In this document: positions 1 to 64,000 of the stretch, one piece after another
How the letters are laid out: every line of letters starts with the position of its first letter
How positions within the stretch are numbered: position 1 is the stretch's first letter
Assembly: GCF_001753245.1 (NCBI RefSeq)
Contig: NZ_CP017415.1
Coordinates: forward strand, 1,020,501 to 1,084,500
Reading direction: 5' to 3'
Source: Acidihalobacter yilgarnensis
GTDB lineage: Bacteria; Pseudomonadota; Gammaproteobacteria; DSM-5130; Acidihalobacteraceae
Length of the DNA: 64,000 nucleotides
Notes under the pieces: model-generated
What the model saw: the letters and a program-made list of their open reading frames with translations, nothing else
What the model was told of the DNA's origin: nothing
Database searches by the model: none
Made by a program: the position numbers and the translations under genes

Positions 1-1389
1 TTTCCAGCCGCCGAAGCTGTGAAAGGCCATCGGGACCGGGATCGGCACATTGATACCGACCATGCCGGCCTGTACGGCGTGCGAGAAGCGTCGCGCCGTG
101 CCGCCGTCGCGAGTGAAGATGGCGGTGCCGTTGCCGAAGGCGTGTTCGTTGACCAGGCGAATGCCGGTATCGAAGTCCGGTACACGCACTACTATCAGTA
201 CCGGCCCGAATATCTCTTCTTGGTAGATGCGCATCTCGGAGGTGACGTGGTCGAACAGGCAACCGCCGAGGAAGAAGCCGTCCTCGTGACCAGGTACCGA
301 GCAGCTGCGGCCGTCTACTACCAGTGTGGCGCCTTCCTTGATGCCGAGATCGACGTAGGACTTCACGCGTTCGAGGTGTTCGCGGGTGACCAGGGGCCCC
401 ATCTCCACGCCCTCGGCATCGCCGGGGCCGATCTTGAGCGCGCGGGCGCGCTCGGTCAGTCGCCCGACCAAGGCATCGGCGATACCGCCCACCGCGACCG
501 CCACCGAAATCGCCATGCAGCGCTCGCCGGCAGAGCCGTAGGCTGATCCGATCAGGGCGTCGACGGTCTGGTCGAGGTCGGCGTCCGGCATTACCAGCAT
601 ATGATTCTTGGCGCCGCCAAGGGCTTGCACGCGCTTGCCGTGGGCGCTGCCGGTTTCGTAGATATAGCGCGCGATCGGGGTGGAACCGACGAAGCTGACG
701 GCACCGATGCGCGGGTCGGTGAGCAGGGTGTCTACCGCGACCTTGTCGCCGTTGACCACCGAGAAAACGCCGTCGGGTAGACCGGCTTCGGTGAGCAGTT
801 CTGCCAGCCGCAGCGGGCAACTGGGGTCTTTTTCCGAGGGCTTGAGGATGAAGGCATTGCCGGCTGCCAGCGCCACCGGAAACATCCACATTGGCACCAT
901 TGCCGGGAAATTGAAGGGCGTGATGCCGGCGACGACGCCGAGCGGTTGGCGCAGCGACCAACTGTCGACGCCGGTGCCCACGTCTTCGCTCATCTCGCCC
1001 TTGAGCAGCTGCGGGATGCCGCAGGCGAACTCGACAACCTCGATGCCACGGGTCAGCTCGCCGAGGGCGTCGGGCACGGTCTTGCCATGTTCGCGCGAGA
1101 TCAGCCGGGCGATTTCGTCGGCATGCTGTTCCAGCAAGGCCTTGAAGCGGAACATCACGCGTGCGCGGCGTAGCGGTGTGGTGGCGGCCCAGCCCGGTGC
1201 GGCGTCGGCGGCGCGCGCGATGGCGCGCTCGGTCTCGGCGGCGTCGGCGAGGGCAACGCGGGCCTGCACGTGGCCGGTCGCCGGGTTGCAGACATCGGCG
1301 TGTCGCCCGCTGGTGCCGACTGTGCGACGGCCGTCGAGATAATGGCCGAGCAGCGCGACTTCGGCGCTCGTGGCGGGTGTTTCGTTCAT
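1..1389 (-). CDS. mmsA: Methylmalonate-semialdehyde dehydrogenase (CoA-acylating), 3' part cut by window edge
   Basis: This NAD-dependent aldehyde dehydrogenase family enzyme converts (methyl)malonate semialdehyde to propionyl- or acetyl-CoA plus CO2, the last step of valine and beta-alanine breakdown. The reverse strand reads without interruption from an ATG at 1389 ([11 protein letters not shown]) to the window edge, about 463 residues, so roughly 35 C-terminal residues are missing. Visible landmarks are the [13 protein letters not shown] segment, the NAD-binding [15 protein letters not shown], and the catalytic Cys at about residue 291 in [10 protein letters not shown]. The ERCMA context is typical of MmsA rather than of ordinary aldehyde dehydrogenases. 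It is followed upstream by an alanine dehydrogenase and a beta-alanine:pyruvate-type aminotransferase in the same direction. That neighbourhood fits a route from beta-alanine to malonate semialdehyde to acetyl-CoA, with the alanine made by transamination recycled to pyruvate. Confidence 0.93.
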
Positions 1390-1445
1390 GTCAGCCTCTT
1401 CGATCGGTGAATGGTCCGGTCTGTGCCGGATCCGTTGTCTGTGTA

Positions 1446-2564
1446 CTAGGCCGCGAGGGCGTCCGACGCGGGGCGGTAAGCATAGCCCAGGTCGCGCGCC
1501 ACGGCGGGGTGGGTGACAGCGCCTCGATGCACGTTCAGTCCGGCACGCAGGTGCGGGTCGTCGTGCAAGGCCTGGCGGTAGCCCTTGTCGGCGAGCGCCA
1601 GCACATAGGGCAGGGTGGCGTTGGTCAGCGCGAAGGTCGCGGTGCGCGCCACGCCGCCAGGCATGTTGGCGACGCAGTAGTGGACCACGCCGTCGACCAC
1701 GTAGATTGGTTCCTGATGGGTGGTCGGCCGGCTGGTCTCGAAGCAGCCGCCCTGATCGATGGCGACGTCGACCACCACGGCACCGGGGCGCATGCGCGAA
1801 AGCATCGCTCGGGTGACCAGCTTGGGTGCGGCAGCGCCGGGAATCAGCACCGCGCCGATGACGAGATCGGCCGCGAACACCGTGGCTTCGAGCGTGTCGG
1901 TAGTGGAGTAGAGCGTCTTCAGGTGCGGGCCGTATTGCGCATCCAGGGCCTTGAGGCGGTCGAGGTCGCGGTCGAGCACGGTGACGTCGGCACCGAGGCC
2001 GAGGGCCATGCGTGCGGCATTCACGCCGACCACGCCGCCGCCAATGATGGCGACGTTCGCCGGCGTCACGCCGGGCACGCCGCCGAGCAGCACACCGCGC
2101 CCGCCTTGAGCCTTCTCCAGGGCATGCGCGCCGGCCTGCACGGCCATGCGCCCGGCCACTTCGCTCATGGGTGCGAGCAGCGGCAGCCCGCCGTGGGCGT
2201 CGGTGACGGTTTCGTAGGCGATGGCGATGGCATCCGAGTCCACCAGCAAGCGCGTCTGTTCAGGGTCGGGGGCGAGGTGCAGGTAGGTGAATAGGATTTG
2301 TCCTGGGCGCAGCAAGGCGCATTCGTTCGGCTGCGGTTCCTTGACCTTGACCACCATCTCGGCCTTGCCGAACACGGTTTCGGCGCTTTCGACGAGCTGC
2401 GCGCCGGCCGCTTCGTAGGCAGTGTCGTCCAGGCCCACACCGGCACCGGCGCCGCGTTCAACGAGTACCCGGTGTCCGCGCGTGGTGAGCTCGCGCACCC
2501 CAGTGGGCGTCAGGCCGACGCGGTATTCGTGATTTTTGATCTCTTTGGGCAGTCCGATGATCAT
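1446..2564 (-). CDS. ald: Alanine dehydrogenase
   Basis: This enzyme oxidatively deaminates L-alanine to pyruvate and ammonium with NAD. The protein is 372 residues, the normal family length. It opens with [20 protein letters not shown], the standard N-terminus. The start at 2564 is chosen over an upstream in-frame ATG because it is preceded by AGGAG at good spacing and begins exactly at the conserved sequence. The Rossmann segment [20 protein letters not shown], the substrate-binding VKVKEPQ and the [22 protein letters not shown] region are all intact. It lies between mmsA and an aminotransferase that uses pyruvate as acceptor, so its likely role is to regenerate pyruvate from the alanine formed and release nitrogen. 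Confidence 0.95.
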
Positions 2565-2592
2565 TTTGCTTCTCCTCTTGCTGTGCCGCCGT

Positions 2593-3939
2593 TCAGGCGG
2601 TTTCGCGTATGGCTTCGGCAACGATGTCGATCAGTTCCCCGATCTGCGTTGGATTGATGATCAGCGGTGGCGACAGGGCGATGATGTCGCCGGTGTAACG
2701 AACCAGGGCGCCTTGTTCGAAGCAGCGGCGGTGTATCTCGAAGCCGCGCTTGCCCGGCTCACCGGGGCGTGGCGCCAGCTCGATGCCGGCCACCAGGCCG
2801 ATGTTGCGTACATCGATGACGTTGGGTAAATCACGGAGTCCATGCACGGCTTCCTCCAGGTGCGGAGCGAGTGCGGCGCCGCGCGTGAGCAGGCCTTCCT
2901 CGGCGTAGATGTCCAGAGTGGCCAGCGCTGCCGCGGCGGCAACGGGGTGTCCCGAGTAAGTGTAGCCGTGGGCCAGCTCGATGAACTGTTCGGGGCCCTG
3001 CATGAAGGCTTCGTAGATATGTGGGCGGACGAACACTGCACCCATCGGGATGTTGCCGTTGGTCAGCCCCTTGGCGGTGGTCATGATGTCCGGCAGCACG
3101 TCGAAGTAGTCGGCGGCGAAAGGTGTGCCGAGGCGGCCGAAGCCGGTGATGACCTCATCGAAGATCAGCAGGATGCCGTGACGGTCGCAGATCTCGCGTA
3201 GACGCTTGAGATACCCCTTGGGCGGCAGCACCACGCCGGCTGAACCGGCGACCGGTTCGACGATGACGGCAGCGATGGTCGAAGCGTCGTGCAGGCCGAC
3301 CAGGCGCTCCAGTGCTTCGGCAAGCTCCGCACCGCCCTCGGCGGGCAGGCCGCGCGTGAAGGCGTTGGCCGTGATGTTCAGGGTGTGCGGCAGATGATCC
3401 ACGCCGGGGAGCAAGGTGCCGAACTGTTTGCGGTTGCCGACGATGCCGCCGACCGAGGCGCCGCCGAAGTTGACGCCGTGGTAGCCCTTCTCGCGTCCGA
3501 TCAAGCGTTGCCGGCTGCCCTCACCGCGCGCGCGGTGGTAACCGATGGCGATCTTGAGCGCGGTATCCACCGATTCGGAACCCGAGTTGGTGAAGAAGGC
3601 GTAGTTCAGATCGCCCGGCGTGATCTCGACGAGACGGTTGGCCAGCTCGAAGGGCAGGGGATGTCCCATGTTGAAGGTCGGCGCGAAATCCAGCTCGGAG
3701 AGCTGGCGTTGCACGGCCTCGACGATACGGCGGCGGCCGTGACCGGCATTCACGCACCACAGTCCGGCCTGGCCGTCGAGTATCTGGCGGCCGTCGGCAG
3801 TGGTGTAATGCACGCCTTCGGCGGCGACCAGGAGGCGTGGGTCGTCCTTGAATTGGCGGTTGGCGGTGAAGGGCATCCAGAACGCCTCGCGCTGCTGACG
3901 ATCCTGGGCGATGGACTGATGGCGATCAGACGGGCTCAT
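2593..3939 (-). CDS. Class III omega-amino acid:pyruvate aminotransferase (beta-alanine:pyruvate type)
   Basis: This PLP-dependent class III aminotransferase (448 residues) resembles beta-alanine:pyruvate transaminases. It shows the N-terminal FWMPFTANRQFK, GLWCVNAGHGR, the cofactor loop TNSGSESVDTALK, the EPVAGSAGVVLPPKGYL segment, FDEVITGFGRLG with the PLP-contacting Asp, and the Schiff-base Lys in IMTTAKGLTNG. It starts the leftward aminotransferase-ald-mmsA cluster, 28 bases upstream of ald, and faces a PuuR-like regulator gene across a shared promoter region. The likely amino donor is beta-alanine, or a similar omega-amino acid such as GABA from polyamine breakdown. The exact donor cannot be read from the sequence. 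Confidence 0.88.
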   Translation of the reverse strand: MSPSDRHQSIAQDRQQREAFWMPFTANRQFKDDPRLLVAAEGVHYTTADGRQILDGQAGLWCVNAGHGRRRIVEAVQRQLSELDFAPTFNMGHPLPFELANRLVEITPGDLNYAFFTNSGSESVDTALKIAIGYHRARGEGSRQRLIGREKGYHGVNFGGASVGGIVGNRKQFGTLLPGVDHLPHTLNITANAFTRGLPAEGGAELAEALERLVGLHDASTIAAVIVEPVAGSAGVVLPPKGYLKRLREICDRHGILLIFDEVITGFGRLGTPFAADYFDVLPDIMTTAKGLTNGNIPMGAVFVRPHIYEAFMQGPEQFIELAHGYTYSGHPVAAAAALATLDIYAEEGLLTRGAALAPHLEEAVHGLRDLPNVIDVRNIGLVAGIELAPRPGEPGKRGFEIHRRCFEQGALVRYTGDIIALSPPLIINPTQIGELIDIVAEAIRETA

Positions 3940-3987
3940 GCCGCAATTCCTCGGGTGGGGTCGGTGTTCGTGAATTCTAAGGCATGT

Positions 3988-4062
3988 TAAATAAAATAAA
4001 CAACGCTGCCGCTATTGGCTCAAAAATGCCATTCTCTGTTAGCATTGCGTTTATTATTTTGT
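3988..4062. promoter_or_regulatory. Two inverted PuuR-like operators in a divergent promoter
   Basis: The E. coli PuuR site is recalled as AAAATATAATGAACA. TAAATAAAATAAACA at 3988-4002 matches it at 12 of 15 positions, and the complement of 4048-4062 matches at 11 of 15 in the opposite orientation. The sites lie 60 bases apart, centre to centre. They sit between the leftward aminotransferase cluster and the rightward gene for an XRE-cupin protein of the PuuR architecture. Autoregulation and control of both operons is inferred. Confidence 0.5.
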
Positions 4063-4085
4063 TTGTTTGGACGAGGAGTGTCGGC

Positions 4086-4628
4086 ATGGAGGTAGGTGCC
4101 CGCCTGCGCGCACTGCGCGAGCTTTACGGCCTTTCCCAACGCGAGCTGGCCAAGCGAGCGGGCGTGACCAACGGCATGATCTCGCAGATCGAGCAGGACC
4201 GCGTGAGTCCATCCATCGGCTCCCTCAAGAAGATTCTCGACGGCCTGGCCATCTCGATCGCGGATTTCTTCACCCAGGACTTCGGCGGGCCGGTGCAGGT
4301 ATTTTTCGAACGCGCCGCGATGCCGGACCTAGGTAATGGACCGGTGAACCTGTTTCTGGTGGCCGCCGCCCGCAAGAACCGACAGATGTCGATGTTGCGC
4401 GAGGTCTACGCACCGGGTGCGGATACCGGAGAAGATATGCTCCAGCACGAAGGCGAAGAGGCCGGCGTGGTGGTGCGTGGCCGCATGGAGATCACCGTGG
4501 GCAGTGAGACGCGGGTGCTTGAGCCTGGCGACGCCTATTATTTTGAGAGTCGCATTCCGCATCGATTCCGAAATCCCGGCATCGAGGAGGCCGAGATCGT
4601 CAGCGCCAATAGCCCGCCGACCTTTTGA
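4086..4628 (+). CDS. puuR: XRE-cupin transcriptional regulator, PuuR-like
   Basis: This 180-residue repressor-type protein has an N-terminal helix-turn-helix (residues about 5-60: LRELYGLSQRELAKRAGVTN, then GMISQIEQDRVSPSIGSLKK). A C-terminal cupin fills about 105-178 (GVVVRGRMEITVG, LEPGDAYYFESRIPHRFRN). This is the layout of E. coli PuuR, which releases the putrescine catabolic genes when it binds putrescine. The ATG at 4086 is chosen because GAGGAG lies just upstream and the HTH begins immediately after it; a longer in-frame extension from 3984 would run through the operator region. It heads an operon with an aldehyde dehydrogenase 57 bases downstream. Polyamine sensing is inferred from architecture and context. 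Confidence 0.85.
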   Translation: MEVGARLRALRELYGLSQRELAKRAGVTNGMISQIEQDRVSPSIGSLKKILDGLAISIADFFTQDFGGPVQVFFERAAMPDLGNGPVNLFLVAAARKNRQMSMLREVYAPGADTGEDMLQHEGEEAGVVVRGRMEITVGSETRVLEPGDAYYFESRIPHRFRNPGIEEAEIVSANSPPTF

Positions 4629-4685
4629 ACCGGCGCCGACCGCCGTCCGGCGGGGCGTCATTGCGTATCTTCGAAGGAGTACATC

Positions 4686-6188
4686 ATGAGCAGCAAGCAC
4701 ACGCATGCCGAGTGGCGCGCCAAGGCGGCGGCGCTGACAATCGAGGGTAGGGCCTTCGTTGATGGGCGCTACGTTGACGCCGCGTCGGGCAAAACCTTCG
4801 ACTGCATCGACCCGGCCACCGGCGCGGTGCTTGCGCGTATCGCCGAGTGCGACGCCGAGGACGCAGAGCGTGCGGTTGTCGCCGCACGTCGCGCCTTCGA
4901 GTCCGGCGCCTGGTCACGGATGGCGCCGCGCGAGCGCAAGACGGTGCTGATTCGCTTCGCGCAGCTGATCGAGGATCATGCCGAGGAACTGGCGCTGCTC
5001 GAATCCCTAGACGCCGGGAAACCCATTGGCGACACCACTGTCATCGACATCCCCGCAGCGGCGCGCTGCGTGCGCTTCAATGGCGAGGCCGTGGACAAGC
5101 TTTACGACGAGGTCGCACCGACCCCGGACGACGCCCTCGGCCTGATCACGCGCGAGCCGGTCGGCGTGGTCGCCGCCATTGTGCCCTGGAACTTTCCCAT
5201 CTTGATGGCCTCATGGAAGTTCGGTCCCGCGCTCGCCGCCGGCAACTCGGTGATCCTCAAGCCCTCGGAGAAGGCGCCGCTGACCGCCATTCGGGTTGCC
5301 GTGCTGGCGCAGGAGGCGGGCATCCCGGACGGCGTGTTCAACGTGTTGCCCGGTTTCGGTGGCACGGTGGGCAAGGCGCTCGCCCTGCACATGGACGTGG
5401 ACTGCGTGGCCTTCACCGGCTCGACTGCCGTCGGCAAGCAGATCATGCAGTACGCCGGCCAGTCGAATCTCAAGCGTGCGTGGATGGAGTGCGGCGGCAA
5501 GACCCCGCACATCGTCTTTGCCGACTGCCCGGACATCGATGCCGCCGCGCGCGCCGCCGCCTTCGGTATCTTCTATAACCAGGGCGAGATGTGCACCGCC
5601 GGCTCGCGCCTGCTGGTCGAAGCTTCTATTAAGGACGCCTTCCTGGAGAAGGTGATCGCCGCCGGTGAGGCCATGCAGCCAGGCGACCCGCTCGATCCGG
5701 CCACGCGCATGGGCGCCATCGTCGACGACATCCAGCTTGACCGCGTGATGGGCTACATCGAGGCTGGGCGTGCGGGTGGCGCGACCCTGCGCCTGGGCGG
5801 CGAGCGCGTGCTCACCGAGAGCGGTGGCTATTTCATCGCGCCGACCATCTTCGACAACGTCACCAACGACATGAAGATCGCCCGCGAGGAAATCTTCGGT
5901 CCGGTGCTCTCGACCATTACCTTCGAGAACGAGGATGAGGCCCTGCACATCGCCAATGACTCACCCTACGGACTGGCCGCCGCAGTATGGACCTCCAACC
6001 TCAGCCGCGGCCACCGCGTGGCCCGCCGTCTGCGTGCCGGCAGCGTGTGGGTCAACTGCTTCGACGAAGGTGACATGACCGTGCCCTTCGGCGGCTACAA
6101 ACAGTCCGGCAACGGCCGCGACAAGTCGCTGCACGCGATCGACAAATATGTCGAGCTCAAGGCGACCTGGATCGATCTGACCCGCTGA
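4686..6188 (+). CDS. puuC: NAD(P)-dependent aldehyde dehydrogenase, PuuC-like
   Basis: This 500-residue aldehyde dehydrogenase probably oxidises gamma-glutamyl-gamma-aminobutyraldehyde or another omega-amino aldehyde produced from polyamines. The N-terminal FVDGRYVDAASGKTF, the cofactor-binding PWNFPILMASWKFGPALAAG, the general-base Glu in MECGGKTPHIVF and the nucleophilic Cys in NQGEMCTAGSR are all present. So is the C-terminal PFGGYKQSGNGRDKS. The ECGGK variant in place of ELGGK is shared with PuuC-type enzymes. An AAGGAG lies upstream of the ATG. It follows the PuuR-like regulator and precedes the carbon-nitrogen hydrolase, which supports a polyamine role. Betaine-aldehyde or other aliphatic aldehyde substrates cannot be excluded. 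Confidence 0.85.
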   Translation: MSSKHTHAEWRAKAAALTIEGRAFVDGRYVDAASGKTFDCIDPATGAVLARIAECDAEDAERAVVAARRAFESGAWSRMAPRERKTVLIRFAQLIEDHAEELALLESLDAGKPIGDTTVIDIPAAARCVRFNGEAVDKLYDEVAPTPDDALGLITREPVGVVAAIVPWNFPILMASWKFGPALAAGNSVILKPSEKAPLTAIRVAVLAQEAGIPDGVFNVLPGFGGTVGKALALHMDVDCVAFTGSTAVGKQIMQYAGQSNLKRAWMECGGKTPHIVFADCPDIDAAARAAAFGIFYNQGEMCTAGSRLLVEASIKDAFLEKVIAAGEAMQPGDPLDPATRMGAIVDDIQLDRVMGYIEAGRAGGATLRLGGERVLTESGGYFIAPTIFDNVTNDMKIAREEIFGPVLSTITFENEDEALHIANDSPYGLAAAVWTSNLSRGHRVARRLRAGSVWVNCFDEGDMTVPFGGYKQSGNGRDKSLHAIDKYVELKATWIDLTR

Positions 6189-6271
6189 GTTCGCACGCCG
6201 CCCCCACCCCTTGGGCGCTGGGGGCGGCTGACGGATAATGCCGTACATCGCACCTCTTTTAAGGAACCGAC

Positions 6272-7150
6272 ATGCGAACCGTAACCGTGGCGGCCACTCA
6301 GATGGCCTGCAGCGAAGACCGTGAGGCCAACATCGATCGTGCCGAAGGCCTGATCCGCGAGGCCGCAGGCAGGGGCGCGCAGATCGTGCTCATCCAGGAG
6401 TTGTTCGAGGGGCCTTATTTCTGTAAGGAGCAGCTGCCAGCGCATTTCTTACTGGCACAGCCGTTCGCGGACAACCCCATGATCGCGCGCATGAGCGCGC
6501 TTGCCGCCGAACTGGGCGTGGTGTTGCCGCTGTCCTTCTTCGAACGCGCCGGCAATGCCTTCTTCAACTCGCTGGCCATGGTCGACGCGGATGGAAGCGT
6601 GCTCGGCTTCTACCGCAAGTCGCATATCCCTGACGGCCCCGGCTACCAGGAGAAGTTCTATTTTTCGCCGGGAGACACTGGCTTCAAAGTCTGGCAGACG
6701 CACCACGGCGCGCTCGGCGTCGGTATCTGCTGGGATCAATGGTTCCCCGAGGCCGCGCGTAGCATGGCCCTGATGGGCGCTGAAATCCTACTCTATCCCA
6801 CCGCCATCGGTTCGGAACCCGAAGAACCCGAACTCGACTCGCGCGACCATTGGCAGCGCGTGATGCAGGGCCATGCCGGCGCGAACATCCTGCCGCTGGT
6901 TGCCTCCAACCGCATCGGCGTCGAGCACGGCCGAAGCTGTGAACTGACTTTCTACGGTTCCTCATTCATCACCGATCACCTCGGCGCGAAGGTCGCCGAG
7001 GCCGGTCGCTCCGACCAAACCATTCTTACCGCCAGCTTCGACCTCGACGCCATCGGCGAGGCCCGACGCGCCTGGGGCGTGTTCCGCGATCGGCGGCCGG
7101 AGCTGTATGGGGCGCTGAGCGGCTACGACGGGAGCGGAGAGACTCGCTAA
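6272..7150 (+). CDS. aguB: Carbon-nitrogen hydrolase, N-carbamoylputrescine amidase-like
   Basis: This nitrilase-superfamily enzyme of 292 residues closely resembles N-carbamoylputrescine amidases, which release putrescine, CO2 and ammonia in the agmatine route. The catalytic triad is visible as Glu43 (LIQELFEGPYF), Lys116 (FYRKSHIPDGPGYQEKFYF) and Cys153 (GVGICWDQWFPE). The DHWQRVMQGHAGAN and ASNRIG segments are typical of the AguB group. No agmatine deiminase is seen nearby, so the carbamoylputrescine would have to come from elsewhere, or the enzyme acts on a related amide. It is the last gene of the puuR-puuC-aguB operon and is followed by a short hairpin with a T tract. Confidence 0.85.
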   Translation: MRTVTVAATQMACSEDREANIDRAEGLIREAAGRGAQIVLIQELFEGPYFCKEQLPAHFLLAQPFADNPMIARMSALAAELGVVLPLSFFERAGNAFFNSLAMVDADGSVLGFYRKSHIPDGPGYQEKFYFSPGDTGFKVWQTHHGALGVGICWDQWFPEAARSMALMGAEILLYPTAIGSEPEEPELDSRDHWQRVMQGHAGANILPLVASNRIGVEHGRSCELTFYGSSFITDHLGAKVAEAGRSDQTILTASFDLDAIGEARRAWGVFRDRRPELYGALSGYDGSGETR

Positions 7151-7156
7151 TCATCC

Positions 7157-7177
7157 GCAAGGAGGTATCTCCTTTTT
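7157..7177 (+). terminator. Possible rho-independent terminator after aguB
   Basis: AAGGAG, a four-base loop and CTCCTT form a six-base-pair stem that runs into a T tract a few bases after the aguB stop codon. The stem is short, so termination is plausible but not certain. Confidence 0.5.
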
Positions 7178-8677
7178 GCGCGAGCATGGGGCCCGCGTGT
7201 GATCCTGTTTTTCGTGCCGGCAGGTTGTTGTCGAACGCGTGTCGCTTATCGTCTTACAGATGAAATGGGAATCGCGGCGAGCGCCACGGTGGAGTTGATA
7301 AATAACGTGTTCCACCTTCGTTATTCATGGTTGCTCGACAGTGGCGGCCGATGTCACACACGGATAGCTCCGCGCATCGTTTGAGAGTGGGGCGGGAAAT
7401 TAGCAAGGAACATTTTTTTGCATCAGCTCGGAAGATATGAGGCAGAGGGATGTTCCTCACAAGCCAGTTCTGGCGCGCGGAATAATCGATTCGGGAGATC
7501 CGGATCAGATTCTCACCTGAAATCGTGGGTAATCTCTGTTATGGCCGTTGCCTGAAGTGAGGTATAGATACCATCTTGGCCTGTCGTTGTAGTTCACTAT
7601 TCGATTCCGGCGGGTGATGTGTTTTTTCTGTTGCGGATTGCCGAGCTTAATGATGCAGAAAATGGGGCGAGTGGCATCCGCCATGATGTCGTTGAGATGA
7701 TGAATCGCACGGGGGATGTCCAAAAATCAATGTATGTCTGTCACTCATTGAGATGTTTAGTCGGGATTCTTTACACGAGAATGTCATAAAAGCTCGTATT
7801 CGCTCGTCTGTGTTTGATATCGTCATCTGCGGCGCAATATTAAAATTATTGTTATTAGCCAATAAAAATCAATGTGATAAGGTTATCGCAGATGTTGTGG
7901 GGCGGTCTGGGTGATGTGTCTAGTCATTTGCTAGCACGATTATTGCTTTCTTGATAAAAAGACTAAAATTTAACGAGAGCGATATGATGTCCAGACAGGC
8001 TATGACTTGCGCGATTGACGCTACGAAACTACCTGACTGGCCTTGTGTTGAGGGTGAGCAGGCCGATGATGCGTGCTGTGAGCATGAGGTCTCGCTTTTC
8101 TGTGCGCAGTCCGCCCATGTTCGATGTGCATCCTTTTCCGTGAGGTTTTCGAATTTTTTTAAAGGACTCTTCAATTTTCTCGGGCCGCGCCGGCGCAAGC
8201 CATTTAATCCACAACCTCGATCCGAACGTAGATTCTCGATGCCTAAATTTTGCACATTTGCGATTTCCGCAAGTGCAATACGTTGGATGTGATAGGGCTA
8301 CGCTAAAATTCTCACGTCCCGATTCTCGGGATTCTGGTTTTTGAGAGAATTCGGTTGTTAGGAGCAGACGGAGAATTATTTGACGGAAGTGTGTGGGCAT
8401 GGTTTTTTGCTGGAGTACCAGGCGGGGTACCCGCAGGAGAAAAAACAAGATGTCTGGTTTTATGCCGGGGTGCATTGCCCATGCATTGAGAATGCTGCTG
8501 GGCCCCATGATTTCCGGCAAACATCTTTAGAAAACCGTCAAAATAACCTATCGACATGATGGTACGTCACATCACAATTGTATTGTGACCACGTCCACCA
8601 TCTGTCTATCGATTTATTCTCTCCTTGTTCTCTTCATGACGCCGAGTAAACGCGTGAGCGGCTATGGCTATGGATGA
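7178..8677. other. 1.5 kb convergent intergenic region with no recognisable gene
   Basis: This stretch lies between the ends of two converging operons and is visibly richer in A/T than its neighbours. Only short, unconvincing reading frames occur on either strand: about 113 codons at 7951-8292 and about 163 codons on the reverse strand at 8029-8520. None has a recognisable domain, good ribosome binding site or gene-like composition. A six-base-pair hairpin (TCCCGA, three-base loop, TCGGGA) near 8320-8335 is followed by a few T residues. The region may be a decayed insertion or a gene graveyard. Confidence 0.5.
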
Positions 8678-9961
8678 TTAGGGCAGCGCATCCCTGATGC
8701 GTGCCCAGGTCATGGCTGCGACCAGGGCCGGGGTGCGGAACCATTCTCCGCCGGGGAAGGGCATGTGTGGGATGCGGGTGAAGATGTCGAAGCGTTCCTC
8801 GCGGCCGGCGATGGCCTCGGCCATGAGTTTGCCGGCGAGGCCGGTCAGCGCGATGCCGTGGCCGGAAAAGCCTTGCGCGAAATACACGTTGTCGGCCAGT
8901 CGCCCAAAGTGCGGCGCGCGGTTGTGGGTGATGGCGACGTAGCCGCCCCAAGCGTAGTCGATGCCAACGTCGGCGAGTTCGGGGAATACCTTGATCATGC
9001 GCGCGCGGATGGAGCGGCGGATGCTCAGCGGTTCGATGCGTGAATAGGAGACGCGCCCGCCGAACAGCAGGCGATGGTCGGCTGAGAGACGGAAGTAGTC
9101 GAGCACGAAATTCATGTCGGCGACCGCGGCATTGGTGGGCAGCAGTCGGCGGGCGCGTTCTTCGCCGAGCGGTTCAGTGGCGACGATATAGGTGCCCACC
9201 GGCATGATGCGCCGCCGCAACACGGGCGCGAGGCCGTCGATATAGGCGTTGGCACCGAGGATTACGTGGCGCGCACGGATGCGGCCGCCGGGCGTGTATA
9301 CGGTCGCGGTGGTGCCGTGTTCTATGCGCGTGGCGGGAGTGGATTCGAATAGCTGTGCGCCGGCCTCATGCGCGGCCTCGGCGAGGCCCAGGGTGTAATT
9401 GAGTGGGTGGATGTGGCCGCTGTGCGGGTCGTATAGGCCGCTGGTGTAGAGCGGGCTGCCGACCTGGGCCTGGAGGGCTTCGCCGCGGAGGATTTCGAGG
9501 CCGGTGTAGCCGTACACGCCTTCGAGTTCCTCGTGCCATTGTTCGAGTTCGCGTTCGTGGCGCGGCTTGAGGCCGACGTGCAGGTGCCCGGCTACGGGGT
9601 CGCAGGGGATGGCATGACGCTCGACCCGCTCGTCGAGCAGCTGGACGGCTTCGACGGACATGTCCCACAGGCGCCTGGCATCATCGGCGCCGACGATACG
9701 CCGTAATTTGCTCATGTCGCAGCCGAAGCCGGCGATCTTCTGGCCGCCGCTGCGCCCGGATGCGCCCCAGCCGACGCGCTGGGCCTCGATCATGGCCACG
9801 CGGTAGCCGCGCTCGGCAAGATGCAGGGCGGCCGAACTGCCGGTGATGCCGGCGCCGATTACACAGACGTCGACGTCGATGTCCTCCGCCAGTGCGGGAT
9901 GGTGAACGTCGTAACGTTGGGTCGCGGCGTAATAGGAATCGGCGTGTGACACCTGACTCAT
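8678..9961 (-). CDS. puuB: FAD-dependent gamma-glutamylputrescine oxidase
   Basis: This DAO-family flavoprotein of 427 residues oxidises gamma-glutamylputrescine to the aminobutyraldehyde, releasing ammonia and H2O2. The N-terminal dinucleotide-binding motif DVCVIGAGITGSSAALHLAE (about residues 30-49), the following GWGASGRSGGQ and the C-terminal FAQGFSGHGIALTGLAGKL are characteristic of PuuB. It lies 23 bases downstream of a glutamine-synthetase-like gene that would make its substrate, transcribed in the same direction. The pair faces the puuD operon across a divergent promoter. Confidence 0.92.
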   Translation of the reverse strand: MSQVSHADSYYAATQRYDVHHPALAEDIDVDVCVIGAGITGSSAALHLAERGYRVAMIEAQRVGWGASGRSGGQKIAGFGCDMSKLRRIVGADDARRLWDMSVEAVQLLDERVERHAIPCDPVAGHLHVGLKPRHERELEQWHEELEGVYGYTGLEILRGEALQAQVGSPLYTSGLYDPHSGHIHPLNYTLGLAEAAHEAGAQLFESTPATRIEHGTTATVYTPGGRIRARHVILGANAYIDGLAPVLRRRIMPVGTYIVATEPLGEERARRLLPTNAAVADMNFVLDYFRLSADHRLLFGGRVSYSRIEPLSIRRSIRARMIKVFPELADVGIDYAWGGYVAITHNRAPHFGRLADNVYFAQGFSGHGIALTGLAGKLMAEAIAGREERFDIFTRIPHMPFPGGEWFRTPALVAAMTWARIRDALP

Positions 9962-9984
9962 GCGGAACTCCGTAGATGGCGTGC

Positions 9985-11367
9985 CTAGACGGTGTGCAGA
10001 TACCAGGCGTGTTCCAGCGAGGAAATGTGGTGGCGGAATTTTGCCCGCTCGGTGTGCTTATTGGCGAGGTAGACCTTGATGAAGTCCGCGCCGAGATAGG
10101 TGGGCAGGATACGCGCCTGTTCAAGGGCGCGCAGCGCATCCAACCAGGTGATCGGGAGGCTCGGTTCGAGCTGGGCGTAGGCGTTGCCGGTAATCGGTTC
10201 ACCCGGCTCGCACTGTTGCGTCAGGCCGTGATGGATGCCGGCAAGGACCAGCGTCGTCAATAAATAGGGGTTGGCGTCGGCACCGGCCACGCGGTGTTCC
10301 AGGCGGCGGGCGTGATCGGGGCCCGCGGGAATGCGCAATGCGGTGGTGCGGTTGTTGTAGGCCCAGGCCGGCGTCAGCGGGACGAAGGTTTCCTCGCGGA
10401 AGCGGCGATAGGAATTGGCGTTCGGCGCACACAAAGCCATGGATTCTGGCATGGTTTCGATCAATCCACCCAGGGCATGTCGCAGCAGAGGGCTGCCGAG
10501 CGTGCCGCCATTGCTGAAGACATTATGGCCATCGGCGTCGAGCAAGCTGACATGGATGTGGGTGCCGCTGCCGGGCAGATCAGCGTAGGGCTTGGCCATG
10601 AAGGTGGCGTACATGCCGTGACGCTGAGCGACGCTGCGCACGACGCGCTTGAGCAGTATGGCGTGGTCGCAGGCCGCGAGCGGATCGGACTGGTGCTTGA
10701 GATTGATTTCGTACTGTCCGGGGGCATATTCGGCCACGGCGGTATCGGCCGGGATGCCTTGCGCGCGGCAGGTAATGTCCACCTCGTCGAGGAAGGCGCC
10801 GTAGTCGTCCAGTTCGGTGATGCCGTAGACCTGGGTCTTGTGTTCGCGCTCGCCGCTGACTGGCGAAATTGGCGGCTGCGGCGCGCCGTCGGCACCCCGT
10901 TCACGATCGATCAGGTAGAACTCAAGCTCGACTGCGACCACTGGCGTTAGCCCCAGTTCGTCTCGAAAACGCGCCAGAACAGCTGCCAGTCGGTGACGCG
11001 GATCGGCGAAGTAGGGCTGGCCCTGTTCATCGTACATGCCAAGCAACAGCTGGCCCATTGGGCGTCGATGCCAGGGGGCGCGACATAGGCTGCCGACTAC
11101 CGGGAAACAAATCTGGTCTGCGTCGCCGATCTCGAAACCCAAGCCGGTTTCCTCGGCGGTGTCGCCGGTGATGTCGGCCGCGAACACCGAGCCTGGCAAA
11201 TTGACGCCGTCGGTGTAGATTTTGTTCAGCGCAGACAGCTCAATGCGCTTGCCCCGTAGAATACCGTTGACGTCTGGAACGATGAGATCGAGCGCTTCGA
11301 TATCCGGGTGGGCCTGCAGAAACGCAGCGACCTCCGGGTGGGGGTGTTTCGGATCGTTCGCGGACAT
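9985..11367 (-). CDS. puuA: Gamma-glutamylpolyamine synthetase, glutamine synthetase family (paralogue 1)
   Basis: This 460-residue glutamine-synthetase-fold enzyme probably ligates glutamate to putrescine or a longer polyamine with ATP. Catalytic-domain landmarks are VAVELEFYLIDRE, AEYAPGQYEINLKHQSD, FMAKPYADLPGSGTHIHVSL, NANSYRRF, NRTTALRIP and RRLEHRVAGADANPYL. The lack of true GlnA signatures and the position next to puuB support a polyamine substrate. A second paralogue lies at 12383 in the divergent operon. By order and orientation this copy corresponds to Pseudomonas spuI. Which polyamine each paralogue prefers cannot be told from sequence. Confidence 0.88.
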   Translation of the reverse strand: MSANDPKHPHPEVAAFLQAHPDIEALDLIVPDVNGILRGKRIELSALNKIYTDGVNLPGSVFAADITGDTAEETGLGFEIGDADQICFPVVGSLCRAPWHRRPMGQLLLGMYDEQGQPYFADPRHRLAAVLARFRDELGLTPVVAVELEFYLIDRERGADGAPQPPISPVSGEREHKTQVYGITELDDYGAFLDEVDITCRAQGIPADTAVAEYAPGQYEINLKHQSDPLAACDHAILLKRVVRSVAQRHGMYATFMAKPYADLPGSGTHIHVSLLDADGHNVFSNGGTLGSPLLRHALGGLIETMPESMALCAPNANSYRRFREETFVPLTPAWAYNNRTTALRIPAGPDHARRLEHRVAGADANPYLLTTLVLAGIHHGLTQQCEPGEPITGNAYAQLEPSLPITWLDALRALEQARILPTYLGADFIKVYLANKHTERAKFRHHISSLEHAWYLHTV

Positions 11368-11624
11368 CGTGGGGAGCCCTGATTGTTTAATATCCTTATA
11401 GTCTTGGTCTCCTTATGGCTTGTCAAGCGAGTTGCCTCGCTGTTTGTATGGATTGCTACTGGATCGGCCGAAATCTCGCCTGACAGAACGAATAGTGGTA
11501 CTGATGAGACGGATTGTGGGTGTCTTGAGAGGTGCTGGATTGTGCGCGCCATGCTTGATTGTGATCGGCTTGTTTCGTTTTGATGGCGATGATATGTTTA
11601 AAAAACTTAACAATGGTGGTTCGA
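11368..11624. promoter_or_regulatory. Divergent promoter region between the puuA and puuD operons
   Basis: This 257-base gap separates two oppositely transcribed polyamine operons. Weak PuuR-like sequences occur near its edges: 11384-11398 matches the complement of the recalled E. coli PuuR site at about 10 of 15 positions, and 11598-11612 matches it directly at about 9 of 15. As at 3988-4062, the two face opposite directions. The matches are poor enough to be chance. Confidence 0.3.
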
Positions 11625-12383
11625 ATGTCTGATCGTAAACCTCTGATCGCCATCCCCGCCGATGCCCGCCTGTTGGGCCCACATGTGTTTCATGCCGCTG
11701 CGGAAAAATACCTGCGCGCCGTGACCGATGTGGTGGGCGGTTTGCCCTTTATTCTGCCGGTGATGGCGGAGCAGCTTAGCTTCGATGACGTGCTGGGACG
11801 GGTGGATGGCATTCTGCTGCCGGGTAGTCCATCGAACGTCGAGCCACATCACTATGACGGTCCGCCTAGCGCCCCGGATACGGCGCATGATCCCGCCCGC
11901 GATGCATTCACGTTGCCGCTGATTCAGGCCGCACTCGCGCGAGGCGTGCCGATCTTCGCCATTTGCCGCGGTTTGCAGGAAATGAACGTCGCCTTGGGCG
12001 GCAGTTTGCATCAACGCGTACAAGAATTGCCCGGCATGCAGGATCATCGCGAGGATACGACGCAGTCGCTGGAGGTGCAGTACGGCCCGTCGCACGAGGT
12101 GAGCATCCTCCCCGGTGGCTTGCTGGCGGATTTGCTCGGGCAACCGCGGATACTGGTCAATTCCTTGCATTGGCAGGGCGTGGATCGACTCGCGCCCGGC
12201 CTGCGCGCCGAGGCCGTCGCCGACGACGGGCTGGTTGAGGCCTTCACGGTCCCTTCGGCCCCGGGTTTCAACTTGGCGGTGCAGTGGCACCCTGAGTGGC
12301 ATGCGACCGAAAATCCGGTTTCGATGGCCATGTTCATCGCGTTCGGCGATGCTTGTCGACTTCGCAGGCAGACAGGAGGGTGA
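11625..12383 (+). CDS. puuD: Gamma-glutamyl-gamma-aminobutyrate hydrolase
   Basis: This class I glutamine-amidotransferase-like hydrolase (252 residues) cleaves gamma-glutamyl-GABA to glutamate and GABA, recovering the glutamate used by PuuA. The nucleophile Cys is in FAICRGLQEMNVALGGSLHQ, and the His/Glu pair is in QWHPEWHATENP. The N-terminal PLIAIPADARL and LPGSPSNVEPHHY segments fit the PuuD/peptidase C26 family. The start at 11625 (MSDRKPLIAIP) is preferred, although the upstream binding site is weak and a start 12 bases earlier is possible. The stop overlaps the next start as TGATG, so this gene and the following synthetase are translationally coupled. It corresponds to Pseudomonas spuA. 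Confidence 0.92.
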   Translation: MSDRKPLIAIPADARLLGPHVFHAAAEKYLRAVTDVVGGLPFILPVMAEQLSFDDVLGRVDGILLPGSPSNVEPHHYDGPPSAPDTAHDPARDAFTLPLIQAALARGVPIFAICRGLQEMNVALGGSLHQRVQELPGMQDHREDTTQSLEVQYGPSHEVSILPGGLLADLLGQPRILVNSLHWQGVDRLAPGLRAEAVADDGLVEAFTVPSAPGFNLAVQWHPEWHATENPVSMAMFIAFGDACRLRRQTGG

Positions 12384-13738
12384 TGAGCATGGATCAGCAA
12401 GACATGGATTACATCAACGGCTGGTTCGCGGAACGGCGTATCACCGAGGTCGAATGTCTGGTGCCGGATATGACCGGCAACGCACGCGGCAAGATTATCC
12501 CCGCCGGCAAATTCTGCAAGGAGCTGGGCTTGCGTCTGCCGGAGCAGCTGTTCATCCAGACCGTGACGGGCGATTGGCCGGACGACGAAAACATCGTCGA
12601 TCCGCGCGAAATCGACATGATCTTGAAGCCCGACACGAATACATTACGCATGGTGCCTTGGGCGGCAGATCCCACTGCGCAGGTGATTCACGACTGCTTC
12701 CTGCGCGACGGCACACCGGTCGATATTGCTCCGCGCGAGGTTCTCAAGCGCGTGCTCGCGCAATACGAGAGTCGGGGCTGGCGTCCCGTGGTCGCGCCCG
12801 AACTGGAATTCTTCCTGGTCAAGCGCAATATCGATCCCGATTACCCATTGGAGCCGCCGATCGGCCGCTCCGGGCGGCCAGAGCGAGCCCGGCAGTCTTA
12901 CGGCATCGACGCGGTCAACGAATTCGATCCGCTGTTCGAAGATATTTACGATTATTGCGAGGCGCAGGAACTCGACATCGACACGCTGATTCACGAGTCG
13001 GGCGCGGCGCAGATGGAGATCAATTTCCTGCACGGCGAAGCGCTGTCGCTGGCCGATCAGGTGTTCCTGTTCAAGCGTACCGTGCGTGAAGCGGCGATGC
13101 GCCACGACATGTACGCGACCTTCATGGCCAAGCCGCTGGAGAACGAACCCGGCAGCGCCATGCACATCCATCAGAGCGTGGTCGACAGCGTCACCGGCAA
13201 AAATCTCTTCGCCGATGAAAACGGTGGCATGAGCGAATTTTTCCGCCATTACATCGGTGGCCTGCAGCGCTATTTGCCTGACGCGATGTCGTTTTTTGCC
13301 CCCAACGTCAATTCCTACCGCCGTATCGCGCGCCATGAATCCGCGCCGATCAATGCCGACTGGGGCATGGACAACCGTACCGTCGGCCTGCGTGTGCCCT
13401 TCGCGCCGGCGCACGCGATGCGTGTGGAGAACCGCGTCGCCGGTGCCGACGCCAACCCCTATTTGGCGCTGGCGGCGACGCTGGCCTGCGGTCTGCTCGG
13501 CTGCATTGAGCGCCTGGAACCGCGTGCGGAGCAGAAGGGCAGCGCGTACGAATTGCCCTTCGGTTTGCCGCGCAGCCTGGAGGAGTCGCTGCACAATCTG
13601 GATGAATGCGCCCCCTTGCAGGCATTGCTGGGCGAGCGTTTCGTGCGCGTATACGGTGCGATCAAACGCAAGGAATACGAAACCTTCTTCCGGGTGATCA
13701 GCTCCTGGGAGCGGGAGTTCCTGCTGCTCGCGGTCTGA
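12383..13738 (+). CDS. puuA: Gamma-glutamylpolyamine synthetase, glutamine synthetase family (paralogue 2)
   Basis: This second glutamine-synthetase-like ligase is 451 residues. It starts at the ATG overlapping the puuD stop codon and is served by AGGAGG immediately upstream. It has the full catalytic set: VAPELEFFLVKRN, HESGAAQMEINFLHGEAL, YATFMAKPLENEPGSAMHIH, PNVNSYRRIA, NRTVGLRVP and ENRVAGADANPYLAL. It is clearly diverged from the copy at 9985, especially in its N-terminal 130 residues, so the two probably act on different amines such as putrescine and spermidine. It sits between puuD and a putrescine aminotransferase, matching Pseudomonas spuB. Confidence 0.88.
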   Translation: MSMDQQDMDYINGWFAERRITEVECLVPDMTGNARGKIIPAGKFCKELGLRLPEQLFIQTVTGDWPDDENIVDPREIDMILKPDTNTLRMVPWAADPTAQVIHDCFLRDGTPVDIAPREVLKRVLAQYESRGWRPVVAPELEFFLVKRNIDPDYPLEPPIGRSGRPERARQSYGIDAVNEFDPLFEDIYDYCEAQELDIDTLIHESGAAQMEINFLHGEALSLADQVFLFKRTVREAAMRHDMYATFMAKPLENEPGSAMHIHQSVVDSVTGKNLFADENGGMSEFFRHYIGGLQRYLPDAMSFFAPNVNSYRRIARHESAPINADWGMDNRTVGLRVPFAPAHAMRVENRVAGADANPYLALAATLACGLLGCIERLEPRAEQKGSAYELPFGLPRSLEESLHNLDECAPLQALLGERFVRVYGAIKRKEYETFFRVISSWEREFLLLAV

Positions 13739-13785
13739 CCGGCAAGCGGGCAGGTGCGACCGATTCAATATTGACGGAGAGTCTC

Positions 13786-15174
13786 ATGTCACACGACGCA
13801 ACCGCAGCCGCGGGCACTACCGACAGTTGGCAGCAGCAGGATCGCGCGCACCACTTGCACCCCTTCACCGACTACAAGGCGCTCAACGCCAAGGGCTCGC
13901 GCATCATCACCCGTGCCGAGGGCTGCTACATCTGGGATTCGGAGGGCCACAAGCTGCTCGATGGCATGGCCGGGCTTTGGTGCGTGAACATCGGTTATGG
14001 CCGCAAGGAGCTGGCCGAGGCCGCTTATGCGCAGATGCAGGAACTGCCTTACTACAACAATTTTTTCCAGTGCTCGACGCCCCCGGCGGTGGAATTGTCC
14101 GCATTGCTCGCCGAACTGACGCCGCCGCACCTCAATCATGTTTTCTTTACCGGTTCCGGCTCGGAATCCAACGATACCGTGCTGCGCATGGTGCGTTACT
14201 ACTGGAAGCTCAAGGGCAAACCCTACAAGAAAATCATCATCGCCCGCGATAATGCCTATCACGGCAGCACGGTTGCCGGTGCCAGTCTGAGCGGCATGAA
14301 GGCCATGCACGCGCAGGGCGATCTGCCGATCCCCGGTATCGTGCACATCGAGCAGCCGTATCACTTTGGCGTCGCGCCCGAGATGGACCCGGCCGAGTTC
14401 GGCCTGCGCGCGGCGCGAGCCCTGGAACGCAAGATCGACGAATTGGGCGAGTGCAACGTCGCCGCCTTCATCGCCGAGCCGATTCAGGGCGCCGGTGGCG
14501 TCATTATCCCGCCAGACAGTTACTGGCCGGAGATCAAGCGCATCTGTGCCGAGCGGGACATTCTGTTCGTGGCCGACGAGGTCATTACCGGCTTCGGTCG
14601 ATTGGGTACCTGGTTCGGTTCCCAGTATTACGGCATCGAGCCCGATCTGATGTCCATTGCCAAGGGTTTATCCTCGGGCTATCAGCCCATCGGTGGCGTG
14701 ATGGTGAGCGACAAGGTGGCCGAGGTCGTCATCGATCAGGGGGGCGAGTTCTTCCACGGCTACACTTATTCTGGACACCCGGTCGCCGCTGCAGTGGCCG
14801 CCGCCAATCTGCGAATCCTGCGTGACGAACGCATCATCGAGCGCGCTGGTGCGGAGGTGGGACCCTACCTGCAGAAGCGTTGGGCCGAGTTGGCAGATCA
14901 CCCGCTGGTCGGCGAGACGCGTGGCGTCGGTATGCTTGCCGCGCTGGAGCTGGTGCGCGCCAAGTCGCCACGTCAGGATTTCGCGCCCGCGGGCAAAGTC
15001 GGCACTCTGTGTCGTGATATCTGTGTGGATAACGGGCTGGTGATGCGTGCGGTGCGCGATACCATGATCATCTCACCCCCATTGGTCCTGACCCTGGAAC
15101 AGGTCGACGAATTGATTGAAAAGGCAGCACGTTGTCTTGATCTGACGGCTGCGCGTCTGCATGAAGTTATTTGA
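13786..15174 (+). CDS. spuC: Putrescine:pyruvate aminotransferase, SpuC-like
   Basis: This 462-residue class III PLP aminotransferase probably moves an amino group from putrescine (or cadaverine or spermidine) to pyruvate. Landmarks are HHLHPFTDYKALNAKGSRII, GLWCVNIGYGRKEL, TGSGSESNDTVLRMVRYYW, EPIQGAGGVIIPPDSYW, ADEVITGFGRLGTWFGSQYY and the Schiff-base Lys in LMSIAKGLSSGYQP. The start at 13786 follows GACGGAGAG. Transamination gives a second, glutamate-independent way into putrescine degradation alongside the gamma-glutamyl route encoded by its neighbours. It closes the puuD-puuA-spuC operon. Confidence 0.9.
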   Translation: MSHDATAAAGTTDSWQQQDRAHHLHPFTDYKALNAKGSRIITRAEGCYIWDSEGHKLLDGMAGLWCVNIGYGRKELAEAAYAQMQELPYYNNFFQCSTPPAVELSALLAELTPPHLNHVFFTGSGSESNDTVLRMVRYYWKLKGKPYKKIIIARDNAYHGSTVAGASLSGMKAMHAQGDLPIPGIVHIEQPYHFGVAPEMDPAEFGLRAARALERKIDELGECNVAAFIAEPIQGAGGVIIPPDSYWPEIKRICAERDILFVADEVITGFGRLGTWFGSQYYGIEPDLMSIAKGLSSGYQPIGGVMVSDKVAEVVIDQGGEFFHGYTYSGHPVAAAVAAANLRILRDERIIERAGAEVGPYLQKRWAELADHPLVGETRGVGMLAALELVRAKSPRQDFAPAGKVGTLCRDICVDNGLVMRAVRDTMIISPPLVLTLEQVDELIEKAARCLDLTAARLHEVI

Positions 15175-15572
15175 TGCGCGATGAACGCCCTGTTTTGGTG
15201 CGCACGAGCATTTAGGCGCGCCAGTCGGGTGCTGTGTTTAGTATTAAGGACAAAGTGATCGGGGGCTGAGCAGGGGCGCGTGTATCCGTGCCTCGGAGAT
15301 AAACCTGCGACAGGACGCACTGTCACCGTAACCCTGATTTTAAATAGAGGTCGTTTGGACCCGGTTTATGGGTTATGAGATCCGCTTGATGTTCGTGAAC
15401 CGTGTATTTAGCTATGGAGTGTGTAATATTTTAATCAATCAATGAGGGCTGATTGGTGCAAGCTGCCATCATCTGGCACGTATCTTGGTTAGCTAAATAC
15501 GGCGCTCCATCGGTCGCCCGCGTTGCGGACACGGGTGGCGGGGCGTTGATCGGCGAGCAAAGGGAGAGATAA
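15175..15572. promoter_or_regulatory. 398-base gap before the polyamine transporter, with an inverted repeat
   Basis: No gene is visible here. An inverted repeat, CAATCA at 15436-15441 and TGATTG at 15450-15455, lies in an A/T-rich stretch about 120 bases before the transporter start. It could be an operator or chance. The size of the gap suggests that the transporter genes have their own promoter. Confidence 0.3.
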
Positions 15573-16682
15573 GTGGCCACAGAGGTGAATCGGCAGACGG
15601 CCGTGGCAACGCATGTCGGTGCCGCAGCCGGCGTGGGCTTGGAGGTGGTCAGCCTCAGCAAGCGATACGATGGCCATCAGGCGCTGGCGGGCGTGGACCT
15701 CAAGATCCATCCGGGGGAATTTTTCACGCTGCTCGGCCCTTCAGGTTGCGGTAAGACCACGCTGCTGCGCTTGATCGCCGGATTGGAACGTCCGGACGGC
15801 GGTGACGTACTGATCGACGGTCAGCAGGTGACCGGCCAGGCCGCGCATGCTCGCAAGGTGAACACGGTGTTCCAATCCTATGCCTTGTTTCCGCATCTCA
15901 ACGTGGCGGATAACGTCGCCTTTGGGCTGCGCATGCAGGGGATGGAAAAGGCCACACGCCAGCGCAAGGTGGCGGAAATGTTGGCCTTCATGCATATCGA
16001 GGCGTTGGCGGAACGCCGGCCGGAGCAGCTTTCGGGTGGTCAGCAGCAGCGCGTCGCGCTAGCGAGGGCGTTGGTCAACGAACCTCAGATATTGCTGCTC
16101 GATGAACCACTCTCGGCGCTGGATGCCAAGCTGCGTGCCGAGCTGCAGCTCGAACTCAAGCGTACCCAACGCCGTCTCGGCATGACCTTCATACTGGTAA
16201 CGCACGATCAGGCCGAGGCCTTGACCTTGTCTGATCGCATCGCGGTGATGCGCGAGGGCCGGGTAGAACAGGTCGGCGGCGTGACCGAGCTTTACGAGCG
16301 TCCGCGCACGGCCTATGTCGCTGAATTTCTGGGACAAGCCAACAGCCTGCGCGTCAGTGCTGCTTCCGGCCATGAGGTGGATACACCCATCGGTCGCCTG
16401 CGCTTGCACGAAGCGGCGCCGGCCGGTTTGAGTCAGGTGATGGTGCGCCCGGAACGCCTGAGTCTGGACGGCATCAGTGACGAGAATTGCAATCGCTTCG
16501 AGGCGCGCGTGATCGAGCGGATTTATCTGGGGGCGGGTAGTCGCTATACGCTGGATATCAATGGCACCGCACTGATCGCGATGATTGCTCACCAGTCCTA
16601 CGCGACCCATTTGCCGGAGGAGGGCGATCGTGTCCAGGTGCAGGTGCACCCGCGCGACGTGATTCCTCTGGCCGAGCGCTGA
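15573..16682 (+). CDS. potA: Polyamine ABC transporter ATP-binding protein
   Basis: This 369-residue ATPase energises a spermidine/putrescine importer. Walker A is GPSGCGKTTLLRL (about residues 53-65). The signature is LSGGQQQRVALARALVNEPQ, followed by Walker B ILLLDEPLSALD and the switch His in LVTHDQAEAL. The C-terminal 100 residues form a TOBE-like regulatory domain (RPERLSLDG, RVIERIYLGAGSRYTLDING). The start is GTG at 15573, preceded by AGGGAGA. It is followed after 31 bases by two permease genes and a binding-protein gene, a complete PotABCD/SpuFGH-type layout apart from the frameshift in the second permease. Confidence 0.95.
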   Translation: MATEVNRQTAVATHVGAAAGVGLEVVSLSKRYDGHQALAGVDLKIHPGEFFTLLGPSGCGKTTLLRLIAGLERPDGGDVLIDGQQVTGQAAHARKVNTVFQSYALFPHLNVADNVAFGLRMQGMEKATRQRKVAEMLAFMHIEALAERRPEQLSGGQQQRVALARALVNEPQILLLDEPLSALDAKLRAELQLELKRTQRRLGMTFILVTHDQAEALTLSDRIAVMREGRVEQVGGVTELYERPRTAYVAEFLGQANSLRVSAASGHEVDTPIGRLRLHEAAPAGLSQVMVRPERLSLDGISDENCNRFEARVIERIYLGAGSRYTLDINGTALIAMIAHQSYATHLPEEGDRVQVQVHPRDVIPLAER

Positions 16683-16713
16683 CCCGCATGGCCGAGCTCC
16701 GGAGCTGTCATCG

Positions 16714-17604
16714 ATGAATACCTCACTGCGCCGTGGCTTGCACTTGATGCTTAGCGTCGGTCCCGGCGTCACCTGGATCACGTTGTTTCTGTTCCTGCCG
16801 AGCCTTCTCATGGGGCTGCTGGCCTTCATGACCAATGGACAGTACGGCCAGCCCACGTTGCCGCTGACCGACAAGGCCTTCGTTCAGGTTGCCGGCTACA
16901 GCTTCCTCGGCTGGAGCCCAGGCAACCTGCAGGTGGTTGGGCGTTCGTTGATGCAGGCCGCTTACACCACGGTGGCGACCGTGCTCCTCGCCTATCCGCT
17001 GGCCTTTTTCATTGCCCGAGCCCAATCGCGCTACCGGCCAGTGTTGTTGCTCCTGGTGATCGTGCCTTCATGGACCAACCAGGTCGTGCGTACCTATGCC
17101 TGGATGCAGATTCTTGCGCCGGGCACCTGGCTGTCGAACCTGGCCACCACGCTGGGCCTGCTACCACAGCACATGGGGCTTTACCCCAGCAGTTTCGCGG
17201 TGTCTATGGGCTTGGTCTACAACTACCTGCCTTATATGGTCCTGCCGATCTATGCCTCGGTAGAGAAACTCGACTGGCGCCTGGTGGATGCCGTGCGCGA
17301 CCTCTACGCAAGCGGCTGGCGTGTGTTTCGCCACGGTATCTTCCCGCAAACCGTGCCCGGTCTGCTCGCCGGCATCATCCTGGTCGCCATCCCCGCCTTC
17401 GGTGCCTATATCGTGCCGCAGCTGCTGGGTGGAGATCGCTCGATGCTGCTCGGCAATCTCATCGCGCAGCAGTTCAGTTCTCTGCCCAACTGGCCCTTCG
17501 GCGCAGCGCTTACCCTGGTGATGCTGGCCTTTACCTTCGGCGGCTTGTTGGTTTTCCGGCGCATGGCTCGGCGCCTTAACGCCGGCGAGGCGAATCTGTT
17601 ATGA
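16714..17604 (+). CDS. potB: Polyamine ABC transporter permease 1
   Basis: This inner-membrane permease of 296 residues has about six hydrophobic spans, an N-terminal helix (ITLFLFLPSLLMGLLAFM) and a large extracytoplasmic loop. The EAA motif that contacts the ATPase is VDAVRDLYASGWRVFRHGIFP (about residues 190-210). The stop overlaps the start of the next permease gene (ATGA), indicating coupled translation. It corresponds to PotB/SpuG. Confidence 0.93.
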   Translation: MNTSLRRGLHLMLSVGPGVTWITLFLFLPSLLMGLLAFMTNGQYGQPTLPLTDKAFVQVAGYSFLGWSPGNLQVVGRSLMQAAYTTVATVLLAYPLAFFIARAQSRYRPVLLLLVIVPSWTNQVVRTYAWMQILAPGTWLSNLATTLGLLPQHMGLYPSSFAVSMGLVYNYLPYMVLPIYASVEKLDWRLVDAVRDLYASGWRVFRHGIFPQTVPGLLAGIILVAIPAFGAYIVPQLLGGDRSMLLGNLIAQQFSSLPNWPFGAALTLVMLAFTFGGLLVFRRMARRLNAGEANLL

Positions 17605-18426
17605 GCCGCGTCTCGTCCGTGACGCGCCTGACGCAAGGAGTGGCCATCGCGACGCTGGCATTCCTCTGGCTGCCGCTGTTCATTGTGGTGGCATTTTCCT
17701 TCGAGCCAGAGGCGGCGGCAGTCAACCTCACGGGCTTCACTCTCGACTGGTACGCGCGCGTCTGGGAGCAGGGCGGTATGCTTCATGCCCTGCTTCGCTC
17801 GCTCGCTCGAACTCGGACTCGGCTCCGCCGCGCTGGGCACAGTGTTGGGTGCGCTGCTTGCCGTCGGGCTGCATCGTTATCGCGGGCGTGGGTTCGCCAT
17901 CCTGGCGCTCATCGTGTACTTGCCCATCGTGATGCCCGACGTTATTTATGGCATCTCGCAGATGGTGTTCTTCAACTACATGCACGAGTTCCTCGGCTGG
18001 CCGCAAGCTGGCCTCGTGACCATGGGCATCGCCCACGTTAGCTTCGAAATACCCTATGTTGCGCTGGTGGTCTACGCGCGTCTGGTCGGCCTCGACCGCA
18101 ATCTGGTCCATGCCGCTTCCGACCTGTACGCCTCGCCCCTCAAAAGCATCTACGCCTTCTGGTTGCCGGTGCTCAAGCCATCCTTGATCGCCGGTTTTCT
18201 GCTGGCCTTCACGTTGTCGCTGGACGATTTCGTGATCAGCTTTTTCACCAGCGGCCCTGGCAGCGTCACGCTGCCGATCTATATTTGGGGGAGTATCGCC
18301 CGCCATGGCGTCACCCCGGAAACCAATGCCATTGCCAGCCTGATGATCGGTGCCGTACTGCTGATAGCGCTGGCGCAAACCCTTTTCCAAGCCCGTCGAC
18401 ACGGGCATCTGTCGTCCAACCCGTAA
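17601..18426 (+). pseudogene. potC: Polyamine ABC transporter permease 2, frameshifted in a tetranucleotide repeat
   Basis: This gene encodes the PotC/SpuH partner permease. The first frame starts at 17601 with a normal N-terminus (LAFLWLPLFIVVAFSFEPEA) and reads correctly to about LLRSL. The family sequence then continues one frame over as ELGLGSAALGTVLGALLAVG, with the EAA loop HAASDLYASPLKSIYAFWLP and a normal C-terminus. The switch falls exactly in a run of about 3.75 TCGC units at 17795-17809. Removing one four-base unit restores a single frame of about 273 residues. It could be a true loss of function, a reversible slippage switch or a sequencing error. The intact flanking sequence argues for a very recent event. 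Confidence 0.85.
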
Positions 18427-18463
18427 CCGCCCAGCTGACTGCCTCTGAAGGGGGATATCGAAG

Positions 18464-19525
18464 ATGCAATTCCTGAAAAAAAGCCTGTTGTTCCTGTCGA
18501 TCGCGGCGCTGCCCGCTCTGGCCTCGGCCGAACAGACGTTGTATCTGTTCAATTGGACCGAGTACATGAACCCGAAGATCATCAAACAATTCGAGGCCAA
18601 ATATCACGTCAAGGTCGTGCAGACTTATTACTCATCGAATTCGGAGCTGCTGGCCAAACTGACGGCAGGTGGCACCTCACAGTACGACGTAGTCGTGCCC
18701 TCCAGCTATATGATCGAGCGCATGGCCGCAGCCGGCCTGCTCAGCAAGCTCGACAAATCCAAATTGCCCAATTTCAAAAACCTGATGCCCGAGTTCCAGA
18801 ACACCGCCTACGATCCACACGATGCGTATGCGATCCCCTATCAGTGGGGCACCACCGCGCTTGCCTACGACACGCGCAAATTCAAGAACCCGCCGCAGAC
18901 CTGGGGGATACTGTTCGATCCCAAGGTCAATCCTAGTTATCCCTTCGCACTCATGGGCGGCACAGGCCAGGATACCCTGCACGCCGCCTGCGCCTATCTT
19001 GGTTACACCTTCGGCTGTGACACGGTCGACGAGTGGAAGGCCGCGGCAAAACTCGTGATCGAGACCAAAAAGCGTCACAATTTTGTCGGCTTCGTCGACG
19101 GCACCCCCGCATTACATCAGTTGGAAAAGGGTGTGATTGCTGCCGGTATTGTCTATAACGGCGATCTTGCCAACGAAAAGGAAAGCAGCCCCAAGGCAAC
19201 CAAGTACATCAAGTACATCATCCCGAAGGGCGGCGCCGAAGTCTGGGTGGACAACATGGCGATCCCTGCGCACGCACCTAATCCCGAGCTGGCCTACAAA
19301 TTCATTAACTTCATTCTCGACGCCAAGGTCGGTGCCGAATTGTCGAATTATAATGTTTACGCCAGCCCCAATGCGGCCTCGCACCCGTATCTCGACAAGG
19401 TGCTCAAGTCGCCGCTGGTGCAGCCTACCGCCGAGCAGTGGAAGCGTTTGTATTACATGCCGGGTCTGAAGGGCGAGAAAATGACCGCCTATCAAGCTAT
19501 CTGGCGTGCCGTTCGCGAGCAGTGA
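18464..19525 (+). CDS. potD: Periplasmic polyamine-binding protein
   Basis: This extracellular solute-binding protein of 353 residues begins with a Sec signal peptide (MQFLKKSLLFLSIAALPALA, cleavage after ASA near residue 22). The mature protein starts with EQTLYLFNWTEYMNPKIIKQ, the hallmark of the PotD/PotF/SpuD/SpuE family. Other conserved parts are YDVVVPSSYMIERM, YAIPYQWGTTALAYD and EVWVDNMAIPAHAPNPELAY. It is the last gene of the transporter operon and is followed by a strong terminator. Whether it prefers putrescine or spermidine is not decidable by eye. Confidence 0.94.
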   Translation: MQFLKKSLLFLSIAALPALASAEQTLYLFNWTEYMNPKIIKQFEAKYHVKVVQTYYSSNSELLAKLTAGGTSQYDVVVPSSYMIERMAAAGLLSKLDKSKLPNFKNLMPEFQNTAYDPHDAYAIPYQWGTTALAYDTRKFKNPPQTWGILFDPKVNPSYPFALMGGTGQDTLHAACAYLGYTFGCDTVDEWKAAAKLVIETKKRHNFVGFVDGTPALHQLEKGVIAAGIVYNGDLANEKESSPKATKYIKYIIPKGGAEVWVDNMAIPAHAPNPELAYKFINFILDAKVGAELSNYNVYASPNAASHPYLDKVLKSPLVQPTAEQWKRLYYMPGLKGEKMTAYQAIWRAVREQ

Positions 19526-19542
19526 TCGGGGTTTAAACCGAG

Positions 19543-19574
19543 CCCCTCCCGTCCATGGCGGGAGGGGTTTTTTT
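19543..19574 (+). terminator. Rho-independent terminator of the polyamine transporter operon
   Basis: A nine-base-pair G/C-rich stem (CCCCTCCCG with CGGGAGGGG), a seven-base loop and a run of seven T residues begin about 17 bases after the potD stop codon. The structure is textbook. Confidence 0.93.
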
Positions 19575-19662
19575 ATGGGTGTCTTGAAACCGGTAATCCC
19601 CCGAAAAGTAGCGGTGCTCAAAAGTAGAATTTTCTCGCCACCTAGCACGCAGGAAATTCTGC

Positions 19663-19929
19663 ATAAAGAAATCGCGATTTTCGGACAGCCAGATACTGGC
19701 GATCCTCAAGCAAGCGTAAAACGGGGTGCCCGTTCCCGAGCTGTACCGCGAACATGGCATGAGCAGCGCCAGTTTTTACAAATGGCGGTCCAAGTACGGC
19801 GGCATGGATGCTTCCCTGATGGCCCGCCTGAAGGAGTTGGAGGACGAGAACCGCCGGCTCAAGAAGACGTACGCCAAAGAGCGTCTGGTTTCGGAGATTC
19901 GCAAGGAAGCCCTTAAGGGAAAATGGTAA
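19663..19929 (+). pseudogene. IS3-family transposase OrfA remnant
   Basis: The reading frame encodes a nearly complete IS3-family OrfA: KKSRFSDSQILAILKQA, an in-frame TAA at 19717-19719, then NGVPVPELYREHGMSSASFY and the ARLKELEDENRRLKK coiled-coil region. The expected ATG start appears as ATA, and orfB is absent because the sequence ends just before the RuBisCO operon. The element is therefore dead and truncated. The sequence just upstream, near 19600-19660, may be its left end, but no intact terminal repeat pair was found. Confidence 0.85.
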
Positions 19930-19988
19930 GGTCCTCGTCGCGGCCCCAGCAGTGGCGTGAGGTAAACTATATGGAAATCCCAATCCTG

Positions 19989-22253
19989 CTATTTCGTCAA
20001 CGCCATAAACAGTTCGGGGAGTTTTTCGGGTAGGCGCTGGATATTGTCGATGACGGTGTAACGGTGGCCGAAGATGTCGGTGACGTAGTCGTTGGCTCGA
20101 GTGTCGATACTAATGCAGTAGGTGAAGATGCCCTCGCGGTCGAGTTCCTTGACCGCCTGGCGGGCGTCTTCGATGAGCAGGCGGTTGTCCTGCACGTCGA
20201 CGTCGGCGGGTTCGCCGTCGGTGAGTATCAGGAGCAGTTTTTTGTCGGCCTGGCGCGCGCCCAGATAGTGCGCGGCGTGGCGCATCGCCGCGCCCATGCG
20301 CGTGGAGTAACCCGCTCGCAGCGCTGCGAGGCGCGCCTTGACGGTGTCGTCCCAGTGTTCGCCGAAGCCCTTGATGTGCTGGTAGCGCACGTCGTGGCGG
20401 GTGTTGGAATGGAAACCTGCGATGGCCAGCGGGTCGCCTAGACGTTCGATGGCCCAGGCGAGCAGCGACACGGCTTCCTGCGAGAGTTCGAGAATGGTTT
20501 GCTCGCTGCCTGCGACCTTTTCGTTGAGGGATTCCGACAGGTCGAGCAGCAGGGTGACGGCGATGTCGCGGCCCGCGGTGCGGTGGCTCATGTTGATGCG
20601 CGGATCGGGAACGGCGCCGGCGCGAAAGTCGATCAGCGAGCGGATGGCGATGTCGAGATCCAGTTCGCTGCCTTCTTCCTGGTAGCGGATGCGTACCTTG
20701 TCCTGCGGCTTGAGCAGATCCAGTACCCGCTTCAGGTGCCGAGCGAGCAGGGCGTGTTTTTGCAGCAGGCGTTCGATGACGGCGGCATCGCCGGATGGGT
20801 GCAGCGCCTCGTACACGCACACCCAGTCCGGGCGGTAGGTGCGGCTGACGTAGTCCCATTCCGGATAGTGCCGCGGCGGCAGGCCACGGATTTCCTCAAC
20901 TTCCGCCTGTTTGCGTTCTTCGCTAAAGGTTTCCTCCTCGTCACCTTCTTCGATGAAACGCCACAGGTGGCGGTTGTCGTCGCGGTATTCGATCACGGTG
21001 TCGTCGAAATGCACCCTGGCGTACTGGTCGCTCTGCCGCCGGGTCTTGGTGACGTAGGCAAGGGCCAGCGAGACGATCCCGGCGGTCGAGGACTCGCCCG
21101 TGGCAAGCAGTGCGTGGAAGCGCGCGACATAGTCGTTGAGGTCGGCGTCGCGGTAGCCGTGATCCGGGTCGAGCAGCGCGCGCGACAGCATCGCGAGGCG
21201 ATGGCGCAGGCAGGAGGTGGTTTCCGGGTCGCAGGCGCCCTCGACAGGGTGGGGGTGCAGAGCGAGGAATAAACGCCGCAGCCCGGGATACTCGCGGATC
21301 AGTAGCGTCTCGATGCGGCAGTCCTCGAAGAACTCCACCGCCATGCGCTGGAACGGGCTCCAGTTGTCGGCGATCTGTGGCGACGACCAGCGCCGATGGC
21401 CGGCGATGTGGGCGAGCATGGCGCGGTAGCGGTCGATCCCCCGGATGCCGCCGGCGTCGTGCTGCACGTCGGGCAGACGGATACCGAGATGGTCGTAGTA
21501 GGGCACCGGCTTACGCAGTTCGTCGAAAGCGGTGGAATAGGGGATCAGCAGATCGTTGTCATGCCACAGGCCGCGCAGGTAGAGGTCTAGCCGCCGCTCC
21601 ACGTCGACTAGCAGGGTGCCGTCGCGTTCGCGCTGCAGCACGGCGCGCGCGTCGGCCGACTGCAGGCTGAAATAATCCTGCTGGCGATCCGGGTGCGTGG
21701 CGTAGTTGAGGACACCGTAGTCGACCCAGCGCGCGAGTCCGGCCGGACTGAGCTGGGCCAGCAAGGCGGGCGTCTGGGCGAGAAAGTTCGGCAGTCCTGG
21801 GCTGGAATAGGTGGTGTGATGGCCGTGGATGGAGCCGGTGGTGCGCTCCATGAGGTCCAGCACGATGTCGAGGTAGTGCTGCAGCGCCTCGGCGGACTGC
21901 AGTCGACGCGCAATCGCCGCCAGCGTTTGCAGGAAGGGGGCGATGGCCTGGCCGTTGGGCGACTTCTGTATGTGCCGGACCAGCGTCATCACCGCCGGCA
22001 GGGTTTCCTCGCCGACGTTTTGCGCGGTTGCGGGCCAGGCCTCCAGAAAGGCCAGAAGGGGCTCGACGCCACGTCCCAGCTTGCCGATGCTGCGCCCGGC
22101 TTCGAGGTAGGCGTCGACGCCTGCGGGCGAAAGCACCGCGAGCGCCTCCTGCAGGCAGCCCTCGAACACTTCGTTTACTTGAGGGAAGCGCGTGTCGAGG
22201 CGTGCTCGGTAGGCCTGCGTCGCTGACTGCAGTTGTGCACTGTCGCGGTCCAC
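19989..22253 (-). CDS. cbbO: RuBisCO activase subunit CbbO (von Willebrand A domain)
   Basis: CbbO is the adaptor that joins the CbbQ AAA+ ring to RuBisCO so that inhibitory sugar phosphates can be removed. The protein is 754 residues, usual for the family. The C-terminal von Willebrand A domain starts near residue 560 (DIAVTLLLDLSESLNEKVAG) and carries the metal-binding DxSxS motif. LILTDGEPADVDV and YTVIDNIQRLPEKLPELFM follow at the end. The long N-terminal part is helical with no catalytic motif visible. It lies nine bases downstream of cbbQ, in the order cbbM-cbbQ-cbbO typical of form II RuBisCO operons in sulfur and iron oxidisers. Confidence 0.94.
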   Translation of the reverse strand: MDRDSAQLQSATQAYRARLDTRFPQVNEVFEGCLQEALAVLSPAGVDAYLEAGRSIGKLGRGVEPLLAFLEAWPATAQNVGEETLPAVMTLVRHIQKSPNGQAIAPFLQTLAAIARRLQSAEALQHYLDIVLDLMERTTGSIHGHHTTYSSPGLPNFLAQTPALLAQLSPAGLARWVDYGVLNYATHPDRQQDYFSLQSADARAVLQRERDGTLLVDVERRLDLYLRGLWHDNDLLIPYSTAFDELRKPVPYYDHLGIRLPDVQHDAGGIRGIDRYRAMLAHIAGHRRWSSPQIADNWSPFQRMAVEFFEDCRIETLLIREYPGLRRLFLALHPHPVEGACDPETTSCLRHRLAMLSRALLDPDHGYRDADLNDYVARFHALLATGESSTAGIVSLALAYVTKTRRQSDQYARVHFDDTVIEYRDDNRHLWRFIEEGDEEETFSEERKQAEVEEIRGLPPRHYPEWDYVSRTYRPDWVCVYEALHPSGDAAVIERLLQKHALLARHLKRVLDLLKPQDKVRIRYQEEGSELDLDIAIRSLIDFRAGAVPDPRINMSHRTAGRDIAVTLLLDLSESLNEKVAGSEQTILELSQEAVSLLAWAIERLGDPLAIAGFHSNTRHDVRYQHIKGFGEHWDDTVKARLAALRAGYSTRMGAAMRHAAHYLGARQADKKLLLILTDGEPADVDVQDNRLLIEDARQAVKELDREGIFTYCISIDTRANDYVTDIFGHRYTVIDNIQRLPEKLPELFMALTK

Positions 22254-22262
22254 GGCCGGGCC

Positions 22263-23069
22263 TTACGCGAAGATTGCGTCGATGGCGTTGTCCAGGGTAT
22301 CGCGGATGTCTGCGTCATCGGTGATCGGCCGCACCAGTGCCATGCGGCAGGCGTCGCCCGCATCGACGCCGTCGTTGATCAATTTTGCGGCGTATACCAG
22401 CAGGCGTGTGGAAATGCCCTCGTCAAGGCCATGTCCCTTGAGGTTGCGCGCAGCCAGGCCGACCTTCACCAGCCTGCCGGCCAGTTCCGCGGCGATGCCG
22501 GCCTCGCGGGCCAGAATGGCGGTTTCCAACTCGGCATCGGGGTAGTCGAAATCGAACGCGGCGAAGCGCTGCTTGGTGGACTGCTTGAGATCCTTCATTA
22601 GCGACTGGTAGCCGGGGTTGTAGGAGATCACCAGCTGAAAGTCGGGGTGCGCCACGATCAGCTCGCCCTTCTTGTCGAGCGGCAGGGTGCGGCGATGGTC
22701 GGTGAGCGGGTGGATCACCACGGTGGTGTCCTGACGGGCCTCGACGACCTCGTCCAGATAGCAGATTGCACCGATGCGCGCGGCGGTGGTGAGCGGGCCG
22801 TCGATCCAGCGGGTGCCGTCCGCCTCCAGCAGATAGCGGCCGACGAGGTCGGACGCGGTCATGTCCTCGTTGCAGGCGACGGTGATCAGCGGCCGGTCGA
22901 GCTTCCACGCCATGTATTCGATGAAGCGCGATTTGCCGCAGCCGGTGGGACCCTTGACCATGACCGGCAATCGGTTGCGGTAGGCCGCCTCGTAAAGCTG
23001 CACTTCCCGGCCCTGGGGCTGGTAATAGGGCTCCTGCCGGATCAGATACTGTTGCACGTCGATCGTCAT
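22263..23069 (-). CDS. cbbQ: RuBisCO activase AAA+ ATPase CbbQ
   Basis: This MoxR-type AAA+ ATPase of 268 residues is the motor of the CbbQO RuBisCO activase. Walker A is GPTGCGKSRFIEYMAWKLDR (about residues 39-58), the Walker B equivalent is GAICYLDEVVEARQDT, and sensor 1 is FQLVISYNPGYQSLMKDLK. The N-terminal YLIRQEPYYQPQGREVQLYE is typical of CbbQ/NirQ/NorQ. It is placed between cbbM and cbbO, so the RuBisCO role is much more likely than a nitric-oxide-reductase role. Confidence 0.95.
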   Translation of the reverse strand: MTIDVQQYLIRQEPYYQPQGREVQLYEAAYRNRLPVMVKGPTGCGKSRFIEYMAWKLDRPLITVACNEDMTASDLVGRYLLEADGTRWIDGPLTTAARIGAICYLDEVVEARQDTTVVIHPLTDHRRTLPLDKKGELIVAHPDFQLVISYNPGYQSLMKDLKQSTKQRFAAFDFDYPDAELETAILAREAGIAAELAGRLVKVGLAARNLKGHGLDEGISTRLLVYAAKLINDGVDAGDACRMALVRPITDDADIRDTLDNAIDAIFA

Positions 23070-23095
23070 GACCGCCCTCCATCGAGAAACCGGTC

Positions 23096-23111
23096 GCCCC
23101 GCCTGCGGGGC
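23096..23111 (-). promoter_or_regulatory. Intercistronic hairpin between cbbM and cbbQ
   Basis: A perfect seven-base-pair G/C stem (GCCCCGC with GCGGGGC, two-base loop) lies in the gap between the cbbM stop and the cbbQ start, without a following T run. It may stabilise the cbbM transcript or reduce read-through so that RuBisCO is made in excess over its activase. Confidence 0.5.
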
Positions 23112-23165
23112 TTCCGGGGGAAACGCCCTCGGCGAACCGGGGGCGTGCCGCGTTTGGTGCGCGAC

Positions 23166-24551
23166 TTATTTGTGCGCGCTGAGCTTGTCGCGCCAACCGG
23201 GGTACAGCTGGTCGGCGTCGCCCGGGAAGGATTCGAAGGCGCGGGCGAACTCGTTGTGCTCTTTGGCCCACTCAATCGGGTCGGCGCCGGCCTTCCAACA
23301 CTCGTAGGCCTGGCGTAGCGACTTGGCGCCGGCTGCCGGGGAATCGATGTGGCCATAGGCGCCACCGCCGGCGGTGTTGATCACGTTGCCGTGGCCTAGG
23401 TTCTCGAAGAAGCCGGGCAGGCGCAGCGCGTTCATGCCGCCGGAGATGATCGGTGTAGTGGGCTTCATGCCGTACCACTTCTGGTAGTAGACCGGGCCCT
23501 GGCTCTCGTCGCGCTCGATCATGTAGGCGATGATTTTGTCGTCCGCCTCGCCTTCCATCTTGCCGTAGCCCATGGTGCCGACGTGGATGCCGGAGGCACC
23601 CTGCAGGCGGGACATCTTGGCTAGCACAAAGGCGGAATAGCCGCGGTTCGAGCTGGGCGAGGTCACCGCACCGTGACCGGCACGGTGGTAGTGCAGGTAC
23701 TGGTTGGGATACTGGCGACGGGCGGTGGTCACCATGCCGGGGCCACCCACGTAGCCGTCCACCAGGAAGGCCAGCTTGTCGGCGTCGGGACCGAAGACCT
23801 CCAGCGCGAAATCGGCGCGGGCCATCATTTCGTAGTGATCGTCGGCGGTGATGTTCATGGAGAACAGCTTGGCTTCGCCGGTTTCGTCCTGCGCGCGCTT
23901 CATCGCGTCGTAGACCAGGGGAATGGTCTTCTTGACCGGGGCGAATACTTGGTTGCCCTGCGGTTCGTCGTTCTTGATGAAATCGCCGCCGAGCCAGAAC
24001 TGGTACGCCGCCTGGGCGAAAGGCTCGGGGCGCAGGCCCAGCTTGGGCTTGATGATGGTGCCGGCAATGTAGCCGCCATCCTTCATCGGGCGGCCGAGGA
24101 TGCGCCACAGGTTGGTAATGTCAGTGGACGGGCCGTCGAACATTTGAATGGCGCGTTCGGGCACGTGAAAGTCGATCATCTTGCCGTATTCGACGTCGCC
24201 CATGCCCTGGTTGTTGCCGATCGCCAGGGTCAGAAAGGAGACGATCATGAAGCGGCCGTCGGTGACGTTGCGATCAAAGAGCTCGATCGGATACGCGATG
24301 CGCATTTCCTCGTCGGACTCGTCGATGTAGTAGACCAGCGCGTCTACGCCCTTGGTGAACTCGTCGGTGGTGGACACCTCGACGTTGGTGCCGGTGGAAG
24401 ATTCCGCTGCAAAGTGGGCGGCGGTGGCCAGGTAGCCATAGCCCGCTTTGGGTTTCATCTTGTAGGCTACCAGGATGTGTTGCCCGCTGGCGATGAGGTC
24501 CTCTTCCTTGAGATCCAGATTGGCGTAGCGGTTGGATTGATCATTAGCCAT
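23166..24551 (-). CDS. cbbM: Form II ribulose-1,5-bisphosphate carboxylase/oxygenase
   Basis: CbbM fixes CO2 onto ribulose bisphosphate in the Calvin cycle. The 461-residue protein has the form II signature throughout: [20 protein letters not shown] with the catalytic Lys, the [19 protein letters not shown] loop, [20 protein letters not shown], the mobile loop [14 protein letters not shown] and [25 protein letters not shown] stands at good distance before the ATG. Form II enzymes have low CO2/O2 specificity and suit high-CO2, low-oxygen conditions. That agrees with the anaerobic gene set elsewhere in the window. The gene is divergent from cbbR, and no carboxysome genes are present. Confidence 0.98.
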
Positions 24552-24614
24552 GTCTTTCCTCCAAAATTTATCGTAGCGACGTCAATGTCTTAGGGTGATG
24601 CGACAGGAAAGCAC

Positions 24615-24645
24615 TATAATGAATAAGGTCTATAAGGTATATTCA
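24615..24645. promoter_or_regulatory. cbbM/cbbR divergent promoter with a CbbR-type site
   Basis: The sequence at 24633-24645 reads TAA-N7-TCA, fitting the half-site pattern TNA-N7-TNA reported for CbbR. A perfect TATAAT at 24615-24620 on the forward strand could be the -10 element of cbbR, about 57 bases before its ATG. Both lie in the 125-base gap between the divergent cbbM and cbbR starts. Confidence 0.45.
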
Positions 24646-24676
24646 GAGTTATTTGTATTACCTCAAAGTATCTCTG

Positions 24677-25615
24677 ATGATTAAAATTACCCTCCGCCAA
24701 CTCGATATTCTCCAGGCCGTGGCCCGCTGCGGAAGCTTCTCGCGCGCTAGTAAAGAGGTTCATCTCACACAGCCGGCCGTTTCGATGCAGATCAAGCAGA
24801 TGGAGGGGGTTCTCGGTACCGCCCTGTTCGAGTACGACGGTAAAAAGATCCAGCTCACCGAGGCCGGCTACGAAACCTTGCGCAGCGCCGAGGCAGTGAT
24901 GCGCGAACTGGCCAATCTCGAACAATCGTTAGCCGACCTAAAGGGCCTGAAGGGCGGCACACTCACGGTTTCCGCGGCCAGCACGGCGAGCGTCTTCGCT
25001 GCGCGGCTGATGGCCATGTTCCGCGACCTGCACCCGGACGTGCAGCTGAGCCTGAACGTGGTCAACCGCGAGGCCCTACTGCGGCACCTAAGCGAGAACA
25101 CCAGCGATCTCGCGCTCATGGGAACGCCGCCGGAGGGGCTGGCGTTGAGCGCCCGGGCGTTCATGGAAAACCCGCTGGTCATCGTGGCCGCACCCAATCA
25201 CCCGTTGTCGCAGGTAGCCGACATTCCCGTGGCCCGTCTGATCAAGGAGCCACTGGTGGTGCGCGAGCAGGGTTCTGGCACGCGCAGCGCCCTGGAAAAT
25301 TTCTTAATCCAGCAGCGACTACCGTTCAGGCCGGCGATGGAGATGAACAAGAACGAGGCCATCAAACAGGCCGTGGAGGCAGGGCTGGGGGTAGGTTTGG
25401 TGTCGTTGCATACCGTGCAGGCGGAACTGGCCTCTGGCTTGCTGTGCGTGCTGGACGTCGTGAATTTCCCGCTCAAGCGGCAGTGGTATCTCGTGCAGAG
25501 GGAAGGCAAGCGGCTGAGTGCTGCGGCGCAGGCGTTTTCGGAACTGGTGTTGGAGCAGGCGGAACGGGCGTGGCTCGCGCCGCTGCGCAAGGCAAATGCG
25601 ACACAGCCCACCTGA
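24677..25615 (+). CDS. cbbR: LysR-type regulator CbbR
   Basis: This LysR-family activator of Calvin-cycle genes has 312 residues. The N-terminal winged helix (ITLRQLDILQAVARCGSFSR, then ASKEVHLTQPAVSMQIKQME) is followed by an effector-binding domain with ALMGTPPEG, VVREQGSGTRSALE and the C-terminal FPLKRQWYLVQREGKRLS, all usual in CbbR. The ATG at 24677 is chosen because the HTH begins immediately after it; the binding site upstream is weak. Divergence from cbbM strongly supports the assignment. Known effectors of the family are NADPH, RuBP and other Calvin-cycle metabolites. Confidence 0.92.
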   Translation: MIKITLRQLDILQAVARCGSFSRASKEVHLTQPAVSMQIKQMEGVLGTALFEYDGKKIQLTEAGYETLRSAEAVMRELANLEQSLADLKGLKGGTLTVSAASTASVFAARLMAMFRDLHPDVQLSLNVVNREALLRHLSENTSDLALMGTPPEGLALSARAFMENPLVIVAAPNHPLSQVADIPVARLIKEPLVVREQGSGTRSALENFLIQQRLPFRPAMEMNKNEAIKQAVEAGLGVGLVSLHTVQAELASGLLCVLDVVNFPLKRQWYLVQREGKRLSAAAQAFSELVLEQAERAWLAPLRKANATQPT

Positions 25616-25878
25616 GAGGTGACAAGCGATACGCCCTGTCGCCGTTCGCTTGTGACGCGCAACGGTAAAGTGGAGCAGAATGGTTGCGTGCATTACCAGA
25701 GTTACTGATTCGGCAAACCGGTGCCGATCAAAGTGCTCGAGACGCGTTTAAAGAGCTCATAGGAACGGCCTCCGGAGCATGCGCCGGCAGTTGTAGCAAT
25801 CGTCTCGAACGACTGCTTATCAAACAAATAGCTGCCGTTGATTCTATGGGGGCTAGCAACAACGCCGCTCAGTTACCG

Positions 25879-26190
25879 TGTACCATCGGTCGTCTGGCCC
25901 CGGACTTCAAGACGATTGCCGACTTCCGACAGGACAATGGCGAAGCGATTCGTCGGGTCTGTCGCGAGTTCGTGATGCTATGCCGCAAGCTGGCGCTGTT
26001 CATGGAGCCCTTCGTGGCGATAGACGGCAGCAAGTTCAAGGCGGTGAACAACCACGACAAGAATTTCACCAGGGCCAAGTTGAAGCGCCGGCTTGAACAG
26101 ATCGACGAGAGCATCGAGCTTTATCTCGGCCAGATCGCCAGCGCGGATCGCCAGGAAGCGTCGGTGGCCAACACCGAGGCCGAACGATGA
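25879..26190 (+). pseudogene. IS1182-type transposase fragment
   Basis: An open stretch encodes IGRLAPDFKTIADFRQDNGE, then FVAIDGSKFKAVNNHDKNFT and KLKRRLEQIDESIELYLGQI. This is the central part of IS1182-family DDE transposases, including the first catalytic Asp in AIDGSKF. The N-terminal third and the whole C-terminal half are missing, and no terminal inverted repeats were found. It lies between cbbR and the dabBA genes and marks an old insertion or the edge of acquired DNA. Confidence 0.82.
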
Positions 26191-26568
26191 TTTTAAGCTA
26201 GAGCCCGAGTAAGGACGCGCCGTTCAGTCGACGCGTATCCTGACTTTCAGTTCGCAATAGCCATAGCCGGTGGTTGCGAGTTACCCATTAGTGGACTCGC
26301 TTAAGCCTCTTGCAATAGTATTTGCCTGTTTTTTGAATAATTCGGATTAGCTGTATATCTCGCTTAATTATTGTTCGAGTGGCTTTGCGATGGACGCAGG
26401 TACTCTTCTGCACATGTGATCGACAGCCTAACCTGTCTTGACTGACCGGTGTGATAATATGACTGAAAAGTGTATTGAAGAGATCGCTATGAGCTCAAAG
26501 GAAAAGGCCGGGAATGTCACCTGGTAAAAGTCCGAGAGGCCTGTTGTCGTCTATGAGATGCATCGAAG
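26191..26568. other. Intergenic region between a transposase remnant and a LysR gene
   Basis: No coding potential is visible. The stretch is A/T-rich, particularly near 26320-26380, in contrast to the flanking cbb genes. It presumably contains the promoter of the following LysR gene, but no convincing promoter motif was recognised. Confidence 0.4.
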
Positions 26569-27543
26569 ATGAAAAATCTCCAGCCCACATCGCTCCTGCG
26601 GCACGTCACCTTCCGTCAGTTGCAAATATTCGCTGCGGCCATTCGCAACGGGAGTTTCACCAAGGCAGCGGACGAGCTTTTCCTGGCGCAACCCACGATT
26701 TCCATTCAGATGAAGAAATTGGGAGAGGTCGTTGGCCTTCCTCTCTTTGAGCAGATTGGTCGGAATATCCGACCTACCGATGTCGGCCAGGATCTTTTCG
26801 TGGCGTGTCAGGAGTTATTCCGCACCTTCGAGAATCTCGACACGCAAATTGCCGATCGCAAAGGGCTGCGCCGAGGTAAATTGCGTCTTGGGGTCGTTAC
26901 CACCGCAAAATACATCGCACCGGAAATATTGGCCGCCTTTGGTGAGCGTTATCCGGGTCTTCAGTTCGCCATGAAGGTCAGCAATCGTGACGAGATCATC
27001 ACGCGCATACAGAACAATGAAGACGATCTCTACATCATGGGGCAAGTGCCAGATGATGAAGTGGATGTGGAAGCCATTCCCTTTGCCCACAATCCAATCA
27101 CGGTCATGGCGCATCGTGCTCATCCTCTTACCCTTGAACCCACGCCACTGCCTCTGGCGGCCATAGCTGAGGTGCCTTTTCTCGCTCGCGAGCCCGGTTC
27201 CGGTACCCGTCATGCCTATCTTAGGCTTTTTGCGGAAAAGGGTCTAAAACCTGATATCGTCATGGAATTGGGCAGTAATGAGGCCATCAAGCACGCTGTT
27301 GCAAGCGGCTTGGGCATTTCCATCCTTTCCATCCATTCTCTAGCTCTGGAGGGGACGAGCGGACCCATCCAGATTTTGGATGTGGAAGGCTTTCCAATTC
27401 TCCGCAAATGGTATTTGGTCTATCCCAGCGGCAAGCGCCTGTCCCTGACCGCCCAGAAGTTCCTGGAATTCTCCACCTCCCAGGGTGACTTCATCACCCG
27501 TCGCCTGGTGGATTTGTGGCCGGATTTGTCCCGATATCTGTGA
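26569..27543 (+). CDS. LysR-type regulator, probably of the dabBA genes
   Basis: This 324-residue LysR-family regulator is related to CbbR. It has an N-terminal HTH (VTFRQLQIFAAAIRNGSFTK, then AADELFLAQPTISIQMKKLG) and an effector domain containing YIMGQVPDDEVDVE, FLAREPGSGTRHAYLRLFAE and GLGISILSIHSLALEG. It is encoded 168 bases upstream of dabB in the same direction. A LysR gene next to dabBA is a common arrangement in sulfur oxidisers, so control by inorganic-carbon status is inferred. It differs from the CbbR at 24677 in many positions, so the two are not recent duplicates. Confidence 0.85.
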   Translation: MKNLQPTSLLRHVTFRQLQIFAAAIRNGSFTKAADELFLAQPTISIQMKKLGEVVGLPLFEQIGRNIRPTDVGQDLFVACQELFRTFENLDTQIADRKGLRRGKLRLGVVTTAKYIAPEILAAFGERYPGLQFAMKVSNRDEIITRIQNNEDDLYIMGQVPDDEVDVEAIPFAHNPITVMAHRAHPLTLEPTPLPLAAIAEVPFLAREPGSGTRHAYLRLFAEKGLKPDIVMELGSNEAIKHAVASGLGISILSIHSLALEGTSGPIQILDVEGFPILRKWYLVYPSGKRLSLTAQKFLEFSTSQGDFITRRLVDLWPDLSRYL

Positions 27544-27711
27544 CGGAATATCGCGTATCTCCCAGTAGACGGCCCTGCTTTGGACCAAAACATGGAACAT
27601 GTAGGCGACATTTATTTATAATAATAAAACTATTGTGTTGTTTATCGCAATTAGAATAAATACAACCCTGTCGCTATAGTCTCCCTCGGTTACTTCATCT
27701 GAGGGGCGCAT

Positions 27712-29403
27712 ATGAATGGAACATATCCAATGGATTGGCTCACCGGCGCTTTGCTGGCGGTGATGCCTGCGGGGCTGCTCTTGGCGGCCCTGCCACGGGC
27801 ACAAGCCACCCGTCACGCGGCTTTGAACACCCGCAATCGGGTTCGTTGGGCGGCGCTCATCGCGCTCGTGGCAGCCCTGGCTGCTGATCTGAGCTTCTTC
27901 CTGGGTGCGCGGGCCAGTCTTGATCTAGCTGGTCTGCCCATTCCAAGCATGGGCTTTAACTTGCCCTTTTCCATTGCCGTCAACACCCTGACCCTAGCCC
28001 TAGCCACCTTGGTGTCCTTCGTCATTGTCATGATTGCCCAATACAGCGTGCAATATTTGGACGGAGATCCCCAACAGGCACGCTTTGCCCGTTTGATGGC
28101 CTTCACGGCCGGATTTTTTCTGCTGGTGGTGATTGCCGGCAATATCGGCCTCTTCACTTTGGGGATCATCGCCACGGGCTTTAGCCTGCACCGCTTGCTC
28201 AAGTTCTATGGTGATCGTCCCAAGGCCGTCATGGCTGCGCACAAGAAGTCGATCTTCAGTCGGACGGCAGATATCTGTCTGGTGCTGGCCACCATCTTAA
28301 TTGGTCACAGCGTCGGGAGTTTGCAGTTCGATGTCATCAGTCAGTTCGCGAAACGGACGGGGAGCCTACCCGTTTCCCTGCAGGTGGCAGCTTGGTTAAT
28401 CGTTGGGGCGATGATTCTGAAGAGTGCGCACTTTCCCTTCCAGGGTTGGCTGATTCAGGTCATGGAGGCACCCACGCCCGTCTCTGCTCTCATGCATGCC
28501 GGCGTGGTCTACAGCGGTGCCATTATCGCCCTACGTACAAGCCCGCTTCTTGTCCGAGAGCCCGATGCGTTGCTCTTTCTAGGTGCGGTTGGACTCCTGA
28601 CGGTGGTCATCGCTTCTTTGGTCATGACTACCCAGACGACTATCAAGTCCATGCTGGCCTGGTCCACCACGGCGCAGTTGGGCTTTATGTCTCTGGAATT
28701 GGGGCTTGGACTCTTCCCCTTGGCGCTCCTGCACCTGATCGGACACTCCCTGTACAAAGCTCACGCCTTCCTGTCCTCGGGCAGTGTCACGGATCAGCTG
28801 CGGCAGGTGCCGCCAGGGGGGAAAAAGATCCCCAGTATGGGCTTCTGGATGGTGGCGGTAGCCCTCGGGGTGATCATCTCCGGCGGCAGTGCCTGGATTT
28901 TTGGGGAGAACCCGGTCCGTGATCCTGTCTGGATTGCTCTGGTCGTCATCGTGGCGGTGGCGGTTTCCCAAATTCTGGTCAAGAGCTTCCAGTTCGATGC
29001 CCTAGCCGATCGCATCATGGCCTTGGGAGTCGCAGCGAGCATGGGTTTGCTCTACCTCATTCTGCACACCCTCTTCGTCTGGGGCTTTGCCGGGGATATG
29101 GCGATCCCAGCGGAATCTGGCACTGATGCTTACCTGGGGCTCGTGGTGCTATCAGCTGTCAGTTTCCTGCTCCTCAGTTGGCTGCAGGGCCCAGGCCGCG
29201 CCCAATTGTCCCAAGGTCTGCAGATGGCTCTCTTTACCCACCTTTATAACGGTCTGTATGTGGATTACTGGGTAGATCAATTCTCTCATGGCTTCTGGTC
29301 GGAGAAGGTGGGCATTGAGCTCCCCCGCAAAAATCTGGCACTGGAATCCATGCAGTCCATAGCGCGGAATCAGGAAGACCCCACCAATTCAGGAGGTGCC
29401 TAA
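27712..29403 (+). CDS. dabB: Inorganic-carbon pump membrane subunit DabB
   Basis: This membrane protein of 563 residues is related to the proton-pumping NuoL/MrpA antiporter subunits, with about 13-14 hydrophobic spans. The proton_antipo_M core is visible as WLIQVMEAPTPVSALMHAG, followed by TTIKSMLAWSTTAQLGFMSL and HLIGHSLYKAHAFLSSGSV. In the DAB complex this subunit is thought to couple a cation gradient to DabA, which hydrates CO2 to bicarbonate inside the cell. GAGGGG precedes the ATG. The stop overlaps the dabA start by one base (TAATG), so the subunits are translationally coupled. Confidence 0.93.
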   Translation: MNGTYPMDWLTGALLAVMPAGLLLAALPRAQATRHAALNTRNRVRWAALIALVAALAADLSFFLGARASLDLAGLPIPSMGFNLPFSIAVNTLTLALATLVSFVIVMIAQYSVQYLDGDPQQARFARLMAFTAGFFLLVVIAGNIGLFTLGIIATGFSLHRLLKFYGDRPKAVMAAHKKSIFSRTADICLVLATILIGHSVGSLQFDVISQFAKRTGSLPVSLQVAAWLIVGAMILKSAHFPFQGWLIQVMEAPTPVSALMHAGVVYSGAIIALRTSPLLVREPDALLFLGAVGLLTVVIASLVMTTQTTIKSMLAWSTTAQLGFMSLELGLGLFPLALLHLIGHSLYKAHAFLSSGSVTDQLRQVPPGGKKIPSMGFWMVAVALGVIISGGSAWIFGENPVRDPVWIALVVIVAVAVSQILVKSFQFDALADRIMALGVAASMGLLYLILHTLFVWGFAGDMAIPAESGTDAYLGLVVLSAVSFLLLSWLQGPGRAQLSQGLQMALFTHLYNGLYVDYWVDQFSHGFWSEKVGIELPRKNLALESMQSIARNQEDPTNSGGA

Positions 29404-31817
29404 TGAATGCAGCAGACAAAGGATCCACAGAGCAACTTTTCGATCGGGTCATGCGCCGGATCGCGCCAGTCTGGCCCTTGGACAGTTTCGTCGCAGTCAA
29501 CCCGTACTGGGGCTTCGCGGACCAGCTCTTTTCCGAGGCGGCTGCCCAGCTGCAGGGGACGGTAGGCGAGCGGGTGATTATGGATCGGCGCTGGTATGCC
29601 GATCGAGTCCAAAACGGCAAACTTCCCCTGCCGGACATTCTGCAGGCTGCGGAGAGCCTCGGTCTCAGTACGGACGAGGAGGAGTGGAGGGACTATCTCT
29701 GGGGGACCTCCGAGCCGTCCATGCGCCTGCCGACCTTGCCTGAACTCCTGGACCGGCGCGGGCACGCCTCTATCTCCCAGTATGTAGTGGAGCAGATCAG
29801 TCGATTTCTCGCCGCCTACTACGATCGCGGGCAATCCTTGTGGCAGTTCCCCAAGGACGCGGGCATGGGGCTCTTTGGCGCTTGGCGACAGTATACGCTG
29901 ATGGATCGCAGTCTCTCGCCGCTGGGGCTAAAGGCCATCCGGCCGCTCTTACTGCACCTTTCTCCTGATGGCGCTGCGGCGCGGCACTGGGCGGTGCGGA
30001 CGCTTGGGATACCCAAGGTTGCGGAAGAGGCCTATCTCCTGGTGCTGCTGAAATCCGTCAATGGCTGGGCCAGCTGGTGCCGGTATCTCCTCTGGCAGGC
30101 CGAAATGCAGGGAGAAAGTCACGCGGATCTGGCGGATTTGCTGGCTATTCGTATGGTATGGGAAGCACTCTTGCACCAGACGGCGCGCCCCAAGGCGCTG
30201 GAGCGCTGGCATCAGCAACTCCAGGGCTGGATTCTGGCTGACAAAAGCGCCGATGCGGAAGATGCTCTGCGCGGAGAGGCTTTGCTCCAGGCCTCGGAAA
30301 TCGCCTACCGGCGTGTGGTGGCGGCCAGCATTCGCAGGCGTCCGGCAGGTAAGAAAATCGCTACGACACGTCCCTTAGTGCAGGCGGCCTTCTGCATCGA
30401 TGTGCGCTCGGAGGTCTATCGTCGTCACCTGGAAAGTGCCATGCCCAGCCTAGAGACCATCGGCTTTGCGGGCTTCTTCGGGGTGATGCTGGACTATCGC
30501 CGACAGGGAGATTACGCGCCCAGAACCCAAACGCCGGTGCTGCTAAACCCGCAGGTCCATGTGGAAGAGCAGGGGTTGGAACCGATCTTTCAGCGTCGCT
30601 TCCGCCGCTTGCGTCGGAGTGCGGAGTGGAAGCATTTCAAGCTTTCAGCGGCTTCGTGCTTTTCCTTCGTCGAGACGGCAGGGTTGTCCTACGTTGGACG
30701 TCTACTCGCGGATACATTGGGTTGGCACCGCCCATCCCAGCCACCCGATGAGGCCGGACTCACGGCAGCGGAGCGAGCCAGTTTGCAGTGCGCCCTGCCC
30801 GCGTCTATGAGTCTTGACGAGCGCGTGGCAATGGCCGAGTTCATTCTCACGGGACTGGGCCTGAATCAGGGTGTGGCGCCCATCGTGCTCCTCGTCGGGC
30901 ACGGCAGCTCCACTACCAACAATCCGCATCGGGCGGGCCTGGATTGCGGGGCTTGCGCAGGTCAGACGGGGGAAGTGAACGCCAAAGCGGCAGCTAGCCT
31001 CCTCAACGATCCACAGGTGCGGCAGGTTCTGGTGGCCAAGGGTTGGGATCTGGACGAACGATGCTGCTTTCTTCCGGCACTCCACGATACGACAACCGAT
31101 CGTGTGGAAATCCTAGGAGGGTTGAACGATCCGCGGTTAGACGCCCAGACGCTCGCCGAATTTCGCGCGGCCCAGGAGCAGGCCGCCAATCTCACGCGTC
31201 TGGAGAGAATGTCGCGTCTGGAGCCAGACTTACGGGATTCTCAGGCCGTGACGCAAAATATGATTTTTCGCGGTCGAGATTGGTCTCAGGTTCGCCCGGA
31301 ATGGGCCTTGGCGGGCAATGCCGCTTTCATAGCTGCACCCCGCTGGCGAACTCGCGAAATGAATCTCGCAGGGCGAGCATTTCTCCACGATTACGACGCC
31401 GTAAAAGATCCAGGCTTCGCTGTCCTTACCTTGATCATGACGGCTCCGCTGGTCGTGGCCAACTGGATCAACCTGCAGTACTACGGTTCGACGGTAGACA
31501 ACCAACGTCAGGGCTGTGGCAACAAGGTATTGCATAACGTCGTGGGCGGTACACTCGGTGTTCTTGAAGGCAATGGCGGCGACCTGCGCATCGGTCTGTC
31601 GGAGCAGTCCCTGCGCGATAGTAACAGCGGTCTGCAGCATGAACCCCTGCGTCTATCGGCTTTTATTGAAGCGCCGAGAGAGGAAATGGACAAAATTATT
31701 GAGGGTAATGAAATATTGCGACAACTCGTAGGTAACCGTTGGCTCAGTATCCAGCAGATTTCTCCAGAAGGGGCGATCTACCACCGGAAAGCCACCGGGC
31801 AGTGGATCGCGATTTAG
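29403..31817 (+). CDS. dabA: Inorganic-carbon pump catalytic subunit DabA (DUF2309)
   Basis: DabA is the beta-carbonic-anhydrase-like partner of DabB and gives vectorial CO2 hydration for autotrophic growth. The protein has 804 residues, normal for the family. The predicted zinc site is complete: Cys331 and Asp333 in AAFCIDVRSEVYRRHLE, His500 in VLLVGHGSSTTNN and Cys515 in HRAGLDCGACAGQTGEVNAK. The N-terminal WPLDSFVAVNPYWGF is another family hallmark. Together with CbbM and CbbQO it gives a carbon-concentrating and carbon-fixing set without carboxysomes in this window. Confidence 0.95.
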   Translation: MNAADKGSTEQLFDRVMRRIAPVWPLDSFVAVNPYWGFADQLFSEAAAQLQGTVGERVIMDRRWYADRVQNGKLPLPDILQAAESLGLSTDEEEWRDYLWGTSEPSMRLPTLPELLDRRGHASISQYVVEQISRFLAAYYDRGQSLWQFPKDAGMGLFGAWRQYTLMDRSLSPLGLKAIRPLLLHLSPDGAAARHWAVRTLGIPKVAEEAYLLVLLKSVNGWASWCRYLLWQAEMQGESHADLADLLAIRMVWEALLHQTARPKALERWHQQLQGWILADKSADAEDALRGEALLQASEIAYRRVVAASIRRRPAGKKIATTRPLVQAAFCIDVRSEVYRRHLESAMPSLETIGFAGFFGVMLDYRRQGDYAPRTQTPVLLNPQVHVEEQGLEPIFQRRFRRLRRSAEWKHFKLSAASCFSFVETAGLSYVGRLLADTLGWHRPSQPPDEAGLTAAERASLQCALPASMSLDERVAMAEFILTGLGLNQGVAPIVLLVGHGSSTTNNPHRAGLDCGACAGQTGEVNAKAAASLLNDPQVRQVLVAKGWDLDERCCFLPALHDTTTDRVEILGGLNDPRLDAQTLAEFRAAQEQAANLTRLERMSRLEPDLRDSQAVTQNMIFRGRDWSQVRPEWALAGNAAFIAAPRWRTREMNLAGRAFLHDYDAVKDPGFAVLTLIMTAPLVVANWINLQYYGSTVDNQRQGCGNKVLHNVVGGTLGVLEGNGGDLRIGLSEQSLRDSNSGLQHEPLRLSAFIEAPREEMDKIIEGNEILRQLVGNRWLSIQQISPEGAIYHRKATGQWIAI

Positions 31818-31914
31818 GTCGAAAACCCTTCGGCTGTTCGCTTTGGCGGAGGTGACACCGATCACCCCGACATATTGGAAAATTCGAGAATACGGTAATC
31901 GGAGGCATTGAGCC

Positions 31915-33045
31915 ATGGCAGTATTTCCTAACGAACACAGCAATGGCAGCTCCGGCTCAACTGAAGCCGGGATGTCCGGCTATGCTACCCAAAAAGAACA
32001 TCTCTCCAGCGTCGTAACGCGGCAGAGAGAGCTGCTGATGAATCTTCTTTATGAGCCGCTGCGCCAAGTTAGCATGCGATGTGGTCAGGAGTTGACTGAG
32101 AGTATCAAGCCTCGGGATACAAGAACAGCATTGGATACTTTTTTGACGGAGGCTTTCCCCTCGGTTCCATATTGCAAATATCTCTATGCAATGGACAGAG
32201 ATGGGATGCAAATCAGTTCCAGCATGAGTCGAGAAGGCTTGATCACGAAGCATTTCGGCCGCGATCGTTCGGACCGGCCTTACATGCGTGAAGCATTGTC
32301 GGTGCCGTGTTTTTTAGATAAACAACGTGAGACGCACTATCAGCAGTGGCCCTATACAGAAGAAGGTGTGCTGGCAGCGGATTTTTTGTTGTGCGGTGCT
32401 TACATTAGTGAGCACGCATTAAGGCCATCGATGACAGTAGTTTATTTTGTGCGAGATGCGCAAGGCAAGCATATCGGCTTTATGGGTGCTGACTTTGCTT
32501 TGCGCGATTTACCACAGAGTCACCAGATATATGAAGAACCTCGACGGACCAGGCATTTTGTTGGCGACTCAAGCGATACTATTGCCTTGGCCGGTAATGC
32601 AAGACGGAACAGTAAGCTGGATGAAAATATAGACGTCGTGTCTAGTGTTATAGATGAACTTATGTTGTTTCATGGGGTGCACCATGTGAAGTTACATTTT
32701 TCGAGCGGCCAAACTATTCTCTGGCAGATCGATGATCCCTACCGATATCGCCTCATGACGGTGGAAAATCTCGTTGATCCAGATAGTTGTCTTGCTTACC
32801 CAAAGCGCTCGTATCCTGAAAATGCATTGATTGCCCCGGATGATATTCGCCGTATTCTTAACCGAATGAAAAGGTTACGTAACAGCAATGATTTGCTCTA
32901 TTTGCTAACGGGTTCGGTGAATATTTATAACGGCATGGTAGGGGTTGGTTTTTCCTCGGGCAGTTCACACTATGTTCCCCATGAGGATTTCTTGAAAACT
33001 GATCTATCTCTCTGGACAGCAAATAGCCCGCATCAGTCGCCGTAG
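31915..33045 (+). CDS. Soluble PDC/Cache-like sensor-domain protein next to dabAB
   Basis: This 376-residue protein of unknown function contains a pattern typical of PDC (Cache) ligand-binding domains: KYLYAMDRDGMQISSSMSRE, then GRDRSDRPYMREALS, and later TVVYFVRDAQGKHIGFMGAD. Such domains are normally extracytoplasmic and flanked by membrane helices. Here no signal peptide, membrane segment or output domain (kinase, GGDEF, methyl-accepting) is seen. The C-terminal half (about 220-376) shows no recognised domain. A GGAGG precedes the ATG. It lies 97 bases downstream of dabA in the same direction, so co-transcription is possible. A role in sensing inorganic carbon or a small carboxylate is speculation from position only. 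Confidence 0.7.
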   Translation: MAVFPNEHSNGSSGSTEAGMSGYATQKEHLSSVVTRQRELLMNLLYEPLRQVSMRCGQELTESIKPRDTRTALDTFLTEAFPSVPYCKYLYAMDRDGMQISSSMSREGLITKHFGRDRSDRPYMREALSVPCFLDKQRETHYQQWPYTEEGVLAADFLLCGAYISEHALRPSMTVVYFVRDAQGKHIGFMGADFALRDLPQSHQIYEEPRRTRHFVGDSSDTIALAGNARRNSKLDENIDVVSSVIDELMLFHGVHHVKLHFSSGQTILWQIDDPYRYRLMTVENLVDPDSCLAYPKRSYPENALIAPDDIRRILNRMKRLRNSNDLLYLLTGSVNIYNGMVGVGFSSGSSHYVPHEDFLKTDLSLWTANSPHQSP

Positions 33046-33138
33046 ACTGTGAGGATATTCGAGGTGGCTGATGTGACTATGTCCAGAAACGGATCTGATT
33101 GTCGCTTGGGGCGTCTTGCATGGGTCATTTTAGCAGCC

Positions 33139-33499
<361 letters not shown>

Positions 33500-34363
33500 A
33501 TGAGTTCGTCTGAAATCAGCCTCACCTCTTATGCGGGGCAGCAGGTCGCGCTACTCACTCAGCACGGTAAAGAGCAGGTAGTTTCCTCAGTAATGAATGA
33601 CGCATTGGGTTGCAAGGTGGAGCATGTGAGTGATTATGATACCGATCTCCTTGGCACCTTCGCGCGCGATATTCCGCGTGCGGGCACACAGATTGAGGCG
33701 GCGCGAAGGAAGGCTCGGATTGGTATGGAGATCGCTGGTTTGTCGCTGGGATTGGCGAGCGAGGGTTCTTTTGGGCCTGACCCATTCGCGGGAATATTTC
33801 CTTGGAATGTGGAATTCTTGATTTTTATTGATGACTTACGCGGAATCGAAGTAGTTGGTGTGACACAGGGCAAAGCGAATAACGCTCATCACCTAGCGGA
33901 AAACTGGGCAGCCGCTGAGATGTTCGCCCGCGAGGCTGGTTTCCCCACGCATCATCTGATACTGAGGCCAGAAGGTGAGGGCGATCCACGTATTCGCAAG
34001 GGGATAACCAATTGGCCAGAACTTGAAATCGCCTACGTTTGGGCGGCCAGGCAGTCGGCAAGCGGTCGTGTATTTCTTGAGGTTGATTTGCGTGCCCACG
34101 CCAATCCCACGCGTATGGACAACATCCGACTTGCAGCTGAGGATTTGGTGAAGAAGCTTCGCTCCCAATGTCCTGCCTGCGGTACACCTGGATTCTGGGT
34201 TGTCGAACGAGTCGAAGGACTACCTTGTGGTGACTGCGGGGCGCCAACTCGGGAGGTACGCGCAGAGATCCATGGCTGTCTCAAGTGCGAACATCGGATC
34301 ATACGCGAGCGTCCCTTGAATCACTACGCGGACCCGGGTCGCTGCGACTACTGTAACCCCTGA
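33500..34363 (+). CDS. DUF6671 family protein with C-terminal zinc-ribbon-like Cys pairs
   Basis: This 287-residue protein is recognised as the uncharacterised DUF6671 family. The conserved body includes YAGQQVALLTQHGKEQVV, GTFARDIPRAGTQIEAARRK, LGLASEGSFGPDPFAGIFPW and LEVDLRAHANPTRMDNI. The C-terminal 70 residues contain four CxxC pairs (CPACG, CGDCG, CLKC, CDYC), suggesting two zinc ribbons. The start at 33500 is supported by GAGGTGA. No operon partner is evident; a decayed patch follows. The function is unknown. The zinc ribbons suggest nucleic-acid or protein binding, but that is a guess. Confidence 0.8.
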   Translation: MSSSEISLTSYAGQQVALLTQHGKEQVVSSVMNDALGCKVEHVSDYDTDLLGTFARDIPRAGTQIEAARRKARIGMEIAGLSLGLASEGSFGPDPFAGIFPWNVEFLIFIDDLRGIEVVGVTQGKANNAHHLAENWAAAEMFAREAGFPTHHLILRPEGEGDPRIRKGITNWPELEIAYVWAARQSASGRVFLEVDLRAHANPTRMDNIRLAAEDLVKKLRSQCPACGTPGFWVVERVEGLPCGDCGAPTREVRAEIHGCLKCEHRIIRERPLNHYADPGRCDYCNP

Positions 34364-34706
34364 TGGGCGCTGTATTATTCATTGAACAAGAAGGTAAATC
34401 TTCGATGATCGATCGACAAGGGTTCGAGATGGCCTGCAGTTCACCCAGAGTCGACGTCTGGCTCGCTTATCCACGAAGGGAGTTTTTCCTGACGAACGAG
34501 GACCCTCGATTTCTCCCAAAGGCGCATCGGGCAGCAGCCCTTCAGCGGACGGGTTCCGCACCTGTGTCTAGCCAATCAATAGCGGTGATGTCGACGGTCG
34601 TCGGCATCGGCCAAACGCTTCGTGACCGGCTGAGCCACGCGGTCGACTTGGGGGGCGCGCGGGTGCGTACGATCGGCCGCAGCCGCGGACCCTGGAGGCG
34701 AGGCGA
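34364..34706. other. Intergenic stretch before the decayed pyrC-ilvD patch
   Basis: An open frame of about 120 codons runs through here from an ATG overlapping the previous stop. It has no recognisable domain and an arginine-rich tail typical of out-of-frame G/C-rich DNA, so it is not called as a gene. No RNA or regulatory element was recognised. Confidence 0.4.
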
Positions 34707-35051
34707 ATGCAGAACCCTGGAATAGGCCGGGAGCCTGCCGGAAGCCGACTTGTGCTAACCCGGCCTGACGACTGGCACGTGCACCTGCGAGACGGAGAGG
34801 TGTTGGCCTCGGTGCTCCCCGACACGGCGCGGCGGTTTGCTTGTGCCATGGTCATGCCCAATCTCGGTCCGCCCGTGCGCACAGTCGACACTGCCCGCGC
34901 CTACCGTAACCGCATTCTGGCGACGCAACAGGCCGCAGGCCTATCTTTCGAGCCACTGATGACGCTGTATCTCACCAACCACACCACGCCTCAAGAAATC
35001 AGGCGAGCCAAAACGAGCGGAATCGTGCATCGTGAGATGAATCATGTTTAA
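34707..35051 (+). pseudogene. pyrC: Dihydroorotase N-terminal fragment
   Basis: The first ~110 codons of a type II dihydroorotase are present: [20 protein letters not shown] with the metal-binding HVHLRD, then [20 protein letters not shown] and [20 protein letters not shown]. The normal enzyme is about 345 residues. Here homology stops after KTSGIVH and the frame ends within a few codons, overlapping the ilvD start. The carbamylated Lys and the other metal ligands are missing, so the fragment cannot be active. It seems to have been cut by a rearrangement that joined it to ilvD. Confidence 0.9.
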
Positions 35052-36717
35052 AAATTACAGGAGCAAAATCGTTACGCACGGCCTACAGCGCTCTCCCAAT
35101 CGGGCGTTGCTGCGCGCGGTTGGATTCGACGATCTTGATTTCGAAAAACCTATTGTGGGCGTGGCGAACGCACATAGCACCATCACGCCCTGCAACATTG
35201 GTATAGAGTCACTCGTGTCACGCGCCGAGGCCGCCTTGCGGGAGGCCGGTGCAATGCCGCAAACCTTTGGCACCATCACCATATCCGATGGCATCGCCAT
35301 GGGTACAGAGGGCATGAAGTACTCGCTGGTGTCGCGCGAGGTGATCGCGAACGCGATCGAAACGGTCTGCCAGGGCCAAAGCCTTGACGGTGTGCTCGCC
35401 ACCGGCGGGTGCGATAAGAATATGCCGGGCGCGATGATCGCCATCGCGCGCATGAACATTCCGGCGATCTTCGTCTACGGCGGCACCATCAAACCGGGCC
35501 GCTATCAAGGTCGCGACCTCACCATCGTGAGTGTCTTCGAGGCTGTCGGCGAGCGCATCGCGGGCAAGATCAGCGAGACGGCGTTACTGGAGATTGAACG
35601 ATGAGCCTGCCCAAGCGCGGGCTCCTGTGGTGGTATGTAAACCGCCAATACCATGGCCGCGCTTTTCGAAGCGATGGGCATGAGCCTGCCGTATTCTTCG
35701 ACCATGGCGGCGACTGACGCGGAAAAGGCCGAGAACGCCGCGCAGTCCGCGAGGGTTCTGGTCAGCGCGATCGAACAACAGATACTGCCACGCGACCTCC
35801 TCAGCCGTGCTGCCTTCGAGAACGCCCTGGCCGTGCTGATGGCGCTCGGCGGCTCGACCAACGCCGTGCTGTACCTGCCAGCGATCACGCATGCCGCCGG
35901 AGTGAGGCTCACGCTTGACGATTTCGATGAATTTAGCCGACGCGTACCGGTGCTTTGCGATCTGAAACCGTCCGGGCGGTATGTCACTACCGACCTACAC
36001 CGCGCGGGAGGCCTCCCGCAGGCGATGAAGGTGCTGCTCGCCCACGGACTGTTACACGGCGACGCGTTAACCGTGACCGGGCGGACCCTAACCGAAGTGC
36101 TGCGCGACGTGCCAGAGGAACCTGCCGTCTCACAGGATGTTATCCGGCCCTGGAGCCGCCCGATGTACCCACATGGCCATCTGACTATCCTCCGGGGGAA
36201 TCTCGCGGTCGAGGGGGCGCTCGCCAAAACCAGCGGCGTACAGGTCCCGAAGATCACCGGTCCGGCGCGCGTGTTCGACTCGGAAGAGGCGTGCATGGAG
36301 GCAATTCTCGAACGCAAGATCCATCTTGGTGAAGTGGTGGTGATCCGCTACGAAGGCCCCAAGAGGGGGCCTGGCATGCGCGAGATGCTGTCGCCCACCG
36401 CTGCCCTCGTCGGCCAAGGTCTGGGCGACAGCGTCGGGCTCGTTACCGACGGACGATTTTCCGGCGGCACCTACGGCATGGTGGTCGGTCACGTCGCGCC
36501 GGAAGCGGCGGTGAGGGGCACCATCGCCCTAGTCAATGAGGGCGACTCGATTACCCTGGACGGGGAACGACGTTTGCTTCAGCTCAATGTTCCCGACGAA
36601 GAAATCGCGCGCCGACGCAAAGCCTGGTGGCCGCCCCCGCCGCGTTACACACCCGGTGTGCTGGCGAAATACGCGCGGCTGGTGTCGTCCGCGGCCAAGG
36701 GCGCGGTGACGGATTGA
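35044..36717 (+). pseudogene. ilvD: Dihydroxy-acid dehydratase interrupted by two in-frame stops
   Basis: The full-length frame (about 557 codons) matches dihydroxy-acid dehydratase, the Fe-S enzyme of branched-chain amino-acid synthesis. The N-terminus is normal ([34 protein letters not shown]), and so is the C-terminus ([20 protein letters not shown]). In the cluster-binding region the frame reads IER-stop-ACPSAGSCGGM-stop-TANTM, with TGA at 35602-35604 where His or Asn is usual and TAA at 35638-35640 where Tyr is usual. There is no frameshift, and the rest looks undamaged. Translation from an internal ATG would lose the Fe-S cysteines. It is presumably inactive, with another ilvD elsewhere, unless these are sequence errors. 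Confidence 0.9.
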
Positions 36718-36722
36718 AGCTC

Positions 36723-38093
36723 ATGGCAGGAGGGACTCAAAAGCCAGGAACTTCGGAAACTCGGCCGCGCGGTGACGTCGAGGCTACTGGTTCGCAGTCG
36801 ACGGAGTCTTGGTGGGCCGACGCGCTGGCCTTCGAGCGCGATCATCTTTGGCACCCCTACGCCACGATGATCAATCCGGCGCCGCCTTGGCCCGTGGCTT
36901 CCGCCGAGGGGGTCCGCTTGAAACTGGCCGATGGGCGTGAACTGATCGACGGTATGGCTTCGTGGTGGGCTGTGATCCACGGCTATAATCATCCCCGGCT
37001 CAACCGCGCGCTGGAAGAGCAGCTCAAGCGTATGGCGCATGTCATGTTCGGGGGCCTGACCCACCCGACGGCCATCGATTTGGCGCGCCGGCTGGTGGCG
37101 TTGACACCCGATCCGCTCGAGAAAGTCTTCCTGTGCGATTCAGGCTCGGTATCAGTGGAAGTGGCCATCAAAATGGCGATCCAGTACTGGCAGGCGCGGG
37201 GGCGGTCAAGCAAGCACCGGTTGCTAGCGCTCGCTGGGGGCTATCACGGCGACACCTTCGCCGCCATGTCGGTGTGCGATCCGAGCGTCGGCATGCACCA
37301 TTTGTTCAAAGGAGTGCTCCCGCAGCAGTTCTTTGCACCGCGGCCCCGCTGCCGGTTCGGCGAGCCATGGGATCCAGACGACATCACCGAATTCGCGCAT
37401 TTGATCGAAGAGCATGCGGATGCGCTCGCGGCGGTAATTCTGGAGCCCATCATCCAAGGAGCGGGCGGCATGTGGTTCTACCATCCTGAATACCTGCGGC
37501 AGGTGCGTGCCCTGTGTGACGTGCATGACGTGTTGTTGATCACAGACGAGATCGCTACTGGCTTCGGCCGCACCGGCAAGCTATTTGCCTGTGAACACGC
37601 GGACATCGTTCCGGACATTCTCTGCTTAGGTAAGGCACTGACCGGTGGCTACTTGACTCTGGCCGCCACTCTGACCACCACCGAGGTGGCCGAGACCATT
37701 TCTCGCGGTGGTGCCGGCTGCTTCATGCACGGACCGACATTCATGGCCAACCCTCTCGCCTGCGCGGTGGCTACAGCGAGCATTGACCTGTTGTGTGAGT
37801 CTGGCTGGCAGTGCAGGGTACAAAATATCGAACAGCAGCTGCGTGCTGAACTTACCGCGTGCGCCAAACTCCCTGGTGTGCGTGACGTGCGGGTGCTCGG
37901 CGCAACGGGTGTAGTCGAGATGCACAATCCCGTGGACCCGAGCTGGCTGACACAGCGCTTCGTCGAGGCTGGAATCTGGCTACGGCCTTTTGACCGTTTG
38001 ATTTATATGATGCCACCCTATGTGATCGAGCCGCAGGATCTGTCAAGTATGACGAGCGCAGTGCGGTGCGTATTGGCTGAAATGGGGCGCTAA
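36723..38093 (+). CDS. bioA: Adenosylmethionine-8-amino-7-oxononanoate aminotransferase
   Basis: BioA transfers the amino group of S-adenosylmethionine to KAPA, making DAPA for biotin. The 456-residue protein shows HLWHPYATMINPAPPWPVAS, the SAM/KAPA-contacting SWWAVIHGYNHPRL, DSGSVSVEVAIKMAIQYW, AVILEPIIQGAGGMWFYHPE and the Schiff-base Lys in ILCLGKALTGGYL. The ATG at 36723, five bases after the ilvD stop, is the first sensible start; no good ribosome binding site is seen, so reinitiation from ilvD translation may once have helped. No other bio genes are adjacent. It is the only intact gene of the pyrC-ilvD-bioA patch. Confidence 0.93.
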   Translation: MAGGTQKPGTSETRPRGDVEATGSQSTESWWADALAFERDHLWHPYATMINPAPPWPVASAEGVRLKLADGRELIDGMASWWAVIHGYNHPRLNRALEEQLKRMAHVMFGGLTHPTAIDLARRLVALTPDPLEKVFLCDSGSVSVEVAIKMAIQYWQARGRSSKHRLLALAGGYHGDTFAAMSVCDPSVGMHHLFKGVLPQQFFAPRPRCRFGEPWDPDDITEFAHLIEEHADALAAVILEPIIQGAGGMWFYHPEYLRQVRALCDVHDVLLITDEIATGFGRTGKLFACEHADIVPDILCLGKALTGGYLTLAATLTTTEVAETISRGGAGCFMHGPTFMANPLACAVATASIDLLCESGWQCRVQNIEQQLRAELTACAKLPGVRDVRVLGATGVVEMHNPVDPSWLTQRFVEAGIWLRPFDRLIYMMPPYVIEPQDLSSMTSAVRCVLAEMGR

Positions 38094-38684
38094 GTAAAAT
38101 GCACGTGCTTTCCACGCGATTAGGCTACCTATTCCAGTCTCATCCCGATCACCCTTTCCAGGGTGATTATAGATTCGTCCCGATTTATCCGTGAATTTTA
38201 AGGGGTGACGCATGTTTCATTGCACATGGGAAAAAGAAGATGCCCGCAACCAGTCGCGAGAAGTACTGCACGCAGACGAAAGCAAGTCATCCGTATGCAT
38301 TGTAACGAGATACCCGTAATGCTTGTGTTGAGCATAGCAGCCTGAGTTGGTATGCCGTGAACGCTGCGATCATCGCTTATTCATCTGCGGGGGCTGTGGC
38401 TGAATCGACACCGGTTCTATATACACTTTCCAGCCATTGTTGACTGCTTCAGTTTGGACACCGGCCATCGACACCTAGAAAGACAACAGGCTGCTTGGGG
38501 TCGAGAGCACGCATTCTGCCATGTAGGTGGCAGTCGTTCATAAAGCCTAATAGATTTCCTGATCCTGGTCGTTTTCAACCAATGACCGATATTACGACCT
38601 AAAAAGAAAGTACCAGTTTAAATCGGATATTCTCCATTATTTCAGCGGTTTCCAGATGTGCTGAATGATCGGGAGCATAACGGT
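38094..38684. other. 591-base convergent intergenic region with a perfect hairpin
   Basis: No gene is recognised between the converging ends of bioA and the nar operon. A perfect eight-base-pair hairpin (ATCACCCT, four-base loop, AGGGTGAT) lies at 38148-38167 about 55 bases after bioA; without a T run it is only a possible terminator or transcript-end structure. Short frames in the remainder look random. Confidence 0.45.
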
Positions 38685-39476
38685 TTATTGCAGGGTGTCG
38701 ATCCGCAGGTCGATACCCTGGATGTCGGCCCTTGCCGCGAGGTGCTGGATGTATTGGGAGACAGCGCGGCGGTAGACGGACTCGGTGAGGTAGGCGGCGA
38801 TGCGGGCATGCACGGCCACGAATGGCAGTTGTTGCCCGTGGATGCGTTCGTCGAGGCGGACGATATGGAAGCCGTAGCGGGATTCGACCAGTTTCGAGTG
38901 GATTCGGCCGACGCTCATGCACGCGAGGTCTGCCTCGAATTCGGGCACGGTCTGGCCGCGTGAGATGTACCCGAGGCTACCGCCATTCGATGCCGATGGG
39001 CAGGCGGAGGTTGCAAGGGCGGCCGCGGCGAAACCTGACGGATCGGCGAGCAGGGCATCGAGGCAGATTTGTGCCCGTTGCCGGGCGCTGGCGCGTGCGG
39101 GTTCGTCATCCGGCAGGGCCACCACCAGGATGTGCGAGACCTCGTAGGCGTCGGGTTCGCGAAAGCGCTCGGTGTTGGCCGCGTAATAGGTGCGGCAGCT
39201 TTGTTCATCGGCCTCCGGTGTGCGCACCTCGCGCGCGAGCAGGGTTCTGATCAGGCCGTCCTCATGGGCTTCGTCTTCATCTTCCCCCGTGTCTCCGTGC
39301 GGCGGGTCCGGTTCGTCGATTTTCTGCGTTGTGGCTTCTTGCAACAGCAGCGAGCGGATGACCAATGCGAGGGCGGCCTGATGCTGGCGTTCGGCGATGT
39401 CGGGGTGATCGTGGTATGCGGATTCGACGTTGATCGCGCGTTCGTTTATTTCGATGCCATTGATGAGCAGGGTCAT
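38685..39476 (-). CDS. Parvulin-type peptidyl-prolyl isomerase of the nar operon
   Basis: This 263-residue protein has a C-terminal PpiC/parvulin domain (about residues 130-230: YEVSHILVVALPDDEPARAS, GGSLGYISRGQTVPEFEADL, VESRYGFHIVRLDERI) and an N-terminal helical part like NifM/SurA-type chaperones. No signal peptide is seen, so it probably acts in the cytoplasm. It starts 10 bases after narI and is the last gene of narGHJI-ppiC. Such isomerase genes are commonly attached to nar operons of denitrifying proteobacteria, where they are thought to assist nitrate reductase assembly. Confidence 0.88.
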   Translation of the reverse strand: MTLLINGIEINERAINVESAYHDHPDIAERQHQAALALVIRSLLLQEATTQKIDEPDPPHGDTGEDEDEAHEDGLIRTLLAREVRTPEADEQSCRTYYAANTERFREPDAYEVSHILVVALPDDEPARASARQRAQICLDALLADPSGFAAAALATSACPSASNGGSLGYISRGQTVPEFEADLACMSVGRIHSKLVESRYGFHIVRLDERIHGQQLPFVAVHARIAAYLTESVYRRAVSQYIQHLAARADIQGIDLRIDTLQ

Positions 39477-39486
39477 GACGGCTTCC

Positions 39487-40173
39487 TCAGGCCTGGCGTT
39501 TGCGTACGATCTGGTAACGGCGGCCGAGGTACCAGACCGGTGCGCTCCAGATGTGTACCAAACGCGTGAAGGGGAACAATAGGAAGACGGTCAAGCCGAG
39601 GAACAGGTGGATTTTATAGATCCAGGGGACGCCGGCCACGAGTGTGGCGGCACCGGGCTGGAAGGTGACGATGCGCTGCGCCCAGTCGCTGAGCACGATC
39701 ATCATCGACCCGTCCAGATGCGCGGCCGAGAACGGGATGGTGAGCAGGCCGAGTAGCAGTTGCACGTAGAGGATGATGAGAATGGGGATGTCCATCTGCG
39801 AGCTTTGAGCGCGTACCCGAGGATTGGTGAGACGGCGCAGGAGTAGGATTGCGCCGCCGACCGCAGCGAACAGTCCGAACAGCCCGCCGGTGACCATCGC
39901 GATCACTTGTTTGGAGCCTGCAGTCATGCCGAGATAAGGATAAAGAGCATGCGGCATCAGCAGGCCGACGAGGTGCCCGAAGAACAGGAACAGGATGCCA
40001 ACGTGAAACAGATTGTTGCCCAACCGGAAGCGGGGCGTGTTGTCCACGATCTGGCTGGAGTTGGTTTTCCAGGTGTATTGACTCATGTCGAATCGCACGA
40101 CACTGCCTACCAGAAATACCGTGCCGGCGATGTAGGGGTAGTAACCGAACAGCAAGTTGTTTAGATAGTCCAT
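39487..40173 (-). CDS. narI: Respiratory nitrate reductase gamma subunit (cytochrome b)
   Basis: NarI anchors the NarGH complex in the membrane and oxidises quinol through two b haems. The 228-residue protein has five hydrophobic spans. Histidines suited to haem binding lie in NLFHVGILFLFFGHLVGLLM (second span) and in FLLFPFTRLVHIWSAPVWYL near the C-terminus. The start MDYLNNLLFGYYPYIAG at 40173 is supported by AGGAGA; longer upstream readings are not gene-like. It is encoded between narJ and the parvulin gene. Confidence 0.95.
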   Translation of the reverse strand: MDYLNNLLFGYYPYIAGTVFLVGSVVRFDMSQYTWKTNSSQIVDNTPRFRLGNNLFHVGILFLFFGHLVGLLMPHALYPYLGMTAGSKQVIAMVTGGLFGLFAAVGGAILLLRRLTNPRVRAQSSQMDIPILIILYVQLLLGLLTIPFSAAHLDGSMMIVLSDWAQRIVTFQPGAATLVAGVPWIYKIHLFLGLTVFLLFPFTRLVHIWSAPVWYLGRRYQIVRKRQA

Positions 40174-40186
40174 GGGTTGTCTCCTG

Positions 40187-40876
40187 TCATCGGGTCTGCG
40201 CAGCGTGCCAGTGCACGGGCTGTGCCTCATCGCTGGACTTGTGGACGGAGGTGCAGGTGTCGTCTGGGCCGCCGAAGGTGACTGGCGTCTCCTGCCAAAC
40301 CTGGTCGAGCGCCTGAGGCGTATCGTCAGGCGTCTCGGCACCTGCCTGGTGATGGATGTCTGCGGCTTCTGGGTCGAGACCGGCTAGGCGGACGAGTGGG
40401 GCGAACAATGCCGCATAGTCGCTGCCGCGCGTCGCGAGGCGAGCGTGCAGTAGCTGCATCAGCTGCCCGGTTGCAGCGAGCCAGTCCTGCGCCTGCGCAG
40501 GCGTTTGTGTCGAGAGGAATTCCAGGAACAGCGGGATGTAATCGGGCAGTTCTGGCACCGCAATTTCGAAGCCTGCCCGGCGATAGGTTTGCAGCAGCTC
40601 GATCATGGCCTGACCACGGTCGCGCGACTCGCCATGTACATGCTCGAACAAGTACAGCGAGCGTGCGCGTCCGCGGTCGAACGTGTCGACGTAGGCCGAC
40701 TGTGCGTCGAGCAGCTCCTGTTCGCACAGTCGAGCGATAAAGTCGGCGACGGCGTCGTATTCGGCGCGTCGTAGCAATTTTTCTCGCGCGAGCACTTGGC
40801 GCATGTCCTCACCGTGCGCCAGCAGCGCCTCGTCTGGGTAATGCAGCAAGGCGGCGATGACCTTGAATGTCAGCAT
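40187..40876 (-). CDS. narJ: Nitrate reductase molybdenum cofactor assembly chaperone
   Basis: NarJ is the dedicated cytoplasmic chaperone that holds NarGH until the molybdenum cofactor and Fe-S clusters are inserted. The 229-residue protein shows MLTFKVIAALLHYPDEALLA, VDTFDRGRARSLYLFEHVHG and LPDYIPLFLEFLSTQ, all conserved in NarJ. The start at 40876 follows AGGAGAG. It lies 10 bases after narH and 13 before narI. Confidence 0.95.
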   Translation of the reverse strand: MLTFKVIAALLHYPDEALLAHGEDMRQVLAREKLLRRAEYDAVADFIARLCEQELLDAQSAYVDTFDRGRARSLYLFEHVHGESRDRGQAMIELLQTYRRAGFEIAVPELPDYIPLFLEFLSTQTPAQAQDWLAATGQLMQLLHARLATRGSDYAALFAPLVRLAGLDPEAADIHHQAGAETPDDTPQALDQVWQETPVTFGGPDDTCTSVHKSSDEAQPVHWHAAQTR

Positions 40877-40886
40877 GTTGCTCTCC

Positions 40887-42452
40887 TTAGGTCGCATCCT
40901 TGTGATCGATCGTTTCCGCGACTACGGGCACCGGAAATTTGCGACGGCGCGGGTTCTTGGAACCGAATAGATTGGTTGGGGTAACGCCGCTGGTGTTGCA
41001 GCCGTCGCCGAAGCTGAAACCGCAGCCGCTGCGTTCGCCGTAGGCGTCGTCGGTGGAAATCTCGCGGTGGCCGCCAGGGACCACGAAGCGGTCTTCGTAG
41101 TTGGCGATCGCCATGATCCGATACATTTCATCGAGCTGTGTCTGACTCAGACCCACCTGGTCGAGCACATCGGTGCGGGTGACGCCATCCACGGTTTGGC
41201 TGCGCTTGTAGATGCGCATGGCGAGCATGCGTTCGAGGGCATGTTGCACCGGTGCCGTGTCGCCGGCGGTGAGCAGATTGGCCAGATACTGGATCGGGAT
41301 ACGCAGTGATTTGACATCGGGAATGGCGCCGTCGAAGCCGATCTGTCCCTGATCCACCGCGGCGCTGATCGACGATAACGGCGGGATGTACCAGACCATG
41401 GGCAGCGTGCGGTATTCGGGGTGTAGCGGGAAGGCGACCTTCCAGTCGATGGCCATTTTGTATACGGGAGATTGGCGCGCGGCTTCCAACCAGGATTCGG
41501 GTACACCGTCCCTGCGTGCCTGCGCGATAACAGCGGGATCGTTGGGATCCAGGAATATATCGAGCTGAGCCTGATAGAGATCCTGTTCATTTGCCTGCGA
41601 GGCGGCGTGCTTGATTCGGTCCGCGTCGTAGAGCACCACGCCGAGATAGCGGATACGTCCGACACAGGTTTCCGAACAGATGGTCGGTTGCCCCGCCTCG
41701 ATGCGTGGGTAACAGAAAATGCATTTTTCGGATTTCCCCGATTGCCAGTTGTAATAGATTTTTTTGTAAGGGCAGCCAGAAATACACATGCGCCAACCGC
41801 GGCATTTGTCCTGATCGATCAGGACGATGCCGTCCTCTTCACGCTTATAGATGGCACCGGATGGACAGCTTGCCACGCAGGTCGGATTGAGGCAGTGCTC
41901 ACAGAGTCTGGGCAGATACATCATGAAGGTGTTTTCGAATTGCCCGTAGATTTCTTTTTCCATATTTCGGAAGTTGTAATCCTTGGCGCGTTTCTCGAAC
42001 TCACCCCCCAGGATTTCTTCCCAATTCGGCCCCCATTCGATCTTGTCCATGGGTTTTCCGGTCAGCGCCGAATAGGGTTTCGCGGTGGGCTGAGCCTTGG
42101 ATTCCGGGGCGTTGTGCAGGCGCTGGTAATCGAAATTGAAGGGCTCGTAATAATCTTCGATCTGCGGCAGGTCTGGATTGGCGAAGACCTGCGCGAGTAC
42201 GCGCCACTTATTGCCGATGCGGGGAATCAATTTTCCCGTACTCCGGGTGCGCCGCCAGCCACCATTCCAGCGCGACTGATTTTCCCATTCCTTGGGATAG
42301 CCGATGCCGGGCTTGGTTTCAACGTTGTTGAACCAGGCGTATTCCACACCCTCGCGCGAGGTCCAGACATTCTTGCAGGTGATCGAACAGGTGTGACAGC
42401 CGATGCATTTGTCCAGATTCAGGACCATGCCGATCTGAGCGCGTACTCTCAT
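40887..42452 (-). CDS. narH: Respiratory nitrate reductase beta subunit (Fe-S)
   Basis: NarH (521 residues) carries electrons from NarI haem to NarG through four Fe-S clusters. The cysteine groups are visible as DKCIGCHTCSITCKNVW near residue 20, CEHCLNPTCVASCPSGAIYK, DKCRGWRMCISGCPYKKIYY with the Trp that makes a [3Fe-4S] site, and KCIFCYPRIEAGQPTICSETC. Its start overlaps the narG stop by four bases (ATGA), so the subunits are translationally coupled. There is no signal peptide, as expected for the cytoplasm-facing complex. Confidence 0.97.
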   Translation of the reverse strand: MRVRAQIGMVLNLDKCIGCHTCSITCKNVWTSREGVEYAWFNNVETKPGIGYPKEWENQSRWNGGWRRTRSTGKLIPRIGNKWRVLAQVFANPDLPQIEDYYEPFNFDYQRLHNAPESKAQPTAKPYSALTGKPMDKIEWGPNWEEILGGEFEKRAKDYNFRNMEKEIYGQFENTFMMYLPRLCEHCLNPTCVASCPSGAIYKREEDGIVLIDQDKCRGWRMCISGCPYKKIYYNWQSGKSEKCIFCYPRIEAGQPTICSETCVGRIRYLGVVLYDADRIKHAASQANEQDLYQAQLDIFLDPNDPAVIAQARRDGVPESWLEAARQSPVYKMAIDWKVAFPLHPEYRTLPMVWYIPPLSSISAAVDQGQIGFDGAIPDVKSLRIPIQYLANLLTAGDTAPVQHALERMLAMRIYKRSQTVDGVTRTDVLDQVGLSQTQLDEMYRIMAIANYEDRFVVPGGHREISTDDAYGERSGCGFSFGDGCNTSGVTPTNLFGSKNPRRRKFPVPVVAETIDHKDAT

Positions 42453-45400
42453 CGTGTGTACTCCTGTGTCAGGATGCTTTCGTCATCACCTTCGAGCCAG
42501 TTGACCTTGGCCATTTTGCGCAAGATGATGAATTCATCTCGGTTTGAGCCGACCGTGCCGTAATAATTGAAGCCGTAACTCAGCTGGGCATAGCCGCCGA
42601 TCATGTGGGTGGGTTTGGGCACCACGCGGGTAACCGAATTGTGAATGCCGCCGCGTTCGCCGGTTATTTCCGAGCCGGGCGTATTCACGATGCGTTCCTG
42701 GGCGTGATACATCATGGTCATGCCGACTGGGACGCGCTGCGAGACCACGGCGCGTGCCACCAACGCACCATTACGGTTGAAGACCTCGATCCAGTCGTTG
42801 TCGACGATGCCGGCGGTCTTGGCATCGATCTCGGACAGCCACACGATGGGCCCGCCACGCGAGAGCGTGAGCATGAGCAGGTTGTCGGTGTAGGTGCTGT
42901 GGATGCCCCATTTTTGATGTGGGGTGATCCAGTTCAGCACCAGTTCCTTGTTGCCGTTCGAGCGTTTTTCGAACAGTGGCTCGATGTCACGCGTGTTGAT
43001 GGGTGGTCGGTAGGTGGTGAAGCCCTCGCCGAAGGCCAGCATCCAAGCGTGGTCTTGGTAAAATTGCTGGCGCCCGGTCAGCGTGCGCCACGGGATCAGC
43101 TCGTTGACATTGGTCCAGCCGGCGTTGTAGCTGACCTCTTCGGATTCAATGCCGGACCAGGTCGGCGAGGAAATGATCTTGCGTGGCTGGGCCTGGATGT
43201 CACGAAAGCGGATTTTTTCGTCTTCCTTGTGCCGCGCGAGGTGGGCGTGTTCGCGACCGGTCACCTTGGATAGCGCCTCCCAGGCCTTGATTGCGACGTG
43301 GCCGTTGGTCTCCGGGGCGAGGCTGAGAATGGCCTCTGCGGCGTCGATGGCGGTCTCCATTTTCGGACGCCCCATGCGCGAGCTACCCTCGGTATGGCGG
43401 CCGTTCAAGTCACCGAGGAATTCGACTTCTTCGCCGGTGTTCCAGCCGATGCCCTTGCCGCCATTGCCGAGTTTTTCCAGCAAGGGGCCGATCGAGGTGA
43501 AACGCTCGAATGTGGCTGGGTAATCGCGTTCCACGACAATGATGTTCGGCATGGTCTTGCCTGGGATCGGTTCGCAGTCGCCCCGGCGCCAATCCTCAAC
43601 ATCGCATGCTTGACCCATTTCGGCAGGGGTATCGTGCAGCAGCGGTAGCGTGACGAGATCCTTTTCCACGCCAAGATGGCCTTTGACTACCTCGGAAAAT
43701 TTCTCCGCGATGCCCTTGAAGATGCTCCAGTCGCTACGCGACTCCCAAACGGGGCTGACGGCCTCGGACAGCGGATGAATGAAGGGATGCATGTCCGAGG
43801 TATTCAGATCGTCCTTTTCATACCAGGTGGCCGTGGGCAGGATGATGTCCGAATACAGGCAGGTGGTGGACATGCGGAAATCTAGCGTGACCAGTAGGTC
43901 GAGTTTGCCGCGAGGCGCTTCTTCGTGCCAAGCCACGTCCTGCGGATGGGCGCCGCTCTCGGGGCCGAGTTCATCGCTCTGCACGCCGTCGCGGGTGCCG
44001 AGTAGATGGCGCAGGAAATATTCGTGGCCTTTGCCGCTGGAGCCGAGCAGATTGGAACGCCAGACGAACAGGTTACGTGGGAAATTGACCGGGTCGTCGG
44101 GGTCTTCGCAGCTCATTCGGAGATGCCCGTTCTTGAGTTGCTCAACGACATGGGCCTTGGGATCCTTGCCGGCGGCCTCGGCTTCCTTTGTCAGCGTGAG
44201 TGGATTACGTGCGAGCTGCGGGGCGGATGGCAGCCAACCCATGCGTTCGGCGCGCACGTTGCAGTCAATCAGGCTCATCTGCCAGTCTTCGGGGTCGACC
44301 AGCGGTGAGACCAGATCGGACACGCGCTGTGTCTCGTAGCGCCATTGATCGGTGTGCGCGTAGAAAAAGGAGGTCCCGTTCATGTGGCGGGGTGGACGGG
44401 ACCAATCCAGGGCGAAGGCGACGGGCAGCCAGCCCGTCTGCGGGCGCAGCTTTTCCTGGCCGACATAATGCGCCCAGCCACCGCCGGACTGGCCGACGCA
44501 ACCGCAGAGCATCAACATGTTGATGATGCCGCGGTAGTTCATATCCATGTGATACCAGTGATTGAGCCCCGCACCGAGAATCACCATGGAGCGCCCGCGA
44601 GTTTTGGCGGCCGTATCGGCGAATTCGCGCGCGGTATTGATCACCTTGCGGCGGTCGACACCGGTAATGTGCTCCTGCCACGCGGGCGTGTAGGGCAGGT
44701 CGTCGTCGAAGCTGCTGGCCACGCCGGGGTCGTTCAGGCCTCGGTCCAACCCGTAGTGGGCCAGCATCAGGTCGTAGACGGTGGCCACTAGCGCCTCCTG
44801 CCCGTCAGCCAGGCGCAGGCGCCTGACCGGAACCCTGCGCATGAGCACGTCGTCGTGAGCGGTGTGGCGAAAATGCTCACGTTCGATCCCGCCGAAATAA
44901 GGGAAGACCACCTCGCTGACTTCGTCGTGCGCGTCAATCAGGGATAACCGGAAGCGCACTTCACGTTCGTTGTCAGCGGCCCTGGATTCGAGATTCCATT
45001 GCCCGCTTTCGTCCCAGCGGAAGCCGATCGAGCCCTGCGGCACGATCACTGCTTGGGAATCTTCATCAAAGGCGACGGTCTTCCATTCCGGGTGCTTGGT
45101 TTGTCCAAGGGCAGCGTCGAAGTCCGATGCGCGCAGGAAGCGTCCGGGCGTCAGGCCCTTGAAGCCTGGGTCGAGGCGTACAAGAAACGGCAGATCGGTA
45201 TAACGTCGGCAATAATCGATGAAATATTCGTTGGGATTGTCGAGGTGAAATTCGCGCAGGATGACATGACCCATGGCCATCGCCAGTGCGGCGTCTGTCC
45301 CTTGCTTGGGCGCGAGCCAGACGTCGGCGAATTTGGTGGCTTCGGCATAATCGGGTGAGACGACTGCGATCTTCGTGCCGTTGTAGCGGGCCTCGGTCAT

Positions 45401-46201
45401 GAAGTGGGCGTCGGGTGTGCGGGTTTGCGGGACGTTGGACCCCCACATCATGATGAATTTGGCGTTGTACCAGTCGGCTGATTCGGGGACATCGGTCTGT
45501 TCGCCCCAGGTCATCGGCGAGCTGGGGGGGAGGTCGCAGTACCAGTCATAGAAGGAGAGGCAGACGCCGCCTATCAGCGAGAGATATCGACTGCCAGCTG
45601 CATACGACACCATCGACATTGCGGGGATCGGCGAAAAACCGATGACGCGGTCGGGGCCGTATTTTTTGATGGTGTAGACATTGGCCGCGGCGATGATTTC
45701 ATTGACCTCTTCCCAGTTGCTGCGCACCAGGCCGCCAAGGCCGCGACGAGTTTTGTATGCGTTGGCTTTCTCGGTATTTTCGACGATCGATATCCAGGCT
45801 TCCACGGGGTCATCATGACTGGCGCGAGCCTCGCGCCAGAGTTTGAGCAGCCGCCCACGGATCATCGGATATTTGAGACGGTTTGCGCTGTAGATATACC
45901 AGGAGAAACTTGCGCCGCGCGGACAGCCGCGAGGTTCGTGGTTGGGTAGGCCTGGGCGTGTTCGGGGATAATCGGTTTGCTGGGTTTCCCAGGTCACCAG
46001 ACCATCCTTGACATAGATCTTCCAGCTGCAGGAACCGGTGCAGTTCACGCCGTGGGTCGAACGCACGATTTTGTCGTGCTGCCAACGCTGCCGGTAAGAT
46101 TTTTCCCATGAGCGATCTTCCAGTGTGGTCTGTCCGTGGCCATCTGAAAATTCGTCCTGGACCTTGCGAAAGAACGTCAGTCGATCGAGGAAATGGCTCA
46201 T
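42449..46201 (-). CDS. narG: Respiratory nitrate reductase alpha subunit (molybdoenzyme)
   Basis: NarG reduces nitrate to nitrite at a bis-MGD molybdenum centre. The 1250-residue length is normal. The N-terminus MSHFLDRLTFFRKVQDEFSD, the FS0 cluster ligands in STHGVNCTGSCSWKIYVKDG, YPRTRPGLPNHEPRGCPRG and the central MWGSNVPQTRTPDAHFMTEA are all intact. The start at 46201 is supported by GGAGG; readings from further upstream are not conserved. It leads narGHJI-ppiC, 203 bases after the nitrate transporter narK, from which it may be co-transcribed. Confidence 0.98.
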   Translation of the reverse strand: MSHFLDRLTFFRKVQDEFSDGHGQTTLEDRSWEKSYRQRWQHDKIVRSTHGVNCTGSCSWKIYVKDGLVTWETQQTDYPRTRPGLPNHEPRGCPRGASFSWYIYSANRLKYPMIRGRLLKLWREARASHDDPVEAWISIVENTEKANAYKTRRGLGGLVRSNWEEVNEIIAAANVYTIKKYGPDRVIGFSPIPAMSMVSYAAGSRYLSLIGGVCLSFYDWYCDLPPSSPMTWGEQTDVPESADWYNAKFIMMWGSNVPQTRTPDAHFMTEARYNGTKIAVVSPDYAEATKFADVWLAPKQGTDAALAMAMGHVILREFHLDNPNEYFIDYCRRYTDLPFLVRLDPGFKGLTPGRFLRASDFDAALGQTKHPEWKTVAFDEDSQAVIVPQGSIGFRWDESGQWNLESRAADNEREVRFRLSLIDAHDEVSEVVFPYFGGIEREHFRHTAHDDVLMRRVPVRRLRLADGQEALVATVYDLMLAHYGLDRGLNDPGVASSFDDDLPYTPAWQEHITGVDRRKVINTAREFADTAAKTRGRSMVILGAGLNHWYHMDMNYRGIINMLMLCGCVGQSGGGWAHYVGQEKLRPQTGWLPVAFALDWSRPPRHMNGTSFFYAHTDQWRYETQRVSDLVSPLVDPEDWQMSLIDCNVRAERMGWLPSAPQLARNPLTLTKEAEAAGKDPKAHVVEQLKNGHLRMSCEDPDDPVNFPRNLFVWRSNLLGSSGKGHEYFLRHLLGTRDGVQSDELGPESGAHPQDVAWHEEAPRGKLDLLVTLDFRMSTTCLYSDIILPTATWYEKDDLNTSDMHPFIHPLSEAVSPVWESRSDWSIFKGIAEKFSEVVKGHLGVEKDLVTLPLLHDTPAEMGQACDVEDWRRGDCEPIPGKTMPNIIVVERDYPATFERFTSIGPLLEKLGNGGKGIGWNTGEEVEFLGDLNGRHTEGSSRMGRPKMETAIDAAEAILSLAPETNGHVAIKAWEALSKVTGREHAHLARHKEDEKIRFRDIQAQPRKIISSPTWSGIESEEVSYNAGWTNVNELIPWRTLTGRQQFYQDHAWMLAFGEGFTTYRPPINTRDIEPLFEKRSNGNKELVLNWITPHQKWGIHSTYTDNLLMLTLSRGGPIVWLSEIDAKTAGIVDNDWIEVFNRNGALVARAVVSQRVPVGMTMMYHAQERIVNTPGSEITGERGGIHNSVTRVVPKPTHMIGGYAQLSYGFNYYGTVGSNRDEFIILRKMAKVNWLEGDDESILTQEYTR

Positions 46202-46404
46202 GAGGCTGCCTCCGTATCGGTCGCGGCGTGACCGTGCCGCTGAGCTAAGTAAATGAGGTGTGGTTCCACGGTGTTGAGCGGATCGCGGCATGGCCTCGTG
46301 GCCGCCGCCGGGCATCCAATGGCACTGTCTTCGAATGACGGCATGATTCGGGTCTCGTATTCTGCTCGTGGGACTTAAAGGCGCGAGTGATGCGTGCCTG
46401 TTAT

Positions 46405-47754
46405 TTATTTCACTCGATGGGGCGCGACGCGCACGGGGGAGGTATGGATGGCCACGCCCTTACGTGTCGTGTAGAGCAGGACAGTGAAGAGCAGACTGAT
46501 CAGCGCCAGAATTACGTAGACGACGTAGCCGCGCGCGTATCCGATGGTGCCCATGCGCTCGGCGATACTGCCGAGTAGCGGTGGCACGACGAACCCGCCG
46601 AGCGCACCCAGACCACCAACCCAGCCGGCGGTGCCGCCGACCGCATCGGGCACGTAGAGCGGTACGAGCTTGAATACTGCAGCGTTGTTTACGCCCATGC
46701 CGGCACCGACCAGAATTTCGCCGGCGACGGTGATCCAGAAGCTACCGGAAAACGTCATAAGCAGTGCGCCGGCGAGCAGGACGAGCAATGCGACGGCGGC
46801 CACAAGCTCGCCGCCAAAGCGATCTGCCCAGCTACCGCCGGGCACGCGAATGATCGAAGAGAACAGCGAAAAACCCGCGGTGAGTGCGATCGCAGCCATG
46901 GGTGTCGCGTGGTAAAAAGTCTGCCAAAAATTGGGTAACCACGCAGTCAATGCCAGGAAGCCGCCGAAGGTGGTGAAATAAAGGATCACCAGCGGCCAGG
47001 TGCGCCAGCTCATGGCCGAGTCGCGTAAGGTTTTGAACATACTGACCGCCGGGAAGAGTTCCTGTCCGTGTCTGGCGGCTTCTTCGCGTGCCTGATCGGG
47101 CGGCACGTCTTGGTGGCGCAATTGGAAATAAGGTGCGTTGAAGCCAATGACGACGTATAGCGCGATGCCCGCGATTACGATGGCGAGCGAAACGAGATAT
47201 CCCATCCATAATCCACCTGCAGCGATAATCAGCGGCAGAATGATCGCAACCAGCCCTGGCGACGTGTTGCCCAGCCCGGCATAGATAGCAAGTGCCCGGC
47301 CCTGGCTGTTTCTCGGGTACCAGTACGACACTTGGCCAATACCGACAGAGAACGTGGCGATACCGCAGCCGCCCAGCGCCCCGAAGAACAGTAACCATGG
47401 GTAATGGGCTTGTGTCAGATGGTCGGGGTAGAGCGTCAGTAGCATCCAGTACAGACCGGCGATCCCGATGACTGATGCCAACAACAGAATCAGAAAAGGC
47501 AGTTTGCCGCCATTGCGGTCTACCCAGGCACCAAAGGGTATGCGCAGTAGCGACCCGGTCAACATGGGAATGGCGACCAGGAAGCCAACCTGTGCGGGCG
47601 TCAACTGCATAACTTCAATGAAGCCGTGGGCGGTAGGGCCGAAGAGTGAAACAGCGCCGAATCCGATGAAAAATCCGACGGTGGCGCCGATCAAGGATTT
47701 GACGGCACTGCCTTTAATGGGTGTGGGTGCCTGTGCGGTTTTGGGGGAGGGCAT
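46405..47754 (-). CDS. narK: Nitrate/nitrite transporter of the NarK family
   Basis: This major-facilitator protein of 449 residues has about 12 hydrophobic spans and imports nitrate or exchanges it for nitrite. Family landmarks are the conserved Arg in LLRIPFGAWVDRNGGK, the glycine-rich FFGALGGCGIATFSVGIGQV and GNTSPGLVAIILP, and AGFSLFSSIIRVPGGSWADR with GMGVNNAAVFKLVPLYVPDA in the second half. It is the first gene of the nar cluster and has an FNR/Dnr-type box about 77 bases upstream of its ATG. Confidence 0.95.
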   Translation of the reverse strand: MPSPKTAQAPTPIKGSAVKSLIGATVGFFIGFGAVSLFGPTAHGFIEVMQLTPAQVGFLVAIPMLTGSLLRIPFGAWVDRNGGKLPFLILLLASVIGIAGLYWMLLTLYPDHLTQAHYPWLLFFGALGGCGIATFSVGIGQVSYWYPRNSQGRALAIYAGLGNTSPGLVAIILPLIIAAGGLWMGYLVSLAIVIAGIALYVVIGFNAPYFQLRHQDVPPDQAREEAARHGQELFPAVSMFKTLRDSAMSWRTWPLVILYFTTFGGFLALTAWLPNFWQTFYHATPMAAIALTAGFSLFSSIIRVPGGSWADRFGGELVAAVALLVLLAGALLMTFSGSFWITVAGEILVGAGMGVNNAAVFKLVPLYVPDAVGGTAGWVGGLGALGGFVVPPLLGSIAERMGTIGYARGYVVYVILALISLLFTVLLYTTRKGVAIHTSPVRVAPHRVK

Positions 47755-47825
47755 GATTTTCTCCTCGACTGGGGTCTATCGGAATCTGCATGTGTGGAAT
47801 ATTGATAGCAGGTACGCGTTCGTTT

Positions 47826-47847
47826 ATTCATGATCCCGATCATGAAT
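47826..47847 (-). promoter_or_regulatory. FNR/Dnr-type box inside a perfect 10-base-arm palindrome upstream of narK
   Basis: The core TGAT-CCCG-ATCA (47831-47842) fits the FNR/Dnr pattern. It lies inside a perfect inverted repeat with ten-base arms (ATTCATGATC and its complement) around CC. Its centre is 82 bases from the narK ATG, so a site at -41.5 would give a start about 40 bases before the gene. Confidence 0.75.
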
Positions 47848-48300
47848 TTATTGTTAACCGATATTAATTTGAATTTCGGTTGTTTGAATTTTTTCAGCCG
47901 AGTGGTTGTTTTGTTTTTTTATATTTTTTGTTTGGTATTTTTTTGTTTTTTTTGGGGTGTGCATAGAAACCTAATGGCTTGGATGTTGTGTCCAGCCACG
48001 AGATATTTCTCCATGTTTTTGTGTTTCTGAAAAATTTAATTATTTTGACGTGCGGGTGTGCCCTTGTTGTCGATTGTGTGAGTGTCGGGCTGGGTCCAGG
48101 CGGATCGATGAATACATTATGATTACGCTGATGCCCATGGGGGCGAGCGTAGGTGCAACCTGCATCGATTCATTTGGTGAGCCCGCAAACATACCGCGTG
48201 GCCGATCTGAATCGGTCACGCGTCGAAATGAATTTCCACCCCCTTCTTGCCATGGAAACGGCATTCGCATGTTTTGTAGCATTCGCTTCCCGGTTGGATA
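47848..48300. other. A/T-rich non-coding stretch between narK and dnr with long T tracts
   Basis: From about 47870 to 48010 the forward strand has repeated T runs, hence A tracts on the narK strand. Such DNA is typically curved or bound by H-NS or IHF. Short frames on both strands at 48040-48483 look random. No convincing gene is seen. Confidence 0.45.
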
Positions 48301-48314
48301 TTGATCTGGATCAA
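48301..48314. promoter_or_regulatory. Perfect FNR consensus box without an obvious target gene
   Basis: TTGAT-CTGG-ATCAA matches the FNR consensus exactly and is the best site in the window. The nearest gene starts are narK, 547 bases to the left, and none suitable to the right, where the 3' end of dnr lies. It may drive a second narK transcript, a small RNA or an antisense transcript to dnr. Confidence 0.75.
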
Positions 48315-48430
48315 GGAGGGCGGGAGCGATGATCATCGCTGCAGGAAATTGGCTGCGATGCGGCGGATCAAGGCCCGCTCCCGGTACGCGCGCGGAGATG
48401 GTTTTACCTTGTGGCGACGGAGTTGTGCGA

Positions 48431-49120
48431 TCAGTCGTGCAGGTTGGGTGCGGCTGCGAGTGTTCTGAGCCCTGGCACATCAAGCAGGCGGAGGCTGCGA
48501 GCGTGCATTTCGATCAGGCCGCGGCGCTGCAGTTCGCCGAGCAGTCGCGAGAGTGTTTCCGGCTTGATGGCGAGGTGCGCGGCGACCACGGATTTGGAGG
48601 CCGGGAGTTGAAGGGCGTCGCCGGATTCCGCGAGTGCTAGCAGGTAGGCGATCAGCCGATAGTGCGCACTTTCGAGCGTCTGCGCCTCGACTTCGGCCAG
48701 CAGACCCTGGATACGCCGCGTCTGTTGCGCGAGCAGGGCAATGCAGGTCGATGGCGCATCGAGCAGGAGGCCGCGGAATGTTGCAGCATCGACAGCCCAG
48801 ACTTCACTGGCTTCGAGGGACTGGGCGCTGACTGGGTAAACGGCCTGCTCCATGAAGGCGATACCCTCGGCGAAGGTGCCGCCAGGCGATACGATGCTCA
48901 TAACCTTTTCTTCGCCCTGGCGCGAGAGCATGAATAGCTTGATGCGTCCGGTGCGCAACAGAAAAAATTCCGCCGCCGGGGCGCCGGCATGGAACAGCGG
49001 CTCGTCGCGTTCAAGTTTATGGCGATGCGTGTGACGCGCCAGCACGTCGATTTGCCGTTGATCCAGCGTGGCGAACAGACCCACTTCTTGCAGGTTTTCG
49101 ATCATTCGATCCGTTTCCAT
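48431..49120 (-). CDS. dnr: Crp/Fnr-family regulator, Dnr-like
   Basis: This 229-residue regulator has a cyclic-nucleotide-type beta barrel (residues about 20-130: DEPLFHAGAPAAEFFLLRTG, MSIVSPGGTFAEGIAFM). A C-terminal winged helix follows (LPASKSVVAAHLAIKPETLS, RLLGELQRRGLIEMHA). The N-terminal cysteines that bind the Fe-S cluster of FNR are absent, so it belongs with Dnr/Nnr proteins, which sense NO with haem. The recognition helix ETLSR keeps the Glu and Arg that read TTGAT half-sites. A box at 49254-49267 lies between this gene and the divergent globin operon. Its likely targets are the five boxes in this window. Confidence 0.85.
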   Translation of the reverse strand: METDRMIENLQEVGLFATLDQRQIDVLARHTHRHKLERDEPLFHAGAPAAEFFLLRTGRIKLFMLSRQGEEKVMSIVSPGGTFAEGIAFMEQAVYPVSAQSLEASEVWAVDAATFRGLLLDAPSTCIALLAQQTRRIQGLLAEVEAQTLESAHYRLIAYLLALAESGDALQLPASKSVVAAHLAIKPETLSRLLGELQRRGLIEMHARSLRLLDVPGLRTLAAAPNLHD

Positions 49121-49253
49121 ACGATGAATTGCCTGACCGTAGAGGCAATCACGGTAATGCCTAGAGGTCCGGCGTCAGTCTATACGCATCGTGCTTTGCT
49201 TGCGTGTAAGGGCCTGCGCTGACTAGGGTGTTGACGCGTGAGTTTTTCAGATA

Positions 49254-49267
49254 TTGATCTGGGTCAA
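49254..49267 (+). promoter_or_regulatory. Dnr-type box upstream of the globin-hemerythrin operon
   Basis: TTGAT-CTGG-GTCAA has the exact Dnr/Nnr pattern TTGAT-N4-GTCAA. It is centred 80 bases before the globin start, giving a predicted transcription start near 49302 if placed at -41.5. It could also influence dnr on the other strand. Confidence 0.8.
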
Positions 49268-49340
49268 TGCCGCCTCGGTGGGGCGACTGCCAAGCTGATG
49301 CCGTATGGTCGAATGGGTATTGTGCCGGATGGGAGGCGAT

Positions 49341-49778
49341 GTGGAATTCACACTGAATGAGGATGCCGATAAGCGAGATGCGCGCACACGCCCGGTTCGG
49401 ACGAGGCGCCCTGGTGCCGAAAGGATCGGGCTGGCCGCGATACGTGAGGTGGTCGATCGATTCTATGAACGGATTCAATGCGATCCCATGCTTGCATCGC
49501 GCTTCGCCACCGTGGAGGACTGGGATACACACAAGGCACGGCTTACGCATTTCTGGTGGGTCGCCCTGGGTGGCCCGGCCTACGCACCTTATCGTTATCG
49601 GGTGGTGGAAAAGCATCGCGACATTGGAGTTACGCGTGTGGAAATTGAACGTTGGCTTGAAATTTTTTCCGAATGCGTGCGGGCACAATTACCGGAGTCA
49701 CTGGCAACGCGCTGGTTGCATCGTGCGAGGGCGATGAGCGCTTCGCTGGCGCAGGTGGCAGGAGAGGGTTTGGTATGA
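49341..49778 (+). CDS. Group 3 truncated hemoglobin
   Basis: This 145-residue globin has the group 3 signature THFWWVALGGPAYAPYRYRV followed by VEKHRDIGVTRVEIERWLEI, in which the His is the proximal haem ligand. Such globins in denitrifiers and microaerophiles bind O2 and NO and are linked to nitrosative stress. The GTG at 49341 is chosen because GGGAGG stands six bases upstream and earlier in-frame ATGs lie close to the predicted transcription start. The stop overlaps the next gene (ATGA). The position after a Dnr box supports a role in NO handling. Confidence 0.87.
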   Translation: MEFTLNEDADKRDARTRPVRTRRPGAERIGLAAIREVVDRFYERIQCDPMLASRFATVEDWDTHKARLTHFWWVALGGPAYAPYRYRVVEKHRDIGVTRVEIERWLEIFSECVRAQLPESLATRWLHRARAMSASLAQVAGEGLV

Positions 49779-50314
49779 AATTCCCTTCTCCGGCCGCCAG
49801 CTTTGACGATCCACTGGGATTGCTGAGAGATTGCCATCAGCGTATGGAGGGTTTTTGCGAGACTCTGGAGCGCTTGCAGGTACATGTGCGGGCGCACGGT
49901 GTCGATGACGAAGCGCGAGCCGCCATCGCGCGAATTCAGGCCTATTTCAACCACGCCGCGCTGCATCATCACGCCGATGAAGAGGCTGATCTATTGCCCT
50001 TGCTGCATTTGCGCGCAGTGACGCACGAGGCGCAGATGGCGGTGACGGGTTGGGCTGCGCGTATCGATACAGATCATCGGGCCCTGGCGGCGTCCTGGGC
50101 AAAGTTGCGCGATGAATTGACGGCGTTGACCGATGGTCATCGCACTGGCCCATCTGAGTCCGCGGCATTCGTCGCCATGACACGGGCGCATTATCGTTTC
50201 GAGGACGAGTCTGTATTTCCGCTGGCGAGCACGCTGCTGACGGCTGATGATCGCGTGGCGCTGGGGCAGAGTATGGCACGCCGGCGCCGTGCCGGCCTTG
50301 CGGAGAATGTCTGA
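49775..50314 (+). CDS. Hemerythrin HHE-domain protein
   Basis: This 179-residue, cytoplasmic, all-helical protein carries the hemerythrin-type diiron pattern: LLRDCHQRMEGFCETLERL, YFNHAALHHHADEEADLLPL, then DTDHRALAASWAKLRDEL and ARAHYRFEDESVFPLAST (here TRAHYRFEDESVFPLA), with the His and Glu residues expected to bind iron. It starts within the globin stop codon and is followed at once by another hemerythrin-containing gene. Related proteins (RIC/YtfE, hemerythrin NO sensors) repair Fe-S clusters or sense NO or O2. The precise role here is inferred from the Dnr-controlled operon. Confidence 0.85.
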   Translation: MKFPSPAASFDDPLGLLRDCHQRMEGFCETLERLQVHVRAHGVDDEARAAIARIQAYFNHAALHHHADEEADLLPLLHLRAVTHEAQMAVTGWAARIDTDHRALAASWAKLRDELTALTDGHRTGPSESAAFVAMTRAHYRFEDESVFPLASTLLTADDRVALGQSMARRRRAGLAENV

Positions 50315-50315
50315 T

Positions 50316-51323
50316 ATGAACGTTCCCGAGAATCAGGCGCACTGTGTGCGCAAGCCGGCGCTGTTATTACCCGCCGGATATGAATCATTCAACCGGACAC
50401 CCGATTTTGACCGCTATACGATGCCGCCAGGATTGGCTGAGTCGCATCGCACCACGCGAGGCGTTTGGGCTGAAATCGTGATCGAACACGGCAATCTGCG
50501 TTACGAGTGGCTCGACGGTTCCGGCGAGCATTGGCAGCTCGCAGCCGGCGAGATCGGTGTGATTCCCGCAGATTTGCCGCATCGGGTCGAACCGATGAGC
50601 GATGACACGCGCTTTTACCTGCGCCTGTATCGAGAGGCGCGGCTGCAGGGGGATAGAGCGTCGGCTTCGTGCAAGGCCCTGCGGTATCCGCTGGACTTGC
50701 GCCAGTTCCCACGGCCGCTCCGCGAGCATGAATTATTCGCCGCATTTGACGCGTTGTCGCCGGGGCAGTCGCTGTCGTTCGTCGATGACCGAGACACGCG
50801 TGCGTTACTTGAGCACTTCGCCGCGTCGCGTCGGCACCGTTTTTTATGGTTGCCGCAGGCCAATACGATCGGTCGCTGGGCAGTTTGCCTGTATCGGCGC
50901 GAGCCGCTGTCGTCGCCTCGCGTGGGCGAGGTGTTACAGGCGGACCATGCGCGTATCGACGAATTGCTCGATATCGCCACGGAACAAATGGCGGCCGGCC
51001 AGCGCGGCGGTGAGTCGCTGGATGATTTGATCTGGGGGCTGCGTCGACATATCCGTTTCGAGGAGCAGCGATTTTTCCCGTTGTTTCTGAGCTGCGGTGG
51101 CGCCGAGCCGCCGATTCGGGTGATGCTCGCGGAGCATGGTGCCATTGAGACGTATTTGTGTCGTTTGGAGAATGCACCTGAGGATGCCAAGGCGTTGGCT
51201 GAGCTTCGTCAGCTGCTCGGACAGCATAATTTTAAAGAGGAAGGCGTGCTCTACCCCATGCTCAATGCCTATCTTGAGGGGCGCGATGAGCCGCTGGTCG
51301 AGGATCTCTTCGCCAGTCTGTGA
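50316..51323 (+). CDS. Three-domain fusion: DUF1971, DUF2249 and hemerythrin
   Basis: This 335-residue protein joins three domains. Residues about 12-95 resemble the DUF1971/TehB-like cupin (LLLPAGYESFNRTPDFDRYT, EIGVIPADLPHRVEP). Residues about 118-190 resemble DUF2249 (PRPLREHELFAAFDALSPGQ and HRFLWLPQ). Residues about 208-325 form a hemerythrin domain (VLQADHARIDELLDIATEQM, RRHIRFEEQRFFPLFLS, LAEHGAIETYL, GQHNFKEEGVLYPMLN). The ATG at 50316 is preferred for its spacing from GGAG and lies two bases after the previous stop. All three domains are known from genes near NO and nitrite metabolism in denitrifiers, usually as separate proteins. The reaction is unknown. Confidence 0.82.
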   Translation: MNVPENQAHCVRKPALLLPAGYESFNRTPDFDRYTMPPGLAESHRTTRGVWAEIVIEHGNLRYEWLDGSGEHWQLAAGEIGVIPADLPHRVEPMSDDTRFYLRLYREARLQGDRASASCKALRYPLDLRQFPRPLREHELFAAFDALSPGQSLSFVDDRDTRALLEHFAASRRHRFLWLPQANTIGRWAVCLYRREPLSSPRVGEVLQADHARIDELLDIATEQMAAGQRGGESLDDLIWGLRRHIRFEEQRFFPLFLSCGGAEPPIRVMLAEHGAIETYLCRLENAPEDAKALAELRQLLGQHNFKEEGVLYPMLNAYLEGRDEPLVEDLFASL

Positions 51324-51569
51324 TGACGCGCACCCTTGATGGCGCAGGGCATTGTGAGCGAAGCAATTTCGCGACGGCCAGAAAATCGGTGTGTCCCCTA
51401 TCCGGCCGTACGCGGATACGGGACAATGCTCGAATCACATGCTAGCGGTAGCGCCCGGTGGATCAATGAACGCTGTTGTAAGACGTATCCATACATTATG
51501 CAGATCCTCACGCCGACACTCCCGGCCGAGGCGCCATGAGGGAGCCTGTCAGCGCATTGCGGATTCACA

Positions 51570-52328
51570 GTGGCCGATGTGCCGGTGACGAGCGATTTCC
51601 CGGTTGCCTTGGTTACGGGCTCCACCTCGGGTATCGGCGAGGCGATAGCGCGTCGCCTCGCTCGCGAGGGCATGGCGGTCGTTTTGCACTCGCGCGAATC
51701 GACGGCGGCAGGGCGCGCCTTGGCGGCCGAACTGGGGCAAGCCGCTTATGTGCAGGCCGATCTGATGCTGGATGCCGATCGGGTCCGCCTGATTCGGGAG
51801 GCGGTGGGCATCTGGGGGCGTCTCGATGTGCTGGTCAACAATGCCGGATCGAGTCGGGTCATTCCGCATGCGGATCTCGTCGCTGCGACGCCAGAGGTGT
51901 GGCAGCTTTTGTACGAAATCAATGTGGTGGCGCCCTTTCGTTTGGTGGCCGAGGCCGAGTCTGCATTGCGCGAGGCCGCCCGACGTGGCCGACCCGGCTG
52001 CGTGGTGAATATCAGTTCCCATGCCGGCGTGCGGCCTAAGGGAGCGTCGATCCCGTATGCCGCCACGAAGGCAGCGCTGAACCATGTGACCCGTTTGCTT
52101 GCCTTGTCGCTGGCACCAGACGTGCGCATCAACGCGGTCGCACCGGGTTTGGTCGACACGCCGATGACCGTGGATTGGACGGAGGCCCGGGAAGTCTGGC
52201 GAACGCGCGCGCCCATGCAGCGGGCGGCCAGCCCGGACGATATCGCGCAAGCGGTCGCGCTGCTGGTGGCCTCTGATTATCTGACGGGTGAGATACTGCT
52301 TTCAGATGGTGGCTTGAATCTGACGTGA
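51570..52328 (+). CDS. Short-chain dehydrogenase/reductase
   Basis: This classical SDR has 252 residues: cofactor-binding ALVTGSTSGIGEAIARRLAR near the N-terminus, LDVLVNNAGSS, catalytic Ser in CVVNISSHAGVRP, the YAATK Tyr/Lys pair, and INAVAPGLVDTPMT. The C-terminus GEILLSDGGLNLT is also typical. The start is GTG at 51570; no ATG alternative and no clear binding site are seen. It is separated from the hemerythrin fusion by about 246 bases containing only a small inverted repeat (TATCCG and CGGATA near 51408-51428). The substrate cannot be predicted; FabG-like activity and other alcohol or ketone substrates are all possible. Confidence 0.85.
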   Translation: MADVPVTSDFPVALVTGSTSGIGEAIARRLAREGMAVVLHSRESTAAGRALAAELGQAAYVQADLMLDADRVRLIREAVGIWGRLDVLVNNAGSSRVIPHADLVAATPEVWQLLYEINVVAPFRLVAEAESALREAARRGRPGCVVNISSHAGVRPKGASIPYAATKAALNHVTRLLALSLAPDVRINAVAPGLVDTPMTVDWTEAREVWRTRAPMQRAASPDDIAQAVALLVASDYLTGEILLSDGGLNLT

Positions 52329-52554
52329 AGACGATAAATTACGTGTATCTGAATCAAGTCGGCTCGGTCTGTAACGCCGCGCCTAGGCAGTAGCGTGACG
52401 GATATTTTGGCGGGATAGCCGGAAACGGACGGGCTGAGCAGCCATACTCCCCTCATAGCGTGGCAATGAATGCGATGAATCGCAGCCCACAGTCGTCCAT
52501 GCTTGGTATGTTCAGTAAGACTCTGGCATGCTACGCCGCCCGCATGAAGACACC

Positions 52555-53412
52555 ATGAAAACTCCCAAGCGAATCCAGCCACTGGTTGATGATGGCCTCG
52601 TTGATGAAGTCATCCGCTCATTGATGAGCGGCAAGGAGGCTTCGGTCTATATTGTGCGCTGTGGCTCCGAAATCCGCTGCGCCAAGGTCTACAAAGACGC
52701 AAGCCAGCGTAGCTTCAAGCAGGCGACTCAGTACCAAGAGGGACGCAAATCGCGTAACAGCCGCCGAGCGCGCGCCATGGAAAAGGGCTCGCGGTTTGGC
52801 CGTGAGCAGCAGGAAACTTCATGGCATAGCGCCGAGGTCGATGCGTTGTACCGGCTGGCAGAGGCCGGCGTGCGCGTACCCCAGCCTTTCGGCTGTTTTG
52901 AGGGGGTGCTGCTGATGGAGTTGATCACCGATGTAGACGGCGATGTGGCGCCCCGTTTAAACGACGTCTCCTTGTCTCACGAACAGGCGCTTGCCGGCCA
53001 TGCGCAATTGATGAGAGACATCGTGCGTATGCTCTGTGCAGGCCTGGTGCATGGCGATCTGTCCGAATTTAATGTGCTAATGGATGCATCGGGTCCGGTC
53101 ATCATCGACCTGCCGCAGGCGGTCGACGCCGCCGCCAACAACCATGCGCAATGGATGCTTGCGAGGGATGTTGAAAGCATCACCGCTTATTATGCGCAAT
53201 CCGCCCCGGAGCTGAGCGACACGCGCTATGCACAGGAGATCTGGGCGCTCTATGAAAAGGGCGAATTGACCCCGGATGTGGCGCTGAGTGGTCGATTCGT
53301 GGAGGAAGCGACGGATGCAGATGTGGACGCAGTGCTGCAAGTGATTCAGGATGCCAGGGAAGAAGAGTTGGCCCGCAGGCAGCGTTTACTTGACTCTAAC
53401 GAATCTGATTGA
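52555..53412 (+). CDS. RIO1-type serine/threonine protein kinase
   Basis: This 285-residue protein kinase-like protein has the RIO-family hallmarks: the glycine-loop equivalent LMSGKEASVYIVRCGSEIRC, Lys in AKVYKDASQRSFKQATQYQE, the catalytic loop LVHGDLSEFNVLM and the metal-binding VIIDLPQAVD in place of DFG. Bacterial members of this family (YhcX/RioA-like in proteobacteria) have poorly known substrates, possibly ribosomal. Start 52555 (MKTPKRIQPLVDDGLVD) begins at the conserved N-terminus. It appears to be monocistronic. Confidence 0.9.
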   Translation: MKTPKRIQPLVDDGLVDEVIRSLMSGKEASVYIVRCGSEIRCAKVYKDASQRSFKQATQYQEGRKSRNSRRARAMEKGSRFGREQQETSWHSAEVDALYRLAEAGVRVPQPFGCFEGVLLMELITDVDGDVAPRLNDVSLSHEQALAGHAQLMRDIVRMLCAGLVHGDLSEFNVLMDASGPVIIDLPQAVDAAANNHAQWMLARDVESITAYYAQSAPELSDTRYAQEIWALYEKGELTPDVALSGRFVEEATDADVDAVLQVIQDAREEELARRQRLLDSNESD

Positions 53413-53871
53413 TCATGCGGTATAGAATGCGCGCCAATGCGTCATGGGCAGCTTGAGCGTGCTCAAGCGTAACCAGCACACCACCTATTGTTAAAGCCTT
53501 TTTCCCCAATGATTACCCGTCTTGGAAATCCACTTTATTGATTGTTGACAATCGTCGCCAGTCAATGTCGTCGAGACAAAAAATCAGCATTCTGGGTCGT
53601 ATCGATACTGATCGATTGGCATGCCATTGAGACAAATATATAAGCGAGAAAGCTATATATGACGGTCGGCCTTGTGGGCAGTTGTTTGTGCACAAGCGCG
53701 ATGCCATCATCAGGCAATCTTTGGCTGCAATAAAAATAAAATTATAAGATTGTGATTTTTGTTGTTTTATTTGTTTCTCAAACAACGCCTTGAAAAGTAT
53801 TCTTTTAATCCATGGTCCGTTCGGTTTGTGGGGGCATGGATGTTCTCTGGCGTGGTTGTAATCTGCGTGAC
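53413..53871. other. A/T-rich intergenic region before the radical SAM-UbiUV operon
   Basis: No gene is seen. The stretch is A/T-rich around 53700-53790 and short frames are random. The operon promoter is expected at its right end, just after the FNR/Dnr box. Confidence 0.5.
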
Positions 53872-53885
53872 TTGACTTGGATCAA
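53872..53885 (+). promoter_or_regulatory. FNR/Dnr-type box of the radical SAM-UbiUV operon
   Basis: TTGAC-TTGG-ATCAA differs from the FNR consensus at one base. Activation at -41.5 would place the transcription start near 53920, before the radical SAM start at 53948 but after the in-frame ATG at 53915, so the box supports the later start. Confidence 0.75.
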
Positions 53886-53947
53886 GGTGGTGTTCCAGGG
53901 GCGACGTATATTCGATGCTGGATTGTGTCAATAATGGATGCTTCGGC

Positions 53948-54562
53948 ATGAACGGTTCCGAGATAAATTCTACCTATGCCTATAGTCTGCACGGCAATTG
54001 TTATTTGAATGTGACTAACCGTTGCACGCTGCGTTGCCGTTTTTGTCCGAAGTTCAATGGTCAGTGGCTTGTGCAGAGCTACGGTCTTAAATTGTATCGA
54101 GAGCCAGATGTGGATGCATTAATAGATGCGGTAGGTGATGCAAGCACATGGAAAGAAGTCGTTTTTTGCGGACTGGGCGAGCCTACATTGCGTCTGGGCA
54201 CAGTGCTGGAGACGGCACGACGACTGCATGAATCAGGAGTGCGTGTGCGGCTCAATACGGATGGTCTAAGCAATCATGTGTACGGGCATGATGTGATCCC
54301 CCGGTTGGCGAATGTGATCGATGCGGTCTCGGTATCGCTCAATGCGCAGACCGCAGCTGTATATGCCGTCCATTGCCGCCCACGGGATGCAGGTGCTTAT
54401 CCGGCGGTGCTCGATTTTCTGTATCGAGCATCGGATTGTTTTGCGGAGGTGACCGCGACAGCCATCGATGGTTTGGTGGGTGTGGATATGGATACTTGTG
54501 CCGAAATCGCCGATAAAATGGGCGTGTCATTTCGGCGACGCGAGTTGGATAAAGTGGGTTGA
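53948..54562 (+). CDS. Radical SAM protein of the TatD-associated type
   Basis: This short radical SAM protein (204 residues) has the cluster motif Cys26-x3-Cys30-x2-Cys33 in NRCTLRCRFCPK, the GGE-equivalent VVFCGLGEPTLRLG and LNTDGLSNHVYG in the SAM-binding region. It resembles the family usually found next to TatD-type hydrolases, whose reaction is unknown. Here the neighbours are UbiU, UbiV and an LplA-like/DUF116 protein instead. The ATG at 53948 is preferred to one at 53915 because of the FNR/Dnr box position, though no strong ribosome binding site is present for either. Participation in anaerobic cofactor synthesis is inferred from the operon. Confidence 0.8.
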   Translation: MNGSEINSTYAYSLHGNCYLNVTNRCTLRCRFCPKFNGQWLVQSYGLKLYREPDVDALIDAVGDASTWKEVVFCGLGEPTLRLGTVLETARRLHESGVRVRLNTDGLSNHVYGHDVIPRLANVIDAVSVSLNAQTAAVYAVHCRPRDAGAYPAVLDFLYRASDCFAEVTATAIDGLVGVDMDTCAEIADKMGVSFRRRELDKVG

Positions 54563-54650
54563 TGGTTTCGTAGGGTTCGCGGAAACGCGTGTTTTTGAGA
54601 TCCATATACATCGCTTCGATGTGGCTTGTGTCATTTGATTGGTGATTGAT

Positions 54651-55664
54651 ATGTCTGTGGTAAAAATACCTGAATTGGTTTGCCCGGCCGGTAGTTTGCC
54701 CGCGTTGCGCGCGGCAGTGGATGGTGGCGCAGATGCGGTTTATTTGGGTCTTCAGAACGCGACCAATGCAAGAAATTTTCCGGGGCTTAACTTTTTTATT
54801 GAAGATATTAGGCGTGGCATAGAATATGCGCGCCAGCGAAATGCGAAGATTTTTTTGGCACTCAATACCTATCCACAGGCAGAAAACTGGGTGCAATGGA
54901 CGTCGGCGGTTGATATCGCGGCTGACTTGAATGTTGATGCCGTCATCATGGCCGATCCTGGGCTATTGTCGTACGCAGTCAAAAAATATCCGTCATTGCG
55001 CCTGCATTTGTCGGTTCAGGGATCGGCTACCAATTTGCATGCATTGACATTTTACAAAGAACATTTTGGTGTCCAGCGTGCGGTGCTACCAAGAGTGCTT
55101 TCATTGCAGCAGGTTCGTGCAATTATAAAAATTGCACCATTGGAAATAGAGGTTTTTGGGTTTGGCAGTCTGTGTGTGATGGTCGAGGGTCGATGTGCCT
55201 TGTCATCGTATGTGACGGGGGAGTCGCCGAATACACGCGGCGTGTGCTCGCCTGCGCATGCCGTGCGTTGGGAGGAGACTTCGGCCGGACGGCAGGTGCG
55301 GTTGAATGGCGTGCTGGTGGATCGATATGCCCCTGGTGAGCCGGCCGGCTACCCCACTTTATGTAAAGGACGTTACCTCGTATCGGCGAAGGCGGATTAT
55401 GCGATCGAAGAGCCGACCAGTCTTAGTGTGCTGGATATCTTGCCGGACTTGATCTCAGCTGGTGTGACGGCGATAAAGGTTGAGGGGCGTCAGCGTAGCC
55501 CGGCCTATGTCGGGCAGGTGACACAGGTGCTGAGACGGGCGCTGGATCGGTGTGGTCGTGATGCCGGGACATATCGGCCGGAGCCAGCTTGGCGGGAGAC
55601 CCTCGACAAGCTGTCGGAAGGACAGAGCCACACGCTGGGCGCACTTGATCGCCCTTGGCAGTGA
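54651..55664 (+). CDS. ubiU: Ubiquinone biosynthesis protein UbiU (U32 peptidase family)
   Basis: UbiU, with UbiV, hydroxylates the ubiquinone ring without oxygen. The protein is 337 residues. Its four Fe-S cysteines Cys175, Cys182, Cys199 and Cys238 keep exactly the spacing of the E. coli protein (7, 17 and 39). The N-terminal ELVCPAGSLPALRAAVDGGA and the VEGRCALSSYVTGESPNTRG segment are typical. The ATG at 54651 has only a weak GGTGAT upstream. It precedes ubiV by 18 bases. Oxygen-independent ubiquinone is what a facultative anaerobe needs for nitrate respiration through NarI. Confidence 0.93.
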   Translation: MSVVKIPELVCPAGSLPALRAAVDGGADAVYLGLQNATNARNFPGLNFFIEDIRRGIEYARQRNAKIFLALNTYPQAENWVQWTSAVDIAADLNVDAVIMADPGLLSYAVKKYPSLRLHLSVQGSATNLHALTFYKEHFGVQRAVLPRVLSLQQVRAIIKIAPLEIEVFGFGSLCVMVEGRCALSSYVTGESPNTRGVCSPAHAVRWEETSAGRQVRLNGVLVDRYAPGEPAGYPTLCKGRYLVSAKADYAIEEPTSLSVLDILPDLISAGVTAIKVEGRQRSPAYVGQVTQVLRRALDRCGRDAGTYRPEPAWRETLDKLSEGQSHTLGALDRPWQ

Positions 55665-55682
55665 GTATGTATGGGAGGAGAA

Positions 55683-56588
55683 ATGAAGTTAGCGTTAGGC
55701 CCTCTTGCCTATTACTGGCCGGAGCAAGTGATGCGGGATTTTTACCGACAGGTGGAATCCTGGCCTGTCGACATCGTCTACCTGGGTGAGGTCGTATGCG
55801 CAAAACGACGTAATTTTGGATTAGATGACTGGCTGGAAACAGCTGATCGATTGTCCGCCACGGGTAAGGAAATCGTGCTTTCGACTTTGGCACTGGTCGA
55901 AGCGGCTTCGGAGTTACATGCTCTTGAGCGGATATGCCGGAATGGCCGTTACCGAGTCGAAGCCAACGATATGGCCGCGGTACAGGTGTTATCCAGCGAG
56001 GCATCCTTTGTCGTGGGGCCGCATTTGAATTGCTATAACCCAGCGACTTTGGGGTTGCTGGCGGGTATGGGCGCTACCCGCTGGGTGGCACCGGTCGAAA
56101 TGTCCGCCTCCATGCTCAATGCCATACAGTTGTCAGACTTTGAGGGTGTGGAGACAGAGGTGCTCGCCTACGGTCGTCTACCACTGGCCTTTTCGGCCAG
56201 GTGCTTTACGGCTAGGGACGCTGGCATACCGAAGGATCATTGCGAATTTCGTTGCGAGAAACACCCAGATGGATTGCGCTTGAGTACTCAGGAAAATCAA
56301 CCGCTGTTTACGGTGAATGGTGTGCAATTGCAATCAGGTTTGCCCTGTAATTTACTCGATGATCTCGATACTTTACGAGATAGTGGCGTGGATGTGCTTC
56401 GATTGATGCCCCAAATGCATGGCATGGCGCAGATTGTCGAGGTGTTTCATCAAGCCATACATGGGCATGTGGGCACAATGGCGACTTTAGAGTTGCTTGA
56501 AACATTGAATCCAGATGGCTATTGCAATGGATACTGGCATGGAAACGAAGGTATGCACTGGTACCCCCCTACATTGAGAAGCGAGTAG
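55683..56588 (+). CDS. ubiV: Ubiquinone biosynthesis protein UbiV (U32 peptidase family)
   Basis: UbiV is the partner of UbiU in oxygen-independent ring hydroxylation. The 301-residue protein has the four cluster ligands Cys39 (LGEVVCAKRRNF), Cys174, Cys187 and Cys191 (SARCFTARDAGIPKDHCEFR then C), with the spacing of the E. coli protein. GGAGGAG stands directly before the ATG at 55683. The next gene, encoding an LplA-like/DUF116 fusion, follows 97 bases downstream on the same strand. Confidence 0.93.
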   Translation: MKLALGPLAYYWPEQVMRDFYRQVESWPVDIVYLGEVVCAKRRNFGLDDWLETADRLSATGKEIVLSTLALVEAASELHALERICRNGRYRVEANDMAAVQVLSSEASFVVGPHLNCYNPATLGLLAGMGATRWVAPVEMSASMLNAIQLSDFEGVETEVLAYGRLPLAFSARCFTARDAGIPKDHCEFRCEKHPDGLRLSTQENQPLFTVNGVQLQSGLPCNLLDDLDTLRDSGVDVLRLMPQMHGMAQIVEVFHQAIHGHVGTMATLELLETLNPDGYCNGYWHGNEGMHWYPPTLRSE

Positions 56589-56685
56589 CCATTGGCATTA
56601 TTGAATTGATGGCTATTTGTGGAAACAACGTTGGAGGCGATCTCACTTCAATGATTTATACAATATTTTAGCCATTTATTTCATC

Positions 56686-58206
56686 ATGAAGAATCTTTCA
56701 GATTGTGAACCGATGTCGGGTATTGAAGTTGTTGCTTATGATGCGGCGCAACTCAGCTTGACAGCTAGGTACGGTGTGCCCTATTTGCGCTTCTATCGAT
56801 ATCGTCCTACTGCGTGTCTGGGGTACTCTGAAGACCTTGATCATGCGTTACGTCAAGAATTCTGTGCCGATAATGGCATCGCCATCGTAAGGCGTTTGAG
56901 TGGCGGTGACGCGCTTTATTTGGATGAAGGCCAATTATGTTGGACATTGACCGCCAAACGTGAAGACTTGTTGGGCAGTATGGATGCTGTCTTGATGAAA
57001 TTGGTTCAAGGTATGGGTGAGGGTTTGAAGAAAATTTTCGTCGGCGCGAATTTCTCGAAACCGAACAGCCTGGAAGTGAATGGTAAGACATTAGGCATGG
57101 TCTATCTGGGCGAAAAGGATGATATCTGGATCGCTCATGGTGTATTGCTTGAATGCCTGGATATTGAAACACAGCTCAAGGTGCTGCGTGCGCCAAAGGA
57201 GAAATTGAATCCTGATGGTATTCTGTTGGCGGCGGCACGATTTATTACGTTGCATGAATTGATTGGGCCAGACTCAGGTGATTACGCGGGCGCGCTCTTC
57301 GCGTCACTCGCGCAATCCACTGGGCTCGCGATCAGGATAGCGCCTACGCTAGACGCTTGCGCGGATGTGATACCCGAGCATCCGCCGATGTCATATGCCA
57401 ATGCTGTGTCTGCATTCCTTGTGACGCCTGGCGGCAATACATTACGTGCGACATTGAATCTGAGTTTTGACGGTTTGCGCGTCATGGGGTGCTCGCTTCA
57501 CGGAGATGTATTGGTGCGCCCGAGTGGACTTTACGAATCCCTCTGCAACGATTTGGTAGGCCATCTTGTAGTGGAGCTGGATGCGTATATCAGAAGGTTT
57601 TTTGCGTGCTTCGACTGGGAAATGTTGGGTTGTGCCACAGACGATGTCGTTCGGCTTTTCAATATGGTCGTTTTGCGAAAGTCGCAGCAGGAGAAGCTCG
57701 AAATAACGGCCGACCAAGCCAATAGCCTGATGATACATGATCCTCAAGGCGACGGAGATGTGTCGGTGCTGCTGAATGTGGTCGACGCCGTATTAGTGCC
57801 TTATTGCGCGAAGCCGGTCTGGTGTAAATGGCGCCACAGGGATGGTTGCCCGGAATGTGGGATGTGCGCTGTGGGGGTCGCTTATCATCTGGCGCGTCAG
57901 CGCCATATTCCCGTCATTACAATACGCAATTTTGAACATCTTGAGTCGGTGCTGTCGGATTTCAAGGCATCGGATTCTCGGGCTTATGTGGGAATGTGTT
58001 GCAGCCATTTTTACAGGAAGCGCTATCGCGCCTTCGAGCATGCGATGATGCCTGCTCTGCTGATGGATATCAGCGGGTCTAATTGTTATGAATTGGGCCA
58101 GGAAAACCTCGCCTACGAGGGCCGATTCGAGGCCCAATCCGAAATCAACCGGTCTTTGTTGGAAAAAGTGATGGTTCAGGTGCCGCCGGCTCGGGATCAG
58201 TCCTGA
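56686..58206 (+). CDS. Lipoate-protein-ligase-like domain fused to a Cys-rich DUF116 domain
   Basis: This protein of about 506 residues has two parts. Residues about 20-270 resemble the LplA/LipB/BirA fold: YLRFYRYRPTACLGYSED, IVRRLSGGDALYLDEGQLCW in place of RRxSGGGAVxHD, and VNGKTLGMVYLGEKDDIWIA followed by HGVLLECLD, with the acyl-adenylate Lys kept. Residues about 370-500 match DUF116: PVWCKWRHRDGCPECGMCAV, YVGMCCSHFYRKRYRAFEHA and MDISGSNCYELGQENLAYEG, with at least six cysteines suited to a metal or Fe-S site. Start choice is uncertain (56686, 56713 or a TTG at 56617). It is the fourth gene after radical SAM, ubiU and ubiV. The substrate is unknown; lipoate, octanoate or another acyl group are possible. 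Confidence 0.78.
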   Translation: MKNLSDCEPMSGIEVVAYDAAQLSLTARYGVPYLRFYRYRPTACLGYSEDLDHALRQEFCADNGIAIVRRLSGGDALYLDEGQLCWTLTAKREDLLGSMDAVLMKLVQGMGEGLKKIFVGANFSKPNSLEVNGKTLGMVYLGEKDDIWIAHGVLLECLDIETQLKVLRAPKEKLNPDGILLAAARFITLHELIGPDSGDYAGALFASLAQSTGLAIRIAPTLDACADVIPEHPPMSYANAVSAFLVTPGGNTLRATLNLSFDGLRVMGCSLHGDVLVRPSGLYESLCNDLVGHLVVELDAYIRRFFACFDWEMLGCATDDVVRLFNMVVLRKSQQEKLEITADQANSLMIHDPQGDGDVSVLLNVVDAVLVPYCAKPVWCKWRHRDGCPECGMCAVGVAYHLARQRHIPVITIRNFEHLESVLSDFKASDSRAYVGMCCSHFYRKRYRAFEHAMMPALLMDISGSNCYELGQENLAYEGRFEAQSEINRSLLEKVMVQVPPARDQS

Positions 58207-58212
58207 ATAGGG

Positions 58213-58770
58213 TCAGGATGTTTGACCCAATATTCTCGCTAGCATCAGATGTACCTGACGGGGCGCACCGCTACGTGCGACGATATCGGCGATCCGTTTT
58301 GTCGGAGCAGGACCAAGCAAGGTACTCAAGCGTCCTTCCCAGTCATAATCCAGGCTGTCGAGGAGATTTTTTACCGCTAGTCCCGTTTCTGTCGCCCCTT
58401 CTATGATTAATTGGCGATTGAAAAACAGGGTGTCTGGGTCCTCGGTCCGGGTTGCAAGGCGCAAGAAAACGGCCAATGTACCTCGAATACTCACCTCGCA
58501 GCGTTCGAGAGCGTCATTTGTGGAATACAGGCGCCCGTTTGCGATCAGAAAGCACCACCGATTGCCTGTATCGGTTATGGCGATGCCAATGCGTCTGCCA
58601 TGCAGTTCGCGTGCTCTGGTAGTAATCGCCTGCGGTCCGATCATGAGATTGAAGACATGCGCAATCATCATGCCGTGCAACGCGTTGGGCATCGTCTTGA
58701 GTAGTAATGCGAGCGGGTATGGCGGCAAGGCGGAAGGATGTGACGTGGCGACGTTGGTGACATGAGGCAT
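58213..58770 (-). CDS. ubiT: Ubiquinone biosynthesis accessory factor UbiT (SCP2 domain)
   Basis: This 185-residue protein with an SCP2 sterol-carrier-like fold (HVFNLMIGPQAITTRARELH, then GIAITDTGNRWCFLIANGRL and DTLFFNRQLIIEGATETGLA) matches UbiT, the lipid-binding partner of UbiUV in oxygen-independent ubiquinone synthesis. The start at 58770 (MPHVTNVATSH) is chosen over an ATG at 58878 because a Dnr-type box at 58835-58848 would otherwise fall inside the gene. It converges with the LplA-like/DUF116 gene, six bases apart, so ubiT and ubiUV are in adjacent, opposite transcripts. Confidence 0.9.
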   Translation of the reverse strand: MPHVTNVATSHPSALPPYPLALLLKTMPNALHGMMIAHVFNLMIGPQAITTRARELHGRRIGIAITDTGNRWCFLIANGRLYSTNDALERCEVSIRGTLAVFLRLATRTEDPDTLFFNRQLIIEGATETGLAVKNLLDSLDYDWEGRLSTLLGPAPTKRIADIVARSGAPRQVHLMLARILGQTS

Positions 58771-58834
58771 GACGATGACCCTCTGTATTGCCTGAACACA
58801 TTGGCGATCATGCACTTGTGGTCGTTCGGGCCGG

Positions 58835-58848
58835 TTGATCTGTGTCAA
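58835..58848 (-). promoter_or_regulatory. Dnr-type box upstream of ubiT
   Basis: TTGAT-CTGT-GTCAA fits TTGAT-N4-GTCAA. It is centred 71 bases before the chosen ubiT ATG, giving a predicted transcription start near 58800. Confidence 0.75.
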
Positions 58849-58939
58849 CCGAGAGAGGCTTGAGGCGAAGCGCGCCATGGCAAAAATACCGGGATATTGA
58901 AGCAGGCGGGATAGGAGCGCTGCCGACGGCAGCCGATCG

Positions 58940-59602
58940 TCAGGCAGGTACGCGGATTACATACAACAAAATCGCAAAAAAATGACAGGCGCTACCGGCG
59001 ACCACGAATCCATGCCAAATGGCATGGTGATAGGGGAGTCGGCGCCACAGGTAAAAGATGGCACCGGCACTGTAGATGAGGCCTCCGAGTATCATGAGGG
59101 CAATTGCGGTGCTGGGCAGTACATGCGCGAGCGGCCCGATGGCGGCTACCGCCAGCCAGCCGAGGCAGAGATATAGAATCACCGACAGCATGCGTGAACC
59201 ACCTCGCGTCGCCCATTCCCGAATGATGCCGAGCAGCGCCAGACTCCACACAACGGCAAATAGCGACCAGCCGATCTTGCCATGCAGGCTGACCAGTGCG
59301 AATGGCGTATAGGTGCCTGCGATCAGCAAGTAGATGGCACTATGATCCAGGCGTTGTAACACGTGTTTGGCACGGGGGGCGGGTATTGCGTGATAGAGCA
59401 CCGATGCAAGGTAAAGTAGTACCAAGGCGGTGCCGAATATCGCTGAGGCTACGATGCGGTCCGGGCCGCCTTCCAGTGAGGCGAAGACCACGAGTACGAC
59501 CAATCCCGCCAGCGCGAGTGCCAAGCCGACGCCATGAGTGACGCTATGGGCAATTTCCTCTTTCAGCGAATACCGTGATTCGAATGCCGTTGTTCGTGTC
59601 AT
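58940..59602 (-). CDS. trhA: Hemolysin III family membrane protein (YqfA/TrhA-like)
   Basis: This 220-residue inner-membrane protein has seven hydrophobic spans and the family motifs EEIAHSVTHGVGLALALAG, SVLYHAIPAPRAKHVLQRLD, HSAIYLLIAGTYTPFALVSL and YHHAIWHGFVVAGSACHFFA. The conserved Ser/His/Asp residues are those of the PAQR/CREST superfamily, thought to form a zinc hydrolase site. In other bacteria members affect membrane energetics or unsaturated lipid homeostasis. It precedes ubiT on the same strand but is separated by 169 bases including the ubiT box, so they are probably separate transcripts. Confidence 0.92.
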   Translation of the reverse strand: MTRTTAFESRYSLKEEIAHSVTHGVGLALALAGLVVLVVFASLEGGPDRIVASAIFGTALVLLYLASVLYHAIPAPRAKHVLQRLDHSAIYLLIAGTYTPFALVSLHGKIGWSLFAVVWSLALLGIIREWATRGGSRMLSVILYLCLGWLAVAAIGPLAHVLPSTAIALMILGGLIYSAGAIFYLWRRLPYHHAIWHGFVVAGSACHFFAILLYVIRVPA

Positions 59603-59777
59603 TGCAAATCTCCCGCGCTACGCCGTTCACCGCCCGCTAATGCAGCGATGAGCACACCTGTTGCCACTTCCCTCGCCATTCAAGCCTGCCACGACAGGCG
59701 CCTGTCCTTGATGATCTGGTCATGATACGTCAGCGTCGCGCCATGCGTCAGCCGTGATGAGGCGTTGGGGGTATGTG

Positions 59778-60479
59778 CTACGCCGTACCTCTGAATTGGA
59801 AAGACTCGAACCAGGGGCTGATGTCTTCGCCCGCTTTGCGCCACAAGGATTCTTCTTCCGCTGCATGCTGTGGGTATCCGAATGCATCCAATATGCGCCT
59901 CGTCTGCCATGCGTAGTGGCGGACGCCCTGTTTGGCAAGCCATCGTGCAAGACGGGTCATGCCCTCGATCGTTGCGCCAGCGTAGATCGTGGTGCGTATC
60001 TCGTAGTCCAGACCGCTGCCGATGACCCCATCCAGGCTGCGCTGGAAACGCATTCCGGCACCGGGAACGCCGGTGATTTTCGAGTAGAGATCAAGTGGCG
60101 CCTTGGCGTCGAGCGCAATCCAGTCAAGGGTACTGAACAGTGACATCAGGCGCCGTGGATAAATTCCGGCGGTATGCAGGCCAGTACGAAATCCCATGGC
60201 CCGGGTTTCGATGAGGGCCGCTCCGAGTGCTGCCTGCGCAGTCGGCTCTCCACCGCTGAAAACAACCCCGTCGAGCAGACCGTGTCGGCGCTCAAGGAAG
60301 GTTTTGATCCGTGCCCAGTCGATACCTTGCCCCTTTGCGGTTGAGGCTAATTGCAGCGGGGTGTTTTGGCAGTAATCGCATCGCCAGGGGCAGCCCTGGC
60401 AGAAAACGACCGCGGCCAGGTTTCCTGGGAAATCGAGTGTGGTGAGCGGGGTGAACCCGCCTATGCGCAAGGTTTCCAC
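59778..60479 (-). CDS. nrdG: Class III ribonucleotide reductase activase (radical SAM)
   Basis: NrdG uses SAM and a [4Fe-4S] cluster to place the glycyl radical on the class III reductase. The 233-residue protein has the cluster motif Cys30-x3-Cys34-x2-Cys37 in CQGCPWRCDYCQN, FSGGEPTAQAALGAALIETR and GIYPRRLMSLFSTLDWIALD. It is the longer activase type with extra sequence after the core. It begins with GTG at 60479, inside the 3' end of the glycyl-radical polypeptide gene (19-base overlap), so its translation is probably coupled to its presumed substrate. No separate ribosome binding site is seen. Confidence 0.9.
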   Translation of the reverse strand: METLRIGGFTPLTTLDFPGNLAAVVFCQGCPWRCDYCQNTPLQLASTAKGQGIDWARIKTFLERRHGLLDGVVFSGGEPTAQAALGAALIETRAMGFRTGLHTAGIYPRRLMSLFSTLDWIALDAKAPLDLYSKITGVPGAGMRFQRSLDGVIGSGLDYEIRTTIYAGATIEGMTRLARWLAKQGVRHYAWQTRRILDAFGYPQHAAEEESLWRKAGEDISPWFESFQFRGTA

Positions 60480-60667
60480 TGCGCGGACACTTTTGTGGCA
60501 ATTCGTTCAGAGGTTGCCGGCTCGCGGAAGTGTTGCCGCTGCGCATGCTCGGACTGTTTGCCTGGATTGAATTCAGAGACGGGGCGGTGGTAGCCCATCA
60601 CGCGCGTCCACACCTCACAGCGCTGCCGCTCGGCGTCGCTCAGCGAATCGATTTTGTCGATGTGCAT
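60461..60667 (-). CDS. Free-standing glycyl-radical segment of class III ribonucleotide reductase
   Basis: This 68-residue protein contains EVWTRVMGYHRPVSEFNPGK, which matches the extreme C-terminus of one-chain NrdD proteins (RVxGYL...FNxGKxxE). Gly25 in RVMGY corresponds to the glycyl-radical residue. The neighbouring NrdD ends after its zinc motif and lacks this segment, so the two together make one reductase. It is a real gene rather than a frameshifted tail: it has its own AAGGAG six bases before the ATG, starts 39 bases after the nrdD stop, and overlaps the nrdG start. NrdG would activate it. About 25 residues after the motif show no known domain. Confidence 0.85.
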   Translation of the reverse strand: MHIDKIDSLSDAERQRCEVWTRVMGYHRPVSEFNPGKQSEHAQRQHFREPATSERIATKVSAQWKPCA

Positions 60668-60706
60668 ATGTTTTTCTCCTTGTTACTTGTCGATGTGGCA
60701 GCGCGG

Positions 60707-62803
60707 TTAATGTGCCGTCATGCGCTTGTGCGCCAGGCGTTCTTCGTCGCAGCGGGGGCAGAATTCGTGCTCGCCGGCCAGATAGCCGTGTTTGGGGCAA
60801 ATGGAGAAGGTGGGTGTAATCGTGAGGTAGGGCACTCTGAAGCGCTCCAAGGCACGCCGCACGATCCGCTTGCAGGCCTCCGCACTTGAGATACGTTCGT
60901 TCATGTAGAGGTGAAGTACCGTCCCCCCGGTATAACGTTGTTGAAGCGCTTCTTGGCGTTCGAGCGCATCGAAGGGATCATCCGTGAAGCCCACCGGGAG
61001 CTGGCTCGAATTGGTGTAATACGGTTTTTCTGGCGTGCCCGCCTGCAGGATGCCCGGCAGGCGTTTACGATCTTCCTTGGCGAAGCGGTAGGTCGTACCC
61101 TCTGCCGGCGTTGCTTCAAGGTTGTAGAGATGACCGGTTTCTTCCTGGAAGGCGACGATGCGCGCGCGCACATGATCCAGCACCCGGCAGGCGAAGGCAT
61201 GGCCCCAATCGCTGGTGATGTCTTGCGAGTCGCCGGTGAAATTGCGAATCATCTCGTTGATGCCATTAATGCCAAGGGTGGAAAAATGGTTGCGCAGAGT
61301 GCCGAGATAACGCTTCGTGTAGGGGAACAGTCCTTCATCGATGAATCGTTGAATGACCTTGCGTTTGATCTCCAGGCTGGCCTTGCCGAGTTCGAGCAAG
61401 GTGTCCAGCCGCATGAGGAGTTCAGTTTCGTCGCCACAATATAAATAACCCAGGCGCGCGCAGTTGATGGTGACGACGCCGATGGAGCCGGTTTGTTCGG
61501 CGGAGCCGAATAAACCGTTCCCGCGTTTGAGCAGCTCGCGCAGATCGAGTTGGAGTCGGCAGCACATCGATCGGACCATGTGCGGTTCGAGATCGGAATT
61601 GAGGAAGTTCTGAAAATACGGCAGTCCGTATTTCGCCGTCATTTCGAACAGGCGTGTGGCGTTTTCGGATGCCCACGGAAATTCCGGCGTAATGTTGTAG
61701 GTGGGGATGGGGAAGGTGAAGACGCGGCCCTTGGCGTCACCGCGGGTCATGACATCGATATAGGCGCGGTTGATGAGGTCCATCTCCGGGACCAGTTCGC
61801 CGTAGGTGAAAGGCATTTCCTCGCCGCCGATCACCGGGTGCTGCGTGGCAAGATCGGCGGGACAGACCCAATCGAAGGTGAGGTTGGTGAAGGGGGTTTG
61901 GGTGCCCCAGCGCGAGGGGACGTTGAGGTTGAACACAAGCTCCTGTATGTGCTGATGTACGGTTTCGTAGGTGAGCGCATCTTTGCGCACAAACGGCGCA
62001 AGGTAGGTATCGAAGGAACTGAACGCCTGTGCGCCCGCCCATTCGTTCTGCAACGTGCCGAGGAAATTCACCATTTGTCCAACCGCGCTCGACAGGTGCC
62101 GGGGCGGACCCGCCTCGACTTTTCCAGGGACGCCATTGAGCCCTTCGGCCAACAAGGTGCGTAGCGACCAGCCCGCGCAGTAGCCCGAGAGCATATCGAG
62201 GTCGTGAATGTGCAAATCGGCATTGCGGTGGGCCTCGCCGATTTCGGGTGGATAGACGTGACTGAGCCAGAAATTTGCGATGACCTTGCCTGAGACATTC
62301 AAGATCAAACCGCCCAGCGAGTAGCCTTGATTGGCGTTGGCGTGGACGCGCCAGTCCGCGCGGGTCAGATATTCCTGTACCGAGGATTCCACATCGATCA
62401 GCGTCTTGCGATCCTCGCGCAATCGCCGGTGTTGTTCGCGATAGACGGCATAGGCGCGCGCGACGGCATAGTATTCGGCACGCATCAGTGCCAATTCGAT
62501 CTGATCCTGGATGTATTCGATGTGCGCGCCGCCATCGTGCGACAGGCGCCGCTCAAGGGCGCGCGTTACCGCGTCGGTCAATGCCTGGAGCGTGTTGTCT
62601 TGGCCGCTGGGAAGTGTGTTAACAGGGCCGGCGGCTAGAAATGCCTTCGTAATGGCAGTTTTGATTTTCGACGGATTGAAGGTCGAAAGTCGGCCATCTC
62701 GATGAATGACTTTGTAGGCTGCTTGCGGTGGATGGACGGGTGCTTCTTTGCTGCGTGCGGGTGTCCCGGTGCGGGATTGGGTTGTCGTGGCATCGATGTT
62801 CAT
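60707..62803 (-). CDS. nrdD: Class III anaerobic ribonucleoside-triphosphate reductase, body lacking the glycyl-radical tail
   Basis: NrdD makes deoxyribonucleotides without oxygen. The 698-residue chain has an N-terminal ATP-cone (about 30-130: YKVIHRDGRLSTFNPSKIKT). The catalytic barrel includes DLDMLSGYCAGWSLRTLL with the thiyl Cys region, NVPSRWGTQTPFTNLTFDW and TGSIGVVTINCARLGYLY. A zinc site follows at the C-terminus (ICPKHGYLAGEHEFCPRCDE). It stops about 10 residues after the zinc site, where other NrdDs continue to the glycyl radical; that part is on the next gene. AGGAGG precedes the ATG. A NrdR-box pair and a sigma-70-like promoter lie about 270 bases upstream. Confidence 0.93.
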   Translation of the reverse strand: MNIDATTTQSRTGTPARSKEAPVHPPQAAYKVIHRDGRLSTFNPSKIKTAITKAFLAAGPVNTLPSGQDNTLQALTDAVTRALERRLSHDGGAHIEYIQDQIELALMRAEYYAVARAYAVYREQHRRLREDRKTLIDVESSVQEYLTRADWRVHANANQGYSLGGLILNVSGKVIANFWLSHVYPPEIGEAHRNADLHIHDLDMLSGYCAGWSLRTLLAEGLNGVPGKVEAGPPRHLSSAVGQMVNFLGTLQNEWAGAQAFSSFDTYLAPFVRKDALTYETVHQHIQELVFNLNVPSRWGTQTPFTNLTFDWVCPADLATQHPVIGGEEMPFTYGELVPEMDLINRAYIDVMTRGDAKGRVFTFPIPTYNITPEFPWASENATRLFEMTAKYGLPYFQNFLNSDLEPHMVRSMCCRLQLDLRELLKRGNGLFGSAEQTGSIGVVTINCARLGYLYCGDETELLMRLDTLLELGKASLEIKRKVIQRFIDEGLFPYTKRYLGTLRNHFSTLGINGINEMIRNFTGDSQDITSDWGHAFACRVLDHVRARIVAFQEETGHLYNLEATPAEGTTYRFAKEDRKRLPGILQAGTPEKPYYTNSSQLPVGFTDDPFDALERQEALQQRYTGGTVLHLYMNERISSAEACKRIVRRALERFRVPYLTITPTFSICPKHGYLAGEHEFCPRCDEERLAHKRMTAH

Positions 62804-63042
62804 GGCGCCTCCTGAGTCGGACTCATCTGGAGCGGGCGCCTACGCGGGCTGGGGTCAAGGGGTGACTCGGTGCCGAGTTGCACCAGCCGACTCCTTCACG
62901 CGAAGTCATGGGTCGCGAAGGCTTGCTTATCTCGCGAGACGGGTCACGATTCAATCGCGCGAAGCGAGATTGGCGCGGGAGTGTGGCCTGTGCCCGGTCT
63001 GCGTGAGGAATCGGCGGGCATGCCGGCTTCCTTTCGATGATG
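62804..63042 (-). promoter_or_regulatory. Long nrdD leader with a possible 25-codon upstream frame
   Basis: If the promoter at 63079-63107 is used, nrdD has a leader of about 270 bases. A short frame (MPADSSRRPGTGHTPAPISL and five more residues) starts near 63019 with AAAGGA before its ATG. No known riboswitch was recognised; a cobalamin-type B12 box was looked for and not found. Confidence 0.3.
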
Positions 63043-63090
63043 GCACTGTATGTTGTGCTTCATTGTCAGATTGAGCACAACATATGCCTC
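63043..63090 (-). promoter_or_regulatory. Tandem NrdR-box pair upstream of nrdD
   Basis: Two sequences resembling the NrdR consensus (acaCwAtATaTwGTgt) are centred 32 bases apart, three helical turns, as is usual for NrdR. The left box (63043-63058) matches about 12 of 16 positions, the right one (63075-63090) about 9. They also form a perfect inverted repeat with 11-base arms at 63049-63059 and 63074-63084. Confidence 0.7.
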
Positions 63091-63107
63091 ATCCGCCTGA
63101 GTGTCAA
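63079..63107 (-). promoter_or_regulatory. Sigma-70-like promoter of nrdD
   Basis: On the reverse strand, TTGACA (63102-63107), a 17-base spacer and TATGTT (63079-63084) form a good promoter. Its -10 element lies inside the right NrdR box, so NrdR binding would block polymerase. Confidence 0.7.
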
Positions 63108-63145
63108 CGTCGCGTGAGCGCGCGCTGGTGGGCCGGGATTCGCAG

Positions 63146-64000
63146 CTATTGCAGCAGCCGTTCAAAATCGGCAGCGGGTAGGGGCTTCGAGAAAAGATAG
63201 CCCTGCCCATAGTCGCAACCGATGTCCATCAGTAGCCGGCACTGTCCCTCAGTCTCCACGCCCTCGGCGATGACCTTGAGCCCGAGCTTGTGTGCCATGA
63301 TCACGATGGCTTCGGATAAGGCTAGGTCGTTGGGTTCGGTTTCGAGGTTGCGGATGAACGACTGGTCGATTTTCAGGTAATCGATATCGAAGCGCTTGAG
63401 GTAGGACAGCGCCGAATAGCCGGTACCGAAGTCGTCGATGGCGACCTGGATGCCCGCATCGCGGAACCCGAGGAGCTTGTCGGTGACCTCGGGATGAGCA
63501 TTGAGCAACAGGCCTTCGGTAATCTCGATGCTCAGGTGACTTTCGGCCACGCCGAGGGCGCACAGATGCGTCAACCAGTCGTCGATGACCAGGGCCTCGC
63601 TCTGGAACTGCAGTGGTGACATATTGACCGAAATTTGCAGGTCGCTATCCGTATTCTGCGTCCAGCGACTTGCCCAGTAGGCGGCCTCGCGAAACACCCA
63701 GTCGCCGATTTCGATGATCAGGCCGGTTTCCTCGGCGAGTGGGATGAATTCGGCTGGACTGATCGTGCCCTGTTCGGGGTGTTGCCAGCGCAGCAGGGCT
63801 TCTGCCTTGATGATCCGCCGGCTCGTTAGCTCGATGATCGGTTGGAAATGAAGCGCAAGCTGCCGGCTCGGTAGCGCGGTACGCAAGTCGTTGATCAGTC
63901 TCAGGCGATGTTGCGCGGATTCCTGCAAAGCCTGGGTGAAGTAGCTCAAGCGATTGCGACCGGCGTTTTTGGCGGCGTACATGGCTTGATCGGCGTTGCG
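63146..64000 (-). CDS. EAL-domain c-di-GMP phosphodiesterase, probably GGDEF-EAL, 5' part outside the window
   Basis: The visible C-terminal ~284 residues are an EAL domain: LALHFQPIIELTSRRIIKAE followed by ALLRWQHPEQG, VNMSPLQFQSEALV, SIEITEGLLL, the DDFGTGYSALSYLKRFDIDY loop, LKIDQSFIRNL, VIAEGVETEGQ and GYLFSKPLP. The catalytic metal ligands Glu (KAEALLRW, an EAL motif), Asn, Glu and the Asp pair are present, so phosphodiesterase activity is likely. The residues before it (YAAKNAGRNRLSYFTQA) are the usual end of a GGDEF domain. It is unrelated in function to nrdD, the next gene on the same strand. Confidence 0.93.
   Translation of the reverse strand, partial: RNADQAMYAAKNAGRNRLSYFTQALQESAQHRLRLINDLRTALPSRQLALHFQPIIELTSRRIIKAEALLRWQHPEQGTISPAEFIPLAEETGLIIEIGDWVFREAAYWASRWTQNTDSDLQISVNMSPLQFQSEALVIDDWLTHLCALGVAESHLSIEITEGLLLNAHPEVTDKLLGFRDAGIQVAIDDFGTGYSALSYLKRFDIDYLKIDQSFIRNLETEPNDLALSEAIVIMAHKLGLKVIAEGVETEGQCRLLMDIGCDYGQGYLFSKPLPAADFERLLQ

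Follow-up and report, generated by a model that had tools for sequence, protein, structure and literature searches.

The DNA analysed here, called the window below, is a 64,000-nucleotide stretch of the Acidihalobacter yilgarnensis contig NZ_CP017415.1. It contains an anaerobic-respiration island in which narK-narGHJI is followed by a radical SAM gene, ubiU, ubiV and a gene that fuses an LplA-like ligase to DUF116, then by a convergent ubiT, with nrdG/nrdD beyond. The fusion gene (56686..58206, plus strand) is an uninterrupted open reading frame with an ATG start that codes for 506 residues, and the AlphaFold2 model of its product has a mean pLDDT of 90.3 and a pTM of 0.88. Directly 5’ of it lie ubiU (54639..55664, plus strand; NF047963, 530 bits, cut-off 440), with a likely start at the ATG at 54651, and ubiV (55671..56588, plus strand; NF047965, 383.5 bits, cut-off 275). 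The radical SAM gene (53915..54562, plus strand) belongs to the TatD-associated family TIGR04038 (NCBIfam, 225.8 bits, cut-off 129.7); its true start is probably the ATG at 53948, because an FNR/Dnr box lies only 30 bp ahead of 53915. The ubiT gene (58213..58878, minus strand; NF047962, 117.7 bits, cut-off 46.9), overlooked in an earlier note on this sequence, converges with the fusion gene and probably starts near 58773, since an FNR box falls within its longest open reading frame. This gene order is found again in at least eight families, and thus the arrangement is not due to chance.

Several other genes surround the set. The narK-narGHJI cluster (39487-47754, minus strand) has FNR/Dnr boxes at 48301 and 49254 and adjoins a gene for a CRP/FNR-type regulator (FtrB-like, 48431-49120), and a gene for a PA4780-family RIO1-like protein kinase (52528-53412) lies just 5’ of the radical SAM-ubiUV-fusion cluster. 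NrdD, an anaerobic ribonucleotide reductase, and its activase NrdG2 are encoded beside ubiT (59778-62803), a grouping that is seen again in several fusion loci (L002, L006, L036, L038, L090 and L095).

A perfect FNR/Dnr box, TTGACTTGGATCAA (53872..53885, plus strand), precedes the radical SAM-ubiU-ubiV-fusion set, in agreement with the earlier note, which had placed the fusion downstream of these genes behind such a box. A second box (58835..58848, minus strand) serves ubiT. Scanning with the strict pattern TTGAY-N4-RTCAA identifies four boxes in the window, compared with 0.2 expected by chance, and 32 boxes across 18 fusion-related loci, compared with 0.4 expected; at least one box is present in 12 of the 18. 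Several of these lie directly 5’ of the ubiUV-fusion set or of ubiT in other genomes, and the placement ahead of ubiUV-fusion sets is the same for the boxes at 7651 in L097, 12099 in L091 and 12028 in L094. The fusion gene set thus has the upstream TTGAY-N4-RTCAA box that marks an FNR/Dnr regulon member. A promoter scan of the gap between ubiV and the fusion gene (56588-56686) yielded no convincing promoter (2 matches versus 6.4 in shuffled sequences).

The ligase half (56686..57690, plus strand) comprises residues 1-335, with a catalytic and a C-terminal domain. It matches the Pfam LplA-B_cat family with an E value of 8e-20, and its predicted model is a complete two-domain LplA fold (Z 27.8, rmsd 2.7 over 287 residues against 5ij6). 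In this it resembles the E. coli (1x2g) and E. faecalis (5ij6) LplA proteins, but unlike them the window protein has changes in its catalytic Lys and in its GGG and ND motifs. The alteration of the RRLSGGD motif had been recognized previously: GGD replaces GGG, and the ND that follows is also changed, to NS. The catalytic Lys, in contrast, had been reported as retained. When the protein is aligned with 20 homologous fusions and sLpl(AB), Thr135 (codon 57088..57090, plus strand) falls at the site where lipoate ligases have their catalytic Lys, and the nearby Lys134 occupies the position of the preceding Arg in relatives. Across the 23 fusions examined, the catalytic Lys is present in 19 and lost in four, being Thr in the window protein, L044 and L046 and Arg in L048. 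The RRxxGG loop is kept in 22 of the 23, with the third Gly replaced by Asp in the window protein, and the Gly after the Lys in GRKxxG is altered in most of the ubiUV-linked fusions (GRKxAS).

The DUF116 half (57691..58206, plus strand) makes up the C-terminal 171 residues. The window protein itself scores 21.7 bits for Pfam DUF116 (PF01976), below the cut-off of 25, but the assignment stands because five homologous fusions reach 33-37 bits; the earlier reading of a single frame joining an LplA-like ligase to DUF116 is therefore upheld. Prediction of its structure, which had been suggested as a check, gave a Rossmann-like domain (pLDDT 92.1) with eight Cys residues (374, 380, 388, 391, 394, 438, 439 and 467). 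Seven of these (C374, C380, C388, C391, C394, C439 and C467) are invariant in all 23 fusions, and the eighth, Cys438, is missing in only three. The DUF116 CxxCxxC motif corresponds to C388, C391 and C394, and the Cys pattern as a whole would fit an Fe-S protein. For this half, the assignment goes no further than the fold class, because its model has no Foldseek match at E<=0.001 and its best structural match is a designed Rossmann 2x2 protein (Z 8.5). DUF116 (PF01976, COG1852, arCOG02078) was predicted earlier to bind metal and transfer electrons and to adopt a flavodoxin-like fold (PMC5898192). The window domain shares with this family the CxxCxxC Cys pattern and the Rossmann- or flavodoxin-like fold and, through its homologues, the Pfam match; known archaeal members, however, carry a pair of membrane helices at the N terminus and lack a ligase (PMC5898192), whereas here the domain is joined to a ligase fold. 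Mean pairwise identity among the fusions is 0.63 for the DUF116 core versus 0.41 for the catalytic domain, and together with seven invariant Cys residues versus an eroding ligase site this indicates that the DUF116 half is under the stronger constraint.

In the sHdr sulfur-oxidation pathway, the lipoyl group is carried by LbpA. The nearest single-domain relatives of the ligase half are the sLpl(AB) proteins, LbpA-specific lipoate/octanoate ligases of sulfur oxidizers (Tanabe 2023, PMC10332631), to which it is homologous over its full length, including the C-terminal domain. The ligase tree places 22 fusions in a single group (support 99/98) beside sLpl(AB), and the 23rd, FUS_L129 from genome G377, with sLpl(AB). 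Descent of the ligase half from sLpl(AB) is thus well supported; the DUF116 tree is too poorly resolved to place the origin of the fusion. Two genomes connect the fusion to the lipoate pathway directly. In G377, which has no UbiU, the fusion has an intact ligase motif and is the operon’s own sLpl(AB) in an sHdr-LbpA-LipS1-LipT-LipS2 operon. In G735, the fusion adjoins LbpA; LipS1, LipT, LipS2 and sLpl(AB) are 5-8 kb from it, and a different contig carries UbiU. The pairing of DUF116 with the ligase is therefore present within the lipoate pathway itself.

Such physical linkage of the fusion to lbpA and lipS1/lipS2 is confined to G377 and, as nearby genes, G735; in the window genome, a full sHdr-LbpA-LipS1-sLpl(AB)-LipT-LipS2 cluster lies ~1.8 Mb from the fusion. 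Among 17 LipS2 regions retrieved, LipS1, LipT and sLpl(AB) adjoin LipS2 in 16, the region from G039 ending at a contig end; LbpA is present in 14 and sHdr genes in 10 of those 16, and the window genome’s own region is arranged likewise. Except for G377, every checked genome with the complete module has a separate intact sLpl(AB). Because these companion genes retain NDIEVxGRKxxG, with its intact Lys motif, ligation is covered elsewhere. The fusion thus differs from sLpl(AB) proper in its extra DUF116 domain, its linkage to ubiUV, the loss of the Lys in some members and the presence of a separate sLpl(AB). For the proposed tie to lipoylation, the link holds, through descent from sLpl(AB) and co-occurrence with the LipS1/LipS2-LbpA module, but attachment of an acyl or lipoyl group by the window protein is not supported, given the lost Lys, which three other members also lack, and the separate ligase.

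The distribution of the fusion was surveyed in a class sample of 369 genomes, of which 92 have UbiU, 27 have LipS2 (searched at E<=1e-40, as scores in these bacteria fall under the family’s curated cut-off) and 13 have the fusion. All 13 fusion genomes contain UbiU (Fisher p 7e-9), with the fusion adjacent to ubiUV in 10, which bears out the preference for UbiUV genomes that the earlier note would have predicted. The fusion is also associated with the lipoate module. The fusion occurs in 10/11 genomes with both UbiU and LipS2, in 3/81 with UbiU only, and in none of the 16 with LipS2 only or the 261 with neither. Within UbiU genomes the association with LipS2 has a Fisher p of 4e-10, a value computed over genomes that are partly related; with families as the units, the comparison is 8/9 versus 1/55 (p 2e-8). 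Near-relative pairs from three families (G331/G117, G320/G086 and G158/G364) differ in the fusion and LipS2 together. In this class, the fusion is retained almost only where both the LbpA/LipS1/LipS2 lipoate module and UbiUVT are present, usually directly behind ubiUV. In a second class sample, around G735, it occurs in 1 of 289 genomes, and a search of plasmids returned only ordinary lipoate ligases and the like.

Movement of a single ubiUV-fusion cassette by horizontal transfer was considered and rejected. A first UbiU tree, which took in only the best-scoring fusion-free loci, hinted at it with three changes of the fusion label, but in a balanced sample the best tree needs 10 changes, at least seven of them forced. 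A strict rule that both systems together entail the fusion is likewise broken. G039 lacks the fusion despite having UbiU and LipS2. The genomes G379, G690 and G724, which lie outside the class, contain UbiU and sLpl(AB), and no fusion was found in them. The three f123 fusions (L086, L087 and L088) occur without LipS2 in the genome and away from ubiUV, and have lost Cys438, and the G377 fusion occurs without UbiU. The congener G002 has both systems, with ubiUVT intact, and all that is left of the fusion there is a DUF116 remnant truncated by an IS, so the fusion is dispensable at least in that genome. In view of these exceptions, the fusion is an accessory and not a core part of the ubiquinone or lipoate pathway.

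Some of these variant copies have further distinguishing features. The f123 fusions have an intact ligase Lys motif and adjoin mgtE and pmbA/tldD-like genes, and they possibly have a different function. The G002 remnant (L037, 8193-8700) is cut by an IS4-type transposase gene and lies ~400 kb from an intact radical SAM-ubiUV/ubiT set. G217 contains three copies of the DUF116 half (L049, L054 and L055): a fusion adjacent to ubiUV, a second full fusion elsewhere and one partial copy. In the Burkholderiales loci L004 and L007, the fusion is distant from ubiUVT, though both genomes have UbiU and LipS2; in L007 it is located between miaA and xseA.

UbiTUV constitutes the O2-independent ubiquinone pathway (Pelosi 2019, PMC6747719), and the window ubiU, ubiV and ubiT genes adjoining the fusion are ordinary members of their families. 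The fusion, in contrast, forms no part of the pathway as described. It is absent from 79 of the 92 UbiU genomes and thus does not occur wherever UbiUV works, as a UbiTUV component would. Together with the retention of ubiUVT in G002, this argues against a general role in quinone synthesis. The radical SAM protein, proposed earlier as a partner, was also discarded as a specific partner of the fusion, since TIGR04038 adjoins ubiU in many fusion-free genomes (for example L061, L074, L077, L084, L138, L157, L160 and L168) and is nearby in only a minority of fusion loci. As it neighbors ubiU both with and without the fusion, the link between TIGR04038 and UbiUV looks real in its own right.

The reading we favor, to which we assign a probability of roughly 40%, is that a repurposed LbpA ligase docks lipoyl-LbpA while an Fe-S DUF116 domain passes electrons or sulfur to an anaerobic partner during anoxic sulfur oxidation. 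The window protein would no longer need to ligate; its former ligase half would dock LbpA or hold the lipoyl arm of LbpA, a task to which it is suited because the catalytic site is lost or relaxed and most of the lipoyl-holding loop is kept. The DUF116 half would carry one or two putative Fe-S clusters that move electrons or sulfur between lipoyl-LbpA and the partner, for which UbiU-UbiV or the quinone system would be the simplest choice, with UbiU-UbiV the nearest candidate by gene order. Such transfer would operate in cells that use nitrate in place of oxygen to oxidize sulfur. Binding of LbpA, the Fe-S cluster and contact with UbiUV are all predictions of this reading, and UbiU could be a mere marker of an anaerobic lifestyle. 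Hyphomicrobium denitrificans, which has both sulfur oxidation and anaerobic ubiquinone synthesis, provides independent evidence that the two are regulated together: its ubiXDTUV transcripts drop upon loss of the sulfur-responsive repressor sHdrR or SoxR (PMC12423496).

Other explanations account for parts of these data. The fusion may help to mature or protect the [4Fe-4S] proteins UbiU and UbiV, a function required only where cytoplasmic reactive sulfane sulfur is abundant, as in sHdr organisms, or in denitrification. This would account for the association with both UbiUV and sulfur oxidation, and it is consistent with the position of the gene directly 3’ of ubiV in most loci, the FNR/Dnr boxes in common and the conservation of the Cys-rich half. 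We nonetheless regard it as rather unlikely, as it leaves unexplained both the LbpA-ligase half and the G377 fusion in an sHdr operon without UbiU, and most UbiU genomes do without the fusion, among them G039, whose sulfur module is the same. The presence of the catalytic Lys in 19 of the 23 fusions counts against the docking proposal, as most members may still ligate. It favors a fusion that still works anaerobically as a lipoyl- or octanoyl-ligase on an LbpA-like acceptor, with DUF116 giving sulfur or electrons for sulfur insertion, the view closest to that of the earlier note. The complete LplA fold and the role of the G377 fusion as sole ligase within the sHdr lipoate operon point the same way, but the loss of the Lys in the window protein, L044, L046 and L048, the changed Gly of GRKxxG in most ubiUV-linked members and the separate intact sLpl(AB) make such activity unlikely overall. 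Least probable, and in our view very unlikely, is a decaying former sLpl(AB)-DUF116 gene carried behind ubiUV and losing its function, which would fit the degenerate ligase site of the window protein and the IS-truncated G002 remnant but not the invariant Cys residues and 0.63 core identity of DUF116, the intact reading frames in distant families or the repeated joint presence with LipS2.

Keyword searches of the sLpl(AB) papers, among them Tanabe 2023 (PMC10332631), did not find a ligase-DUF116 fusion. In literature searches that mostly covered sources outside subscription journals, no publication was found on DUF116 together with lipoate, and those on UbiU with lipoate concerned other topics, none describing the fusion.

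Under the docking proposal, the fusion shows a lipoate ligase put to a new, probably non-catalytic, use, and its distribution is suggestive of a connection, so far undescribed, of sulfur oxidation with anaerobic respiration. A more specific form of that proposal, which is for now doubtful, is that the former LbpA ligase reads or reduces lipoyl-LbpA and, through its DUF116 Fe-S clusters, supplies UbiU-UbiV or the quinone pool with electrons (or sulfur), coupling anoxic sulfur oxidation to quinone supply. If true, this would provide the first function for DUF116. The fusion is a single gene through which the electron route from sHdr-LbpA to the respiratory chain, the role of DUF116 and the needs of anaerobic ubiquinone synthesis besides UbiTUV may be tested jointly.
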